Source: Thelephora terrestris (Eukaryota; Basidiomycota; Agaricomycetes; Thelephorales; Thelephoraceae). From it: a stretch of 64,000 nt of DNA. Positions 1 through 64,000 of the stretch are shown here, one piece after another. The stretch spans positions 62,001-126,000 of the forward strand of contig WIUZ02000019.1 in assembly GCA_015956445.1 (NCBI GenBank), written 5' to 3'. The position numbers and the translations under genes were made by a program. Under the pieces are notes generated by a model. The model did no database searches. It saw nothing but the letters and a program-made list of their open reading frames with translations, and was not told the origin of the DNA. Numbering within the stretch: the first letter of the stretch is position 1; every line of letters begins with the position of its first letter.

Positions 1-1
1 G

Positions 2-130
2 AGGATGGCGTCATCAGTGGGAAATACGGTGGTGGATGCGGTGGTGGATATGAGGTCAGTGAGGTCGCCGGAAGAGATGGCGTTGGAGGTGGACGCCATC
101 GAGGAGCGACTGCTGCCTGAGTTGCAGTAG
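2..130 (+). CDS. C-terminal end of an unknown protein (partial, 5' end outside window)
   Basis: An open frame enters from the left edge and ends at a TAG (128-130). The last residues, VRSPEEMALEVDAIEERLLPELQ, look like a natural amphipathic C-terminal helix rather than random translation. The gene lies on the same strand as PXR1, 134 bp upstream of the PXR1 start. Too little remains to assign a family. Confidence 0.4.
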   Translation, partial: RMASSVGNTVVDAVVDMRSVRSPEEMALEVDAIEERLLPELQ

Positions 131-264
131 AACCGGTGGTGGCAACAGGTGAAAACCGGTGAAACTTGCGGCCTCTCTAACAGGTGTCGCCAAACACTGG
201 TCGGCAAAGTCCGACCAGTCGGCTTTCACTGCCGCGTGCCAAAAAACACACTGACAGGCTCAAA

Positions 265-1595
265 ATGGGCCTTTCAGGTAGAAAAGTCAAGCAACGGATC
301 CCTCAAGATCCGAGGAACCTCTCATGGGCTGACGGTAGCGCTAAACCTCTCCGTATCGACGACCGTTCCCATTGCTCAGCATTATATTCACAGACGCATC
401 TCGCTTTGGTTCTACATATTTGGCCAAGCTGGGCTTCGATCACAGCGACAAAAATGCCACCCTCGGCATCTCAGGTGAAGGTCTCTCCCAACACCTCAAG
501 GTAGGGAGTACGCCTTCCTTCGCAATTGGTCTTTCACTTCCGCGTCATGTAGGTGCACCACAAACTGGACATGATGGGTATCGGAGCCCAACACACCAGG
601 GATCCTAATGGGATCGCTTGGAAGCAAAATAGAGACTTTGAAAACCTTCTCAAGAGGCTCAATGCGAACTCGGAAGATCCTGCAGAGGATGGAGTGGATT
701 TTTCTCCCATTGACGGCTTCCAGCCAGCTCACGTCAACGAACTCCCTGGCAGCACGGCTAATGCCGAGACAGAAACAGAGACAAGAGGCGAGGATGGAAA
801 AGTAAAGAAGGAGAGGAAGTCGAAGAAGAGAAAGAGGCCACGAAATGATGATGAAACTGCGGTAGTGGAAGAGAGAAAGTCAAAAAAACGGAAGCAGGCT
901 GATGGTGGACCCATGGAAGGGGGTCCATCGAGCTCAAACTCACCCCCACCCACACCAGAAAGCATACCGTCCGTCACAACTGATCGTTTCCGTAAAGAGG
1001 CATCTTCTGACCCTTCGGTTCCAGCATCTCCAGCAAACCCCACCGCCATGGCCGTGCTCATAGAGCTCGGTTCATCGCCTCCAAACGTCTCGCCGCGACT
1101 TCATCGAGAGCCGTCGCGGAAATTCTTGGCATATCTTCCACTTCTATTACACCTCTGTCTGGTTCAGGCTTTGCAACTCCTGAGGTAGCACCTCTTGCTG
1201 AAGCTGACCAACATGGACACTTGACAGTCTCGACGAAAAGCGTCACAGAATACTTCAAGGAGAGGATGGGACTCGTGGTTTCAAAGCCCAAAAGTTTTGA
1301 CATGGTGACGGATGAAGAGCCCCGAGGTGGTATTGGCTCTCGGCCGAAAGTCTGCGCTCTTGACGAGGTCGAGGAAGGCAGGGGGCTGCGCGGCGGTCTC
1401 GGTATGGGTTTGCTTGCTAAGATGTCCGCAGCCGAGGCCGCGGGGGAAGTTTCTATACAAGGAATACCCGAAGGAAAGGACAAGAGAAAGGAGGCGAGGA
1501 TTGGGAGAGAAAGCTGCAGTGAAGGAGATGAAACTGAGGCGAGGCACAGATCAAGAAGGAAAGGTAAAAGACGGGCGAAAGTGGCCAGTGACTAG
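265..1595 (+). CDS. PXR1: PXR1/PinX1-type G-patch protein (rRNA processing, telomerase inhibitor family)
   Basis: Proteins of this family act in the nucleolus in pre-rRNA and snoRNA maturation, partly by activating the helicase Prp43 through the G-patch; PinX1 also restrains telomerase. Best model: exons 265-334, 394-500, 553-968 and 1025-1595, giving 387 aa. The start MGLSGRKVKQRIPQDPRNLS is typical. The G-patch region spans exons 2-3 (SRFGSTYLAKLGF, GLSQHLK, then VHHKLDMMGIGAQ). The family block GIAWKQNRDFENLLKRLN follows. The middle is Lys/Arg-rich (KKERKSKKRKRPR), as expected for nucleolar proteins. The C-terminal part keeps the conserved HRARFIASKRLA, AEILGIS and VTEYFKERMG. Introns 1 and 2 are clear. 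The third (969-1024) was chosen because it keeps the frame and joins the conserved blocks, so its exact ends are less certain. Confidence 0.88.
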
Positions 1596-4377
1596 TGCCA
1601 ACTGGTTCGGAAGGCGTGTGCTACTTTGTTACCTACTGGAAATCGTGATGAAAGTTACCAACTCGCTCTCTGGTTATCGCTTTCCGCTGAATCGACGCGA
1701 ACGGGCAGTGCGTCATGCGCAACTCCACGTTTCTCCAGGCCGATGGGAAATCAACTATTTTGAGTGAAAAAAGCGTGCCTTGTACGAGGGATCTCTGGGG
1801 CGCGACTGTGGAGTACGCAGGATGCAAAGCGAAAAGAAGGCGGGGTTCACTTGTTGGATAATTCAATCGCGTTCCGGCTCTTTGACAACACTTGCTCGCT
1901 TATGCTCGGTGTTGGCTTGGACCGGAGCGGAGTATCTGGAATCTTGGACGATGCTGTTCCAACTACCGACCTCCAGTCAATCGAGCGAACAAGAGTACCA
2001 CAAATAACTTCCGGATGACAGGTCGTGCCAGCAGAAGAGTTTCACCTCCAAACGTATTTCTCAAGCCAGAAGCGAAGACGTGGGGCTTGCACAGGCCGAG
2101 GAGCGCTGCCCATCATTGCGAAAAACGTCGTCGAGGACAAGACACTCAGGAGGCAAAAGTCGGAGGCAAACTTGTTTTGGGACTGTGCTGGCTGTGACCT
2201 CGGTCTAACTGGAGCATGGCATAGACCGCACGACGGGGGCTTGAACAGTGTTACGGACAATGTCAAATCCGGATTTCCAGAGATAGGGTGAGCAGGTGCC
2301 ATTCACAGAGTACTCTTGACTTGACAAGGATCTTTTGAAACGAGGACGTCAACAGAAACCTTGCCGTAAGCCATAATCAGAGTCTGAAGCAAGCGGGGTC
2401 GACAATCCCGTCGAGTGAGCAGGATTACTATCTAAAAAGAAGGGCTCGCCTACTTGCGGGTTCTCACCGCGAGATGATGTGTGATCAAGGAAGTGAAAGT
2501 TACTTGGAAGGACAACGAATCAGTCGACGAGTGAGTGCAAAGAAAACATTGCTCATCGTTAAATGTATTTCGGGATTTTCGGTCATCCTGATCTCTCACG
2601 TCTAGGTCCTCCTGCCGAGCTAAGCCATGTAAGCCTTTCTTAAGCTGCCAGCGATGTTGGGAGAGGTGCTCAGCAAGGCATAGGTTCAGCGTGATGCAGT
2701 AGATCTTGGGTAGACAACGAGAAAGCAGGGCTCAAAAAGAATCAATCCGGATCTCCGCTCGCTCGACCTCGTTCAATACCACTTACTTTTTGTGTGCCAC
2801 GCATAATCTTACTCCCCACCAGGAACCGATTTGAAACCATCGCGGGCGCTGGTGTTACCAAAAATGGACCCCACGGGGATCCAGGTTCCGTTAAAAGGAG
2901 CCGAGTGGAAGATTGGTATAAACATAGCAGCATGGCGAACAGCCGCTGATGAGGAGTAGGTACCCATGAGAAGTGTCTTTGCGACTTGTTGAGAGATGGC
3001 TATGGGGTTGGGTACTCGAAACCGATTCACATGGAACCATTCAGCACTGGTGAAACGCTGGGCTAAGCCAGGACCCAGGAAAGTTAGTTGAGCGCCCAGA
3101 TCCAAAATCCGGACGGTTTGGGCGATTTTTGGCGTTGAGGCCGGATCTTTTTGGCGTGCAAATCCGGACGGATGGACCGCCGAAGCACCTTGGGGCCGGA
3201 GGAGCGTCCGGACGGGGTGGGATTTTCAGATGAGTTGCCGGTTCCAGCATCCGGACAGTATGATCTTGGCTCGGCACAAAATTGGTCGATGCTCCAGTGG
3301 TCGACGCTGGACTGCCTAATGCCTAGCCAAGAACTTCCTGAGCCCGTCCTGAAGCAGAGACTGAGGCAACGGCCGAAGAGTTTATGCGGCTATCTTCGTT
3401 CGTTCGCAAACGGATCTCCTTACCCGCACTTGTTCTCAAGGACAAAGCCCCCCAGCCATCTGCTCCCAATACTGGCAGCCTCGACTTCTCAGCCATGGTA
3501 GAAGTGCGACGCTCACATCAGACTCGGGGAGTCGGTTCGGCTTAGATTAATGCGAGAGTTGAACGCGCACCTTTGAAAGGAGGAAAACCGCGCCACGGGA
3601 ACAGGGTCACAAGCTACGCTGGATTGAGCCCGCTCAAGGGGGGGGGGCTCGTTCCGAACCCGAAAACGAACTCACACCGGCCCCCACTGGAAACTCTGCG
3701 AATGCCGCGATCGTTGCTCAATTGAAGGCGATGAAGGTATTTTTTTGTTACGTGCACTCCCTTCTATTACTAACCAGTGGTCAGGCACTCGAGTATCGGC
3801 GAGGAAGGTTCAGTCGTGCGGGAGTTCCGCTCATCAGCCTTTTGGAAACTTCCCGAGTTTCTGCCCTCTCCCCTATCACCATTGGTCGATAGGCGTGGGT
3901 TTTCCTCGCACCAGGCGAGTACTCCTGCTTCTTTCCCTCGAACCAACTGAGACGTCTGGCAACCAGTTGTCTGTCTGTATTCAAAATCAGGCGGGAAGAA
4001 TGGTAAATACAGCGCGGTTACTGACTCGTCGAGTGTCACCACGGTGTCACATACCGGTGTGCAGGTCTTTGGCTAAAGTCATGGCAGGTGGTTCACGCAT
4101 GTCCCTGAAGAAACTGCGAAGCTACAAACGAAATATTTTGCACTGCTATCGCCCCAGAATTTTCTCCTCCTACTTCGTTCGCCCCCAAAGACAAACCAAA
4201 CCCAGTTGTTGGAGGTCTCACACGAAGATATGGAAGAGTTCTCCACATTGACAGTGCGGAACGAAAATATAGAGGCAGCACTTTCGAAGTACAAGGTAGA
4301 ATAGCTAAATTACATTATCCTTGCCTAGCAGGGAGAATACACACCGTGAATCGCCTTCTACCGTAGAGTGGTATAAT
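1596..4377. other. Gene-poor stretch, no gene recognised
   Basis: Only short or low-quality frames occur here. The longest plus frame (3745-4251) does not resemble a protein family. A minus frame around 2809-3105 reads like a degraded coding piece (GAQLTFLGPGLAQRF) that I could not assign. A poly-G tract lies near 3640. A copy of the TCCGGAC-rich repeat is listed separately. Confidence 0.5.
3095..3262. repeat. TCCGGAC-rich repeat, diverged relative of the element at 4378-4499
   Basis: The motif TCCGGAC(GG) occurs four times in about 160 bp. The left end, GCCCAGATCCAAAATCCGGACGG, closely resembles the left end of the terminal-inverted-repeat element at 4378. No clean terminal inverted repeat or target duplication is visible here, so this may be a decayed copy. 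Confidence 0.4.
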
Positions 4378-4499
4378 GGCCAGATCCCAATCCGGACGGA
4401 AACACGGTTGCTGATGGAGAGGCCAGATCTCAGTCCGGACGGGTTGTCACCTCACCGATTTGCCAGTCCGGACAAATTCAGTCATTTTGGGATCTGGCC
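4378..4499. mobile_element. Small non-autonomous inverted-repeat element (MITE-like, 122 bp)
   Basis: The ends are a perfect 13-bp inverted repeat, GGCCAGATCCCAA at 4378-4390 and its complement at 4487-4499. ATAA-like bases flank both ends (ATAAT on the left, TTTAT on the right), so the repeat may extend with one mismatch, or TA may be the target duplication. The left-end motif recurs as an internal direct repeat at 4421 (GGCCAGATCTCAGTCCGGAC). TCCGGAC occurs three times. There is no coding capacity. The superfamily cannot be told from this copy alone. Confidence 0.6.
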
Positions 4500-5410
4500 T
4501 TTATTGCGGATGTCAGGGGTCCTGCTAAGCCTTCCGACAAGTTAAGACGCTTCCCTTTGACTGAAAGTCTTTCCTAATATGGGAGGTGTCATACCGCTGT
4601 CAGTGTCACCAAACGCTTGATCATCTTGTAACGTAGCAATCCGAATCCGCTCCACCTCGATCACTCCGCCCTTCACCGATCTCGTTCCAGCCGCGTCCTC
4701 GGACCTCGATCCCCTCCCCTCCAAAAAAAAGCGGAACACATCCCAGAACGATCGTGATCAGATCTGCCGTATGGTTGGCGGAATAGCCGTTCAATGTTCG
4801 CTGTCCGGCAGACTCTGGGGGGGATGTGCGTCGGTGAATGCAGCATTCTACTAATGCTCACAATGAGGGAATAGGACGGAGTCGGAATCGAACAGAGGGA
4901 AAGCAACCTTTCGAATCTCCTTCGGCAGAGCGTCGGCTGACATTAGGGCGAAGGTATTGATTCGAAGATGGTACCCTGTTTTCAGGATCATGGACCGCCG
5001 CCAACTACTTATTCATTTTCTACGGCTAAGGAACACAATGTCGGTTCCTCCTCCAAACCTCCTCCAACTCAACCATGAAGCCACCTCTCCCTCCAGATGG
5101 CGACTCCTACGTTGTCCTCGAGTTTCCGTTCCCTCTTCTTTTCTCGTCTCCAGACAGGTTGCCTCCTGTACCTATCATGATGCTCAAGCGAAATTCAACC
5201 AAAGCATATCATGTGCGCAGCGTTCACGGTTTTGAGCTCGAGGTGCTTCTGATAACTTGATTCCAAGTCGGACTCCAGTCACTCTGACATAAGCTGCAGC
5301 TCAACATCGCCTTTGCGTAGATTAGACAGCAAAGTCAGCCCCTTTCATTCCTCCCCACATTCGATTTCAGCTCAAAACGCCTCCTTAGTTTTCTCTCTCT
5401 CCGGACATAG
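4500..5410. other. Intergenic region and unresolved 5' exon(s) of the KRE6/SKN1 gene
   Basis: The KRE6/SKN1 coding sequence must begin in an exon upstream of 5411, because exon 5411-5573 starts inside a codon after an acceptor (CCGGACATAG). Candidate coding pieces with Ser/Pro-rich composition lie around 4990-5240, but no join could be chosen with confidence. The fungal N-terminus of this family is low-complexity and poorly conserved. Confidence 0.4.
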
Positions 5411-7382
5411 GATCCTGGGGTACCGACAAGCTCGACGATTATGGTGACGAATTACACAGACCAGAAGACTGCGACCGTCGAAACATTCAGTACGATGTAA
5501 ACCTCGCCTCCTGGAGGGGCCTAATGAACTTAGGCTCCCTCATCTGCGTATGTCTCGGGGCAGTGATCTTGCTGTGAGCTTCCCTCCATATTCTCCATCA
5601 CCTCGTCTTCGACCTCGTCCCCCTCCAGCGTCGGATACCCCGTGATCATTTATTTCACCTCACCTCGCTATGCCCCCATTCGCGGCTGGAGCAACGCCAA
5701 TTCAACCGGACAAACACCGGACGTTGGGAACTTGGGCCTCATCGATAAGGACACGCCCGCGGAAGTGTACAATATACCATCCTATAAAGATGGCCGCGAG
5801 ATGGTTCTCGTATTCTCGGATGAGTTCAATACAGACGGTCGTACGTTTTATCCCGGAGATGATCCCTACTGGGAGGCGGTCGATCTCAACTACTGGGTAT
5901 CTTCATGATTTTCCCCACCCTAACGCGACCTGAACGGTGCTGCTTTATAGGCGACCAACAACATGGAATGGCTGGACCCCGAAGCAGTAACCACGGCTAA
6001 TGGCTCCCTTGTCATAACCCTGTCTCAGCAGCAAACACACGGTTTTAACTACCAGAGTGGGATGATCCAGTCGTGGAATCAATTTTGCTTCACTGGTGGT
6101 TACATTGAAGCCAACGTCAGCCTTCCTGGTTTGGCCGACGTTTCAGGGCTGTGGCCCGCGATCTGGTGAGTTTGCTTTGATGCTCACCACGGACCGCGGT
6201 GCTTACTTATTGTTAGGACCATGGGGAATCTCGGCCGGGCTGGATATGGTGCGAGCCTCGACGGCTTGTGGCCATATAGTTACGACTCATGTGACGTCGG
6301 CACCTTACATAACCAGACCCTGAATGGCCTTCCTGAGGCCGCAGCGGATGCCGTCTCTTTTCTTCCTGGTCAAAGACTCTCTCGATGTACTTGCAGTGGG
6401 GAAAGCCATCCTGGTCCAATTCATAGCGATGGTACGTTCGTTGGTCGCGCCGCACCAGAGATCGACATCCTCGAGGCACAAGTACGCATATCATTCGATA
6501 TCGATGCACCATCAGTTTCTCACCTTCCTTGCAGACTACCGGCAAACAAGGAGGAGGACAAGTCTCGCAGTCCGCACAGTGGGCTGTAAGTGCTTAGGTA
6601 CCCTCGCTCTCTGAGCTTACTCATGTCCGACTAAGCCATTCAATCACGGGTACCTCTGGGAGAATACAACAGACAACTTGTACATCGCCGATCCGGCCGT
6701 TTCTTTTCTAAATCCTTTCATTGGTGGCATCCTGCAACAGTCCACCTCCGTCGTAACGCAAACAAATCAAAACTGCTACGAAGGAGGCACTGGGTGTTTC
6801 TCGGTCTATGGCTTCGAGTACGTGCCTGGATTCGACAATGCAGTATGTCCTAGATTCTCTCGGGGAAAAGTCTTCGCCGTTTCTCACACGCCCCTCAGTA
6901 TATATCTTGGGTATCCAACGGCAAACTAGCTTGGACCCTGCTATCGGCCGGCATGGGACCGGATCCACTCGTAGAGATTTCTGCCCGGCCGGTCTCGCAA
7001 GAACCGATGGTGTGTTCCACTTCCCTGACGCATTGTGGCTCCGGCTTTAACGTCTCGTTTCAGTACATTATCATCAACTTGGGGATATCTGAGAGTTTTG
7101 GATTCGTCGATCTGGACCACCTACCGTTCCCCGTGCATCTCAAGGTTGATTACATACGCGTGTATCAACCTCGTGGAGAGGAGAACATCGGCTGTGACCC
7201 ACCAGGCTTCCCTACCCAGGCCTACATCAACCAATATAGGGACGCATACTCTAATCCCAACCTCACCAGTTGGGTGGACGACTACCACCAAACGATACCG
7301 AGGCAAGTTCTTTGTACCCTTCGCGATTCCAACCAGATCGCTGATGTCATGGTGCAGGAATAATCTCCTTACACAATGTTAG
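5411..7382 (+). CDS. KRE6/SKN1 family beta-glucan synthesis protein (GH16-like)
   Basis: KRE6 and SKN1 are type II membrane proteins of the secretory pathway needed for cell-wall beta-1,6-glucan. Recognised exons: 5411-5573, 5629-5896, 5951-6165, 6217-6481, 6535-6585, 6636-6842, 6899-7009, 7064-7302 and 7358-7382, together 513 residues of protein. A single membrane segment ([23 protein letters not shown]) is followed by the lumenal GH16-like domain: [50 protein letters not shown], the acidic motif [10 protein letters not shown] in the usual catalytic position, and the C-terminal VDYIRVYQP. The last intron (7303-7357) begins with GC (CGAG|GCAAGT) and not GT. Splicing it gives the usual short tail ending in QC. 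The first coding exon or exons upstream are not resolved. Confidence 0.9.
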
Positions 7383-8278
7383 TATCGTTAACCATTCTCC
7401 CGCGGTATTTTAAGTATCCGCGTGTCCCTTCGTTTCATTCATCGCATCCACGATGTATGGTCAGTAAAGTGACCCGACATCGCTTCATCTCAATTCGGAT
7501 TAACCACATGCATCAAGTAGGCTAATTTTACCCCTCATTGCACTGTATCGTTTATCTTCAACCTCTGTAAATATCCTGTCTTTTTACACTGCCCTTATGC
7601 AATGCGCTTAGTAACGGGTGATATTAGCGACTACCCGGTGACTGGATGTTATTGAGTGACTGTCCGCAGGAATAGGTTAGACAGCAAATATACGTATTCG
7701 CCGTAGAAGGGTGCCAGTTTCCGCATTTTGCGGTGTTCCTGGCCCCCCACAGTGTTCGGGGTCCTTTGCCTTCCTTAACAGTCCACAAGTGGTCACCTAG
7801 ATTTGAGTGTACACTATTGTACATCCCATGGACAGTCACTCATTAAGGACTGGATGTTATTAATACGAAGGGACAAGTGGGAGGGATTTTCCATGTTCCT
7901 GACCCCACATAGTACAGAGCGACTGGAGTCCCTGTTCCGTCCTTGAAAGCCCGTAAATGACCATTCCACTCGGTGGGAAGCCGACTGTCTCCTAGTTAGT
8001 TGTCGTGAGCACATCCCGCAGCCGTAAACCAGTCGACCAGCTCCTTGCAATTGCAGAACAACCGAGCTGGCGGGACGGGTAATTCGTGCGAGCGCGGAGG
8101 TGAAACTACGGATACGTATTCTCTGTAGGGCATGCAAGGCGACTGAAGGGGGGATGTTGGCGATGTACACTAAGTAGTAGAACATTCGTACTTCCCCGAT
8201 GGACAAATCATTTATTTTATCCAAATTCCATTATGTAAATTCCAAGGGCACAGCGCCTTGAGCGCTTCGGGAAACTCA
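7383..8278. other. Intergenic, no gene recognised
   Basis: No frame with protein-like content was found. A 12-bp perfect inverted repeat (GAGTGACTGTCC near 7655 and its complement near 7829) and a direct repeat (GACTGGATGTTATT near 7640 and 7850) suggest the remains of a small repeat. Confidence 0.4.
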
Positions 8279-10718
8279 ATGTTTCCGCCACACCCCCTTC
8301 GCTGCGCGTTGACCGATTCTGTGGCTTCTGGTGTCTTTGTCGACACCAAATTCTATCTGTTCTCTCGTCGGAACTCGTCTGGGAAGGTCTGTCGACCACG
8401 GTCGCTGTATGCGAACAGTCTGACTCTCAAATCCGTTCCATACTTCGACAACCGTGAGTAAGCTATTTCCCACCGCCACACTCGCCACCGAATATTCCTC
8501 TATGTACTCACCTGGAGAAACGTTTCTTGAGTCTTATCGGGGGGGTTTGCGGAAGGCGTGACAAAAAGCCTTGATCATGACCCCTTCGAAGGTTCTGATC
8601 AAGAAGAGGACTATGACTACCTTTCTGACAGCGACCTCGAGGACGACGTCGAAATATCAGAGCCTGTCGCACAGATCCACGACCTTGCAACGGATGGTCA
8701 AACCTCGAACGTGGCTGGAAGGTTTCGCAATGAGCTCAACCATCTGGGAAAGGTTGTTGTTCTAAGGGGTGTCTCTTATCTGACGTCAGTACGGGTGCAG
8801 CCTCATTCCCCCCGTTATAAGACTTGCTCAATTCACGGGGTAGATTCCAAGCAATCGTTATGCATTTGTACACCGGAGAAATCGACTTCGCGCCTTTCGG
8901 ATCTAAAGCGAATCGCGAACTCCGTACACCCGAGCTTTTGTCAACGGAGGAAGACACTATCCCTAGACCCTCACCCAAGTCGATCTATCGTGCTGCGGAT
9001 ATGGTTGGGGCTAAGAATATGACGATGTTCAATTAACTGACGCACTTGTTCGACAGTATGACATACCCAAACTCAAAGAACTCGCATATGCAGCAATCAA
9101 GAACGGAATCAAATCTTGCGATGTTCTTGAAGAAACATTTTCTAAGTTTACTTCTCGGTTCGTACGTGGCGCTCTGCCCGAGTTGCCGAGCCCCCAACCG
9201 ATTATACAGATACCCGGAGATGATTGATATTCACGTCGAAATTCTAGCGTCAGCATTGCGTTTATCGAATCCGCAAGATATTCAAGAACGGCTAAACGAG
9301 AAATTGCGATCTTTCGCTAATGGAGAAATCCCTCACGCGGCTAACGCCGTTTCGGCATTGTTTGCTATCATGGCTTGTTATCATGCCTCCGAAAGCCCTC
9401 CAGAAACCGGTAACTCAAACATCCAAACTAAGTCAAAATGTACTTGGGCAATTGGCGGTACCCGCGAGGCCCCTCCTCATCAAAAGTATATGAATATCGC
9501 TCTTATAAATTCAATGCGCCATGGATCGTTCCTCGACATGGAGTATCGCGTGAGGAAAAAGCGGATTGGGGTTGACCGGTTCACACCGATATATCTGTCC
9601 GGCACCATCTTTCACAGCGTCAGATCCAAGTTGGACGCTCGTAGGTCATGTTCTTCCTACCCGCTCTGTCACTTTGATTGACCTCTCGTAGTGGTACATA
9701 AATCTATCGTTGAAGGGGGAGAAGAGGGAGTGGATGACGACAGTGATTACGAAGAGGAGCCCATCGCAGGACTCCTGGGAGCTGGAACCAACAAACCTGC
9801 GGAAGAGGATAAAATCCCGTGCCTCACTCTCCTTCCTGGCGCTTTCACAACGTGAGTGCAGTTATCACTAGTAGCCCAGTCAGGACTAAGTTATTTCAGT
9901 TGGAAGGTACTTTTCTTGTACCTCTGCTCCAACGAAATTACCTTTGGACCTTTGAAGTCCCAAGGAACTTCCTCAAGTAGCCTGTCTCCGGGGAAAGGGA
10001 AAGAGAAACTCGCGAGCGAGGCGTTCTCTTGCTCACCAAAGTCCCTTTATCACCTAGCTCAGTTGGTAGGTTGTGTATGTTGCCCAATGGAACATCCTTA
10101 ATATTCTCGAGTGCAGCTTGGACTGGACCGTCTTGCCGACCTCGCTTTCCGCGACATTACAAGTAAACTCACATCTGAGAACATCATTGGGGAGCTTTTT
10201 TCAAAATTCACAGCGGAGTAAGCAGTTACAAATTCGACCTTCCCATACCATCATATTGAGACTGTGTCCAAAAAAGCAACGGCAGACTATTGGAGGAACA
10301 GGTTTTATTATTAACCTCGAGATTAAAAACACCCAGGTCAACTTCAGCGTTTCAACAATACGTCGGAAAGGTCGCCGGTGGTGCTTCACCTTATTGTTAC
10401 GAAGCACTCAAACTCGCATTCGGAAACACAGTGGATGCTATGAAACAAGAGGATCAGAAAATTGCGGACAAACGAAAAGCTCGTGAGGCTGAGATGTCAC
10501 AGCCAACACTGAAGTGCACTCGGCCAAGGATCGGATGTGGGGAGGTAGCAATCGCTAACGTGGGGTTTGGGAGCAAGTGTCAAAATTGTAGGGCGCCCCT
10601 CGAGTGCTCGACGTGCAACCTGAGATGGGAAGGGGAGGCCGTTTGCCGTGGCTGCAAAAAAGGCTTGAAACTTTCCGCGAATAACCCCTTCAGAAGCTTC
10701 TCATTGTCACCCTTCTGA
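8279..10718 (+). CDS. BTB/POZ-domain protein with C-terminal zinc-ribbon-like Cys pairs (copy 1, intact)
   Basis: Nine exons (8279-8453, 8532-8784, 8844-9003, 9057-9157, 9210-9640, 9692-9851, 9900-10065, 10117-10217, 10277-10718) join in frame to 662 aa. The BTB fold is seen in VDTKFYLFSRR, LYANSLTLKSVPYFDNLLSGGFAEG and FQAIVMHLYTGEIDFAPF. A long acidic insert (DYDYLSDSDLEDD) sits inside the domain. A second, similar unit follows (TFGPLKS, SPKSLYHLAQL, IIGELFSKF). The C-terminus has a charged helix (KRKAREAEM) and Cys pairs (CQNC, CSTC, CRGC) that could bind zinc. BTB proteins usually mediate protein contacts or cullin-3 recruitment, but the role of this lineage-expanded family is unknown. 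It is the first of three copies in the window and the only one without a visible lesion. Confidence 0.85.
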
Positions 10719-10724
10719 AAAAAT

Positions 10725-11760
10725 TATTGATGCATGTTTGAGACGGAAGGAACCTTCGGGATGGCAAAAGTACGCTTAGAATAGTGAACAATTCAAAAGA
10801 TTAGATAGGTTATAACAAAGGGACGTCACCCGCTCAAAGCGAGACCCTTCAAGGCCCTGTTTTTCCCCCTAATTCCTCTTTTCAAGGGGTAGTCAAAGTC
10901 AAAGTCATGTACCCTAGCCCATTCTGCCCGGAAAGCCCGCTGGTGGGGGATGTAAGTTTGCGTGGTCAGGTATCCCGTAAGATCCGTTGGTGTCTAGACT
11001 GTGTGCTGGTACTTTGGCTCCCGCCTCTGCCAGTTCGTACCAGGAGTTGGAGTTTCTTTCACAGAGTGTGGTACGTCATGCCAGTGGGGGAGTCTGCTGA
11101 TGAAAGATTCGAAGGAGGAGGGGTAGGTATTTGAGTTTCCCATAGTTGATCCTACACCGGTATATATATAGCTGAGGATTACGAACGATCACGAGAGCCA
11201 AGATAAGGAACCGACCTGAAGTTTCACTCTGCTGGCGAGGCTGAACCGAGGGGAAGCATTTCGATGTTCTTGGAAAGTTCCTCGGTCGTAGGCTGTTTGT
11301 CCAACTTGCCCGACACCAGAACACACCGCAACACAGTAAAATTGGGCATCTTCGACTTCAATATTCTCATATTCCATCTTTGTACCAAGTTCTTCGTGAG
11401 TGAGACATGCGGAGGACACGGAATCTTCGCGCGAGCCCGGGCCCGGGGGTCTCTGCGGTTGGTGGGACGGAGAAGTTCTCTTCCTGTGTGGCCCTAGGTG
11501 ATTGAACTGAGGTATGCAACCGTCCGACCAAGCCAAGTCGGTGGCTCTGGAGTGATATTCGCGCTTGCAAGGACGCAGCGAGCCGAGGAAGGAGGTATCT
11601 CTGTGTCACAGGTCATTTTGTGGATTAAGACCGCCCGGCAAGAACCTTCACATACAAAGTACACCGGAACCAATGCGATAGATCAGCCAGCCAGCCATGT
11701 TAAGATCCTGAACGCGCCCACGAGGAGGGTAGGTGTATTTGATGGTGGCGGTTGAGGACA
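10725..11760 (-). pseudogene. 5'-truncated PEX14 duplicate
   Basis: The sequence is a diverged copy of PEX14 exons 2-5 (compare 58937-60095), in the same position relative to BTB copy 1 as the real gene has to BTB copy 3. It begins within exon 2 (NTPTLLVGAFRILTWLAG) and lacks exon 1, which encodes the PEX5-binding N-terminal domain. An in-frame TGA (11683-11685, minus strand) lies inside the membrane segment where the intact gene has GGA. It ends about 70 bp before the ATG of BTB copy 2, so it is a by-product of tandem duplication and not a functional gene. Confidence 0.8.
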
Positions 11761-11832
11761 GCGGCCCGGATTGGGCCCTGGCTCAGCATCATGAGGCGCT
11801 TACTACACTGTTAGAACAACAATCTCCCCTAG

Positions 11833-14296
11833 ATGTTCCCGCCACACCCCCTTCGCAGCGCTTTGTCCGATGCTGTAGTTTCTGGGGCCTTCATCGATAC
11901 AAAATTATACTTGTTCTCACAGGAACTCATCTGGGAAGGTCTGTCGACCACGACCGCTATATGCCAACAGTCTATCCCTCAAATCTATCCCATACTTTGA
12001 CAACCGTGAGTATCCCATGTCCCCCCGCCACACTCGCCGTCGAATACTCTTCTATGCACTTACCTGGGACAAACGTCTTTTGAGTCTTATCCGGGGGTTT
12101 TGCGGAAGGCGTGACAAAGCGCCTTGATCATGACCCCTTCGAAGATTCTGATCAAGCGGAGGACTACGACTACCTTTCTGACAGCGACCTTGAGGACGAC
12201 TTTGAAATCGCGCAACCTGTAGCAAAGATCCATGAGTCGGCGATGGATAACCAAACCTCGAGTGTGGCGAGGGGATTTCGCAACGAGCTCAACCATCAAG
12301 GGAAGGTGGTCGTTCTGCGGGGCGTCTCTTATCTAACGTCAGTAAGGCTGACGCTGCCCCTGTTCTATTCGCTCACTTGGCGGAATAGCTTTCGGGCGGT
12401 TTTAATGTATCTGTATACCGGCGAAATCGACTTTGCGCCCTTCGGATCACAAGCAAATCGTGAACTTCGTACACCCGAACTCCTGTCCACAGAAGAAGAC
12501 GCGATCCCCAGACCCTCGCCCAAGTCAATTTATCGCATTGCAGATATGGTCAGGGTGAAAATATGACTGTGATCACCAACTCACACCCCTTGTTCAACAG
12601 TACGATATACCCAAACTCAAGGAACTCGCATATGCGGTAATCAAGAATGGAGTCAAATCCTGCGACATCGTTGAGGAAACATTTTCTAAATTTGTCTCTC
12701 GGTTCGTATGTAGTGTTCTCACACGAGCTACCGAGCATACAACAGACTTTACAGATTTCCGGAGATGGTTGATCCTCACATCGAAAATCTGGCGTCAGCA
12801 TTACTTTCTTCGTCAGCGAAGGACATTCAAGAACGGCTAAACGAGAAACTTCGATCCTTCGCCCACGGAGAAATCCCTCACGCGGCTAACGCCGTTTCTG
12901 CCTTGTTTGGTGTCCTAGCTCGTTATGATGCCTCTGGAAGCCCTCCAGAGTCTAGTAATTCAAATACCCGAACTGAGTTAAGATGTACCTGGGCAACTGG
13001 CCGTAGGCAGATCCCTACTCGTCAGACGTCCATGAATACCGCCCTAATAAGGTCCATGCACCATGGATCGCTCCTCGACATGGAGTATCGCGTGAGGAAA
13101 AGGCAGACTGGAGTCAACCAGTTCTCCACCATATATCTTTCCAGCGTCTTCTTTCACAGCGTCAGATCCAAGTTGGACGCTCGTAGGTCCCTGCTTCCTC
13201 CCCGATTCGTATTAATCAACCTCTTGTAGTGGTACACGTTTCCAACGATGGGGTTGGGGAGGGAGAACTGGAAGTCGATGAAGACAGCGACTACGAAGAA
13301 GAGCCCGTTCCGGGACTTACGGGAACTGAACCCAGCGGTTCTGCGCAAGGGAGTAACGTCCCATGCCTCGATTTGCTTCCCGGCGCTTTCAAGACGTGAG
13401 TTCAGGCTATTGAACGTTGTTTGGTCAGTCCTAAATCGTTACAGTTGGAAGTCGCTTTTCTTATATCTCTGCTTCGATCAAATCACTTTTGGACCTTTGA
13501 GGTCGCAAATGACTTCTTCGAGTACCTTGTCTCCAGGAGAAGAAGGCGCGAGCGAAGCACTATCTTGCTCCCCCAAGTCCCTCTATCACCTAGCTCAGCT
13601 GGTAAGTTATATTCGTTGCCAACTGGTAGATCCTGAATGTTTCTGGGTGCAGCTTGAACTAGACCGTCTCGCAAACCTCGCCTTCCACGATATCGTAAAC
13701 AAGCTGACTTCGGAGAATATCGTTGGGGAGCTTTTTTCCAAGTCCACAGCACGGTGAGCGGTTGCCAATTCCAACCCCTCATACTCCCATATTGAGGCTG
13801 TACCCAAAACAGCAATGATCGATTGGTTGAGAAACAAAGCTTATTATTAACCTCGACCCTAAAAACACCAAAGACAACTTCAGTGTTTCAAGAATACGTT
13901 CATGAGGTGGCCGGTGGCGCAACACCTCACTGTTATGACGCACTGAAACTCGCTTTTGGGAACACTGTGGATGCGATAAGAGAAGAGCGCCGGAAGATTG
14001 CGGACAAGCGAAAAGCGTGTGAGGCCGAGATAGCATGCGAAGCTCAGATAGCGCGTGAGGCTCAGATAGAGCGCGAGGCGCGTTACGCTGAGATAACGCG
14101 TGAGGCGCGTTACGCTGCGATGTCGCGTCCAACACTGAAGTGCGCTCGGGATACCACTTGTGGGGAGATATCGATCGCGAAAGCGGTTTCCGGACACTGG
14201 TGCAGCGGTTATGGTGCCGAGCTCGCGTGCTCGGCTTGTAACCAGAAATGGCATGCGGGGAAATTTTGCAGTGGCTGTGGAAAAGCCTTCAGGTAG
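11833..14296 (+). pseudogene. BTB-domain protein copy 2, frameshifted in exon 1
   Basis: This is a paralogue of the gene at 8279 with the same intron positions and the same domain order. Exon 1 starts MFPPHPLRSALSDAVVSG, but a 2-nt deletion near 11915 (TTCTCACAGG where the other copies read TTCTCGTCGG or TTTTCTCGTAGG) shifts the frame within the first BTB strand. The remaining exons look open. The last exon carries an expanded Arg-Glu-Ala repeat (about six units, 13995-14120) and ends with Cys pairs (CSAC, CSGC). A downstream start could still give a protein lacking the beginning of the BTB fold. I call it a pseudogene because of the frameshift, with some doubt. Confidence 0.65.
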
Positions 14297-14353
14297 TTCG
14301 CAGAAACATGTTTCATTTATTTGATGTATGGGCATATCTATACTGTTCAAAGT

Positions 14354-14472
14354 GCACAAAAAATAGTTTCAGCCGCGCGAAGCAATTCCCTCGCACGAAA
14401 CTCACCAATCACCTCGCACGAAACTCGTTAGTCACCTCGCATGTGTTGTCCCCCACGTCGCACGAGCACCCA
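14354..14472 (-). repeat. Repeat E, left copy (inverted relative to 19398-19586)
   Basis: Read on the minus strand it begins GGGTGCTCGTGCGACGTG and contains two or three units like GTGCGAGGTGATTGGTGAGTTT, then ATTTTTTGTGCAC. The same order occurs on the plus strand at 19398-19586. The copy ends close to the 3' end of BTB copy 2 and directly next to element F, so it marks the left edge of the transposon nest. Confidence 0.55.
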
Positions 14473-14478
14473 GACTCC

Positions 14479-15722
14479 TCCTGAGGGGAATTCCCACCTT
14501 TTTCTAAACAGACCCGAAGGTAGGCAGTCTGTTCCGTCGGCTTGCACACTATATAGAGGTAGTTTCGAGGCGGTATTCCCATTTTTCTGACCTTCGGAAC
14601 GGCCTCGGGACTTTCCGAGATCCGATCAATTCCTCGGTATTCCGCCCAGCATTGTCGTTATAGCCCTTTGCATAAAAACGTGAACACTCGGTTTTCGTGT
14701 CTTTTCTCGATATGGCTAGTTTCGGAGGCAATGATCAGTGGGCTGGTCACGTCACGCGCTCTGCCGTTTCTCCCCAGAGGGTGTCTCCCCCTGGTACTTT
14801 TTTTTTTTTGGTGTAGCGGCGAACGCTTGTGTTCCCCCTGGTACTTTTCCGTGGTCTATGATTCATAAAAAAGATTACCCAAAGAGTAGAGGCTGATGAA
14901 TCTTCCTCAGATTTCTGGAGATGGTCATTGTGGAAAGTGGAACGGCCGTGCTGAGGGACTGCCTCACGGATGACAAATGTCACAGGCTGACAGCGCCGTT
15001 CGGCACAAGCTGCTAAATCAGGCATAGTGGAGATCAACAAAGAAAGGGAAAAATCGACATGTTCACGTTTATATGCAAAGGGCTGTAGAAAACTCGCCGG
15101 GTGTTGGACTGCCACTGAAACTCCTTTTATAGTATTTTCAAGTATGTGTTTACCCCTCTAGGACTCGCAACGGCCTTCTTATTTTGTTTTCATCTTATGT
15201 TATTTTCGACATATTTTAGTAGTTTGACTGTTTTATCATGAAATGGTGAAGGAGTGTTCGGCGGGATCGCATCTAGATAGACAGGATAGAATAGTACATG
15301 AGAAATAAAAGCAATGCTAAGGGGTGGAAGTGGACGAACCGCAGTGCGGAATGTCTTGAAACGGGATGGGGCCAAGGCCGAAAACGGGCGAACATATAAT
15401 CGACAATATGTCAAAAATAACATAGGATCGAAGTATTTAAACATAGGAACACTAGCAAGTCTTTATTAAAAAAGGAGCCTCAGTGATAATATCACACCCC
15501 GGCGAGTATTCTAATGTCAATTCGCAGCAATACTAATAAGTGGAATCTAGTGGAATGTTGAAAAATTGATCGGATCTCGGTCTCGGAAAGTCCCGAGGCC
15601 ATTCCGAAGGTCAGAAAAATTGGAATACCGCCCCGAAACTACCTCTCTATAATGTACAAACCAACGGAACAGATTTCCTACCTTCGGATTTATTTGGAAA
15701 AAGGTGGGAATTTCCCTCAGGA
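14479..15722. mobile_element. DNA-transposon-like element F with about 155-bp terminal inverted repeats
   Basis: Both ends read TCCTGAGGG(G/A)AATTCCCACC inward, and about 155 bp match in inverted orientation (14479-14635 against 15564-15722), including a shared block ACCTTCGGAA..GGCCTCGGGACTTTCCGAG. A second inverted pair (AGCCCTTTGCATA..AACGTGAAC at about 14656-14692 and 15058-15090) suggests an older palindrome into which the stretch from about 15120 to 15545 was inserted. No transposase and no convincing target duplication are visible, so it is probably non-autonomous. A minus frame at 14747-15115 is not recognised as a protein. Confidence 0.6.
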
Positions 15723-15846
15723 CAAGACAGGGTTGTTGAACCAAAGGTCTGTGCCCGGGAACGGGTCAACTGGCTCCACCGCTTCGTGCGAGAGCCGATG
15801 CCGGAGAGCGCTGAATAAGCGACCCGAAGGGACGGTGTCACATCAG

Positions 15847-18800
15847 TGTCAGGAACATGGTATTTTTAAACTTTTTATAACACGCTCTTTCTTCGAACTC
15901 TTCTTACCACTTCTTATGTTTCGAATGCTTCACACTCCTTATCCTTCACACCGATCATTCAAATCACACAAACGCGCATACATTCACGGCAATACGGAAC
16001 AACATGGCTATACTAATGCTTATACAACGTCCTCAAAAGTTGACTCTATCTACAGCAGGCCTGAAAGTCATCAACTGTCCATCCCGGAGATCGTAGTGCT
16101 GGCCCCTCCTCGCTAGGACCTCCCCGAACATAGCGTCACCGTCTTCGGCACTCAGCTGAACGACTAGTTCAAGCCGATAGGAAGAGATGCCTTCGAGCGG
16201 ACCGATCAGTCTCCCAGATGTCACCGAACTCTGGAACACCTGGTCCCACATCTCCATCACCGGGTGATTGCTCGGCAGCACTATCGACGTAGTCGGCAAG
16301 CGACCCTCCGTCTCCCTCATCGGACCCCTGGGCGGGATCCTGCCATGCGAGGCGAAGCTGGTGTCGGAGTTGGATCTCGGACTCGACCTGTCGGTAAGGA
16401 CGGTGGACCCGATATCGGAATCCTCGCTCCTCACCTCAACCAGAGAGGTCACCATCTGACTCAACTGGTCGAGGGTAAGGATTAGCCGACGGGGTCATAC
16501 GATGAGCAGGACGGCGTCGAGAGCGCTTGCAACGTTGCCCCTTAGTCACCGGACGTACCTCGGTGACCCTCGGAGCCTCTTCGGCTTGGTCAACCTCCAT
16601 GACCTCATCCTCAATCTTCACCAACTGACGGATCAGCTGCAAGACGCAGCGCCCACAGTTCTCCTTGTCGGAAGCGGCCAAGGTAGAAGCCGGACCTGGA
16701 GTCGGAACGGGAACCGCGTTCTCAATCGGAGGCGTCGCATAGGACAACGGGTTAGGTGATGGGAGTACCACCTCGTCGGCATACTCCAACTCGAACGGAA
16801 CATCGGCGGTCCCCTGACCAACCAATTTGGGACCCTCCTTACAGTTGCAGGTCTTGTCCTGTAAGGACTCAACCTGCGCCGTCAACACAGCAACCACGTT
16901 CTCGAGCTCTTCCGTCTAGAAGAAGGTCTTTCAGTTATTGCACAAACTGCAAAGGCTGAAAGACGACCTTTTCGTCCCTCCTGGCCAACGCTCCCTTGAT
17001 GTTGTTGTCCAGAACCTTCAACCCTGCGATCAACTCCTGATGATTGGCGACCATTGCCTCTAACGCCTCGTTCGTTCCCTGTTGGAAGGCTGCCAAGGTC
17101 TCCTTCATTTGAAGACCCTCCGCTGATAAACGAAGGACGTCTGCTTTCGCCTCTTTCACCTCACGCTCCAATCGTTCCACCTAGGCAGTCTGATTAGTCG
17201 AGAGTCATACTCGAATATTCAGACAGAAAACCTACCCGGCTTTCTCCTTCCCGAACGAGCGACCACAGAAGGCTAGTGGAAGCGGTGGCATGGCGGACAG
17301 CCCGAGGAACCGTCGCTCCGTGCTCCAATAGGTCCTGATCGTAGATTCCCCTCTGCAGGGTGTACCAGAGCTCCTTCTTGATCGGATGCTCCAACTCTCC
17401 AAACCTACCCCTCATCTGGAAGGCCACCTTCTCGGCAATGATCGTACGGACCCAGAGCTCATCGTCCCAGGTCAATCCCACCAAGTGAGGCATTGTCTCC
17501 CTGAGACGTTCGGCGTCCACTTCTGTGACAACCTCCAAGATCTAGAAGCCGTTAGTTTGACATCAACGCCGAAAGAACGTTCCTCTACCTAGAGGAAGGC
17601 GTTAGTGCAAACATACTAAGCTCTAGGTCTCCCCCATACCTGGTCATCAGTGGTATAGGGAGTTCCTGCCGCACAGGCATAGGTCTTGCGAGCGGCGGCA
17701 CGACGGTCAATACGAGAGATGGTGGAGATGCCGTTGGCGACCTTGTAGGTATGGTTGTTGGGGAAGGACATGTTTTGGTAAGATGATGGGGAAGTTGTTG
17801 GTGTTGCTGATCAAGGATGGCTCCAAGAAGACGTCCTTCTTATAGCCTAGATCGGTGATCCTTCACGTGACCTACCTCGATGAACCTCATTGGTCCGGGT
17901 CACATCAACTTCCGCCCCTGTACCATCATCGTTGGCTTACTACATCAAGCTGACACCTCGGCCCGTGGGACGGCCTTGGAAGAACTTCGTTCCGGAACGC
18001 CTAGAACGCGCGCGCACTAAAAATAGGTCTCAAGACCCTGATGACCCCTTTATGACATCATGAACCCCTTTTACGACCCCTCATGACTTTACGATTACGA
18101 TCAACCCTGGACCCTGATCACACACGTGGACAGTCACATCACAGTCTCCTAACCGGAGGAAGGAATTGCCGTTATTCGGAAGGAGTGCCTTTTGACTCCT
18201 TTTGTTTAGCTCAGCGAATGTGGAGTAGCCGTTAGCGTGAAACACCGGCGAATCTGTAATCCCTCATGTCCCATGAGTCTAGGCCCGACCTCCTCATGTT
18301 CGGACGTACGTTGAGGTTGCCACTAGTCCGTGATGCTGTTACCGCCTACAGACAACAAGGGATGCTGTATGGTCCCAGTCATCGGAGCCGCTTGAAAATT
18401 GCACGAAGCAATGAGACGCTTCCACCTGACCCTTGGGTGTGATCCCCAGGTACGAACTTTCATGACCCCATGCCCCTATTTCTTTTATGACTAGTGTTAT
18501 CTTTACCCCTATGTTTCATGCGGACATTCCTTATCTTTTATGCAATCCTTCACACGCTAGTAAGGCCCTTTGTCCTTTATTCTCCCACGGGTCACCTTTG
18601 TTCACTTCCCTTACTTAGCGTTCTCACACTCCTTATCTCCCTTTGTTTGGACTTGATAAGGGTATATTAGGGTATTGACGTCATGGCCACTCCTTTAGTA
18701 TAAGTAGCAACTGTGGCTGTATCGTAGTACCTTAGTTTTGTTACCTCAGGAAATCCTCTGCCCTTCTCAGCCCAGTTGCAGTTAAGGACAAGTCAGAGTT

Positions 18801-19151
18801 TCTTGTTTGATCCAAGACATCCCCATCTGCTCTCCCTCCCGCTCTGCACGTCAACTGCGCCTCGTAACTATAGACTCTCAGCAGTCATATTAGAACACCT
18901 CGAGCGTCCAGTCGATCAACTGGTGGAGTCATCAATCCTGCCATAGAGATAAACCCTTGCATGTTAAACCGAACGAAGTACGGTTTAGGTTGGGTTTCTC
19001 TTTAGGATTTCGACCTGACTTGTAGTGACCTCGGACAACCTACCGGAAGAATAGAGACGCGATTGTTCTCTCACAAGCTAGTTGGACTAGTGAGTACTCT
19101 GCGGAGTCGGCTCAGTGCACTGGTAGTTGTTGGGGTAGAGTGGCCCTGACA
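15847..19151 (-). mobile_element. Solo LTR, family A (copy A1)
   Basis: The copy is 3305 bp long with ends TGTCAGGAACATGG and GGCCCTGACA (TG..CA, 7-bp terminal inverted repeat TGTCAGG). It is flanked by the 5-bp duplication ATCAG (15842-15846 and 19152-19156). It is homologous over its length to the LTRs of the chromovirus at 34422-47036, in the opposite orientation. With no internal region, it is the product of LTR-LTR recombination. It contains a complete five-exon gene, listed separately. Confidence 0.93.
16033..17771 (-). CDS. LTR-A cargo gene, copy A1: coiled-coil protein of unknown function (479 aa)
   Basis: Five exons on the minus strand: 17771-17640, 17541-17236, 17180-16968, 16915-16559 and 16464-16033. 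Their lengths (132, 306, 213, 357, 432 nt) equal those of copies A2 and A4. The protein begins MSFPNNHTYKVANGISTISR. Exon 2 gives a helical block with LTWDDELWVRTIIAEKVAF. Exon 3 and the start of exon 4 form a coiled coil (LEREVKEAKADVLRLSAEG). Exon 4 adds two Cys pairs (CNCKEG, CGRC), an acidic patch and a basic patch (CKRSRRRPAHR). Exon 5 ends in ARRGQHYDLRDG. One donor differs from the other copies (intron 3 starts GTCGTC). The gene has no recognised family, and its frame is open throughout. Confidence 0.7.
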
Positions 19152-19397
19152 ATCAGTGACTCGATCGATCGGTATAAACGCGTGTGTGCCTTAAGCCGCC
19201 GCACGGACCATGCATCTGTCACACTGTATAGATGTGACGTTAATAGAGTAAATAGTATATATACCCCTCATGTGTCCATAGATCAATCAATCGCTTCTCT
19301 CTCTCTCTCTCCCACTTGCACCACTATATCTTCCCCTCTCAGGTAAGAACTAGAGTACGCCATGTAGTAGTATAGAATATACCCTACCTGCTCAACA

Positions 19398-19586
19398 AGG
19401 GTGTTCGTGCGAAGTGCGGGACAAAACGTGTGATGTGATTAACAAGTTCCATGCGAGGTGATTGGTGAGTTTGTGCGGGGTGACAAGTTTTGTGCGAGGT
19501 GATTGCATCGCGCGCACGAAAATATTTTTTGTGCACTTCGAACGGCATACATATCAGTATGGCGGACGAAGTGCACAAAAAATATT
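19398..19586 (+). repeat. Repeat E, right copy, ending in a perfect 20-bp hairpin
   Basis: The copy begins GGGTGTTCGTGCGAAGTGCG and has tandem subunits like GTGCGAGGTGATTG, matching 14354-14472 in inverted orientation. It ends in a perfect inverted repeat, AATATTTTTTGTGCACTTCG at 19521-19540 and its complement at 19567-19586, with a 26-nt loop. It lies just beyond the 3' end of gene D, so it could be the terminus of that DNA transposon. The bases 19157-19397 hold no gene but include TATATATA (about 19254), a CT microsatellite and CAG|GTAAGA, like the relic of a promoter and first exon. Confidence 0.55.
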
Positions 19587-19766
19587 CTCATGCTGTCGGA
19601 CATGAGAACAACCAAGCGGCCGGCAAAACACAAGTTTTCTGGACCAACTTCCAAAAGTTTAGCGCCTGACAACACACTCAATAAGGAAAAAAACCGAGGA
19701 GCCGAAAGGCCGATGTGAAATTGTGGAGACACCGATGTTCCTAAGTACTACAAAGGGGTAAAAACA

Positions 19767-21512
19767 CTATCTACGCTGTCTCTTGTTTTGAGAAGCGGTC
19801 TTGGCACAAGACGCTCGCTTTTTTGGCTGTTTGGTACCCTGGACCTCCATCGCATTCAAATCCTCCTCTCGAGGGAAGAGGTGAGGGTAGCTAGCATGAT
19901 ACTTGGTAGCAATATCATTGGGAATTCCCATTGTTGCCTCCTCGTCCTTGCCGAGCTGAATGTCAAGAACAAAGTCAGGATCAATGCTGGCGTTGTCGAG
20001 AAGGTCCTTGTGTCTGGAAATGATATGGCTGACGGCGTTGTACTTCCAGATAGTGCCTGAACAGTGTGGACAATAGATTGGGATGTTTGTGCATGGTGAG
20101 TGGTTGGTAGACTTCTGGGCCGCACCATATTTGAATCGACAGCGAAGCCGGCAATTTGAGTTGACTTGCCACTTGCCCTTGCCTGTGGTCGTATCGAGGC
20201 GCGTGCTGCACATATTACCCCCACAGAACCCACAAGGGTTATCTTCAATCTCCAGTGTGGGTTAGCGTTGGCCATAAACGGCAAGGGGAGAGGCTCACCT
20301 TCGTCGCAAGGTCTTCCTCCACACCAAACAATCGCCATAGGATGTGGAGTCCAATATGACCGCGCAGTTCCTCTAGCCTCTTCACTTCGTGGCAAAGTGG
20401 GCAATGTTGCTTTGTCTTCTTGCCGAGTTCCATAGTCAATACCTCAGGCAGAAATGCTCCTGCAACAAACGCGGCTGCTCCTGCAACCATTGTAAGCATT
20501 TTCATGTTCAACATAATGGATTTAAATGTACCTGAATCATCCATGTATGGAAATGATCCCCACACCTGCGGCAACAACTTGACCTTCGCGTTGAGGTCTT
20601 GTGGGTCCTCTGGTTGGAAGTCGGCCCACATGAGATGGAGAAGATTTTCAAGATCATCGGTACAAAACACCCATGTCAGATGGTATTGAACAGGGGGATC
20701 AGGGTCCGGCAAGCTGGAGAAAGAAGGCTGGGGAACGGAGTGGACCTCGGGGTTGATACGATAGCAAAGTGGCCCTGGGACAGATAGGGTAAAGTCTCGA
20801 ACAGCGGACTTCTTGTGCTTTGATTTTTTGGGTTCTGTAACCTTCAGGAAATCACGAGATGGCCATGACCACATGTTGGAACTTGCTTGAACGATATGGA
20901 GCACCTCGCCGTGGACAACGTAGTCTTCCTTTGGATTGCGCAAAGTCTCGATCCCAATCACATGACGTGTCTGTCGGTCCTTGTTGATCCCGATCGCCTG
21001 GAGAACCACTAGGCACACGAGGGATCCTGTTCTGACGAAGGTGGCTGCAAGGTCTCCAACCTGAAAGTTGTCGCCATCAGGATCTAGGGGGGTTTTGAGA
21101 GGGGCTTTTCAGAGGTCATCGAGCGTAAAGCCTCGAACTCGCAGTGTTCTCTCGACAACATTCTTCGAACGGTTGGCCTTGAGGTGCTGGGACACAACAG
21201 ATGCTTTCAGATAGCGTTGCCCGTTGATCTCAAGCCAGTCTTCCGGACTGTTCTTGATACCGTCAATCGGCTCATCAGTGGATTCTGGCAGAAGGTCCTC
21301 GAAGTCTTCATCTGCATCGTCGCTATGGCTTCCATCACCCTCATCATCGCTAGCATCCTCAAGGTCATTGGCCATATTGGCCCGGGCGTCCAACTGATCA
21401 TCCGTGATGGAGAGGTCAATGTCATTCGAAAACCCAACGTATCTCCCAGCTGGTCGGAGGAGATCACGATCGACTGGAGAAATCACCGTGCTGAAATCAA
21501 CAATGGGATCTT
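19767..21512 (-). pseudogene. Gene D (DNA-transposon protein), C-terminal segment
   Basis: This segment continues the frame interrupted by MITE1: IVDFSTVISPVDRDLLRPAGRYVGFSNDI, an Asp/Glu-rich stretch, then LEINGQRYLKASVVSQHL. An in-frame TGA (21109-21111) follows LDDL and the frame then reopens (KAPLKTPLDPDGDNF). The next block is RINPEVHSVPQPSFSSLPDPDPPVQYHL and CPLCHEVKRLEELRGHIGLHIL. After an intron near 20246-20300 comes a Cys/His-rich end: CGFCGG, C..C, FKYGAAQ and CPHCSGTIWKYNAVSHIISRH, probably zinc-binding. The order matches a multicopy, transposon-associated protein family I know from Agaricomycete genomes, whose official name I cannot give. The stop codon and the insertions make it non-functional. 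Confidence 0.6.
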
Positions 21513-22352
21513 CACTGGGGGCAAGGGGTCACTTACTCAGCGATTACATTGTGATTACATTGTGATTTTTTGGGCAATGTGTGCAGCCTGTGGCCAGGAG
21601 GTACATGCTGAGATCTTTTACAAAGTATCCATCAATGTGACCACAATGTGGCCAGTGGGTCCACCTTGATCACTGTTACAAAGTACCCATCAATTCGGTC
21701 ACAATGTGCCCTGTGGGTCCATGCAGGATACATTGTAAAAGTATTCATCAAAGTGGCCACTGGGCATTTTGTGAAAGAAACCAGGGTTTTCTTTCACAAT
21801 ATTATTTACAATTGATCCTACTGGGTGCCTGAGCCACTCATTGAGAGTTCTTTCAAAAAGTAACCAGCAATGTGATCACAATGTTCCCAGGAGGTTCTTC
21901 TTAATGTTTTCACAACGAACTCTCAATGTGGTTGGATTTTACAACAAACTTTCAAAGAAACCATTGAGTATCTGGTTGAATACTTTGTGGAAACATTGTT
22001 GAATACTTTCTGAAAGAACTCTCAATGAGTGGCTCAGGTGTATGCTGGACACTTTGTAAGCAAGATTGTGAAAAAACCCAGGAGTTTCTTTCACAAAGTG
22101 CCCAGTGGCCACTTTGATGGATACTTTTACAATGTATCCTGCATGGACCCACAGGGCACATTGTGATCGAATTGATGGGTACTTTGTAACAGTGATCAAG
22201 GTGGACCCACTGGCCACATTGTGGTCACATTGATGGATACTTTGTAAAAGATCTCAGCATGTACCTCCTGGCCACAGGCTGCACACATTGTCTAAAAAAT
22301 CACAATGTAATCACAATGTCATCACTGGGTAAGTGACCCCTTGCCCCCAGTG
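21513..22352. mobile_element. MITE1, fold-back CACTA-like element (840 bp)
   Basis: The ends CACTGGGGGCAAGGG..., inverted at both sides, are flanked by the 3-bp duplication CTT (21510-21512 and 22353-22355). Almost the whole element is a palindrome: arms of about 340 bp around a loop of about 150 bp (from GAGCCACTCATTGAGAG inward). It is made of many short ACATTGTG/CACAATGT-type repeats. It has no ORF. A CACTR-type end plus a 3-bp duplication is the hallmark of the CACTA superfamily. It sits inside gene D; removing it with one CTT restores the reading frame. Confidence 0.88.
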
Positions 22353-23971
22353 CTTCCAGATAGATTGAGGAAAGTAAATTGATCGCCTGTTTTCTCCCTT
22401 CCTCCCAACACAATTGGAGCGACACCTTGTCTACACCGACATCTCCAATCCAGGACTTCGGGTTAACATGATCGATGCCAACGGAGTGCGAAATGTTCAG
22501 CCGTCGTGAGCCAGCGTCGAGTTCTGGGTTCCGTGCATAGATGGCGTCAATCAAGGAGCTTGTAGCGAGTTTACCGGTGAGGTCCAGTATGTCAAAATTG
22601 CGGTGATGGGTTTGCGTTCGGGCGAGACAAAAGTCCATCTCGAGTCGATCGGTTCCACAGTGGATGATGTAGAAGTCAGCCTGGGGGTCAAGTATCTTCT
22701 GTTTAGCAACACAGAAATAAATGTCCTTGACAACAGCCTGGCTGTCTGCATATAAGGCTGATGTCATGAAGTCGGTCGAGTGTTTTGAGTAGATGATGGA
22801 AGTGGTGTGGGCATATTTTGACAACGACGTAAGTTGGTCCGACAGGCTCATGTTGATGTCGGTGAATGGATTCATGAATGAAGAGAAGACCTTGCCAACA
22901 GCAATGAGAGAGTTGTGTTCATTGGTTTGTGAAGGGTTGTACTTAGTGATGTCGAGGGACTTAAGTTGGTCGAGGGATTGGATGAGTGTTACCGCCTTTG
23001 GCACGTTTTGCTTGTCAGCGGGATCAATGAGAGCTTCCACTGAGCTTGGGTCAATGTATGGGAGTTTGATAAGATGGGAAAGAAGGTGGTTCTTGTTCAC
23101 AATCGACTTGTCAATAAGTATCCCTTCCCGTGCACGCAGGAGGGTAGCAAAACCTGATATGAGTTCAGAAATATTGTTTATCGAGCATGAGATGGTCGTA
23201 CGCTTTAGGATATGTTTGGGGTCACATGTCATAGTAACATTATTCTCTCCCGTAAAAAGATTCAAGCCAGGGAGGTTTTGAAGGAGGGAATAGAGTGGAT
23301 CGGAGGGCGGAAGCTTGTGTGACATGCAGAGAAAGAACCTGCCCATTCGCATCGTCGGCTCTCCATCGGTGGCAATCGACCATATCAGGCCACAGGCTGC
23401 GGCTCCATCATGACTGTTGTTCCATGCATGGATAATATCTGTAACCCACTTCGCCATTGCCTCTCCAGTCTCAGCCTTACAGCTTCCAGATACAACAAAT
23501 GGGACCGCAGAGTGTTTGATGATCGGAAGGGGGCGATTGCGGCGACCGTGGCCTCGGAGGAATAGTGTGCTTGAGGGTTCTCGGTGTGAACAGCTTCTTC
23601 GATGGCAATGATAGACTGTGTGCTTTGAACACGAAGTTCAAGACTCCCTGCATGCTCCCGACACAATCCGATGACGTTGTCTGAAGACCGAACATATCTG
23701 CACTTCTCCTCTAGTGCCACACCATCGAGCAGAAGTGAGTGACCAGCGGGAGCGGAGAGAGGCCGTTCGCTCGTGTTGAAGAATGTTGAGATATTGGCAG
23801 TGGCGTCCTCAAACGTTGGCGTTAAAATCGAAGGAAGTAGCTGCGGGACCTGGCGATGGCGGCCAATGGTCCGGTATGGTGGCAAGGAGAAAGCACGGTT
23901 GAGTGCGAACAGAAGTTTCGGGCCTCCAATCGCTTTGACGAGGCATCCAAGGTCCAGTGCGAATTCATCGG
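22353..23971 (-). pseudogene. Gene D, central segment with RNase H-like transposase core
   Basis: Reading leftward from the A2 LTR, the frame gives FALNRAFSLPPYRTIGRHRQ, then LLLDGVALEEKCRY, IWSIATDGEPTMRMGRFF, LNLFTGENNVTMTCDPKHILKRT, and further to INLLSSIYLE, where MITE1 interrupts. Three spaced acidic motifs (DGVALEEK, ATDGEP, CDPKHILKR) recall the RNase H-fold catalytic core of P-element/THAP9-type transposases. That assignment is inferred from motif spacing only. A short overlap of frames at 23385-23457 probably marks an intron. The segment itself is open, but the gene is cut on both sides. Confidence 0.6.
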
Positions 23972-26900
23972 TGTCAGGGCCACTCTACCCCAACAACTAC
24001 CAGTGCACTGAGCCGACTCCGCAGAGTACTCACTAGTCCAACTAGCTTGTGAGAGAACGATCACGTCTCTATTCTTCCGGTAGGTTGTCCGAGGTCACTA
24101 CAAGTCAGGTCGAAATCCTAAAGAGAAACCCAACCTAAACCGTACTTCGTTCGGTTTAACAAGCAAGGGTTGATCCCTACAACAGGATTTGATGACTCCA
24201 CCAATTGATCGACTGGACGCTCGAGGTATTCTAATATGACTGCTGAGAGTCTATAGTTACGAGGCGCAGTTGACGCGCAGAGCGGGAGGGAGAGCAGATG
24301 GGGGATGTCTTGGATCAAACAAGAAACTCTGACTTGACCTTAACTGCAACTGGGCTGAGAAGGGCAGAGGATTTCCTGAGGTAACAAAACTAAGGTACTA
24401 CGATACAGCCACAGTTGCTACTTAACTAAAGGAGTGGCCATGACGTCAATACCCTAATATACCCTTATCAAGTCCAGAACAAAGGGAGATAAGGAGTGTG
24501 AGAACGCTAAGTAAGGGAAGCGAACAAATATGACGCGTGGGAAGATAAAGGACAAAGGGCCTTACTAACGTGTGAAGGATTGCATAAAAGATAAGGAATG
24601 TCCGCATGAAACATAGGGGTAAAGATAACACTAGTCCAAAAGAAAAAGGGGCATGGGGTCATGAAAGTTCATACCTGGGGACCACACCCAAGGGTCAGGT
24701 GGCAATCTCCCTTTACATAGTTGTACCAGCGGATTCGGGAGTAGAGCCATGCAAACATCCCTTGTTGTCTGTAGGCGGTAACAGCATCACGGACAAGTGG
24801 TAACCTCAACGTACGTCCGAACATGAGGAGGTCGTGCCTAGACTCATGGGACATGAGGGATTACAGATTCGCCGGCGTTTCACGCTAACGGCTACTCCAC
24901 ATGCGCTGGGCTAACCAGAAGGATCCTAGGGCGATGCTTCCGAATAACGGCGAGTCCTTCCTCCGAGTAGGAGACTGTGATGTGACTGTCCACGTGTGTG
25001 ATCAGGGTCCAGGGTTGTTCGTAATCGTAAAGTCATGAGGGGTCGTAAAAAGGGGTTCGTGATGTCATAAAGGAGTCATCAGGGTCTTGAGACCTAATTT
25101 TAGTGCGCGCGTGTTCTAAGCGTTCCGGAACGAAGTTCTTCCAAGGCCGTCCCGCGGGCCGAGGTGTCAGCTTGATGTAGTAAGCCAACGATGATGGTAC
25201 AGGGGCGGAAGTTGATGTGACCCGGACCAATGAGGTTCGTCGAGGTAGGTCACGTGAAGGATCACCGATCTAGGCTATAAGAAGGACGTCTTCTTGGAGC
25301 CATCCTTGATCAGCAACACCAGCAACTTCCCCATCATCTTACCAGAACATGTCCTTTCCCAACAACCATACCTACAAAGTCGCCAATGGTATCTCCACCA
25401 TCTCTCGTATCGACCGTCGTGCCGCTGCTCGCAAAACCTATGCCTGTGCAGCTGGAACTCCCTATACTACGGATGACCAGGTATGGGGGAGAGCTAGAGC
25501 TTTGTGTGCTAGCACTAACGCCTTCCTCTAGGTAGAGGTTACGTTCTTTTGGGCGATGATGTCCAGCTAACGGCTTCTAGATCTTGGAGGTTGTCACGGA
25601 AGTGGACGCCGAACGTCTCAGGGAGACGATGCCTCACTTGATGGGGTTGACCTGGGACGATGAGCTCTGGGTCCGTACGATTATCGCCGAGAAGGTGGCT
25701 TTCCGAATGAGGGGTAGGTTCGGGGAGCTGGAACATTCGATCAAGAAGGAGCTTTGGTACACCCTGCAGAGGGGAATCTATGATCAGGACCTATTGGAGC
25801 ACGGGGCAACCGTTCCTCGGGCCGTCCGCCATGCCACCGCTGCCACTTCGTTGTTGTGGTCGCTCGTTCGGGAGGGGGAGAGCAAGGTAGGTTCTCCGTT
25901 TGAATATTCGAGTATGACTCTCGACTAATCAAACTGCCTAGGTCGAACGTTTGGAGCGTGAGGTGAAAGAGGCGAAGGCAGACGTCCTTCGTCTATCGGC
26001 AGAGGGTCTTCAGATGAAGGAGACCCTGGCGGCCTTCCAGCAGGGGACGAACGAGGCGTTGGAGGCAATGGTCGCCAACCATCAAGAGTTGATCGCAGGG
26101 TTGAAGGTTCGTGACAACAACATTAAGGGGGCGTTGGCCAGAAGGGATGAAAAGGTAATGCCGCTTTCATCATTGCTTAGAATAATGGAAGCTGACATTT
26201 CCTAGACCGAAGAACTCGAGAACGCGGTGGCTGTGTTGACAGCGCAGGTCGAGTCCTTGCAGGACAAGACCTGCAACTGCAAGGAGGGTCCCAAATTGGT
26301 TGGTCAGGGGACCGCCGACGTTCCGTTCGAGTTGGAGTACGCCGACGAGGTGGTACTCCCATCTCCTAACCCGTCGTCCTATGCGACGCCTCCGATCGAG
26401 AACGCGGTTCCTGTTCCGACTCCAGGTCCGGCTTCCACCTTGGCCGCTTCCGACAAGGAGAACTGTGGGCGCTGCGTCTTGCAGCCGATCCATCAGTTGG
26501 TGAAGATCGAGGATGAGGTCATGGAGGTTGACCGAGCCGAAGATGCTCCAAGGGTCACCGAGGTACGTCCGGTGACTAAGGGGCAACGATGCAAACGCTC
26601 TCGACGCCGTCCTGCTCATCGTATGACTGCGTCGGCTAATCCTTACCCTCGACCAGTCGAGTCAGATGGTGACCAATCTGGTCGAGGTGAGGAGCGAGGA
26701 TTCCGATATCGGGTCCACCGTCCTTACCGACAGGTCGAGTCCGAGATCCAACTCCGACACCAGCTTCGCCTCGCAAGACAGGATCCCACCCAGGGGTCCG
26801 ACGAGGGAGACGGAGGGTCACTCGCCGACTATGTCGATAGTACTGTCGAGCAGTCACCCGGTGATGGAGATGTGGGATCAGGTGTTCCAGAGTTCGGTGA

Positions 26901-27272
26901 CATCTGGGAGGCTGATCGGTCCGCTCGAAGGAGTCTCTTCCTATCGGCTTGAACTAGTCGTTCAGCTGAGTGCCAAAGATGGCGACACCATGTTCGGGGA
27001 GGTTCTTGCGAGGAGGGGCCAGCACTACGATCTCCGGGATGGACGGTTGGTGACCTTCAGGCCTGCCGTAGATAGAGTCGACTTTTGATGGGATTGGGAT
27101 AGCACTTGTATAGCTCGTTGTGGATTTGCTGGGAATAGTACGCGCGTGTGTGTGTTTCGAATGATTGGTGTGAAGGATAAGGAGTGTGAAGCATTCAAAA
27201 CATAAGAATTGGTAAGAAGAGTTCGAAGAAAGATCGTGTTATAAAAAGTTTAAAAATACCATGTTCCTGACA
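23972..27272 (+). mobile_element. Solo LTR, family A (copy A2)
   Basis: The copy is 3301 bp, TGTCAGGGCC...TTCCTGACA, flanked by the duplication ATCGG (23967-23971 and 27273-27277). It interrupts gene D, which continues on both sides. It differs from the chromovirus LTRs at many positions, so it is an older insertion. It carries a complete cargo gene. Confidence 0.93.
25349..27088 (+). CDS. LTR-A cargo gene, copy A2: coiled-coil protein of unknown function (479 aa)
   Basis: Exons 25349-25480, 25581-25886, 25942-26154, 26206-26562 and 26657-27088 give lengths identical to the other copies. All introns are GT-AG (100, 55, 51 and 94 nt). The fourth intron changes frame, which is why a long but spurious reading of exon 4 (to 26952) competes with it. 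Support for the spliced reading: a consensus donor (GAG|GTACGT) and the Leu/Val-rich exon 5 (SYRLELVVQLSAKDGD, FGEVLARRGQHYDL). In exon 2, compared codon by codon with copy A4, 19 differences are silent and 4 change the residue. A TATA-like CTATAAGAAGGACG lies about 70 bp upstream of the ATG. Confidence 0.72.
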
Positions 27273-28380
27273 ATCGGTCCCCGGGTGTGGCGTGTACTGC
27301 TTCATAATGGCGAGCTGCAGTTGCGAGAGTACCGTGCCTGGGGAAGAACCGTTTTTGATTCCAAGTTGCAGAACATGAGATACGTTCTTGTAGTCTGATA
27401 CGGCAATGTAGGAGGTGAGGCGCTCGTAGTCAGCAACCCGGCGGGTGAACTTGGAGACTTTGCGGACGAGTGCGTCTTGCTGTGTCATAATGTCAGTGTT
27501 GGGCTCATGTGAGAAGAGAGAGCAAACATACCTTTCTTCGCAACTGATGACACTCCTGTGCTTTGCCTCTTGCCCGATGTAAAAGTTGCTGCCAAGATAG
27601 GAAAATGTATGGCGTGTTTGGAGCGGGATCCTTCAAGGCCTGTACCTCTAAGGACCGAAACTTGACAGAGGAGGGAATACTCATGCAGTCAGGGCAGGCT
27701 TCTGAAAACGGATCACAAAGTTGACTGCAGGAGGTGGACCGGAGGTAGATATGACCAGAGTCGTGTGATCCCGGTACCGTGACAAGCCACGGCAGCTGCC
27801 CAGTGTCGTGGTAGTGGAATGGATAGGTCTGTGCTGGACAGTCGTGTATCTATTTCAGCCGGAGACCGGGACATGGAACTCTTGTAAGAGATGGGATTTT
27901 GGGAGGGGAGGCTTGGAGTGTATCTGATGCCATCCTGTCTGGCGAGGGGGGAGCGATACGTGGAACTTGTTGTGGGAAGATTTGAGAGGGGGCTGGTGAG
28001 AAGGGGATTAAGGATAAAGCAGATGTATCCTGGACATATGGATAAGGCAGAGGGGGTTGGATGAAAAGTGTGTCAGACATGTCAACGTCGACAAGAGGGG
28101 ACGAGAGAGCAGGAGATGCGAGCGAGGCGCGTGAGTCGAGCGCTCCGTCTGTCCGGGAACACGCTTCTTCCGCTCGGGTTTGCGACTTGTTTTGTGCAGC
28201 TGCCCGAATACATCGTTGGCTATCCTGATGAATGCGAAAAGTGTGCAGACTCTTATTCCGGCCTAATCCAACCCATTTGCCACACTTTGGGCATTGTTTC
28301 TCGGGTTGCTTGACCGCTCCCGGACGGATGCGGATCGTCGTGTCGATGTCGGGAGCCTCGTGATCCTCGGCTAAGGTCAT
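27273..28380 (-). pseudogene. Gene D, N-terminal segment
   Basis: The likely start is at 28380 (MTLAEDHEAPDIDTTIRIRP), followed by a C2H2-like motif, CPKCGKWVGLGRNKSLHTFRIHQDSQRC, then a Pro/Ser-rich linker. After an intron near 27850 come HDTGQLPWLVTVPGSHDSG, IYLRSTSCSQLC, CPDC and NTPYIFLSWQQLLHRARGKA. After a further intron (about 27485-27535) come QDALVRKVSKFTRRVADYERLTSY and GTVLSQLQLAIMKQYTPHPGTD, where the A2 LTR cuts in. This is the N-terminal layout of the family seen in the other two segments. Confidence 0.6.
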
Positions 28381-28756
28381 TCAGGTCATTGATGGGGAAG
28401 ATGAGATACTGAGGACCTCTTCGCCCTACCCTTGCCAGAAAGGGGAGGACCGTCGCCGATGACCGATGTGTGGAGCCCAGTGGAATTTGAATTTCATATT
28501 TGTACCCACCCTCGAAATCTACAAAACCAATTTTTTTCCACATGACCCAACGTATAGATGAAATAACAATGGTAGAACCTCGCTCCCAGCCCATTCTAAG
28601 CCCTAAGGAGGACGAAGCATTGAGGACACTGATTCTCGTGCGACTGCGGTCAAGTTTCGCGCCGATCGCCCACAAGTTGGGCGCTCGGATGCTGTGATCG
28701 TATCAGAGGACCACAACCCATAACCTGGTCCCGGGCGCCTGTGTTTCGCCGGCCCC
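28381..28756. other. Upstream flank of gene D, no further feature
   Basis: A minus frame continues (to 28675) but does not look conserved. No terminal inverted repeat matching the hairpin end at 19398-19586 could be found here, so the right end of transposon D is probably lost or lies under element C. Confidence 0.35.
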
Positions 28757-29994
28757 TTGAGAACAACCATGTTATTATTTATGATAATTCACCACCACAA
28801 GATTAGATTAGATTAGATAACAGTCTTATCAGATAAGATAAGATAAGATAAGATAAGGGCAAGAAACTCATGGAAAGTTACAGAATGTTCAGGAACACCC
28901 TGGAATGCGCCGGAACATCCTGGAACTTGCCGGAATGTTCTAGAAGGTGACGGAACGTCACACCCCATGTGACACCTGTCACACCTTTTGTGACATTTTG
29001 TCACACCTTTAATTACCATAGAATACAGTAGAAGGACATAGAACGTTCTAGAATATTCTCACATGGAAAACTATATAAAGAACTCACCCCCAGTTCTAAG
29101 GGAAGGAAACTCACCCATAACCTTTTACCCCTCTCTCTCTCTACCCAACAGCTGTTGGCCACTGGCCAGTAGTTGCCCCCTCTATCCCCTCTTCTCTCTA
29201 TAACTCACCCTCTTTTACTCTACCCCTTTTCACCAAGACCCCTACTTTGCCTCACCTCCTTAGGCCTGAGTGGTTGAGTGATTTTCAGTAATCACATACC
29301 ATTTTGAGCCCCTCCTCTGTGTGAATAAGTTCTAAGTTTGGACTTCTGAATAAGCTTAGTACACTTGACTCTGTGACGTAGCAATATCCTTATCTCTGTT
29401 AGTGCTGAAGGCAGACCCTTCAGGCAGAGAGTATTCTACCTCAGACTAGTGACTGACTAGGTGACAGACAGATTTAGTAATAGTACCACATTGGTATCCG
29501 ACGCATCAGTATCTCAGACATATCAAGAAGTTTATCTTATCAAGACAGGTTCTCAAGTTTCAGCAGTATCAAGTTATCAGACATATCTCAGCAGCATTTG
29601 GACGTACCTCAGCAGTATATTGACAGATCATCAAAACTACTCAGACATATCAGCACAGCCTCAGAAGTATTAGCACAGCCACCCCCTTAACACAGCCACC
29701 TTACACAGCCACAGTGCACAGCATTCTACACAGCCTTCTTCACAGCCTCATACACAGCCTCAATCATATCAGTTTCACACATCATTATCTCCATTCCCAA
29801 TCATCAGTGTAGATCAGGAACTCCATTCTTATCAAGATCAGCAACCCCCTTTACATTCTTACTAGGTGTTTGGACCAGGGAATATACGTGCAGTAGTGAT
29901 AAAGGTTACTGAACCCCTCTGAACACATCTGAAGGACCTACAACCTCCTTCAGCGAACTCATCAGGACAAGGAGCCGGAAAGTACGAAACTCCG
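28757..29994 (+). mobile_element. LTR-like repeat C, copy C1 (interrupted on the right by LTR A3)
   Basis: The copy starts TGAGAACAACCATG and matches 49165-52714 in inverted orientation, once the B2 insertion there is removed. It contains a GATA-repeat tract (about 28833-28858), three perfect heat-shock-type arrays, a TATA box at 29072, a CT-rich start region, and further downstream many CACAGCC-type repeats. It has no ORF of note. The TG start, promoter architecture and size suggest a solo LTR. The 3' end cannot be fixed, because LTR A3 is inserted after AAACTCCG. Confidence 0.6.
28883..29079 (+). promoter_or_regulatory. Heat-shock-element cluster and TATA box of repeat C1
   Basis: Perfect alternating nGAAn/nTTCn arrays: GAAtgTTCagGAA (28883-28895), GAAtgTTCtaGAA (28933-28945) and GAAcgTTCtaGAAtaTTC (29041-29058, four units). 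TATATAAA follows at 29072-29079, 14 bp after the last array. Several imperfect GAA boxes lie between. Trimeric heat-shock factor binds three or more such units. The order, array upstream of TATA, is that of a stress-inducible promoter. Copy C2 keeps all three positions. Confidence 0.7.
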
Positions 29995-31460
29995 TGTCAG
30001 GGCCACTCTACCCCAACAACTACCAGTTCACTGAGCCGACTCCGCAGAGTACTCACTAGTCCAACTAGCTTGTGAGAGAACGTTCACGTCTCTATTCTTC
30101 CGGTAGGTTGTCCGAGGTCACTACAAGTCAGGTCGAAATCCTAAAGAGAAACCCAACCTAAACCGCACTTCGTTCGGTTTAACAAGCAAGGGTTTATCCC
30201 TACAACAGGATTGATGACTCCACCAGTTGATCGACTGGACGCTCGAGGTGTTCTAATATGACTGCTGGGAGTCTATAGTTACGAGGCGCAGTTGAGGCGC
30301 AGAGCGGGAGGGAGAGGAGATGGGGATGTCTTGGATCAAACAAGAAACTCTGACTTGTCCTTAACTGCAACTGGGCTGAGAAGGGCAGAGGATTTCCTGA
30401 GGTAACAAAACTAAGGTACTACGATACAGCCACAGTTGCTACTTATACTAAGGGAGTGGCCATGACGTCAATACCCTAATATACCCTTATCAAGTCCAGA
30501 ACAAAGGGCGATAAGGAGTGTGAGAACGCTAAGTAAGGGAAGCGAACAAGGTGACGCATGGGAGAATAAAGGACAAAGGGCCTTACTAACGTGTGAAGGA
30601 TTGCATAAAAGATAAGGAATGTCCGCATGAAACATAGGGGTAAAGATAACACTAGTCCTAGAAGAAAAAAAAGGGACATGGGTCATGAAAGTTCGTACCT
30701 GAATCTAGACCACACCCAAGGGTCAGGTGAGCACCGTCTCTGAGCTTCTGCGATTGGCTAGAGATAGGAACTCTACACATCCCTTGTTGTCGGTAGGTGG
30801 TATGATACCAACAGACAGGCAGTAACCTGGGAGTTGCAACCATAATCGCTTGATCAGACCCAGTCTTGATTAGGCATAGCACCTGGGAATATTGTTCTTC
30901 CTAAGTGGCACCAGGGATTATATTCTTCGGCCGCCGTTCTCAGCTCGGGCCTACTCTGCTTCCAAAGCACAACTAGACCAGATAGGGTTACTATCCGATT
31001 AGAAGCACAGTGTCCAAATGTTGATACCCCGTGCCCACGTGTGTGTTTCAGGGTCCAGGGTTGGTCGTAATCGTAAAGTCATGAGGGGTCGTAAAAGGGG
31101 TTCGTGATGTCATAAAGGGGTCATCAGGGTCTTGAGACCTATTTTTAGTGCGCGCGCGTTCTAGGCGTTCCGGAACAAAGTTCTTCCAAGGCCGTCCCAC
31201 GGGCCGAGGTGTCAGCTTGATGTAGTAAGCCAACGATGATGGTACAGGGGCGGAAGTTGATGTGACCCGGACCAATGAGGTTCATCGAGGTAGGTCACGT
31301 GAAGGATCACCGATCTAGGCTATAAGAAGGACGTCTTCTTGGAGCCATCCTTGATCAGCAACACCAGCAACTTCCCCCATCATCTTACCACAACATGTCC
31401 TTCCCCAACAACCATACCTACAAAGTCGCCAATGGCATCTCCACCATCTCTCGCATTGAC
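29995..31460 (+). mobile_element. Truncated LTR, family A (copy A3)
   Basis: The 5' 1466 bp of a family A LTR, TGTCAGGGCC onward, is inserted in repeat C1. It stops abruptly at 31460 inside exon 1 of the cargo gene (ATG at 31395, about 22 codons left), where LTR B1 begins. The rest of the LTR is absent on the other side of B1, so a deletion or exchange occurred there. Confidence 0.88.
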
Positions 31461-31480
31461 TGTCAGGGTTGTAGGCCTGC

Positions 31481-32104
31481 TTACTGTTTGTGGGGCGCTA
31501 GAGGATTAGCGGAAGGGTGAGGGGTGTCGGGTCTGGCTTTGAAAGGGGTTCCGGGTGTGGAAACGAGGGGAGGAGGGATATCGAGAGAGAGGGGTGACTC
31601 TGTCTGATAAGGGTGAACGGGTGAGTGGTAGTCTTGGCAGAACTGATTGAGTTGCTGCACAAACGGTTCAAAGTCTTGGTCGCTAAGACGTTCGAAATTG
31701 ACGAGATACTCTATAACGGAATAAGGTAATTCAGCTGGGATCTCCCACCAAAGAACGATGATAGCAAGGGAATGAGTGTGGATGTTAGTGGTGAGGTGAA
31801 CGCGTGGAGAGGGGAAGTAAAAGGCTGGGCTGATACTGAAGTAGACAGTCGCGAGAACGCTCTCAGTAAGATCCAAATTCCAAAGGAATTGGTGATCTGC
31901 TCCTAGTAGAAAGGGGGGAGTAGTGACTCCGGCGTCGAGAGCTGCAAAGGGTCGGTAGTAAGGGAAATGAGTAAGTAAACCGGTGGTTCGGTTTACTTGA
32001 AGACTTCTGATGAGTTTATACTCCCAGATAGATCTTCTAGCATCAGGGACGACTGGTCGCTGGACTGGGCTGGTAGAGGGGAAGGGATTGGGGGCACTGA
32101 ACAT
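31481..32104 (-). CDS. LTR-B cargo ORF 1 (207 aa), copy B1
   Basis: An uninterrupted 207-codon frame begins MFSAPNPFPSTSPVQRPV and contains SIWEYKLIRSLQVNRTTGLLTHFPYYRPF, FLLGADHQFLWNLDLTESVLATVYFS, LTTNIHTHSLAIIVLWWEIP and YLVNFERLSDQDFEPFVQQL, with a Pro-rich tail. The frame has exactly the same length in B2. It ends 20 bp inside the LTR terminus. A TATATA sequence (CTTATATACCC at about 32248) lies upstream in the right orientation. No known family was recognised. Confidence 0.6.
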   Translation of the reverse strand: MFSAPNPFPSTSPVQRPVVPDARRSIWEYKLIRSLQVNRTTGLLTHFPYYRPFAALDAGVTTPPFLLGADHQFLWNLDLTESVLATVYFSISPAFYFPSPRVHLTTNIHTHSLAIIVLWWEIPAELPYSVIEYLVNFERLSDQDFEPFVQQLNQFCQDYHSPVHPYQTESPLSLDIPPPLVSTPGTPFKARPDTPHPSANPLAPHKQ

Positions 32105-32759
32105 ACACTGGCAGGAGGATTCCTGCTGAAATGAGTTAGAAGAGGTAAGACGTGAGGAAAATTCCTCAGCTTACTTTTATTCAGGTTGTGGGTAGAGGAG
32201 TACAGAAGAGATTGAGAATGGGGGAAAGAAGGAGCGAACGCTCTTCCTTATATACCCAATCCTCTACAGGAGTCATTATTCTACAGTGAGTCAAACAAGA
32301 GTCAACATGGTCTGTGCGTAGTTTAGGGTAGGTCGGATGAGTCAGGGGAGGGGGACTTTGGGACGACAAATGACGAAATAAGAATAGGGGAACAATAGTG
32401 AAGGAGTTATTAGAAGCATAATGGGGATTTCTCACGATCGATGGTGGTAATAGAAGACTGGTGGGGATTTCTCATGATCGATGGGGACTTCTCGTGTTTC
32501 ACGGTAGCAGTAGCAGACGGATGGGGTTTTCCCATGATCGATGGGAATTTCTCTGAATTGATGGGATCGCGATTGGGGCTGAAGGTTCGTTTATCCTAAT
32601 GGGGACGTTTAATGGATAATAGGTTATTGTTTTCTCCTTTTGGTTTTCTTTGAGTCAGGATGTATTTAAGTCAGGGGGATTAATGATCATTCCCCTCATC
32701 GTCTCTTTTCCACTCCCAGCAAATCAACCATCCTTCTCTCTTCAACATCTATCACTACT

Positions 32760-33660
32760 ATGTCTGCCTTTGCCAGCAACGCCGTTCTTAACGCCGCCGC
32801 CACCCCCTTCATTCCGTCCTTTGAGACGGACGCTCCCTACGAGGTGGAGCAACTCTTGTACGACACCCCCGCCAACATCGCCCATGACAATCAGGTGGCA
32901 ATAAATTTCCTGACCGCTCACAACGCTCCTGCCGAATTCTGGGAACAGTCCGGGTACGAAGATCCCCGACTTGCTAGGCCTCAGGTTGAGGCTAGACACC
33001 CTGGAGCCGTCCTTCTGTTGGACGCTATGGAGAGGGAGAGGGAGGATAGGATTTTGAAGTTGGAGAAACGTGTGGACCGCATGTACGTCATCTTGAGCGG
33101 TTTGAATGAGGACTTCTCTCACTTTGCTTTGGAACATTGGGGACCTTTTCAGGCATCTCTCTTCCGATACTTCGGACATCAATGCCACGGAGCTTATTGC
33201 ACCGACCCCCCTTGCAAGTCCCCAGTCATCCCTTCGCCACCGCCAGGATCAGGGCGTTCCTCTCCCTCCATCCCCTCCCTGGAGTCCTGCCCCAGTTCGC
33301 CAGATGGTGGAGAGGTCCCAGAAGAAGAAGAACCGCAAGAGTCCAATGACTCGTTCTGGTCAACGTTGTCGTCCCTCCGACAAGTCACGTCAGGTTCGGA
33401 TGAAGTTGAAGGTGGAAGTGGCGGGTCACCAAGACCGTTATGGGTTCGCATTAGTGAGCGCAGCCTTGTCAGACGTGAGGCGGGAGATGCATGATAGTCT
33501 ATATCATGATGTATTGGGGTGTAGGGAGTGTTGGCAGGATCCGGTGACACGAGCGTATTCGTATTGTCCTGAGAGTGTACATAACCCTCACCACTTCGCT
33601 CATTGTTGCCCGTTTGCTCAGGACTGTGCGTGTGACGTAGACCCGTTTGTTCTTGTCTGA
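32760..33660 (+). CDS. LTR-B cargo ORF 2, copy B1 (Cys-rich, short coiled coil)
   Basis: The start MSAFASNAVLNAAATPF is preceded by TATTTAAGTC about 95 bp upstream. A helical segment, AMEREREDRILKLEKRVDRMYVIL, is followed by FRYFGHQCHGAYCTDPPCK. The first frame stays open to 33494. A second frame, open to 33660, ends in a better-conserved Cys-rich tail (CRECWQDPV, YCPESVHNPHHFAH, DCACDVDP). Comparison with B2 shows mostly silent changes in that second frame beyond 33430, so an intron or frame change lies somewhere between 33215 and 33430. I could not fix its ends. Function unknown. Confidence 0.5.
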
Positions 33661-33765
33661 GTTTGTAGTTCTTGTTAGCCACCATTGTACTATTATTACT
33701 GCGAATGAGACCAATGACTTGAATTACTTGTGTGACCTTGGCTATTATGTCACGCGTTTGTGACA

Positions 33766-34421
33766 CTTACCTTCCAATGGCCTTCGCAGAGTCGAAGCCA
33801 AGGATATTTCTCCTCCATAGTCTTGCAGAAGACCTCCCAGCGATTGAGTCCAAGGCCGGAATAATGCACGGGTAGCTTGCTGTCCTGGAGCATATCTACC
33901 CAGTATGCGGTGAGATCTCTCTGGACCTCTTCTTTGACGTCTGCCGAGACAGGGACGCCGAACTCGTCCTCGAAAAAGAAGGTGAGGACAGGAGGGGGGC
34001 GGGAGTCCAGGGCGTGGGATTCCTTGAGCTTGGCACCATTACGGATTTCCTGCCATACGCTTTGGGGCCAGAACTTGACGCGCTTGTAGTCAACCTGCTT
34101 CGGGTTGAGCGGGATCCCAAACGTCCCGATCCCAGGAATTTCCCCGGTGTAATTGGCCACGATATGTTCGGCAATCTTCTGGACGTTGTCCTTCGTGTCG
34201 TAGATTGCATCGCGAAGGCCCTCAAACATCTGTTCATATTCCCTGTTGATATTTTGATGATAGTTAGGCACATATAATGTATAAAATATGTAGACACTTA
34301 CAATGAGGATTTTCCGAGGAGATGGGCATCATGCACCTTGCGCTGCAATCTAGCACATTTAGCACGTAAATCCATTAGTTCAATCAAGTTGGGGTCGTCG
34401 TCGTCAACGGGAGAAGAGGAT
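33766..34421 (-). pseudogene. Gene G, 3' segment (unknown protein, cut by two transposons)
   Basis: On the minus strand: SSSPVDDDDPNLIELMDLRAKCARLQRKV, then an intron, then LEYEQMFEGLRDAIYDTKDN, GEIPGIGTFGIPLNPKQVDYKRVKFWP, PPPVLTFFFEDEFGVP and GLGLNRWEVFCKTMEEKYPW. The coding part ends at a splice donor (GGAAG|GTAAG) right at the border with LTR B1. The upstream part lies at 47037-47336, across the chromovirus. I do not recognise the family. The position next to the Tnp2 gene, on the same strand, suggests it may be the second gene of that CACTA element. Confidence 0.5.
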
Positions 34422-37400
34422 TGTCAGGGCCACTCTACCCCAACAACTACCAGTGCACTGAGCCGACTCCGCAGAGTACTCACTAGTCCGACTAGCTTGT
34501 GAGAGAACGATCACGTCTCTATTCTTCCGGTAGGTTGTCCGAGGTCACTGCAAGTCAGGTCGAAATCCTAAAGAGAAACCCAACCTAAACCGTACTTCGT
34601 TCGGTTTAACAAACAAGGGTTGATCCCTACAACAGGATTGATGACTCCACCAGTTGATCAACTGGACGCTCGAGGTGTTCTAATATGACTGCGGAGAGTC
34701 TATAGTTACGAGGCGCAGTTGACGCGCAGAGCGGGAGGGAGAGCAGATGGGGGATGTCTTGGATCAAACAAGAAACTCTGACTTGGCCTTAACTGCAACT
34801 GGGCTGAGAAGGGCAGAGGATTTCCTGAGGTAACAAAACTAAGGTACTACGATACAGCCACAGTTGCTACTTATACTAAGGGAGTGGCCATGACGTCAAT
34901 ACCCTAATATACCCTTATCAAGCCAGAACAAAGGGAGATAAGGAGTGTGTGAACGCTAAGTAAGGGAAGCGAGCAAAGATGACGCGTGGGAAGATAAAGG
35001 ACAAAGGGCCTTACTAGCGTGTGAAGGATTGCATAAAAGATAACAATAGTCCGCATGAAACATAGGGGTAAAGATAACACTAGTCCTAAAAGAAAGAGGG
35101 GCATGGGGTCATGAAAGTTCGTACCTGGGGATCACACCCAAGGGTCAGGTAGCAATCTCCCTTTACATAGCTATGCCAGCGGATTCGGGAGTAAAGCCAT
35201 GCAACATCCCTTGTTGTCTGTAGGCGGTAACAGCATCACGGACAAGTGGTAACCTCAACGTACGTCCGAACATGAGGAGGTCAGGCCTAGACTCATGGGA
35301 CATGAGGGATTACAGATTCGCCGGCGTTTCACGCTAACGGCTACTCCACATGCGCTGGGCTAACCAGAAGGATCCTAAGGCGATGCTTCCGAATAGCGGC
35401 GAGTCCTTCCTCCGGTTAGGAGACTGTGATGTGACTGTCCACGTGTGTGATCAGGGTCCAGGGTTGATCGTAATCGTAAAGTCATGAGGGGTCGTAAAAG
35501 GGGTTCGTGATGTCATAGAGGGGTCATCAGGGTCTTGAGACCTATTTTTAGTGCGCGCGCGTTCTAGGCGTTCCGGAACGAAGTTCTTCCAAGGCCGTCC
35601 CGCGGGCCGAGGTGTCAGCTTGATGTAGTAAGCCAACGATGATGGTACAGGGGCGGAAGTTGATGTGACCCGGACCAATGAGGTTCGTCGAGGTAGGTCA
35701 CGTGAAGGATCACCGATCTAAGCTATAAGAAGGACGTCTTCTTGGAGCCATCCTTGATCAGCAACACCAGCAACTTCCCCATCATCTTTCCAAAACATGT
35801 CCTTCCCCAACAACCATACCTACAAAGTCGCCAATGGTATCTCCACCATTTCTCGCATCGATCGTCGTGCCGTCGCTCGCAAATCTTACGCCTGTGCGGC
35901 TGGGACTCCCTATACCACGGATGACCAGGTATGGGGGAGAACTAGAGCTTTCTGTGCTAGCACTAACGCCTTCCTCTAGGTAGAGGTTACGTTCTTTTGG
36001 GCGTTGATGTCCAGCTAACGGCTTCTAGATCTTGGAGGTCGTCACGGAGGTGGACGCCGAACGTCTCAGGGAGACGATGCCTCATTTGATGGGGTTGACC
36101 TGGGACGATGAGCTCTGGGTCCGCACGATCATCGCCGAGAAGGTAGCCTTCCGAATGAGGGGTAGGTTCGGGGAGCTGGAGCATCCGGTCAAGAAGGAGC
36201 TCTGGTACACCCTGCAGAGGGGAATCTACGATCAAGACCTATTGGAGCATGGAGCAACCGTTCCTCGAGCCGTCCGCCAGGCTACTGTTGCCACGTCATT
36301 GTTATGGTCGCTCGTTCGGGAGGGGGAGAGCAAGGTAGGTTCTCCGTTTGAATATTCGAGTATGACTCTCGATTAATCAAACTGCCTAGGTTGAGCGTTT
36401 GGAGCGCGAGGTGAAGGAGGCGAAGGCAGACGTCCTTCGTCTGTCTGCGGAGGGTCTTCAGATGAAGGAGACCTTGGCCGCCTTCCAGCAGGGGACGAAC
36501 GAGGCGTTGGAGGCAATGGTTGCCAACCATCAAGAGCTGATCGCCGGTTTGAAGGTTAGGGATAACAACATAAAGGGGGCGTTGGCCAGGAGGGATGAAA
36601 AGGTAGCTTTCCTCATCTCAAAGACGAAATGAGGGAAGCTGACACTTCTTCTAGACTGAGGAGCTCGAGAACGTAGTGGCAGTATTGACGGCGCAGGTCG
36701 AGTCCTTGCAGGACAAGACCTGTAACTGCAAGGAGGGTCCCAAATTGGTTGGTCAGGGGACAGCCGATGTTCCGTTCGAGTTGGAGTACGCCGACGAGGT
36801 GGTACTGCCATCGCCTAACCCGTCGTCCTATGCGACGCCTCCGATCGAGAACGCGGTTCCCGTTCCGACACCAGGTCCGGCTTCCACCTTGGCCGCTTCC
36901 GACAAGGAGAACTGTGGGCGCTGCGTCTTGCAGCCGATCCATCAGTTGGTGAAGATCGAGGATGAGGTCATGGAGGTTGACCGAGCCGAAGATGCTCCGA
37001 GGGTCGCCGAGGTACGTCCGGTGACTAAGGGGCAACGTTGCAAGCGCTCTCGACGCCGTCCTGCTCATCGCATGGCTCCATCGGCTAATCCTTACCCTCG
37101 ACCAGTTGAGTCGGATGGTGACCAGTCTGGTCGAGGTGGGGGACGAGAGTTCCGCTATCGGGTCAACCGTCCCTACCGACAGGTCGAGTCGGAGATCCAG
37201 CTTCGCCACCAGCTACGACTCGCAAGACAGGATCCCACCCAGGGGTCCGACGAGGGAGACGGAGGGTCGCTTGCCGACTACGTCGATAGTGCTGTTGAGC
37301 AGTCACCCGGTGATGGCGATGTGGGACCAGGTGTTCCAGAGTTCAGTGACATCTGGGAGGCTGATCGGTCCGCTCGAAGGAGTCTCTTCCTATCGGCTTG

Positions 37401-37720
37401 AACTAGTCGTTCAGCTGAGTGCCGAAGATGGTGACGCCATGTTCGGGGAGGTTCTTGCGAGGAGGGGCCAGCACTACGATCTCCGGGATGGATGGTTGGT
37501 GACCTTCAGGCCTGCCGTAGATAGAGTCGACTTTTAAGGACGTAGGATAGCACTTGTATAGCTCGTTGTGGATTCGCTGGGAATAGTACGCGCGTGTGTG
37601 TGTTTCGAATGATTGGCATGAAGGATAAGGAGTGTGAAGCATTCAAAACATAAGAAGTGGTAAGAAAAGTTCGAAGAAAGAGCGTGTTATAAAAAGTTTA
37701 AAAATACCATGTTCCTGACA
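34422..37720 (-). repeat. Chromovirus LTR (downstream LTR, copy A4)
   Basis: TGTCAGGGCC...TTCCTGACA on the plus strand. Relative to gag-pol this is the 3' LTR, next to the PPT. It contains the cargo gene in antisense to gag-pol. The 1.4 kb before the cargo ATG shows no gene. A small hydrophobic minus frame (34904-35104) occurs in several copies but shifts its ends, so I do not call it. Confidence 0.95.
35797..37537 (+). CDS. LTR-A cargo gene, copy A4: coiled-coil protein of unknown function (479 aa)
   Basis: Exons 35797-35928, 36029-36334, 36390-36602, 36655-37011 and 37106-37537. Each junction keeps frame: 44 + 102 + 71 + 119 + 143 residues. TATAAGAAGG lies at 35724, 73 bp before the ATG. 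The start is MSFPNNHTYKVANGIST. Residues of about 45-146 are a Trp-containing helical block, about 147-245 a coiled coil, and about 245-336 a Cys-pair, acidic and basic region that could be nuclear or nucleic-acid binding. The remainder is Ser-rich and then ordered (GPLEGVSSYRLELVVQL). It is transcribed opposite to gag-pol. No known domain was recognised. It may act on the element's own expression or silencing, but that is a guess. Confidence 0.72.
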
Positions 37721-37735
37721 TTATCCTCTTCCTGG
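37721..37735 (-). promoter_or_regulatory. Polypurine tract of the chromovirus
   Basis: On the minus strand the bases before the 3' LTR read CCAGGAAGAGGATAA, directly followed by TGTCAGGAAC. This is the expected position and composition of the RNase H-resistant primer for plus-strand DNA synthesis. Confidence 0.7.
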
Positions 37736-37740
37736 ATTGA

Positions 37741-40700
37741 CTAGTCCCTAGTCAATGATCCAATAGGCCATTTTCGAACATCGGTATGAATTGTCATGGG
37801 ACGATGATCTAAAAGGCCTATCCTCTTCCTGCCGCGTTTCTTCCTGGTGGTAACGGGTTTGCCTGACATTGTGCCATCAGGTAGTCGTCGTGGTGCGCCT
37901 GGGAACTGCTTATAGAATTCAGCAATTAGTTCCGGGGAATTCTCGAGGTTGTCTTCATCTTCCCAAGAATTTTCAGTGTCCGGCCAGCCTAACCACTTGA
38001 CGAGGTATTTGAGGTTACCGTGTAAGAACTTGGCATCGAGGATTTTCTCCACTTCCCATTCGGGTTCGCCTTCGACGATATCCGGGGGTGGATGAGGGTG
38101 ATTGGGGTTAAGAGGATCTTCGTGGTAGGGGAATATCTTGGAAACATTCCAGACGGAATGAACGTTCTTCCAGTAGAGGGGTAGCTTGAGTCGATAGGCA
38201 TGTGTGCCAATTTTCTCGATGATCTCAAAAGGACCAGAGTATCGCTCGGATAGCTTTCGGGAAGGACGGTTCAAAGCTAAGTCTGAATTGTCCAAGAGGA
38301 CCTTGTCTCCAACATTGAACTCGGGGGTCTTGTTCCGATGACGATCGTAGAACTTCTTCATATCTTCTGCTGCTTTAGTCAAAGACTCTTCCGTTTGTTT
38401 CTGCACCTCGTGAAGGTGAGATACAAAGTCTTTGACTGACTCGATGGGGGATTGAACTCGAGGGAGGGAACCAATGTGAGGGTGATAACCGTAATTCGCA
38501 TAGAAAGGCGTGGTTTTGAGACCAGAATGATAACGGTTGTTGAGAGCGAATTCGATAACAGGGATCCAGTCGACCCAATCGTCTTGATGATAGGATATGA
38601 CTGTGCGAAGGGCCTGTTCGACTTCTTGGTTGGTTCGTTCCGATTGTCCATCGGTCTGTGGATGATAAGCAGTAGACAGAGCAAGTTCCACACCTAGTTG
38701 TTTGCAAATTTCCCTGAACGATCGTGAGGACATTTGGGGACCTCGATCAGTGATGATCTTCTTGGAGGTACCATGACGTTTCCAAACGTTCTCCAGGTAT
38801 AACTTGGCAAAACCACTAGTATCAAGGGTATCAACGGTGGGGGCGACGTGTTTCATCTTGCCTCGTTTGTCGGTATAGGTAACGACCGAATTATATCCTT
38901 GGCAAGGAGGAAGACCTGTAATCAGATCGGTGGTGACGACTTCCCAAAACCCTGGTGTAACGTCAATAGGTTTGAGGAGTCCGTGGGGTTTCTGATTACG
39001 GTTCTTCTGAGTTTGGCATATGTGGCAGTTCTGAACTCGTTCCTTGATTTCTGTCCGCATCAGTGGCCAATAGAAGTCTCTCTGTATGACTTCTAAACTG
39101 CCTTTGATTCCGGGATGAGCTGCAGGTCCTAAAGCGTGCAACTGCTGGAATACTTCTGAGCGTAGGAGGGATGGAACGTAGATCTTGCCACGATAAGTCC
39201 ATAATTCGCCTAGTAAAGCCCAACCGTTGGGTAGACCGTCAATTTCGGAAGACAGTTGACTTTCAGTCATCGTGTTGAATCCTTGGATAAGTGGATCTTG
39301 TGATTGAGCGATGGCAATTTCTTTTCCAAAGTTTCGCTCATTGAGGGTTTCCGTGATGACCGAATTGATCTTCTGTGCTTCGAAGTTGTCTTTGAAGAGG
39401 GAAGGAGGTAGGAGGATTTGTTCTTCGTCGGGTACATCCTTTGGGACGTGGTCTGCGCGACGAGAGAGGTGGTCAGGGACAGATGATTGTCTGCCTGGTC
39501 GGTAACGAAATTCGAAATAATAGTTGGCCAAGATTTGGGACCACCGTGCCTGTCGTTTGGACAGTTTTCGTTTCGTTTTAAAATACTGAAGGTTGTTGTG
39601 ATCGTTAAGGATGGTGATGGGAAACTTGGTTCCCATGAGGAAGTGATGGAAGGCTTCCAGTGCGCGGATAATAGATAGGAGTTCTCGGTCGTGAGTGTCG
39701 TAACGCGTCTCCGGATCTGTGAAACCTTGAGAAAGACAGCCAATTGGTCGCCATTTGCCTTCATCATCTTGCTGTGACAAAACAGCACCCCAGGCATAAC
39801 CTGAAGCGTCTGTTTCGAGAATGAACTGTTTCTCGTTGTCTGGATGAAGGAGAAAGGCTTCATGAAGGAGGAGGTCCTTCAACTTTTGGTAGGCGTCTTG
39901 TTGAGGAGTTTCCCATTTCCAGGGAGCGTCTTTTTGTAAAAGGTCGTTGAGAGGTCGTGCAATGATGGAGAAGCCAGGGATGAAACGGCGGTAGTAGCTC
40001 ATGATGCCTAAGTAGGCTCGTAGCTCGGAAACGGTAGTGGGTACTGGCCAATCGGTAATTCCTGCGAGTTTGACAGGGTCTGGACGGATTCCTTTGCCCG
40101 AGATGTAATGTCCTAGATAAGGAATCTCTTTCTGCATGATAACACACTTTTCCGGTTTAAGGGACAGTTTGTGTTCTCTGCAAAGCTGGAAGATTTCTTT
40201 AAGAACGGAGAGATGAAATTCTTCGGGACTGAGGAGCTTCCGTGGATCGTAGGAGGTTCCGATGCCTATATCGTCGATGAAGGTTCCAGTATCCCCTCGT
40301 CGTATCTGGACGATGAAGATAGAGTCCATCATAGTCTGGAACGTAGCAGGAGCATTGCACTGTCCAAACGTCATGACGAGGGATTCGAAGAGTCCTCGGT
40401 TGGTGGTGAACGCGGTTTTCCATTCGTCGCCTTCGCGCATTCGGACGTTATAGTATCCAGAGCGAATGTCGAGAGCCGAGAAGTAGAGACAGCCTTTCCA
40501 TTTCTGGATGAGCTCATCAATACGAGGAAGGGGGTAAGCGTTCTTCTTGGTGATGTCATTGAGTCTTCGGTAATCGATAACCATACGTTTCTTGCCATCC
40601 TTCTTATTGATAAAGAAGACAGGGGATGCCAGGGGAGACTCTGAACGACGGATTCGACCATTTGCGAGGTTTTCTTCGATGAAGATATCGAGTTCCTTCT

Positions 40701-41559
40701 GTTCGTCGTAGGAAAGGGGATAGGTATGTGGTTTCCAAAGCTGTGATTCCCAATCGGGTACTAGCTCGATCTTGTGATCCCATTTTCGGTGTGGGGGTAA
40801 CTCTTGATAGGTCATTTCTTCGAATACATCAGCATACGCCTTGAGTGGTCCTTTTCGAATGTCTTCGATGGTCAGGACTTTCTTGTTCTTCAAGTCGTCT
40901 ATAGCCCAACGCATAGCGGCGTTTTCTTTGGCATTGATGGAGTGAGTGATGCGATTGATGTCGAATTGAGAAGAGTACTCCGTGATAACCGAAGCGAAAT
41001 CAAGTGCAGAGGGTAGAACGTCGGATAGAGATTGATGAGCGATGCATGAGGAGGGACATCTGGTGAATGAGATCTGTCCAGTTCGCCAATCGATTTCCGG
41101 ATTGTGGGTTCGTAACCAGGTCATACCAACGATCATAGTCTTGGTGCCTATGTCGGTAACAAGGAACCATTCGGTAGAAATGTGTCCTTTGAAGCTAAGG
41201 GTAAGCTTCGTCTGATGGGTAATGGTAGTGGCGTTGAACGTGTCGTCTGCATTGATGGCATAGATGGGGGTAGTGAGCTTCCGAGTAGAAAGGGCATGAT
41301 CTTGAACAAAAGAGCGGGAAATGTAGGTGGCGGTTGCGCCAGAATCAAGGAGGGCTTCGATGTCGTAAATTTCGTCAGATGAAACTGCAATCTGCAGTTT
41401 GACCATGGGGAATAATCGTGAAAGTCGTGACGATGTTCTGTTGACAACCTTTTGGTTTTCGAGAGCGGCGAGGGGGTGCAATGAGAGTGGGAAAGCAGTT
41501 TCAATTCGCTGCTTAAGGGATGCTAAAAGTACATGGGATTCAGGAAAAGAGGGGATCAT
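37741..41559 (-). CDS. pol: Pol polyprotein of the chromovirus (PR-RT-RH-IN-chromodomain)
   Basis: An intact frame of 1272 aa from the first Met. Domains: aspartic protease (LLDSGATATYI, about 71-80); reverse transcriptase (LDIRSGYYNV at about 363, catalytic FIDD at about 427-430); RNase H (ETDASGYAWG at about 582, HDRELL, NDHNN); integrase with an HHCC finger (H808, H815, C845, C848) and D878, D938, E974, the last pair spaced by 35; a GPF motif (RYSGPFEII); and a chromodomain (WEVEKILDAKFLHGN..YLVKWLGWP..NSWED). The chromodomain, which targets insertion to heterochromatin, defines the chromovirus group. The Pol frame stays open upstream of this Met across the gag stop, so it is probably made as a Gag-Pol fusion by -1 frameshifting. 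No disabling mutation was seen. Confidence 0.97.
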   Translation of the reverse strand: MIPSFPESHVLLASLKQRIETAFPLSLHPLAALENQKVVNRTSSRLSRLFPMVKLQIAVSSDEIYDIEALLDSGATATYISRSFVQDHALSTRKLTTPIYAINADDTFNATTITHQTKLTLSFKGHISTEWFLVTDIGTKTMIVGMTWLRTHNPEIDWRTGQISFTRCPSSCIAHQSLSDVLPSALDFASVITEYSSQFDINRITHSINAKENAAMRWAIDDLKNKKVLTIEDIRKGPLKAYADVFEEMTYQELPPHRKWDHKIELVPDWESQLWKPHTYPLSYDEQKELDIFIEENLANGRIRRSESPLASPVFFINKKDGKKRMVIDYRRLNDITKKNAYPLPRIDELIQKWKGCLYFSALDIRSGYYNVRMREGDEWKTAFTTNRGLFESLVMTFGQCNAPATFQTMMDSIFIVQIRRGDTGTFIDDIGIGTSYDPRKLLSPEEFHLSVLKEIFQLCREHKLSLKPEKCVIMQKEIPYLGHYISGKGIRPDPVKLAGITDWPVPTTVSELRAYLGIMSYYRRFIPGFSIIARPLNDLLQKDAPWKWETPQQDAYQKLKDLLLHEAFLLHPDNEKQFILETDASGYAWGAVLSQQDDEGKWRPIGCLSQGFTDPETRYDTHDRELLSIIRALEAFHHFLMGTKFPITILNDHNNLQYFKTKRKLSKRQARWSQILANYYFEFRYRPGRQSSVPDHLSRRADHVPKDVPDEEQILLPPSLFKDNFEAQKINSVITETLNERNFGKEIAIAQSQDPLIQGFNTMTESQLSSEIDGLPNGWALLGELWTYRGKIYVPSLLRSEVFQQLHALGPAAHPGIKGSLEVIQRDFYWPLMRTEIKERVQNCHICQTQKNRNQKPHGLLKPIDVTPGFWEVVTTDLITGLPPCQGYNSVVTYTDKRGKMKHVAPTVDTLDTSGFAKLYLENVWKRHGTSKKIITDRGPQMSSRSFREICKQLGVELALSTAYHPQTDGQSERTNQEVEQALRTVISYHQDDWVDWIPVIEFALNNRYHSGLKTTPFYANYGYHPHIGSLPRVQSPIESVKDFVSHLHEVQKQTEESLTKAAEDMKKFYDRHRNKTPEFNVGDKVLLDNSDLALNRPSRKLSERYSGPFEIIEKIGTHAYRLKLPLYWKNVHSVWNVSKIFPYHEDPLNPNHPHPPPDIVEGEPEWEVEKILDAKFLHGNLKYLVKWLGWPDTENSWEDEDNLENSPELIAEFYKQFPGAPRRLPDGTMSGKPVTTRKKRGRKRIGLLDHRPMTIHTDVRKWPIGSLTRD

Positions 41560-41624
41560 AGGGGTATCGTCCGCAATCTGAGAAAATTCAAGACTCGCCG
41601 GTGTTGTCTGTCCGGTTTGTCCAT

Positions 41625-41633
41625 CTAAAAAGA
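41625..41633 (-). promoter_or_regulatory. Probable -1 ribosomal frameshift site between gag and pol
   Basis: The minus strand reads TCT TTT TAG at the end of gag. The five-T run allows the Phe tRNA to slip back one base, from TTT to TTT, while TAG is in the A site. The -1 frame then reads TTT TTA GAT GGA CAA and continues open into pol. It is not a classic X-XXY-YYZ heptamer. Re-initiation at the pol Met, 66 nt further on, is the alternative. Confidence 0.5.
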
Positions 41634-43079
41634 CTCCTGGTCTTCTTGTCCCATATTTGGTCCATAATTTGGGGCTCCTGGGATCGAGCCAAACGGTTCT
41701 TCTTCCAAATCAATAAGATTTTCTTCTTCTTCTGCTTCTTCTTCGTTGTCAAATACTCCTGCTTCTTCGAATGCTGCCAAGGGATCTTCCAGTTCATATT
41801 CGTCGTTCCCTTCCTGCCCAAAACCTTGGATGCCATAGATGTATTCTAGAGCGTGCTCTAGTTGTTGAACATGGGTGGAGTCCAACTGTTGAATGTTGGC
41901 CGTGCAATTCCTAGCGTAATGGCCAGGTTGATTACAGGCGTAACAGATAACCTTTCGAGGAGGGGGTTTGGATCCAGAGGGCTTGGAGGGGTTCGGTTTC
42001 TTTGAGGAAGATGACGGTTTGAGATTTCCACCAGTAGGATAAGGAGCTAGACGAGGGTGTGCGGCTCTGACAGGAGGTTTGGACTGTGGTCGACGTAAAA
42101 TGATTCGGGGTTGTTGGCGCATGGCGTCGACTTGCATAGGTCCATAACCTTTGACAGTAGAAGGTTGATAGTTTTGGTGTTGGGTGTTCTTCCCAAAACT
42201 ATTTCCGAATTCGTGCCTGTCGTATTCCCTGGTCGAATCCAGTTGTTCTTGCATTTGAATCAACGCGTCCTTCCACTCGTCGTAAGTGGTAGGAGGTTTT
42301 TCGCGCATAAGGAGTTGCGTGCGAAAGGTTGGAAACGTGTTTTGCTTCAAATGGAAGAAGGCTTGTGGTTTGGTGATATCAACCGCTTGTCGTCGGAAAT
42401 CTTCGAACGCGTCGTAGAAAGCTCGGCACTTTTGACCTTTGTTTTGCTTGTAGGCCATCATCCTTCGATGGAAGTATTGGGGAGCGTTTTGTATTCCGTA
42501 TAGCTTCAGGAATTGTGCGGTGAAAGCATCCCAATTATCGAAGTAATGAGGTTTGACATTTCCAGCGGTACTGGTGGCCAAAGCGTTGCGAACATTCTGT
42601 GCCCATTGCTTGGTTTTACTGCACTTGCTGAGAAGGTTAAGGGTGACAAGAATTCGATTCTTCGTGTACCTCATTGCTTTAGGCTTCGTTTTGAAGTAAG
42701 CGGCAAGTCGGTCCAAAAAGGGTTGTGCGTCCGTTTCTGTTCCAGAAAACTCTTCAGGCATGGGAAAGTCTTTAATGTCTTCAACTCCAGGTTCCAACGG
42801 AAACGACTCATAGTCGACGTTAGCAGTAGGGGTGGATAAGATAGGGTTGGTAACTGTCTGAATCCGTTGAGGAGGAGTGATGGCGGTAAGAAGCGCATTG
42901 AAGTTGGCTTGGGTAGCTAATGGTGCGGCCTGTGCAGCTGTAAGCTGTTGATTCAACGCTTGGTTTTGTGCTTGCAGCTGGGTTTGTAAGGCTGCCGATT
43001 GTACCAAGTAGCGCTGCAGATCAGTTGCATCTGCTACGTTGTAGGTGTCATTGCCCAAGGTAACGTTGTTGACGGCCAT
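41625..43079 (-). CDS. gag: Gag protein of the chromovirus
   Basis: A 484-aa frame with the Ty3-type capsid region (FPMPEEFSGTETDAQPFLDR through ALIQMQEQL, about 105-280), a basic linker, the CCHC zinc knuckle CYACNQPGHYARNC (379-392) for RNA packaging, and an acidic tail. It ends ESF-stop at 41625-41627. The frame is open upstream of the first Met to about 43671 as a Ser/Pro/Arg-rich stretch without an ATG, so a spliced or non-AUG start is possible. Confidence 0.95.
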   Translation of the reverse strand: MAVNNVTLGNDTYNVADATDLQRYLVQSAALQTQLQAQNQALNQQLTAAQAAPLATQANFNALLTAITPPQRIQTVTNPILSTPTANVDYESFPLEPGVEDIKDFPMPEEFSGTETDAQPFLDRLAAYFKTKPKAMRYTKNRILVTLNLLSKCSKTKQWAQNVRNALATSTAGNVKPHYFDNWDAFTAQFLKLYGIQNAPQYFHRRMMAYKQNKGQKCRAFYDAFEDFRRQAVDITKPQAFFHLKQNTFPTFRTQLLMREKPPTTYDEWKDALIQMQEQLDSTREYDRHEFGNSFGKNTQHQNYQPSTVKGYGPMQVDAMRQQPRIILRRPQSKPPVRAAHPRLAPYPTGGNLKPSSSSKKPNPSKPSGSKPPPRKVICYACNQPGHYARNCTANIQQLDSTHVQQLEHALEYIYGIQGFGQEGNDEYELEDPLAAFEEAGVFDNEEEAEEEENLIDLEEEPFGSIPGAPNYGPNMGQEDQESF

Positions 43080-43737
43080 GACTAATGGAGGTGTCTGAAG
43101 AGGTGGTAAAGGTAGAGGGCTTGGCGCTGTCGGTGTAGGAGGTCGTGAAGCAATTGGAGATTCTGGAGAACGAGGAAGATTTGGAGAAGTAGAAGGAAAT
43201 ACCGGGGAGGAATGGTGAGACGAGCGAGGGGATTGTTGAGAGACTGGGGTGACTCTTCGAAGAGCGTCTTCGTAGACGGAGTGATCTGAAGAGGCCGGGG
43301 TAACAGGCCTTGGCTCTAGTGGTTCGTCGTCGTCAAAGAAACCTCCAGGTAGATCTGAAAGTTGAGAAGAAGAGGGGAGAAGAGCGAGTTGGCGTGGGAC
43401 TGGGGTGTTAAGAGGGGACTGAGAAGTAGGAGTTGATTGAAAGGAGGGGATGCGAGGGGTGAAACGAGATAATAGAGTTGAGCTGTTTGAAGCGAGAGTA
43501 GCACGGTACGCTCGAGCTTCAGCTGGAGATGAGAGACGTTGTAAAGAGGGTTGAGAGGGTGAAGGCTGTATGCGACGCCTTTGAGGGGTGTCTTCTGTAG
43601 ACGAATCTGATTCCTCTCCTGAGACAGGGGGCCGAAGTCTTCTTCTGTTAGACGAAATGGTTGTCCGTCTTTAAGCAACAGTGAGAGCTTCGCGATGTGG
43701 TGGGTGAACAAGGTACCGGCTGGTAGTTTTGTTACTC
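43080..43737 (-). other. Leader between the chromovirus 5' LTR and the first Met of gag
   Basis: This is 658 bp with no separate gene. The gag frame is open through most of it (RRRLRPPVSGEESDSSTED, then Ser/Pro-rich) after a TAA near 43672. A competing frame (43316-43711) has no ATG. The primer-binding site should be at the LTR border but does not resemble a tRNA 3' end. Confidence 0.5.
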
Positions 43738-46700
43738 TGTCAGGGCCACTCTACCCCAACAACTACCAGTGCACTGAGCCGACTCCGCAGAGTACTCACT
43801 AGTCCGACTAGCTTGTGAGAGAACGATCACGTCTCTATTCTTCCGGTAGGTTGTCCGAGGTCACTGCAAGTCAGGTCGAAATCCTAAAGAGAAACCCAAC
43901 CTAAACCGTACTTCGTTCGGTTTAACAAACAAGGGTTGATCCCTACAACAGGATTGATGACTCCACCAGTTGATCAACTGGACGCTCGAGGTGTTCTAAT
44001 ATGACTGCGGAGAGTCTATAGTTACGAGGCGCAGTTGACGCGCAGAGCGGGAGGGAGAGCAGATGGGGGATGTCTTGGATCAAACAAGAAACTCTGACTT
44101 GGCCTTAACTGCAACTGGGCTGAGAAGGGCAGAGGATTTCCTGAGGTAACAAAACTAAGGTACTACGATACAGCCACAGTTGCTACTTATACTAAGGGAG
44201 TGGCCATGACGTCAATACCCTAATATACCCTTATCAAGCCAGAACAAAGGGAGATAAGGAGTGTGTGAACGCTAAGTAAGGGAAGCGAGCAAAGATGACG
44301 CGTGGGAAGATAAAGGACAAAGGGCCTTACTAGCGTGTGAAGGATTGCATAAAAGATAACAATAGTCCGCATGAAACATAGGGGTAAAGATAACACTAGT
44401 CCTAAAAGAAAGAGGGGCATGGGGTCATGAAAGTTCGTACCTGGGGATCACACCCAAGGGTCAGGTAGCAATCTCCCTTTACATAGCTATGCCAGCGGAT
44501 TCGGGAGTAAAGCCATGCAACATCCCTTGTTGTCTGTAGGCGGTAACAGCATCACGGACAAGTGGTAACCTCAACGTACGTCCGAACATGAGGAGGTCAG
44601 GCCTAGACTCATGGGACATGAGGGATTACAGATTCGCCGGCGTTTCACGCTAACGGCTACTCCACATGCGCTGGGCTAACCAGAAGGATCCTAAGGCGAT
44701 GCTTCCGAATAGCGGCGAGTCCTTCCTCCGGTTAGGAGACTGTGATGTGACTGTCCACGTGTGTGATCAGGGTCCAGGGTTGATCGTAATCGTAAAGTCA
44801 TGAGGGGTCGTAAAAGGGGTTCGTGATGTCATAGAGGGGTCATCAGGGTCTTGAGACCTATTTTTAGTGCGCGCGCGTTCTAGGCGTTCCGGAACGAAGT
44901 TCTTCCAAGGCCGTCCCGCGGGCCGAGGTGTCAGCTTGATGTAGTAAGCCAACGATGATGGTACAGGGGCGGAAGTTGATGTGACCCGGACCAATGAGGT
45001 TCGTCGAGGTAGGTCACGTGAAGGATCACCGATCTAAGCTATAAGAAGGACGTCTTCTTGGAGCCATCCTTGATCAGCAACACCAGCAACTTCCCCATCA
45101 TCTTTCCAAAACATGTCCTTCCCCAACAACCATACCTACAAAGTCGCCAATGGTATCTCCACCATTTCTCGCATCGATCGTCGTGCCGTCGCTCGCAAAT
45201 CTTACGCCTGTGCGGCTGGGACTCCCTATACCACGGATGACCAGGTATGGGGGAGAACTAGAGCTTTCTGTGCTAGCACTAACGCCTTCCTCTAGGTAGA
45301 GGTTACGTTCTTTTGGGCGTTGATGTCCAGCTAACGGCTTCTAGATCTTGGAGGTCGTCACGGAGGTGGACGCCGAACGTCTCAGGGAGACGATGCCTCA
45401 TTTGATGGGGTTGACCTGGGACGATGAGCTCTGGGTCCGCACGATCATCGCCGAGAAGGTAGCCTTCCGAATGAGGGGTAGGTTCGGGGAGCTGGAGCAT
45501 CCGGTCAAGAAGGAGCTCTGGTACACCCTGCAGAGGGGAATCTACGATCAAGACCTATTGGAGCATGGAGCAACCGTTCCTCGAGCCGTCCGCCAGGCTA
45601 CTGTTGCCACGTCATTGTTATGGTCGCTCGTTCGGGAGGGGGAGAGCAAGGTAGGTTCTCCGTTTGAATATTCGAGTATGACTCTCGATTAATCAAACTG
45701 CCTAGGTTGAGCGTTTGGAGCGCGAGGTGAAGGAGGCGAAGGCAGACGTCCTTCGTCTGTCTGCGGAGGGTCTTCAGATGAAGGAGACCTTGGCCGCCTT
45801 CCAGCAGGGGACGAACGAGGCGTTGGAGGCAATGGTTGCCAACCATCAAGAGCTGATCGCCGGTTTGAAGGTTAGGGATAACAACATAAAGGGGGCGTTG
45901 GCCAGGAGGGATGAAAAGGTAGCTTTCCTCATCTCAAAGACGAAATGAGGGAAGCTGACACTTCTTCTAGACTGAGGAGCTCGAGAACGTAGTGGCAGTA
46001 TTGACGGCGCAGGTCGAGTCCTTGCAGGACAAGACCTGTAACTGCAAGGAGGGTCCCAAATTGGTTGGTCAGGGGACAGCCGATGTTCCGTTCGAGTTGG
46101 AGTACGCCGACGAGGTGGTACTGCCATCGCCTAACCCGTCGTCCTATGCGACGCCTCCGATCGAGAACGCGGTTCCCGTTCCGACACCAGGTCCGGCTTC
46201 CACCTTGGCCGCTTCCGACAAGGAGAACTGTGGGCGCTGCGTCTTGCAGCCGATCCATCAGTTGGTGAAGATCGAGGATGAGGTCATGGAGGTTGACCGA
46301 GCCGAAGATGCTCCGAGGGTCGCCGAGGTACGTCCGGTGACTAAGGGGCAACGTTGCAAGCGCTCTCGACGCCGTCCTGCTCATCGCATGGCTCCATCGG
46401 CTAATCCTTACCCTCGACCAGTTGAGTCGGATGGTGACCAGTCTGGTCGAGGTGGGGGACGAGAGTTCCGCTATCGGGTCAACCGTCCCTACCGACAGGT
46501 CGAGTCGGAGATCCAGCTTCGCCACCAGCTACGACTCGCAAGACAGGATCCCACCCAGGGGTCCGACGAGGGAGACGGAGGGTCGCTTGCCGACTACGTC
46601 GATAGTGCTGTTGAGCAGTCACCCGGTGATGGCGATGTGGGACCAGGTGTTCCAGAGTTCAGTGACATCTGGGAGGCTGATCGGTCCGCTCGAAGGAGTC

Positions 46701-47036
46701 TCTTCCTATCGGCTTGAACTAGTCGTTCAGCTGAGTGCCGAAGATGGTGACGCCATGTTCGGGGAGGTTCTTGCGAGGAGGGGCCAGCACTACGATCTCC
46801 GGGATGGATGGTTGGTGACCTTCAGGCCTGCCGTAGATAGAGTCGACTTTTAAGGACGTAGGATAGCACTTGTATAGCTCGTTGTGGATTCGCTGGGAAT
46901 AGTACGCGCGTGTGTGTGTTTCGAATGATTGGCATGAAGGATAAGGAGTGTGAAGCATTCAAAACATAAGAAGTGGTAAGAAAAGTTCGAAGAAAGAGCG
47001 TGTTATAAAAAGTTTAAAAATACCATGTTCCTGACA
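43738..47036 (-). repeat. Chromovirus LTR (upstream LTR, copy A5)
   Basis: 3299 bp, offset by exactly 9316 bp from A4 and identical to it wherever compared. Relative to gag-pol this is the 5' LTR and should hold the promoter on the minus strand. TTTTTATAACACG, near its minus-strand start, is TATA-like. Confidence 0.95.
45113..46853 (+). CDS. LTR-A cargo gene, copy A5 (identical to A4)
   Basis: Exons 45113-45244, 45345-45650, 45706-45918, 45971-46327 and 46422-46853 give the same 479-aa product as copy A4. Identity is expected, since both LTRs were made from one template in the last transposition. An element therefore always carries two copies of this gene. Confidence 0.72.
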
Positions 47037-47336
47037 AGGATTGAGAGTGATATTTTTTGCAGGCACAGAGATACAAGATTTCCCAGAATGAGATCCATGA
47101 CCACAAGATTTAGGGTCACGGTGAGCACGAGAGTCATATGGGTGAGACCTGTGAGAGCCAGTAGGACCAGATACACGAGCAGCACGAGGCTCGTACTCGA
47201 GAGAGTTGTCCAGATCTAGATCACCTTGATCGAAAGGCGAGGACCAGTCACGAGGAGGAGGAGAACCAGACAAGGCATGATCCTCATCGTCAAGAGCATG
47301 TGAAGAAGGTCGAGCTACCCTAGAGGAGACAGGCAT
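47037..47336 (-). pseudogene. Gene G, 5' segment
   Basis: It begins MPVSSRVARPSSHALDDEDHALSG and continues through a Ser/Arg/His-rich region (SHRSHPYDSRAHRDPKSCGHGSHSG) up to the chromovirus insertion. Joining it to 34421 over one copy of AGGAT does not keep this frame, so a small indel or unseen intron lies near the border. It starts 118 bp downstream of the Tnp2 stop on the same strand. Function unknown. Confidence 0.45.
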
Positions 47337-47453
47337 TGGGAAACAGCAGAGAGAGATAAGATGAAATTTTTTTGGGGATGGGGATATGTCGTGCGGATCG
47401 GATCGGGCTGGTCGGTCTCTGCAAATGTCGTCATATTAGTTGTAATATATTTA

Positions 47454-49020
47454 TTGGTTGTCCCCAGGGTCGTCTGCCTCCATTACATCTAATCCTATCC
47501 TTTCTACTACATAAAACTGGTCGCTGTGTCCGTTGATTGCAAACAGAAAGGGGACCATCGCCACAACCGATTGAATCGGCTTGGCACTTACGACCACAAG
47601 TGGCCTCTCCCTATGACGTCTACAGACTGCAAGCGTCGTGTGAGTGTATTGCAGGAGGTATTCGTTCGGCGGTGCATAGAACAACACGAGCGCGAAGGCT
47701 CGTAACTCTTCTCCAAACATCTTGAAGAAGTAGAATTCAATTTCGGCAAAGTACATGGTGTTTTGATAGAAGATCTTCGGTACCTTTTGTCAATAACATA
47801 CAGACTCAAATTGAATCAAGATGCTTACCTTAACGTTGCGATCCATCTGGGACATGTCCAAGCACCGATCCACTTCCTTCCATCAGGATCTTTCTATCTG
47901 CTCGGTGGGAAGTTTGAGACGCCCCCAACAATAGACGGTCCGTTGATCAATATCTTCTGCACCCAGGTAGCCAGAGAAGAAGGTATCCAGGGCGGTTTGT
48001 TCGTCATCAGGAAGGCAATAGAGGGTCGTGTCCTTCGGTCCCGATAGCAAGTAGTTGTCACCTAGATCCTTAGATCCTCAAGGGTCCTTGTCTTGTATTT
48101 GTAGGTCAGGCCACATAGCAGTAAGGGTGTTAGTGTATGCAACACGCTTCGCTTGTGCTGCAAGGTTCTGGAATATATTTGATGGCTGTTTGAGGAGGTT
48201 GCCAAGGTACCCGATTGTGCGCTCCATAGTCCACTGCGAAGAAAGCCAGAGGGGTCCGAGCTGATGGGTCTCTCGCGCGAGATGGGTGAGGGAATGCATG
48301 CATTGCCGGATGAAGTGGAGCCGGTCTGGGTTGCGCTCACAGTAGATAACCTCGAAGTCAACAATCCATTGGAGGAGGAGCTGATGCGCAGCAAGCAACT
48401 GCTCCTGAGAGATTGCACGCTGGTGAATGATCTGAACCGCGCGGACGAGCCTACAGAAGTGAGAGTAATAGGGGTCTGGAAGAATCCTATAGAAGACGCC
48501 AGGTCCCAGGCCGTAAAGATATGTTAGAAACTCCCAGGCCTTGTATCCACTCGAGACCTTCTCTTGCGGATTTCGAGGAGGACGGCCAAAGGAAGTTGGT
48601 AGATACTTAGCAGCATCTGAGACCACCGCACCATGAGCCTTCCAGACATTTCCAGTAAGTACCGCCCATGGCCAAACGGATGTACGATCCTGATCGCGAG
48701 CAGCAGGTCGAGCGCACCATAGGTTGGGGAATAGAGCCGCCATATTTATCAGCAGCTGGTGCATCAGATTGCCTGGGAAGCAGGTAGGAAGTGGTAGGGT
48801 GCGAGGTATACCAGAGAATATACTCGGCTTCCCTATACCTGTTGCCAAATGGCGTCTCCTGTATTCAGCCTCACTATCTGAATTGATAACCAAGATTAGA
48901 TCTCGCCTGTAGATCGCGGGATCTAGGGCCGGGAGAGAGGTAATGTCGACGTCCGCATGGGAGGAGGTGCGATGATCTTCAAAGACGATAGGTCGTAGAA
49001 GAGCAGGATAGTAGTGAGAT
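47454..49020 (-). pseudogene. CACTA/Plavaka Tnp2 transposase, C-terminal segment
   Basis: From the C-element border: GSHYYPALLRPIVFED, YRRDLILVINSDSEAEYRRRH, MHQLLINMAALFPNLW, WAVLTGNVWKAHG, FGRPPRNPQEKVSSGYKAWEFLTYLYGLGPG, SSQWTMERTIGYLGNLLKQPSN, then RLKLPTEQIERS and WKEVDRCLDMSQMDRNVKV, an intron (about 47787-47831), MYFAEIEFYFF, and finally PIQSVVAMVPFLF and FYVVERIGLDV. This is the usual order in Tnp2-type transposases of basidiomycete Plavaka/CACTA elements. A TGA (47883-47885) stands where the family normally has an aromatic residue before WKE, so the gene is dead even without its insertions. Confidence 0.75.
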
Positions 49021-49604
49021 CCGCTGTCGAGTTTGCTGAGGTTGTAGTGAAGAGGTCTATAAGAACTCTTACTAGTCCTTCTTGGTTTACTTAGAAGCTA
49101 AGTGTTAACAACTAAGTAGGCTGGTTGAGAAGTCAGTTATCCCGACTATCAACTCCACAGGGTGGGCGGGGTTTCGTACTTTCTGGCCCCTTGTCCTGAT
49201 GAGTTCGCTGAAGGAGGTTGTAGGTCCTTCAGATGTGTTCAGAGGGGTTCAGTAACCTTTATCACTACTGCACGTATATTCCCTGGTCCAAACACCTAGT
49301 AAGAATGTAAAGGGGGTTGCTGATCTTGATAAGAATGGAGTTCCTGATCTACGCAGATGATCAGGAATGGAGATAATGATATGTGAAACTGATACAATCG
49401 AGGCTGTGTATGAGGCTGTGAAGAAGGCTGTGTAGAATGCTGTGCACTGTGGCTGTGTAAGTGGCTGTGCTGTGGCTGTGTTAAGGGGGTGGCTGTGCTA
49501 ATACTTCTGAGGCTGTGCTGATATGTCTGAGTAGTTTTGATGATCTGTCAATATACTGCTGAGGTACGTCCAAATGCTGCTGAGTGTCAGGGTTGTAGGC
49601 CTGC

Positions 49605-50228
49605 TTACTGTTTGTGGGGCGCTAGAGGATTAGCAGCGGGGTGAGGGGTGTCGGGTCTGGTCTTGAAGGGGGTTCCGGGTGTGGAGACGAGGGGAGGAGG
49701 GATGTCAAGCGAGAGAGGTGACTCGGTTTGATAAGGGTGAACGGGCGAGTGGTAGTCTTGGCAGAACTGACTGAGTTGCTGCACAAAAGGTTCGAAGTCT
49801 TGATCGCTAAGACGTTCAAAGTTGACGAGATATTCTATGACAGAGTAAGGTAATTCAGTTGGGATTTCCCACCAAAGAACGATAATAGCAGGGGAGTGGG
49901 TGTGGATATTAGTTGTGAGATGAACACGTGGAGAGGGGAAGTAAAAGGCCGGACTAATACTGAAGTAGACAGTCGCAAGGACGCTCTCAGTAAGATCTGA
50001 ATTCCAAAGGAATTGATGATCTGCTCCTAGTAGGAAGGGAGGAGTGGTGACTCCGGCGTCGAGAGCTGCAAAGGGTCGATAGTAAGGAAAATGAGTAAGT
50101 AAACCGGCGGTTTGGTTTACTTGAAGACTTCTGATGAGCTTATACTCCCAGATAGACCTTCTGGCGTCAGGGATGACTGGTCGCGGAACTGGGCTGGTAG
50201 AGGGGAAAGGATTAGGGGCGCTGAACAT
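49605..50228 (-). CDS. LTR-B cargo ORF 1 (207 aa), copy B2
   Basis: The frame has the same 207-codon length as in B1, with about ten residue changes (for example NQTAGLLTHF for NRTTGLLTHF). Its Trp/Tyr-rich centre (FLLGADHQFLWNSDL, IIVLWWEIPTELPYS) is conserved. Persistence of the frame through divergence suggests that it is or was translated. No family was recognised. Confidence 0.6.
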   Translation of the reverse strand: MFSAPNPFPSTSPVPRPVIPDARRSIWEYKLIRSLQVNQTAGLLTHFPYYRPFAALDAGVTTPPFLLGADHQFLWNSDLTESVLATVYFSISPAFYFPSPRVHLTTNIHTHSPAIIVLWWEIPTELPYSVIEYLVNFERLSDQDFEPFVQQLSQFCQDYHSPVHPYQTESPLSLDIPPPLVSTPGTPFKTRPDTPHPAANPLAPHKQ

Positions 50229-50883
50229 ACACTGGCAGGAGAATTCCTGCTGAAATGAGTCAGAAACGGTAAGGTGTGAGGAGAATTCCTCAGCTTACTT
50301 TTATTCAGGTTGTGGGTAGAGGAGTACAGAAGAGATTGAGAATGGGGAAAAGAAGGAGCGAACGCTCTCCCTTATATACCCAATCCTCTACAGGAGTCAT
50401 TATTCTACAACGAGTCAAACAAGAGTCAACATGGTCTGTGCGTAGTTTAGGGTAGGGTAGATGAGTCAGAATGAGGGGACTTAGGGCGACAGATGGTAAT
50501 TACTCATACGGGAACAGTAGGGGCACGAGTCGATGGAAGCATTCAGGGATTTCTCGCGTTTCATGGTAGTAATAGAAGCGTGGTGGGGATTTCCCGTGAT
50601 CGATGGGGATTTCTCTGGATCAATGGTAGCAATAGAAGCGTGGTGGGGATTTCCCATGATTGATGGGGACTTCTCTGAGTTTGATGGGATCACGACCAGG
50701 GTTAAGGGTTTGTTTATCCTAATTCGGACCTTAATGGATAATGGGTTATTGTTTTCTCTTTCCGGTTTGCCTTTTGAGTCAGGAGGTATTTAAGTCAGGG
50801 GGATTAATGATCGTTCCCTCCATCGCCTCTTTTCCACTCCCACCACTCAACCACTACTCTTCTCTTAACCATCTGCTACTACT

Positions 50884-51784
50884 ATGTCTGCCTTCGCTGC
50901 CAACGACGTTGTCCTCAATGCTGCCGCCGTCCCCTTCACTCCATCCTTTGAGACGGATGCTCCCTACGATGTGGAGCAACACTTGTACGATACTCCCGCC
51001 AACATCGCTCACGACAATCGGGTCGCCGTCAATTTCCTCACCGCTCACGATGCTCCCGCCGAGTTCTGGGAGCAAGCTGGCTACGACGACCCCAGGCTCT
51101 CTAGGCCTCGGGTTCAAGCTCATCATCCTGGAGCTGTTCTTTTGTTAGACGCCATGGAGAGGGAACGGGAGGATAGGATTGCGAAACTGGAGCAGCGTGT
51201 GGATCGCATGTACGTCATCATGAACAGTTTGAATGATGACTTCTCTCACTTCGCTTTGGAACATTGGGGACCTTTCCAGGCATCTCTCTTCCGATATTTC
51301 GGACACCAATGTCGCGGAGCTTATTGCACCGACCCCCCTTGCAAGTCCCCAGTCGTCCCTTCGCCACCGCCAGGATCAGGGCATTCCTCTCCCTCCATCC
51401 CCTCCCTGGAGTCCTGCCCCAGTTCGCCAGATGGTGGAGAGGTCCCAGAAGAAGACCCGCAAGAGTCCGATGACTCATTCTGGTCAACGTTGTTGTCCCT
51501 CCGACAAGTCACGTCAGGTGCGGATGAAGTTGAAGGTGGAAGTGGCGGGTCTCCAGGACCGTTATGGGTTCGCCTTAGTGAGCGCAGCCTTGTCGGACGT
51601 GAAGCGGGAGATGTATGATAGTTTATCTCATGATGTGTTGGGGTGTAGGGAGTGTTGGCAGGATCCGGTGACGCGAGAGTGGTCTTACTGTCCTGAGAGT
51701 GTTTATAACCCTCACCACTTTGCTCATCGTTGCCCTCTTCCTCAGAACTGTTCATGCGATATCGACCCGTTTGTTCTTGTCTGA
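50884..51784 (+). CDS. LTR-B cargo ORF 2, copy B2 (Cys-rich, short coiled coil)
   Basis: Equivalent to 32760-33660. It starts MSAFAANDVVLNAAAVPF, with TATTTAAGTC about 95 bp upstream. The coiled segment MEREREDRIAKLEQRVDRMYV, the motif CRGAYCTDPPCK and, in the second frame, the tail CRECWQDPVTREWSYCPESVYNPHHFAH are kept. The change of frame between 51340 and 51555 is again unresolved. A 3-bp length difference from B1 (one Glu codon) keeps the first frame. Confidence 0.5.
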
Positions 51785-52400
51785 ATTTGTAGTTCCTTTT
51801 AGCTACTTTTGTACCATTATTACTGCGAATGAGACCAATGTCTTGAATCACTTGCGAGATTTTGGCTACTATGTCACGCGTTCGTGACACTGAGATACGT
51901 CTGATAACTTGATACTGCTGAAACTTGAGAACCTGTCTTGATAAGATAAACTTCTTGATATGTCTGAGATACTGATGCGTCGGATACCAATGTGGTACTA
52001 TTACTAAATCTGTCTGTCACCTAGTCAGTCACTAGTCTGAGGTAGAATACTCTCTGCCTGAAGGGTCTGCCTTCAGCACTAACGAGATAAGGATATTGCT
52101 ACGTCACAGAGTCAAGTGTACTAAGCTTATTCAGAAGTCCAAACTTAGAACTTATTCACACAGAGGAGGGGCTCAAAATGGTATGTGATTACTGAAAATC
52201 ACTCAACCACTCAGGCCTAAGGAGGTGAGGCAAAGTAGGGGTCTTGGTGAAAAGGGGTAGAGTAAAAGAGGGTGAGTTATAGAGAGAAGAGGGGATAGAG
52301 GGGGCAACTACTGGCCAGTGGCCAACAGCTGTTGGGTAGAGAGAGAGAGGGGTAAAAGGTTATGGGTGAGTTGCCTCCCCTTAGAACTGGGGGTGAGTTC

Positions 52401-52614
52401 TTTATATACTTTTTCATGTGAGATTATTCTAGAACGTTCTATGGCCTTCTACTGTATTCTATGGTAATTAATGGAGTGACAGACATCACAAGTGTGACAA
52501 AATGTCACAAAAGTGTGACCAGTGTCACATGGGGTGTGACGTTCCGTCACCTTCTAGAACATTCCGGCAAGTTCCAGGATGTTCCGGTGCATTCTAGGAT
52601 GTTCCTGAACTTTC
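52401..52614 (-). promoter_or_regulatory. Heat-shock-element cluster and TATA box of repeat C2
   Basis: The TATA sequence is at 52401-52408 (minus strand TATATAAA). Perfect three-unit arrays lie at 52427-52439, 52552-52564 and 52602-52614. These are the same three places as in C1, although the sequence between has diverged. TGTCACA/TGTGACA repeats fill 52470-52550. Confidence 0.68.
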
Positions 52615-52714
52615 TGTAACTTTCTGTAACTTTCCATGAGTTTCTTGTCCTTATCTTATCTAATCTAATCTTTGTTGTGGTGAATTATCATAAATAATGA
52701 CATGGTTGTTCTCA

Positions 52715-53527
52715 TGTCCGGCACCGCGTTCCTTGTTACGCCCGGCAAACCCACAGAGAAGTCTGCAGCCACAACGGCCGTGATGTCCAACAGATCCGGT
52801 AAGCTGCCCCATCGCGATTGAATCTGTCAAGTCCAAGAAGAGGAATAGACGAGATCTCGCCTGTTTTTGGTCATAGGCGTCCCAAATCGGCAGAGATTTG
52901 CGCTGAAGCGCAGATACGTGGGCCAGGCCAGGGAACAAGAATGAATCCAAGTCCCCAGGTGGTTCTGGGCCAGGGATAACGCCACCAGGAAGGATGTTGC
53001 GCATTTTGTAACGTTTGTCCGGCCCCAGATCGAGGATTATCCAGATGTAGATCCAACAGTCAGACTGTTTACTTTCGTTGAGTTGCGCGCCGTCCATCGA
53101 GAGCATGACAACTGTGTCGTATTCGCGGATCGTTCTATTCCGGACAAGTTCTAGATAGTCCTCGCCACAGATAATGTCGTCGTAGAGTTTTGTACATTGG
53201 CCGGTCGTCGCCTCTTTGTTCAAAATTTCTAAAGTCCTCTCCCATCGATAGTGCATGGCCTTGGCCATTTCTGAGTGTTTTCGGCAGGCCTGGAGTTGCG
53301 GACCGACTGGAAAGGTCGTGAATACTTTCCTAGGGACCTTTCTCTCGCTGTTAGACTCGTCGAGATCTTTCTGTACATAGCGCGACTCCCTGCAATCAGG
53401 ACAACATTCCAGGTCCCGATACGGCCCAGTAAACCCAACACACGTCTTGATACACATGTGGTGGTCCCAAGTAACAACCCCAGAGAGCCGTTGAGCCTGT
53501 TGTTTGACCTGGTAGTACGACAGTAGT
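52715..53527 (-). pseudogene. CACTA/Plavaka Tnp2 transposase, central segment
   Basis: After the MITE2 site: SYYQVKQQAQRLSGVVTWDH, MCIKTCVGFTGPYRDLECCPDC, KVFTTFPVGPQLQACRKHSEMAKAM, YDDIICGEDYLEL, VVMLSMDGAQLNESKQSDCWIYI, RNILPGGVIPGPEPPGDLDSFLFP, and GHHGRCGCRLLCGFAGRNK up to element C. The motifs SMDGAQL, VIPGP.P.D.DSFL and GHHG..GCR are signatures of the Tnp2 family. Confidence 0.78.
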
Positions 53528-54043
53528 CACTGGGGGCAAGGGCCCAAATACCCACTGGGCACATTGTGATTACATTGTGGTCACAGTCAAAAGGTGACTC
53601 CAATGTGCCCAGTGGGTATATTGTGAATACATTTTGAATGTACCCCATCATGTGAATCAAATTTCGCCACCACCAAACATGTAGATCACATTCAAAACTT
53701 TCCCCAAAAAGTGTTTCGAATGCAATCAGCGATCACATTCACAATGTATTCAACATGTGGAGGTACATTGTGAACACATTTTGAATGTCGTTGATTTTAC
53801 AATGTGAATCAAATGTATTCAAAATATGCCTGGGACATGCGTTTTGGTGCATTATGGTCACATGACTGGGTACATTGTAAATGCGATCAGTATTTGCTCA
53901 GTGGTAATATTAAATTCACATTTTTGGGCACATTTTGAATGTACCTGATTTTTACCCACTGCGCACATTGGGATCACTTGTTGACTGTAACCACAATGTA
54001 ATCACAATGTACCTGGTGGGTATTTGGGCCCTTGCCCCCAGTG
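53528..54043. mobile_element. MITE2, fold-back CACTA-like element (516 bp)
   Basis: CACTGGGGGCAAGGGCCCAAATACCCA, inverted at both ends, is flanked by the 3-bp duplication AGT (53525-53527 and 54044-54046). It shares its first 15 bases and its ACATTGTG-rich body with MITE1, but is shorter and less perfectly palindromic. It lies in the Tnp2 coding sequence. Removing it with one AGT joins IKL to LSYYQ in frame. Confidence 0.88.
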
Positions 54044-54780
54044 AGTTTGATGTCAGGATAGCAGGCCCGAAGGTTTCAGCGTGCATCCTCATAGGCCTTC
54101 TGAGAGTGATTCATGAAAGATACAAAATTCATGAGGGAAAGCCGGAGGTTACGGTCGTCCAGAGGGGTACAGTCATGGGCTCTGGGATCCAGAAACTCCT
54201 CGAGCTCGTTGGGACCAAACTGAGATGCGAGAGTGGATTCTCCCAGCATACGGATGAACTCCAGAGCGATGTGAATCTTCGGGATCTGGGCGGGAGGAAA
54301 CTCGTCCGGAGGTGGTGGCGTTCGGTCAGAGTTGTCATGGTCAGAACCTGGTGGAGGGGGAGGGGGAGGTGTTTGGGGGCGAGAACGAGGTGGGGGAGAC
54401 AGGACGTGGGGAGTGGGAGGCTGGGGCGTTGGCAGAGGTGTCTGACGTCTTTGGTCGTCCTCTATATCTTCGTCCTATTCAAAAACCAGTAAAAAATGCA
54501 GCAGGATAGATTAGATCTGCGTTACACTCACTGAATCTGATCTAGACGCCCGGCTAATGTTATCGGGGGGATCTACTTCATCCGGAGGTTCTTTTACGTC
54601 CAAGCTTCCACGAGGGCTAGATGCCACATCCGGAGGATCTTCCTGGGCCCTCCTGGTGCGGGGAGGATTGTAGGTAGACACAAGAGTATGACGACTCTGT
54701 GCCTTGTTATGAATATACCAAGTCCCTTTAACAACTAGACTTCCACGGCAGTTGTCGCATTCACACCAATGGTCGGCCAT
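54044..54780 (-). pseudogene. CACTA/Plavaka Tnp2 transposase, N-terminal segment
   Basis: The start at 54780, MADHWCECDNCRGSLVVKG, is a Cys-pair finger usual at the N-terminus of these proteins. A Pro-rich linker follows. An intron lies near 54477-54529 (donor TCA|GTGAGT, acceptor GAATAG). Then come DEDIEDDQRRQ, a Pro run, IPKIHIALEFIRMLGESTLASQF and MNHSQKAYEDARRNLRACYPDIK, up to MITE2. An upstream Met at 54825 is possible. Confidence 0.7.
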
Positions 54781-55092
54781 TGCCTCGGGATATGAAACCG
54801 AGGTTCTGGCGCAGGTAGATTCCACGAACTACGATAAGATTGTCGACTGGAGGTCGGAGTGACTTAGACTTAGAAAATTTTCAATCACAAGGCAAAATTT
54901 TATTCTTGTAAATATTGAAACTCCCTACACATGCCTAGTGTCACGTAGAGAAAATACCAGAGTTCAACCAAATTTATTTGAAATCGATCCTAGACAGAAC
55001 ATCGGGTCAATCCGAGTCGCCCCCAGTTGTTCTTTTCGGGTCAAGTCGCGACCGATCGGTGCCGGTGGATGAATTTCTTGCTGGGGGTTAGA
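54781..55092. other. Between Tnp2 and element H, nothing recognised
   Basis: About 310 bp of AT-rich sequence upstream of the Tnp2 start. It may hold its promoter and the lost terminus of the CACTA element. I found no CACT-type terminal repeat pairing with a site beyond gene G. Confidence 0.35.
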
Positions 55093-55694
55093 CTAGAAAA
55101 ATGCCGCCTTGGCGTCGGCCGAAACCTTGCTTGGTAGGCCAGCTACATATACGATTTTTGCAAAGGCGAGTAGTAGTCAAAATGTGCCACAAAAACACAA
55201 ATGCTTGCCATAGAAAGTGTGAAAAAGAAATATAACACCAACCGTTGGTGTTGTCGAGCCTGAGGCCAGGAACCACCCGGTTGAATGAATAACCCGGGCC
55301 GGGTGTGTTCATGCCGAAACAATCCCGGCTCATGCACCGACGACTGCATTCGTTCGTGCCGTCAAAATGTTGGGATTTTCAGCGACACGGCGATTATAAT
55401 TTAGGGGGTCACAGAAACCCCGCAAGCAAGGTAATTGTATACGCATATCAGTCTATGATTTTAGGCGGTCCAACTCATTGAATCCTTATCAATATTATCT
55501 CTCGAGGTCCTCAACCGGTGCGCCGACGCTGCTCACTTGTTTGGCCAGCCGCTCACGTGTCTACCCCTCGGACCGGTTGGTGATCGGACCTGAATATATC
55601 TTAACATCTCAACGGTCAAATTGTTCAGTAATACGGAGGTGGCGCTTATAATTTAGGGGGGTCGAAGAAACCTTGCAAGCAAGGTAATTTGACC
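55093..55694 (-). mobile_element. Element H, copy 1 (about 600 bp, non-coding)
   Basis: The left end CTAGAAAAATGCCG and right end CCTTGCAAGCAAGGTAAT match the two ends of the insertion in BTB copy 3 (57102-57641) in inverted orientation. The interiors differ. The block TATAATTTAGGGGG occurs twice (55394 and 55651), each followed by AAGCAAGGTAAT, which suggests a partial internal duplication. Confidence 0.5.
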
Positions 55695-55830
55695 GCCTGA
55701 CGAAAAAACCTCTACGCACAAAGCACACCAGGACCATCGCGGCAAATCCACCGGCTAGCCATGTGAGAATCCTGAAAGGGTCCACGAGGAGGGCAGGTAA
55801 ATCCGATGGTGGCATTTGTCGATACCGGAT
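55695..55830 (-). pseudogene. PEX14 fragment (exon 2 membrane segment only)
   Basis: On the minus strand: PPSDLPALLVDPFRILTWLAGGFAAMVLVCFV, matching PEX14 exon 2. It ends where element H is inserted and joins BTB upstream sequence at the same kind of border as at 11760. It shows that BTB copy 3 descends from the same tandem duplication. Confidence 0.7.
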
Positions 55831-55925
55831 GGGGTGGCTCAACGCTGTTGCACCCAATTCACTCATGGCGAACTCGTGGCGAACACACAACACCATGAGG
55901 CGCCTAGAGCCACAGTCTCCTCTTC

Positions 55926-58890
55926 ATGTTCCCGCCACACCCACTTCGCAGCGCTTTGACCGATGCTGTGGTTTCTGGGGTCTTCATCGACACCAAATTC
56001 TACTTGTTTTCTCGTAGGAGCTCATCTGGGAAGGTCTGTCGACCACGACCGCTTTATGCGAACAGTCTATCCCTCAAATCCGTTCCATACTTTGACAACC
56101 GTGAGTACCCCACATCCCCCCGCCACACTCGCCGTCGGATACTCTTCAATGTACTTACCTGGGGCAAACACCTTTCGAGTCTTATCCGGGGGTTTTGCGG
56201 AAGGCGTGACAAAAAGCCTTGATCATGACCCCTTCGAAGATTCTGATCAAGCGGAGGACTACGACTACCTTTCTGACAGCGACCTCGAGGACGACGCTGA
56301 AATCACGGAACCTGTAGCAAAGATCCATGAGTCGACGACGGGCGGCCAAAACTCGAGCGTGGCGATGAAACTACACAACGAGCTCAACCATCAAGGGAAG
56401 GTGGTCGTTCTGCGGGGCGTCTCTTATTTAACGTCAGTAAGGCTGACGTTGCCCCCGTTACATCCGCTCACTTGGCTGGGTAGCTTTCAGGCTATTGTTA
56501 TGTATCTGTATACCGGCGAAATTGACTTTGCGCCTTTCGGATCTAAGGCGAATCGAGAACTTCGCACACCCGAGTTCTTGTCTACGGAGGAAGACACCAT
56601 TCCTCGACCTTCACCCAAGTCGATTTATCGTATCGCAGATATGGTTGGGACGCCAATAATATGACGACTAAAATCAACTAACATCCTCGTTAGTACGACC
56701 TACCGAAGCTCAAGGAGTTCGCATACGCGGCAATCAGGGATGGAATCGGATCATGCGATGCTGTCGAGGAAACCTTTTCTAAGTTTACTTCTCGGTTCGT
56801 ATGTGGCACTCCACGAGCTGCTGAGTCCTCAACGCCGAGTTACGCAGGTACCAGGAGATGGTTGACCTTTATGTCGAAAATCTAGCGTCAGCATTGCTTT
56901 CACCGGACTCGCAAGATATTCGTGAACGGCTAAACGAGAAACTGCGATCCTTCACTGACGGAGAAATCCCTCACGCGGCTAATGTCGTTTCAGCGTTGTT
57001 TGACACCCTACTAGCTCGCTATCGCGCCTCTGAAAATCCTTCAGAAACCAGTGCCCCAAACATCCGACCCAAGTCTGAATGTGCTTGGGCAGAAGGCGGT
57101 AGTTGTTATTACCTTGCTTGCAAGGTTTCCCTGACCCCCCTAAATTATAAGCGCGTGTTGTCTGGCTATATGAACATTTTGACGGTTCACATGTTGAGAT
57201 AGTAGAATCGGCACTGGCCCTGGCAAATCAATAATCCCAGCGGCCGCTACTCTGCCTTCAATCAACGCCGGTCCCGTTGGTGTCTGATATCAATTCCCTT
57301 ATGAATCTCACAGGTTGAGACCTTGAGGTCCTGAGAGCGTGAATTTGGGTAGCTGGCTCACACTGAGTTTGCGTAGTCTTGTCACCATGCCGTACCCCAG
57401 ATGTTGTGTTGCGTGTGGCGCCTTTCCAATGTGCGGTTGCTGAGCTCGTCGCCGGTTGAGCGCAACGGGTCCAATATGAGCCGTCTCCGGAGTTTGCTCC
57501 TGGAGTTGTATTTACACCACCATCAGATAATCATACTTGTCCATGTACACATGCAGATGATATTTGTGAAAATATATAGGAATACACGTACTCCTATTGA
57601 CAAGCAAGGTTTATGTCGACATCAAGTCGGCATTTTTCTAGTATTCCTCCTCATCGGAAGTCCATGAACATTGCTCTAGTAAAGTCGATGCATCGTGGAT
57701 CGTTCTTTGACATGGAGTATCGTGTTAGGAAAAGGCGTTCTGGATTAAACCAGTTCGCACCTATATATTTTTCCAGCACCCTCCTTCGTGGCGTCATGTC
57801 CATCTCGGATGCTCGTAGGTCACGTTCATCGTACCCGCTTTGGATTTGTGTTAATCTACCTCTTGGAGTAGCACACTTAGCTGTCTCTATCGTTGGAGAG
57901 GGAGAGCAGGCAGTGGATGACGACAGTGACTACGAAGAGGAGCCCACCCCAAGAGTTGCAGAAGCTGGAATCAGCGGTTGTGCGCAAGAAAGTCACAGTA
58001 CATGCCTCGGTTTCCTTCCTGGTGCTTTCACGACGTGAGTGGAGCTTATTGCGCGGAGTTTGGTCAGCTTCAAGTCACTCCAGTTGGAAGTCGCTTTTTC
58101 TGTATCTCTGCTTCAACGAAATCACCTTTGGACCTTTGAAGTCCCAAGGGATTCCCTTGAGCAGCTTGTCTGTGGGGAAAGGGAAAGACACAGTCGAGGC
58201 ACTCTCTTGCTCACCCAAGTCCCTCTATCACCTATCGCAGCTGGTAGGTTGCATCTGTTGCTCGATTGTACATACTCAATATTCTCCGGTGCAGCTTGGA
58301 TTGGACCGTCTTGCCGACCTGGCTTTCCACGATATCATAAACAAACTGAATTCGGAGAATATCGTTGGGGAGCTTTTTTCCAAGTCCACAGCACGGTGAG
58401 TAGTTCCCGACTCGAACCCCTCATACTCCCATATTGAAACTGTACCCAATACAGCAATGGCCGATTGGTGGAGAAACAAAGCTTATTATTGGCCTCGACT
58501 CTAAAAACACCCAAGGAGACCTCGGTGTTTCGACAGTACGTTCAAGAGATGGCTAGTGGCGCAACACCTCACTGTTATGACGCATTGAAACTCGCCTTTG
58601 GAAACACCGTGGACGCGATAAAAGAAGAGCGTCAGAGGATCGCAGGCGAACGAAAAGCGCGTGAAGCCGAGATAGCGCGTGAGGCTGAGATGGCTCGCGA
58701 GGCTGAGATGTCGCGGCCAATGCTGAAGTGCGCTTGGCCATCTCCAGATTGTAGGGAGAATTCAATGGCAAACGTGGCATCCGGGAACCGGTGCTGCCGT
58801 TATATTGGTGCGCAGCTCATGTGCTCAGCGTGTAGCCAGATCTGGGACGGGGGGGAAGTTTGTGGTGGCTGTAGAAAAGCCTTCAGGTAG
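55926..58890 (+). pseudogene. BTB-domain protein copy 3, disrupted by element H
   Basis: The first exons are intact (MFPPHPLRSALTDAVVSGVFIDTKFYLFSRR, LLSGGFAEGVTKSLDHDPFEDSDQAEDYD, MYLYTGEIDFAPF). Exon 5 is split by a 540-bp insertion (57102-57641) after KSECAWAEG. The frame resumes at PPHRKSMNIALVKSMHRGSF and runs to the end, with a three-unit Arg-Glu-Ala repeat and Cys pairs (CSAC, CGGC). Splicing the insertion as an intron would not restore the frame, because every GT at its start is in the wrong phase. Confidence 0.75.
57102..57641 (+). mobile_element. Element H, copy 2, inserted in BTB copy 3
   Basis: The insertion point is defined by alignment with BTB copies 1 and 2. It is flanked by TA on both sides (57100-57101 and 57642-57643), consistent with a TA target duplication. 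It begins GTTGTTATTACCTTGCTTGCAAGG and ends CGGCATTTTTCTAG. It has no ORF and no obvious terminal inverted repeat. Confidence 0.65.
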
Positions 58891-58936
58891 TTCGCAAAAA
58901 TCGTTGCATAGCTTTGCTGTAAGGGCATATCGGAAA

Positions 58937-60378
58937 TCATTGTTGATGCACGTTGGCGACGGACGAAACCTTCGGGATCGCAAAAGTACGCCTGCAGCAT
59001 CGGACAAGTCAATAGACGAAAGACCGCACGTTACGACGAACGGACGATACCTGCTCAAAGCAAGACCTTTCAAGGCCCTAATCTCTTTTCTGATTTCCTC
59101 TTGTTGGGGAGTAGCCAACGTCGAACTCGTCGTATACCCTATCCCATTATACCCAGAAGACCCGCCGGAGGGGAGGAGGTAGGTTTGCGTTGTCAGGTAT
59201 CCCGTAAGATCTGTCAGTGTCTGGAGCATGTGCTGATACTTGGGTTTCCAGCTCTGCTTCGCACCAGCACTCGCAGTTTCTTTCGAAGAGGGTGGTTCGA
59301 CATTTGGAGGGAGGGATTTGGACAGGGATTCGAGCGAGGCGAGATATTGAGTGGGCGGGGGGCGGTCAGGTGAACCGTACGTCCAAGTGGGTGTTTCCTC
59401 AGGCGAGGGTTTAAAATAGGAGGGGTAAGTATTTAGAGTTTCCCATAGTTGATCCTATATCATTATGTATAGCTGAGGATCGCCAGCGACCATAAGAGCA
59501 AAGATAAGGGACCGACCTGAAGTTCCGCGCTACTGGCAAGGCTAAGCCGAGGGAGGTGCGCTTCAATGTTCTTGAAAAGCTCCTCGGTCGTAGGCGGTTT
59601 GTCCAGCTTTCCCGACGCCAGAGCGCACCGCAACAGAGTGAAATGAGGGACGGTCTCGACTCCAATCCTCTCGGATTCTATCTTTGTACCGAGTTCTTCG
59701 AGAGTGAGACATCCGGTGAACGCGGAATCTTCGCGTGAGCCCGGGGGCTTTGCGGTTGGTAGGACGGAAAAAGTTTCTTCCTGCGTAGCCCTAAGAGATT
59801 CAACCGAGCTATGCAAGCGTCCGACCAAATCGAGTTGGTGGCTTTGAAGCGATATCCGCGCTTGCAAGGACGCGGTGAGCCGAGGAAGGAGGTACCTCTA
59901 CATCACAGGACATTGGGTGGGTCAAAGTTTACCGCCAGAGGAGAACCCCGCACGTACAAAGTACACCAGTATCATCGCGACAGATCCGCCAGCTAGCCAT
60001 GTCAAAATCCTGAACACACCCACGAGGAGGGCCGGTAGATTCGATGGAGGGGGTTGAGGGTACGATCGCGGAGGGACACCGGGAATCCTATACGGCTTCA
60101 ACAGCGAGGACCAACGAGATTAACACTTGGAACCTACGGAGGACGTCGAGATCAACACTCACGATTCCTTGTAGCAAAGAATCCACTTCAGCGGGAGCGA
60201 GGCCCTTCTTTGTCAGGAACTCGCGTTTAGCCGCATCGTCTTGGTCCCTGATTTGCGGTGAGGTCAAGAAAGCTTGAGCCCTGGACAGGATATCTTGTCT
60301 AGATTCAGTGGTGGATTCCGGGGGAGGTGCAGGTGGTGCTTGGGGTTGGCCGGGAGCGGTGGTGGATGAATCGGTCAT
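58937..60378 (-). CDS. PEX14: PEX14, peroxisomal import docking protein
   Basis: Pex14 docks the cargo receptor Pex5 at the peroxisomal membrane and forms the import pore. Exons 60378-60163, 60095-59958, 59897-59517, 59454-59051 and 58991-58937 join in frame to 397 aa. Exon 1 holds the conserved N-terminal Pex5/Pex19-binding domain (DILSRAQAFLTSPQIRDQDDAAKREFLTKKGL, about 29-60). Exon 2 holds a Pro-rich linker and the hydrophobic segment VFRILTWLAGGSVAMILVYF, continuing RYLLPRLTASLQARIS from exon 3. Exon 3 is helical, and exon 4 has LQTLTDLTGYLTTQTY and EEIRKEIRALKGLALS. It is the only complete copy of three. It converges on BTB copy 3 with a 46-bp gap between stop codons. Confidence 0.87.
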
Positions 60379-60776
60379 GGGTGTCTGTTGGTGCGTACTT
60401 ACGGGCTGATCGGAGCCATCCGCTGGGGACGCACAAACGACTTTGACATTGATGCGGACCCAGGCAGAAAGTCTGGTCACTTGGGGGCGATGACGAAATA
60501 ACGTATACACGATTCCAGAAAACCCGTCGAACCCTAACGTACAAGGGGTGGGACTAGTAGTGACAACCTAAGCTAGACTGTAAAAGAAATGTCTAAAGAG
60601 TTACAGCAGACCAAAAAATCGCGGGGGTGAGGACAATAATCAAATGTTTAAGCAGGCGGTGTATCATATTCATAAGGTGAGATTGTGTGCATGTGTGTGG
60701 TGGAGTATGTGCTATGAGATGAGGAACGAGGTGCGGATAAAAAGAAAATAAATGCACGTGTGCCAAGGACGAAAAC
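60379..60776. other. Intergenic between PEX14 and the ACT-domain gene
   Basis: About 400 bp containing the PEX14 upstream region and the 3' flank of the next gene. Nothing else was recognised. Confidence 0.5.
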
Positions 60777-62445
60777 CTAGCACGTTCTGAGCAACTCCTG
60801 TGCCCGTCGGGCGTGGACTTTTTCGACCTGGAACAGGTCGGCCATATGATCAATCACATAACCCGTCACATCAGCAGAAGAGAAGGCTTACCAGTAAGTT
60901 GGCGGTTTTGAAGGTAGATGAGTACATGTGGTTTATCCCGTTTTCTTCCAGTATTTGCGAGTAACGGTTGACCAGACCATGCTTCTCTATATCGTGATGT
61001 GAGCAAGAGAACAGGGAAGAGTTGGGTAACGAGAAGTCGTACCGAGTCCAAATTTTCGAAGATCGATTTGGAGGCACTTTAACGGCCCAGAGAGCTGAAG
61101 CGAAGAGCTGTCACAATCCTGGTCCTCTTCGCCTTCAGAAAGGTCATCGGTGCAGATGAGCATGTGTCTCTCGTTTGGAGGGAAGAGAGAAGACACGATT
61201 GAGACATCCGTCGTCAGCGAAGACCCCTCTTCAGTCCGAGTGAAGCTGAAGAACGAGACTCTATCCTTGGATGATGGCTTGCTCGTAGGCGATATCGGTG
61301 TCGTGGGAGACACACACGAGTTGGAGGAGACTTTGTCCCTCTTTGAGGCGTGTTCCTCATCAGCCTCGTCGTCGCTGGAATCAGGAGTGGGGATACCCAT
61401 CGGTCGGGGAATTTGTGCGGAGTCTTTCTCAACAGAATTTTTACGGGATGAGGAACGGCTCCTGTTGATAATAAGGTCCGGAAACGCAATCAACTTGACT
61501 ACTTTTAGGGTCCAAATGTCTGCGCTTTCCTCGGACAGTCCAACACACGTCAAGTCGGGGTCGAGCACCGTGACCTCCGTAACCTCTGAGGACGAAGAGG
61601 TGTCACGAAATGAGGGGGCCCGCACAGGACTGGTAGGGGACTCGAAATCTGTAGCCTTGGGCGAGTGTTGTCTGGAGCTGGTGCGCGAACGTGTGATCAC
61701 CGCACCGGTAGCGGAGTGAAGGTCAAGATCAAAGATAGATGGAGTGTCCTCTTCTGGCGACGTCGGGGTCGTTAGGGGAGAAAACGACGTTAGCCGACCG
61801 TCAGAAGATGGGTAAAGGTCGAATCCAGCGCCGACCATAAGGTTGACGACCTCATTGAGTCTAGTGGATTTTACCTGGTACCAGGTTCAGAAGAGTGATT
61901 CTCAGGGGTTAGCACACACGGAACTTACGAGGATGAAATCACATAAATAGGAGGAGAGATACAAAATGGAAATTCCGGCTTCGGCCAGAGGTGCTGAGAG
62001 TTCATGGACTCTAGCGCCCGACTTATCTGACCGGGAGGGTTAGAAAGTTTCATGGGTTTGGAGCCGACTGAACGCACTCACCGATGCCGTCTGAGTGGGA
62101 GTCAATCTGCAGAACGTTCCAGGATTCATGGCAGACTTGGACACAGTCCCATTCCTCGATGATCGGCGGGGAGGGTGTACTATCCAAGTCCTGGGAAGAG
62201 TCAGAATCTCTGGAAGGGGAACGGGATCTCTTTTTCCTGTCGCTCTCTGCCACGGACTCGAAATCCTCTAAGGTTTGACTCTCAGCGAGGATGCTAAGCT
62301 CAAGCTCGTTGCATGTTACGTTGAGGAAGGTGTGTTTGGGGCTGAGGATTTGGCGGAGGAGGGGATGATAAAATTTGTGAAGCCTCGACCTGGGGATACG
62401 TACGAGGGAGAGTTTTACTGGGAGAAAGGAGATGGTGACCTGCAT
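60777..62445 (-). CDS. ACT-domain protein of the CASTOR type
   Basis: Exons 62445-62082, 62026-61929, 61874-61043, 60986-60892 and 60827-60777 join in frame to 479 aa. The N-terminal part (FLPVKLSLVRIPRSRL, FLNVTCNELELSILAE, WNVLQIDSHSDGIDKSGARVHELSAPLAEAGISILYLSSYLCDFIL) and the C-terminal part (LKCLQIDLRKFGLEKHGLVNRYSQILEENGINHMYSSTFKTANLLVEKVHARRAQELL) are two related ACT modules. A long Ser/Thr-rich, low-complexity linker encoded by exon 3 separates them. In animals CASTOR1 senses arginine for TORC1. For fungal members the ligand and role are not established, so amino-acid sensing is an inference from the fold. Confidence 0.8.
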
Positions 62446-62728
62446 ATGCGTAGGAAGGGGAAGAGGAAGTGAAGGGGGGGGCGGTAGTGGAAGTAGTGGT
62501 GGAAAAGAGGGCGAGTAAATGTAGGTCCCCTGCGCGGGGCAGACTTGAAATATTTAGATTAGCCAAAGATCTGCCGTCATACCATCATTTCATTACGCAA
62601 AACTGAATGTGGCCTTGACGGGAACGGGACCGGTGGCAATACGACTAAGCACGCTTCCACTCAACATACTGGCTCATACTCGGTAATGCGTTCGACACCC
62701 CATGACGCTGCGGTCTATCAAAAACGAT

Positions 62729-64000
62729 TCATCGCGCTTCCTTCCACCGGCCCTCTCCAACAACCGTTAGCTCCCACTTCCCCGACGTCATACTCTTCCT
62801 CTCTTCCCTAACCAGAGCGGGGAGAGGCCGCTGTGGGATCACGGGTCTTGAATTCGGCACGATGCCCCGGTCAGCATTCGGCGTACTCCCCCGGTTCTCC
62901 CCGGACTGCAGAGCGTCCTCAATCTTGATCCGTACCTGTGGACAGAGGTCAAGTTGTGACCGTGGTGTCGACTCCTCTGGACATCCTTTCTCCAAATCTT
63001 TTCCATCGATTCCCCTACAGGCAAACGACTTCTCCGTGTCTTGATTAGATCCCGTAAAGCCAGCCAGCCGAGATAGGCAACGCCAGCCTGGAGCTACTGA
63101 TCGGGCAGGTAGTATACGCCGTGTTGCACAGAAGAGAAGGACGTTGACCGTGCCTGCACGAACCACCAAGCGAAAGATCCCCATCAGTACAAGCCCATGT
63201 CTACTGACGTGATCGAATCAACCCCTTCACCTGATAGTAGGAAAACGACATCCCTAGAACATTCACCGCGTTCAGGTCAGTGGAGGCATTGCGGATTTGG
63301 AGGTGGCACTCACGAGAACACCGTCACGGTGAATGGAACATCCCGTCCGGACCACTCGCAAAAACGTGCGGCCGTGATTGGGAGGATAACGATCGTGTAT
63401 GCGACCTGCACATTCCAAAGTTGATCGAGCTCAATATTTTCTCACTCTCGTGACGTAACTGCTAAATCCATACCGGGTACCTAGACTCTCGAGTTCAGCT
63501 GACAGAGACCCACTGACTGGGGTGACACACGTACAACAGCATTTGCCTAGCTACCTTGAGCGCGGGGCTTTGGGCGAATAACCTACCGCTCTGGCTCTGG
63601 CTCTGGCTCTTGGCCAACCTAAAACGGACATACGACCCATCGACCACGACGTTCCCACGCATCCGAAGGAAAACGAGGGTGTAAAGGATGAAACTCAGAA
63701 TCGCCGAGAGGAACATCTGGGGTATACATCTCAGCCCAGGTCCAGACTGTCCTCTCTCGGGAGACGCGAATTCACTCACGATCATGTAATCCATCCTAGG
63801 AATCAGACAGAGCAACGCAAGTGAGTAAAAATTATACACCTTCCCAGACAAGTGAACTCACGTGATTCGCTCAGACTTATACTCGTCCGTGATCCAACAC
63901 CAATAGCCAGAGATTCCGTCTAACAGAGTCCGTCAATTCAACATCAACCGTCGCGTGACGAAGGATAGAGTTGTCGTACAGAAAGGCCCCCTGCTTTTTG
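62729..64000 (-). CDS. G-protein-coupled receptor, Git3/cAMP-receptor-like (5' end outside window)
   Basis: Pieces on the minus strand in order: ISGYWCWITDEYKSERIT (about 63870), MDYMI, MFLSAILSFILYTLVFLRMRGNVVVDG, VAYTIVILPITAARFCEWSGRDVPFTVTVFS (63300-63415), and TVNVLLFCATRRILP with a hydrophilic tail to the TGA at 62729. The Cys-Trp-Ile extracellular motif, the two clear membrane segments and the final CATRRILP just after TM7 fit the fungal glucose-sensing Git3 and slime-mould cAR-related family. These receptors signal through a G-alpha protein to adenylate cyclase. Introns lie at about 63794-63861, 63724-63776, 63422-63550 and 63160-63300; exact joins were not all fixed. TM1-TM3 lie beyond the edge. 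The ligand is unknown. Confidence 0.75.

Follow-up and report, generated by a model that had tools for sequence, protein, structure and literature searches.

Can the long terminal repeat (LTR) of a retrotransposon house a selected, spliced protein gene, and to whom would such a gene belong? LTRs usually count as non-coding DNA whose divergence can serve as a neutral clock. In the stretch of DNA analysed here, from the ectomycorrhizal fungus Thelephora terrestris (the window, 64,000 nucleotides), a preliminary description had reported a five-exon gene, antisense to gag-pol, in the LTRs of one element and in neighbouring solo LTRs.

The element is a young Ty3/gypsy chromovirus with gag-pol on the minus strand (Table 1). 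It has a CCHC gag (although the Retrotrans_gag match falls below the cut-off), the protease-reverse transcriptase-RNase H-integrase order, a chromodomain ending the integrase, TG..CA LTR ends and a 5-bp target duplication (AGGAT). Its LTRs have 0 differences, and it is one of eight mismatch-free LTR-internal junctions genome-wide. A gap of 20 bp separates the end of the pol frame from the LTR, and the antisense gene lies 183-1923 bp inside the latter.

Table 1. Features of the window, numbered from its first letter (TSD, target site duplication).
Feature	Position	Strand	Details or evidence
Complete Ty3/gypsy chromovirus, family A	34422..47036	- (sense direction)	identical LTRs, TSD AGGAT, domains
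3' LTR (gag-pol sense)	34422..37720	+	TGTCAGG...CCTGACA, 3299 bp
5' LTR (gag-pol sense)	43738..47036	+	identical copy, 3299 bp; second gene copy at 45113-46853
gag open frame	41625..43670	-	stop to stop, 681 codons; CCHC knuckle
pol open frame	37741..41709	-	stop to stop, 1322 codons; protease, RT, RNase H, integrase, chromodomain
Polypurine tract	37721..37735	-	CCAGGAAGAGGATAA, directly before 3' LTR
Primer binding site	43722..43737	-	directly after 5' LTR
LTR segment complementary to primer site	34830..34842	-	33 nt after TATA box at 34875-34870
LTR-borne antisense gene	35797..37537	+	ATG to stop; wholly within inferred U3
Exon 1	35797..35928	+	132 nt
Exon 2	36029..36334	+	306 nt
Exon 3	36390..36602	+	213 nt
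Exon 4, corrected	36655..37244	+	runs on through the former intron 4; exon-4-frame pN/pS
Former intron 4	37012..37105	+	94 nt; present in most deposited models; under coding selection
Candidate late last intron	37245..37302	+	58 nt; likelihood scan, inferred
Last exon, tail frame	37303..37537	+	tail-frame pN/pS
Solo LTR A2	23972..27272	+	gene 25349-27088, same exon lengths; TSD ATCGG
Solo LTR A1	15847..19151	-	gene 16033-17771, same exon lengths; TSD ATCAG
Truncated family-A LTR A3	29995..31460	+	ends at family-B unit
Family-B solo-LTR-like unit	49585..51889	+	TSD CTGAG
Second family-B copy	31461..33765	+	ORFs minus 32104-31481, plus 32760-33494

The exons first proposed (132, 306, 213, 357 and 432 nt) begin with an ATG and are separated by GT..AG introns. 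Their lengths are identical in A1, A2 and A4, as originally reported, and in 26 of 31 aligned copies; 25 of the 31 have no premature stop in this five-exon model (loci L001 and L002 were dropped from the alignment because they are the window itself). Introns vary in length: the first measures 98-101 nt in most copies and 54 nt in L021 and L022, and in several deposited models a 6-nt exon occupies part of its region (35980-35985).

The codons of this gene evolve under constraint. The count of 19 silent and 4 replacement codons between exons 2 of A2 and A4 was exact, and the selection on the protein claimed from it was recovered across the family: pooling 24 distinct copies gives a dN/dS of 0.083, not near 1, and the corrected exon model (see below) gives 0.077 (codon bootstrap 0.058-0.099). 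Uncorrected pN/pS is 0.094 in the frame of the gene and 1.7-2.9 in four of the five others, which rules out a chance ORF. The three antisense frames gave 1.73, 0.19 and 2.92, the low value being expected because that frame has silent positions in common with the frame of the gene. The 28 copies besides those of the window are the ones that matched its gene best, and intact copies are therefore over-represented. Upstream of the ATG, the region 35440-35796 is less diverse (pi 0.014) than every intron and the 3' part (0.036-0.25), although recombination among LTRs could be an alternative cause of this low variation.

The 3' part of the gene was modelled differently in the end. The 94-nt intron 4 fits splice rules and is spliced in 54 of 71 deposited clusters (by motif), but it is selected as coding in the exon-4 frame, and a model with this intron as the sole form scores 15.8 log-likelihood units below one with a frame switch at 37289. 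In the exon-4 frame, pN/pS is 0.060 at 36655-37011, 0.103 at 37012-37104 and 0.275 at 37105-37314; in the tail frame it is 0.125 over 37316-37534, with stops in none of 26 copies. When the exon-4 frame is retained, stops occur at 37012-37242 in three of 26 family-A copies (A1, L019 and L066), and in one of eight copies (L072) of a sister family, S. The arginine-rich exon-4 frame is similar between the two families (0 of 2000 shuffles as good), and the arginine-rich motif within the former intron is common to both. The frame produced by splicing that intron shows no similarity between A and S (1877 of 2000 shuffles as good). Nor do the tail frames (959 of 2000), and homology of the last exon is thus unproven. 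Corrected exon 4 contains a C.C motif and an arginine-rich motif, KGQRCKRSRRRPAHR. The late intron in Table 1 is the best of the scanned candidates, with GT in 32 of 32 copies and AG in 31 of 32, and several other late introns, or an unspliced frame change, lie within about 1 log-likelihood unit of it. The C-terminal half uses two frames, with a late intron or alternative splicing as the probable cause. The two splice forms may coexist, and some of the deposited models with intron 4 spliced are perhaps supported by RNA.

The origin of the gene can be approached through the sister family, whose pol is 61% identical to that of family A. Its LTR carries, at the same place, a homologous antisense gene (about 33% identical; tblastn E 3e-19) in which introns 2 and 3 interrupt the corresponding codons and intron 1 has roughly the corresponding position. 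In all eight family-A and all three sister pol loci (at least 61% identity) the gene adjoins pol on the opposite strand, place and orientation being identical in 11 of 11 elements. Because so diverged a family has a homologue in the same LTR place with matching introns, we conclude from the comparison of sequences that the LTR gene is an old accessory gene of the chromovirus lineage, not recent cargo. Among the matches listed, deposited proteins comprise 257 members in 71 A-type clusters and 61 in three sister-type clusters, all labelled T. terrestris.

We thus consider it very probable that this is an ancestral accessory gene of the lineage, housed in U3, antisense to gag-pol and presumably transcribed from a promoter of its own. 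The borders of U3 (about 37720-34850, followed by R/U5 at about 34850-34422 in the 3' LTR) were inferred from the TATA box and the segment complementary to the primer site. This complement spans 13 nt with one mismatch in family A (8 of 300 shuffled primer sites as good; an exact 12-nt match exists, outside the shuffle test), and in family S 11 nt exactly (4 of 300) or 12 nt with one mismatch (22 of 300). In both families it lies 33-35 nt after the TATA box, at the same place with different letters. These matches may point to self-priming, which would put the gene wholly in U3. Genomic RNA would then carry the gene only in the 3' U3, as its complement, so that introns would not be removed and would survive reverse transcription, and each new insertion would regenerate two gene copies.

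For the function of the protein, Pfam gave only sub-threshold matches to the A and S proteins, and a sequence search of the PDB found no relative of known structure. In the structure model (mean pLDDT 49) only a long helix is confident (residues 126-242 of the deposited relative P0002; pLDDT up to 92), and exon 3 falls inside it. A helical N-terminus, a coiled coil, the C.C motif and the arginine-rich stretch, motifs weak by themselves, lead us to propose tentatively that the product could be a nuclear regulatory protein acting in trans on the transcripts or LTRs of the element. If it helped expression, export or escape from silencing, it would be kept by selection on active elements.

Solo LTRs bear on this proposal. 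The eight complete elements, themselves 98-100% alike in pol, leave about 400 of the 416 LTR ends unexplained, and these are solo or truncated. The idea that solo LTRs become mobile gene copies fits them poorly: in a random draw of six copies the gene was intact in two (five-exon model) or one (corrected model), and decay is under way in many of the solo copies. Changes confined to a single copy (N:S 64:92) are less constrained than shared ones (56:192; neutral expectation 0.673:0.298), a pattern that would fit selection on the active lineage and decay after deposit. The same data could be read as the mark of a self-limiting repressor, which would restrain the element according to copy number, be supplied by hundreds of solo LTRs and immunise the genome against relatives. 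There are indeed only eight complete elements beside some 400 solo or truncated LTRs, part of them with intact genes, and the single-copy changes, 151 of 157 of which lie in copies labelled solo by position, lean silent (about 0.3 of neutral). However, a repressor is under weaker selection when single elements are considered, and the extra silent bias at the tips may have built up while the copies still belonged to the active lineage, before they were deposited. We therefore regard a repressor as unlikely.

A wider extension of the accessory-gene reading, which we hold to be doubtful, makes the LTR itself a gene unit: U3 would encode a two-frame, alternatively spliced regulator, and the trans-acting genes kept in solo LTRs would form a heritable memory that brakes or helps later waves of the element. 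If this were true, recombination to solo LTRs would delete gag-pol and leave regulator genes behind. Family B would be a second, independent case. Its unit at 49585-51889 carries two selected ORFs in divergent orientation (minus strand 50228-49605, plus strand 50884-51618), its second copy in the window has mismatched flanks (TTGAC and CTTAC), and 288 right ends were counted. At one inner border of each of two family-B LTR pairs, no chromovirus gag-pol was recognised; locus L063 holds a reverse-transcriptase-like frame, as judged by eye. A relation between the A-type protein and the B-type plus-strand protein is not claimed (hhalign probability 3.2).

Since solo units far outnumber full elements, and family-B units lack an internal region in the two places checked, the LTR could also be a gene-bearing unit mobile in its own right, which serves the retrotransposon as its ends. 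This is very unlikely for units with TG..CA ends, a 5-bp target duplication, a TATA box and primer-site complement inside, and a polypurine tract and primer site at the borders. There is an even slighter chance that the transcript matters rather than the protein. The gene is antisense to the genomic RNA, and regulatory antisense transcripts are discussed for LTR elements in the excerpted text of PMC7264820, but third-position variation and pN/pS of 0.05-0.1 over hundreds of codons require translation; RNA effects could be additional to the protein. Finally, a recently captured host gene carried as cargo, suggested by analogy in the preliminary description and by a spliced gene with its own upstream region, is scarcely credible: the gene occupies one place and orientation in 11 of 11 elements of two families that share its introns at about 33% identity, rather than one or few copies beside a clear host paralogue as in host-gene transduction, and among the matches listed, counted irrespective of their position relative to LTRs, protein searches gave only proteins labelled T. 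terrestris and one metagenome protein, with none from another named species.

An ancestral U3-housed gene would have several consequences. Codon-level selection acts on about 45% of the LTR, and dating by LTRs and estimates of the neutral rate would therefore be biased in this genome. An antisense position in U3 could allow a gene with introns to be inherited via an RNA intermediate. Some hundreds of the "hypothetical proteins" of this genome are probably LTR genes, and solo LTRs can still encode the predicted regulator of the element, which makes trans-regulation directly testable.

Parts of this arrangement have parallels. The superantigen gene of MMTV also lies within U3 and is present twice per provirus, but it is in sense orientation, and its product is a membrane protein that targets the immune system. 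HBZ of HTLV-1, a leucine-zipper type protein, is encoded by a spliced antisense gene expressed from the 3' LTR, but most of its coding sequence is outside the LTR. The antisense promoter of HTLV lies inside the 3' LTR, according to the excerpted text of PMC7264820. Self-priming Ty3/gypsy elements of the Tf1/Tj1 type have a primer site that can pair with the 5' end of their own RNA, and the candidate match here is 11-13 nt and computed only; the excerpted text of PMC4600332 mentions no LTR gene for them. No antisense protein gene inside an LTR is reported in the titles and abstract openings of the open-licence papers searched, or mentioned in the excerpted text of the genome paper (PMC7550596). 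Similar in organisation are the antisense additional ORFs (aORF-3R) of plant elements (Grande gene23, RIRE2, Retand, PvRetro13) and of the fungal Boty, of which the Grande gene has its own promoter and a nuclear protein (excerpted text of PMC7264820). Antisense accessory ORFs are thus already known in LTR elements and, like the gene described here (eight of eight A, three of three S), are conserved protein genes antisense to gag-pol in most copies; but in those excerpts they lie between pol and the 3' LTR, whereas here the gene lies inside the LTR, has introns, occurs twice per element and is kept in solo LTRs.

The antisense gene borne by the family-A LTRs is coding, selected and old. The five-exon model of the preliminary description, on the plus strand of each LTR of the element at 34422-47036 (see table), yields 479 aa. 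We aligned the window LTR, A1, A2 and 28 further copies from one genome (40.6 Mb, 60 contigs, the window being G000:C11:62001-126000; n = 31, with L001 and L002 dropped as the window itself); the 28 were the best matches to 36655-37537 among the best 40 of 489 candidates, and similarity guided the choice of most copies. The exon lengths proposed to be fixed in diverged copies are indeed all equal in 26 of the 31, while introns vary: intron 1 (35929-36028) measures 98-101 nt except in two copies, where it has 54 nt, and intron 3 has 51 or 52 nt. Truncations or insertions account for the other five (L020, L025, L026, L027, L029); a premature stop interrupts the gene in L014. Several deposited models have a 6-nt exon (35980-35985) inside intron 1.

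Exons of the antisense gene in the five-exon model
Feature	Position	Strand	Source of model
Exon 1	35797-35928	+	preliminary description
Exon 2	36029-36334	+	preliminary description
Exon 3	36390-36602	+	preliminary description
Exon 4	36655-37011	+	preliminary description
Exon 5	37106-37537	+	preliminary description

Selection on the protein, inferred earlier from 19 silent and 4 replacement changes in exon 2 of the LTRs A2 and A4 (a count we reproduced exactly), is borne out by a pooled dN/dS of 0.083 (dN 0.017, dS 0.209; every pairwise comparison among 24 distinct coding sequences). Uncorrected ratios are 0.094 in the gene's frame, 2.33 and 2.64 in the shifted frames, and 1.73, 0.19 and 2.92 in the antisense frames, the 0.19 reflecting silent positions common to that frame and the gene's. 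In exons 1-3, differences per site are 0.17-0.20 at third and 0.005-0.016 at second positions. Matches 79-96% identical across the whole protein are named Thelephora terrestris (best 8000 candidates by common words scored; 7996 for the protein of the sister family S), which makes this ectomycorrhizal basidiomycete the probable host species.

Genome-wide, pol matches comprise 8 copies at 98-100%, 3 at 61-62% (family S) and others at 33% or less (best 35 of 162 candidates scored). The gene adjoins pol on the opposite strand in 8/8 family-A copies, and all three sister pol loci have tblastn matches to it at the corresponding place (32-41%). A sister LTR of 2931 bp, TGTCAGGGCCACTC..CAGCACGCTGACA (L061 987 to L040 1477), contains the entire gene, 33% identical to that of A (E 3e-19 across residues 38-217); introns 2 and 3 fall at the identical codon in both, and the positions of intron 1 roughly agree. 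Since homologous genes with matching introns occur in the LTRs of both families, sequence comparison indicates that the gene is older than their split and evolves faster than pol.

The 94-nt fourth intron stood only in part. Exon 5 as first modelled has a ratio of 0.40, out of line with the rest, and phase-resolved diversity shows the exon-4 frame as the selected one across the intron and about 200 nt more, followed by the other frame. Over 26 copies, pN/pS in the exon-4 frame is 0.103 in 37012-37104 (95% codon bootstrap 0.030-0.273) and 0.275 in 37105-37314 (0.169-0.424), where the originally proposed frame has 1.40 (0.735-3.05); the tail frame in 37316-37534 has 0.125 (0.050-0.250). In a likelihood scan of 32 copies, truncated ones among them, a frame switch at 37289 (37273-37327 within 2 units) lies 15.8 log-likelihood units above the original intron, and the best intron scanned, 37245-37302, lies 0.7 units higher still; it gives a 491-aa protein and lowers pN/pS from 0.104 to 0.077. 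Counted against this retained frame are its stops between 37012 and 37242 in 3/26 copies (A1, L019, L066; for comparison, 1/26 in exons 1-3 and 0/26 in the tail frame) and the deposited clusters, 54 of 71 of which have the spliced-frame motif, 2 (P0050, P0063) the retained-frame motif and 15 neither.

In family S, the deposited protein (493 aa, 51 members) is also spliced at the counterpart of intron 4. Eight S copies (the 3 adjoining pol, plus 5 ranking among the most divergent of 40 listed) give 0.137 for the exon-4 frame through the annotated intron and 0.18 on to about position 900, against 2.5 and 1.05 for the other frame; one of the eight, L072, has two stops in the exon-4 frame. Further along the sister LTR (L040 900-1225), the two overlapping frames show very slight variation across some 300 nt, too little to tell them apart, as in two-frame coding. 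The alignment score of the A and S retained-frame proteins, which have the motifs GQR, RPAHRM and NRPY in common, was matched by 0/2000 shuffles. Given selection on the retained frame on one side, and its stops and the spliced-motif clusters on the other, spliced and retained forms probably both exist.

The two 3299-bp LTRs of the element at 34422-47036 show 0 differences; its target-site duplication (TSD) is AGGAT, and gag and pol, both on the minus strand, have chromovirus domains. An 85-nt overlap of their open frames (41625-41709, minus strand, different frames) suggests a programmed frameshift. A1 and A2 are solo LTRs (TSDs ATCAG and ATCGG). A 281-bp segment (35155-35435), unaligned in several copies (A3, L003-L005, L021, L030), marks LTR subfamilies. 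Two family-A pol copies with identical match scores (L036 and L037; G000:C23:1034786 and 1044096) point the same way at a spacing of 9310 bp, an arrangement that a tandem element with a common middle LTR would be expected to produce.

We found 416 family-A right LTR ends (at most 2 mismatches; reversed control 0) and 8 perfect LTR-internal junctions (15 more pattern matches with 2-3 mismatches), which leaves some 400 LTRs as solo or truncated beside 8 complete elements. The proposal that solo LTRs act as mobile gene copies fared poorly: in a random sample (8 ends drawn from 45 listed among at least 100 perfect ends, most close-set ends omitted; 6 examined), only 2 of 6 genes are intact in the five-exon model (L064, L066), L066 yet having a stop in the retained frame, and 4 are truncated, stopped or diverged. 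Across 26 copies in that model, with solo or full status judged from pol positions, changes in single copies number 64 replacement, 92 silent and 1 stop, and those common to several copies 56 replacement and 192 silent (neutral expectation for replacement, silent and stop: 0.673, 0.298, 0.029). We infer that selection acts mainly in lineages that keep transposing and that solo copies drift, at least partly.

The two LTR-like units of family B (87% identical) each have two divergent ORFs, with omega 0.071 on the minus strand and 0.197 on the plus strand, the latter without signal near its end (1.04); one frame opposite the minus ORF has 0.145, owing to silent positions in common with it. Right ends number 288 genome-wide (control 0). 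The copy at 49585-51889 has the TSD CTGAG; the flanks of that at 31461-33765 do not match. Relatives of the minus-strand protein (43-91%) are metagenome or ENA records. An internal region was not found at the two places examined; at L063, a long open frame beside a unit resembles, by eye, a non-LTR-type reverse transcriptase. Elsewhere in the window, three related copies of an ORF-bearing stretch (8279-14338 and 55905-58931; 75-83% DNA identity) are apparently a duplicated gene family adjoining retroelements.

The gene may have its own upstream promoter, as diversity in 35440-35796 (pi 0.014) falls below that of the introns and the 3' part with which it was compared; it is lower still in 34822-34921, covered by few copies. 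A coiled coil and an Arg-rich motif point to a putative nuclear regulator, which would act in trans for the element; that the protein is instead a self-limiting factor, not a helper, is the less likely reading. The most basic 15 residues (8/15 K or R) lie in the retained stretch. Modelling of the spliced form on 28 deposited relatives yielded a low-confidence structure (mean pLDDT 49), to which a helix spanning residues 126-242 is the exception, its pLDDT reaching 92.

In family A, positions 3-15 after the 5' LTR are complementary to an LTR segment 33 nt past the TATA box (8/300 shuffles); in S, positions 3-13 are complementary, in other letters, to a segment in the equivalent position (exact 11 nt, 4/300 shuffles; 22/300 with one mismatch allowed), each statistic being modest. 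What speaks for self-priming of the Tf1 and Tj1 type (PMC4600332) is that both partners changed between A and S. Self-priming would place the gag-pol RNA start near 34842, giving a U3 of about 2.87 kb; the gene, at 183-1923 bp from its end, would lie wholly inside it. The genomic RNA would then hold the gene once, as its complement, so that introns could persist. The LTR-borne antisense gene is comparable to antisense ORFs of plant elements (PMC7264820), which encode proteins without a known function, including a nuclear one.
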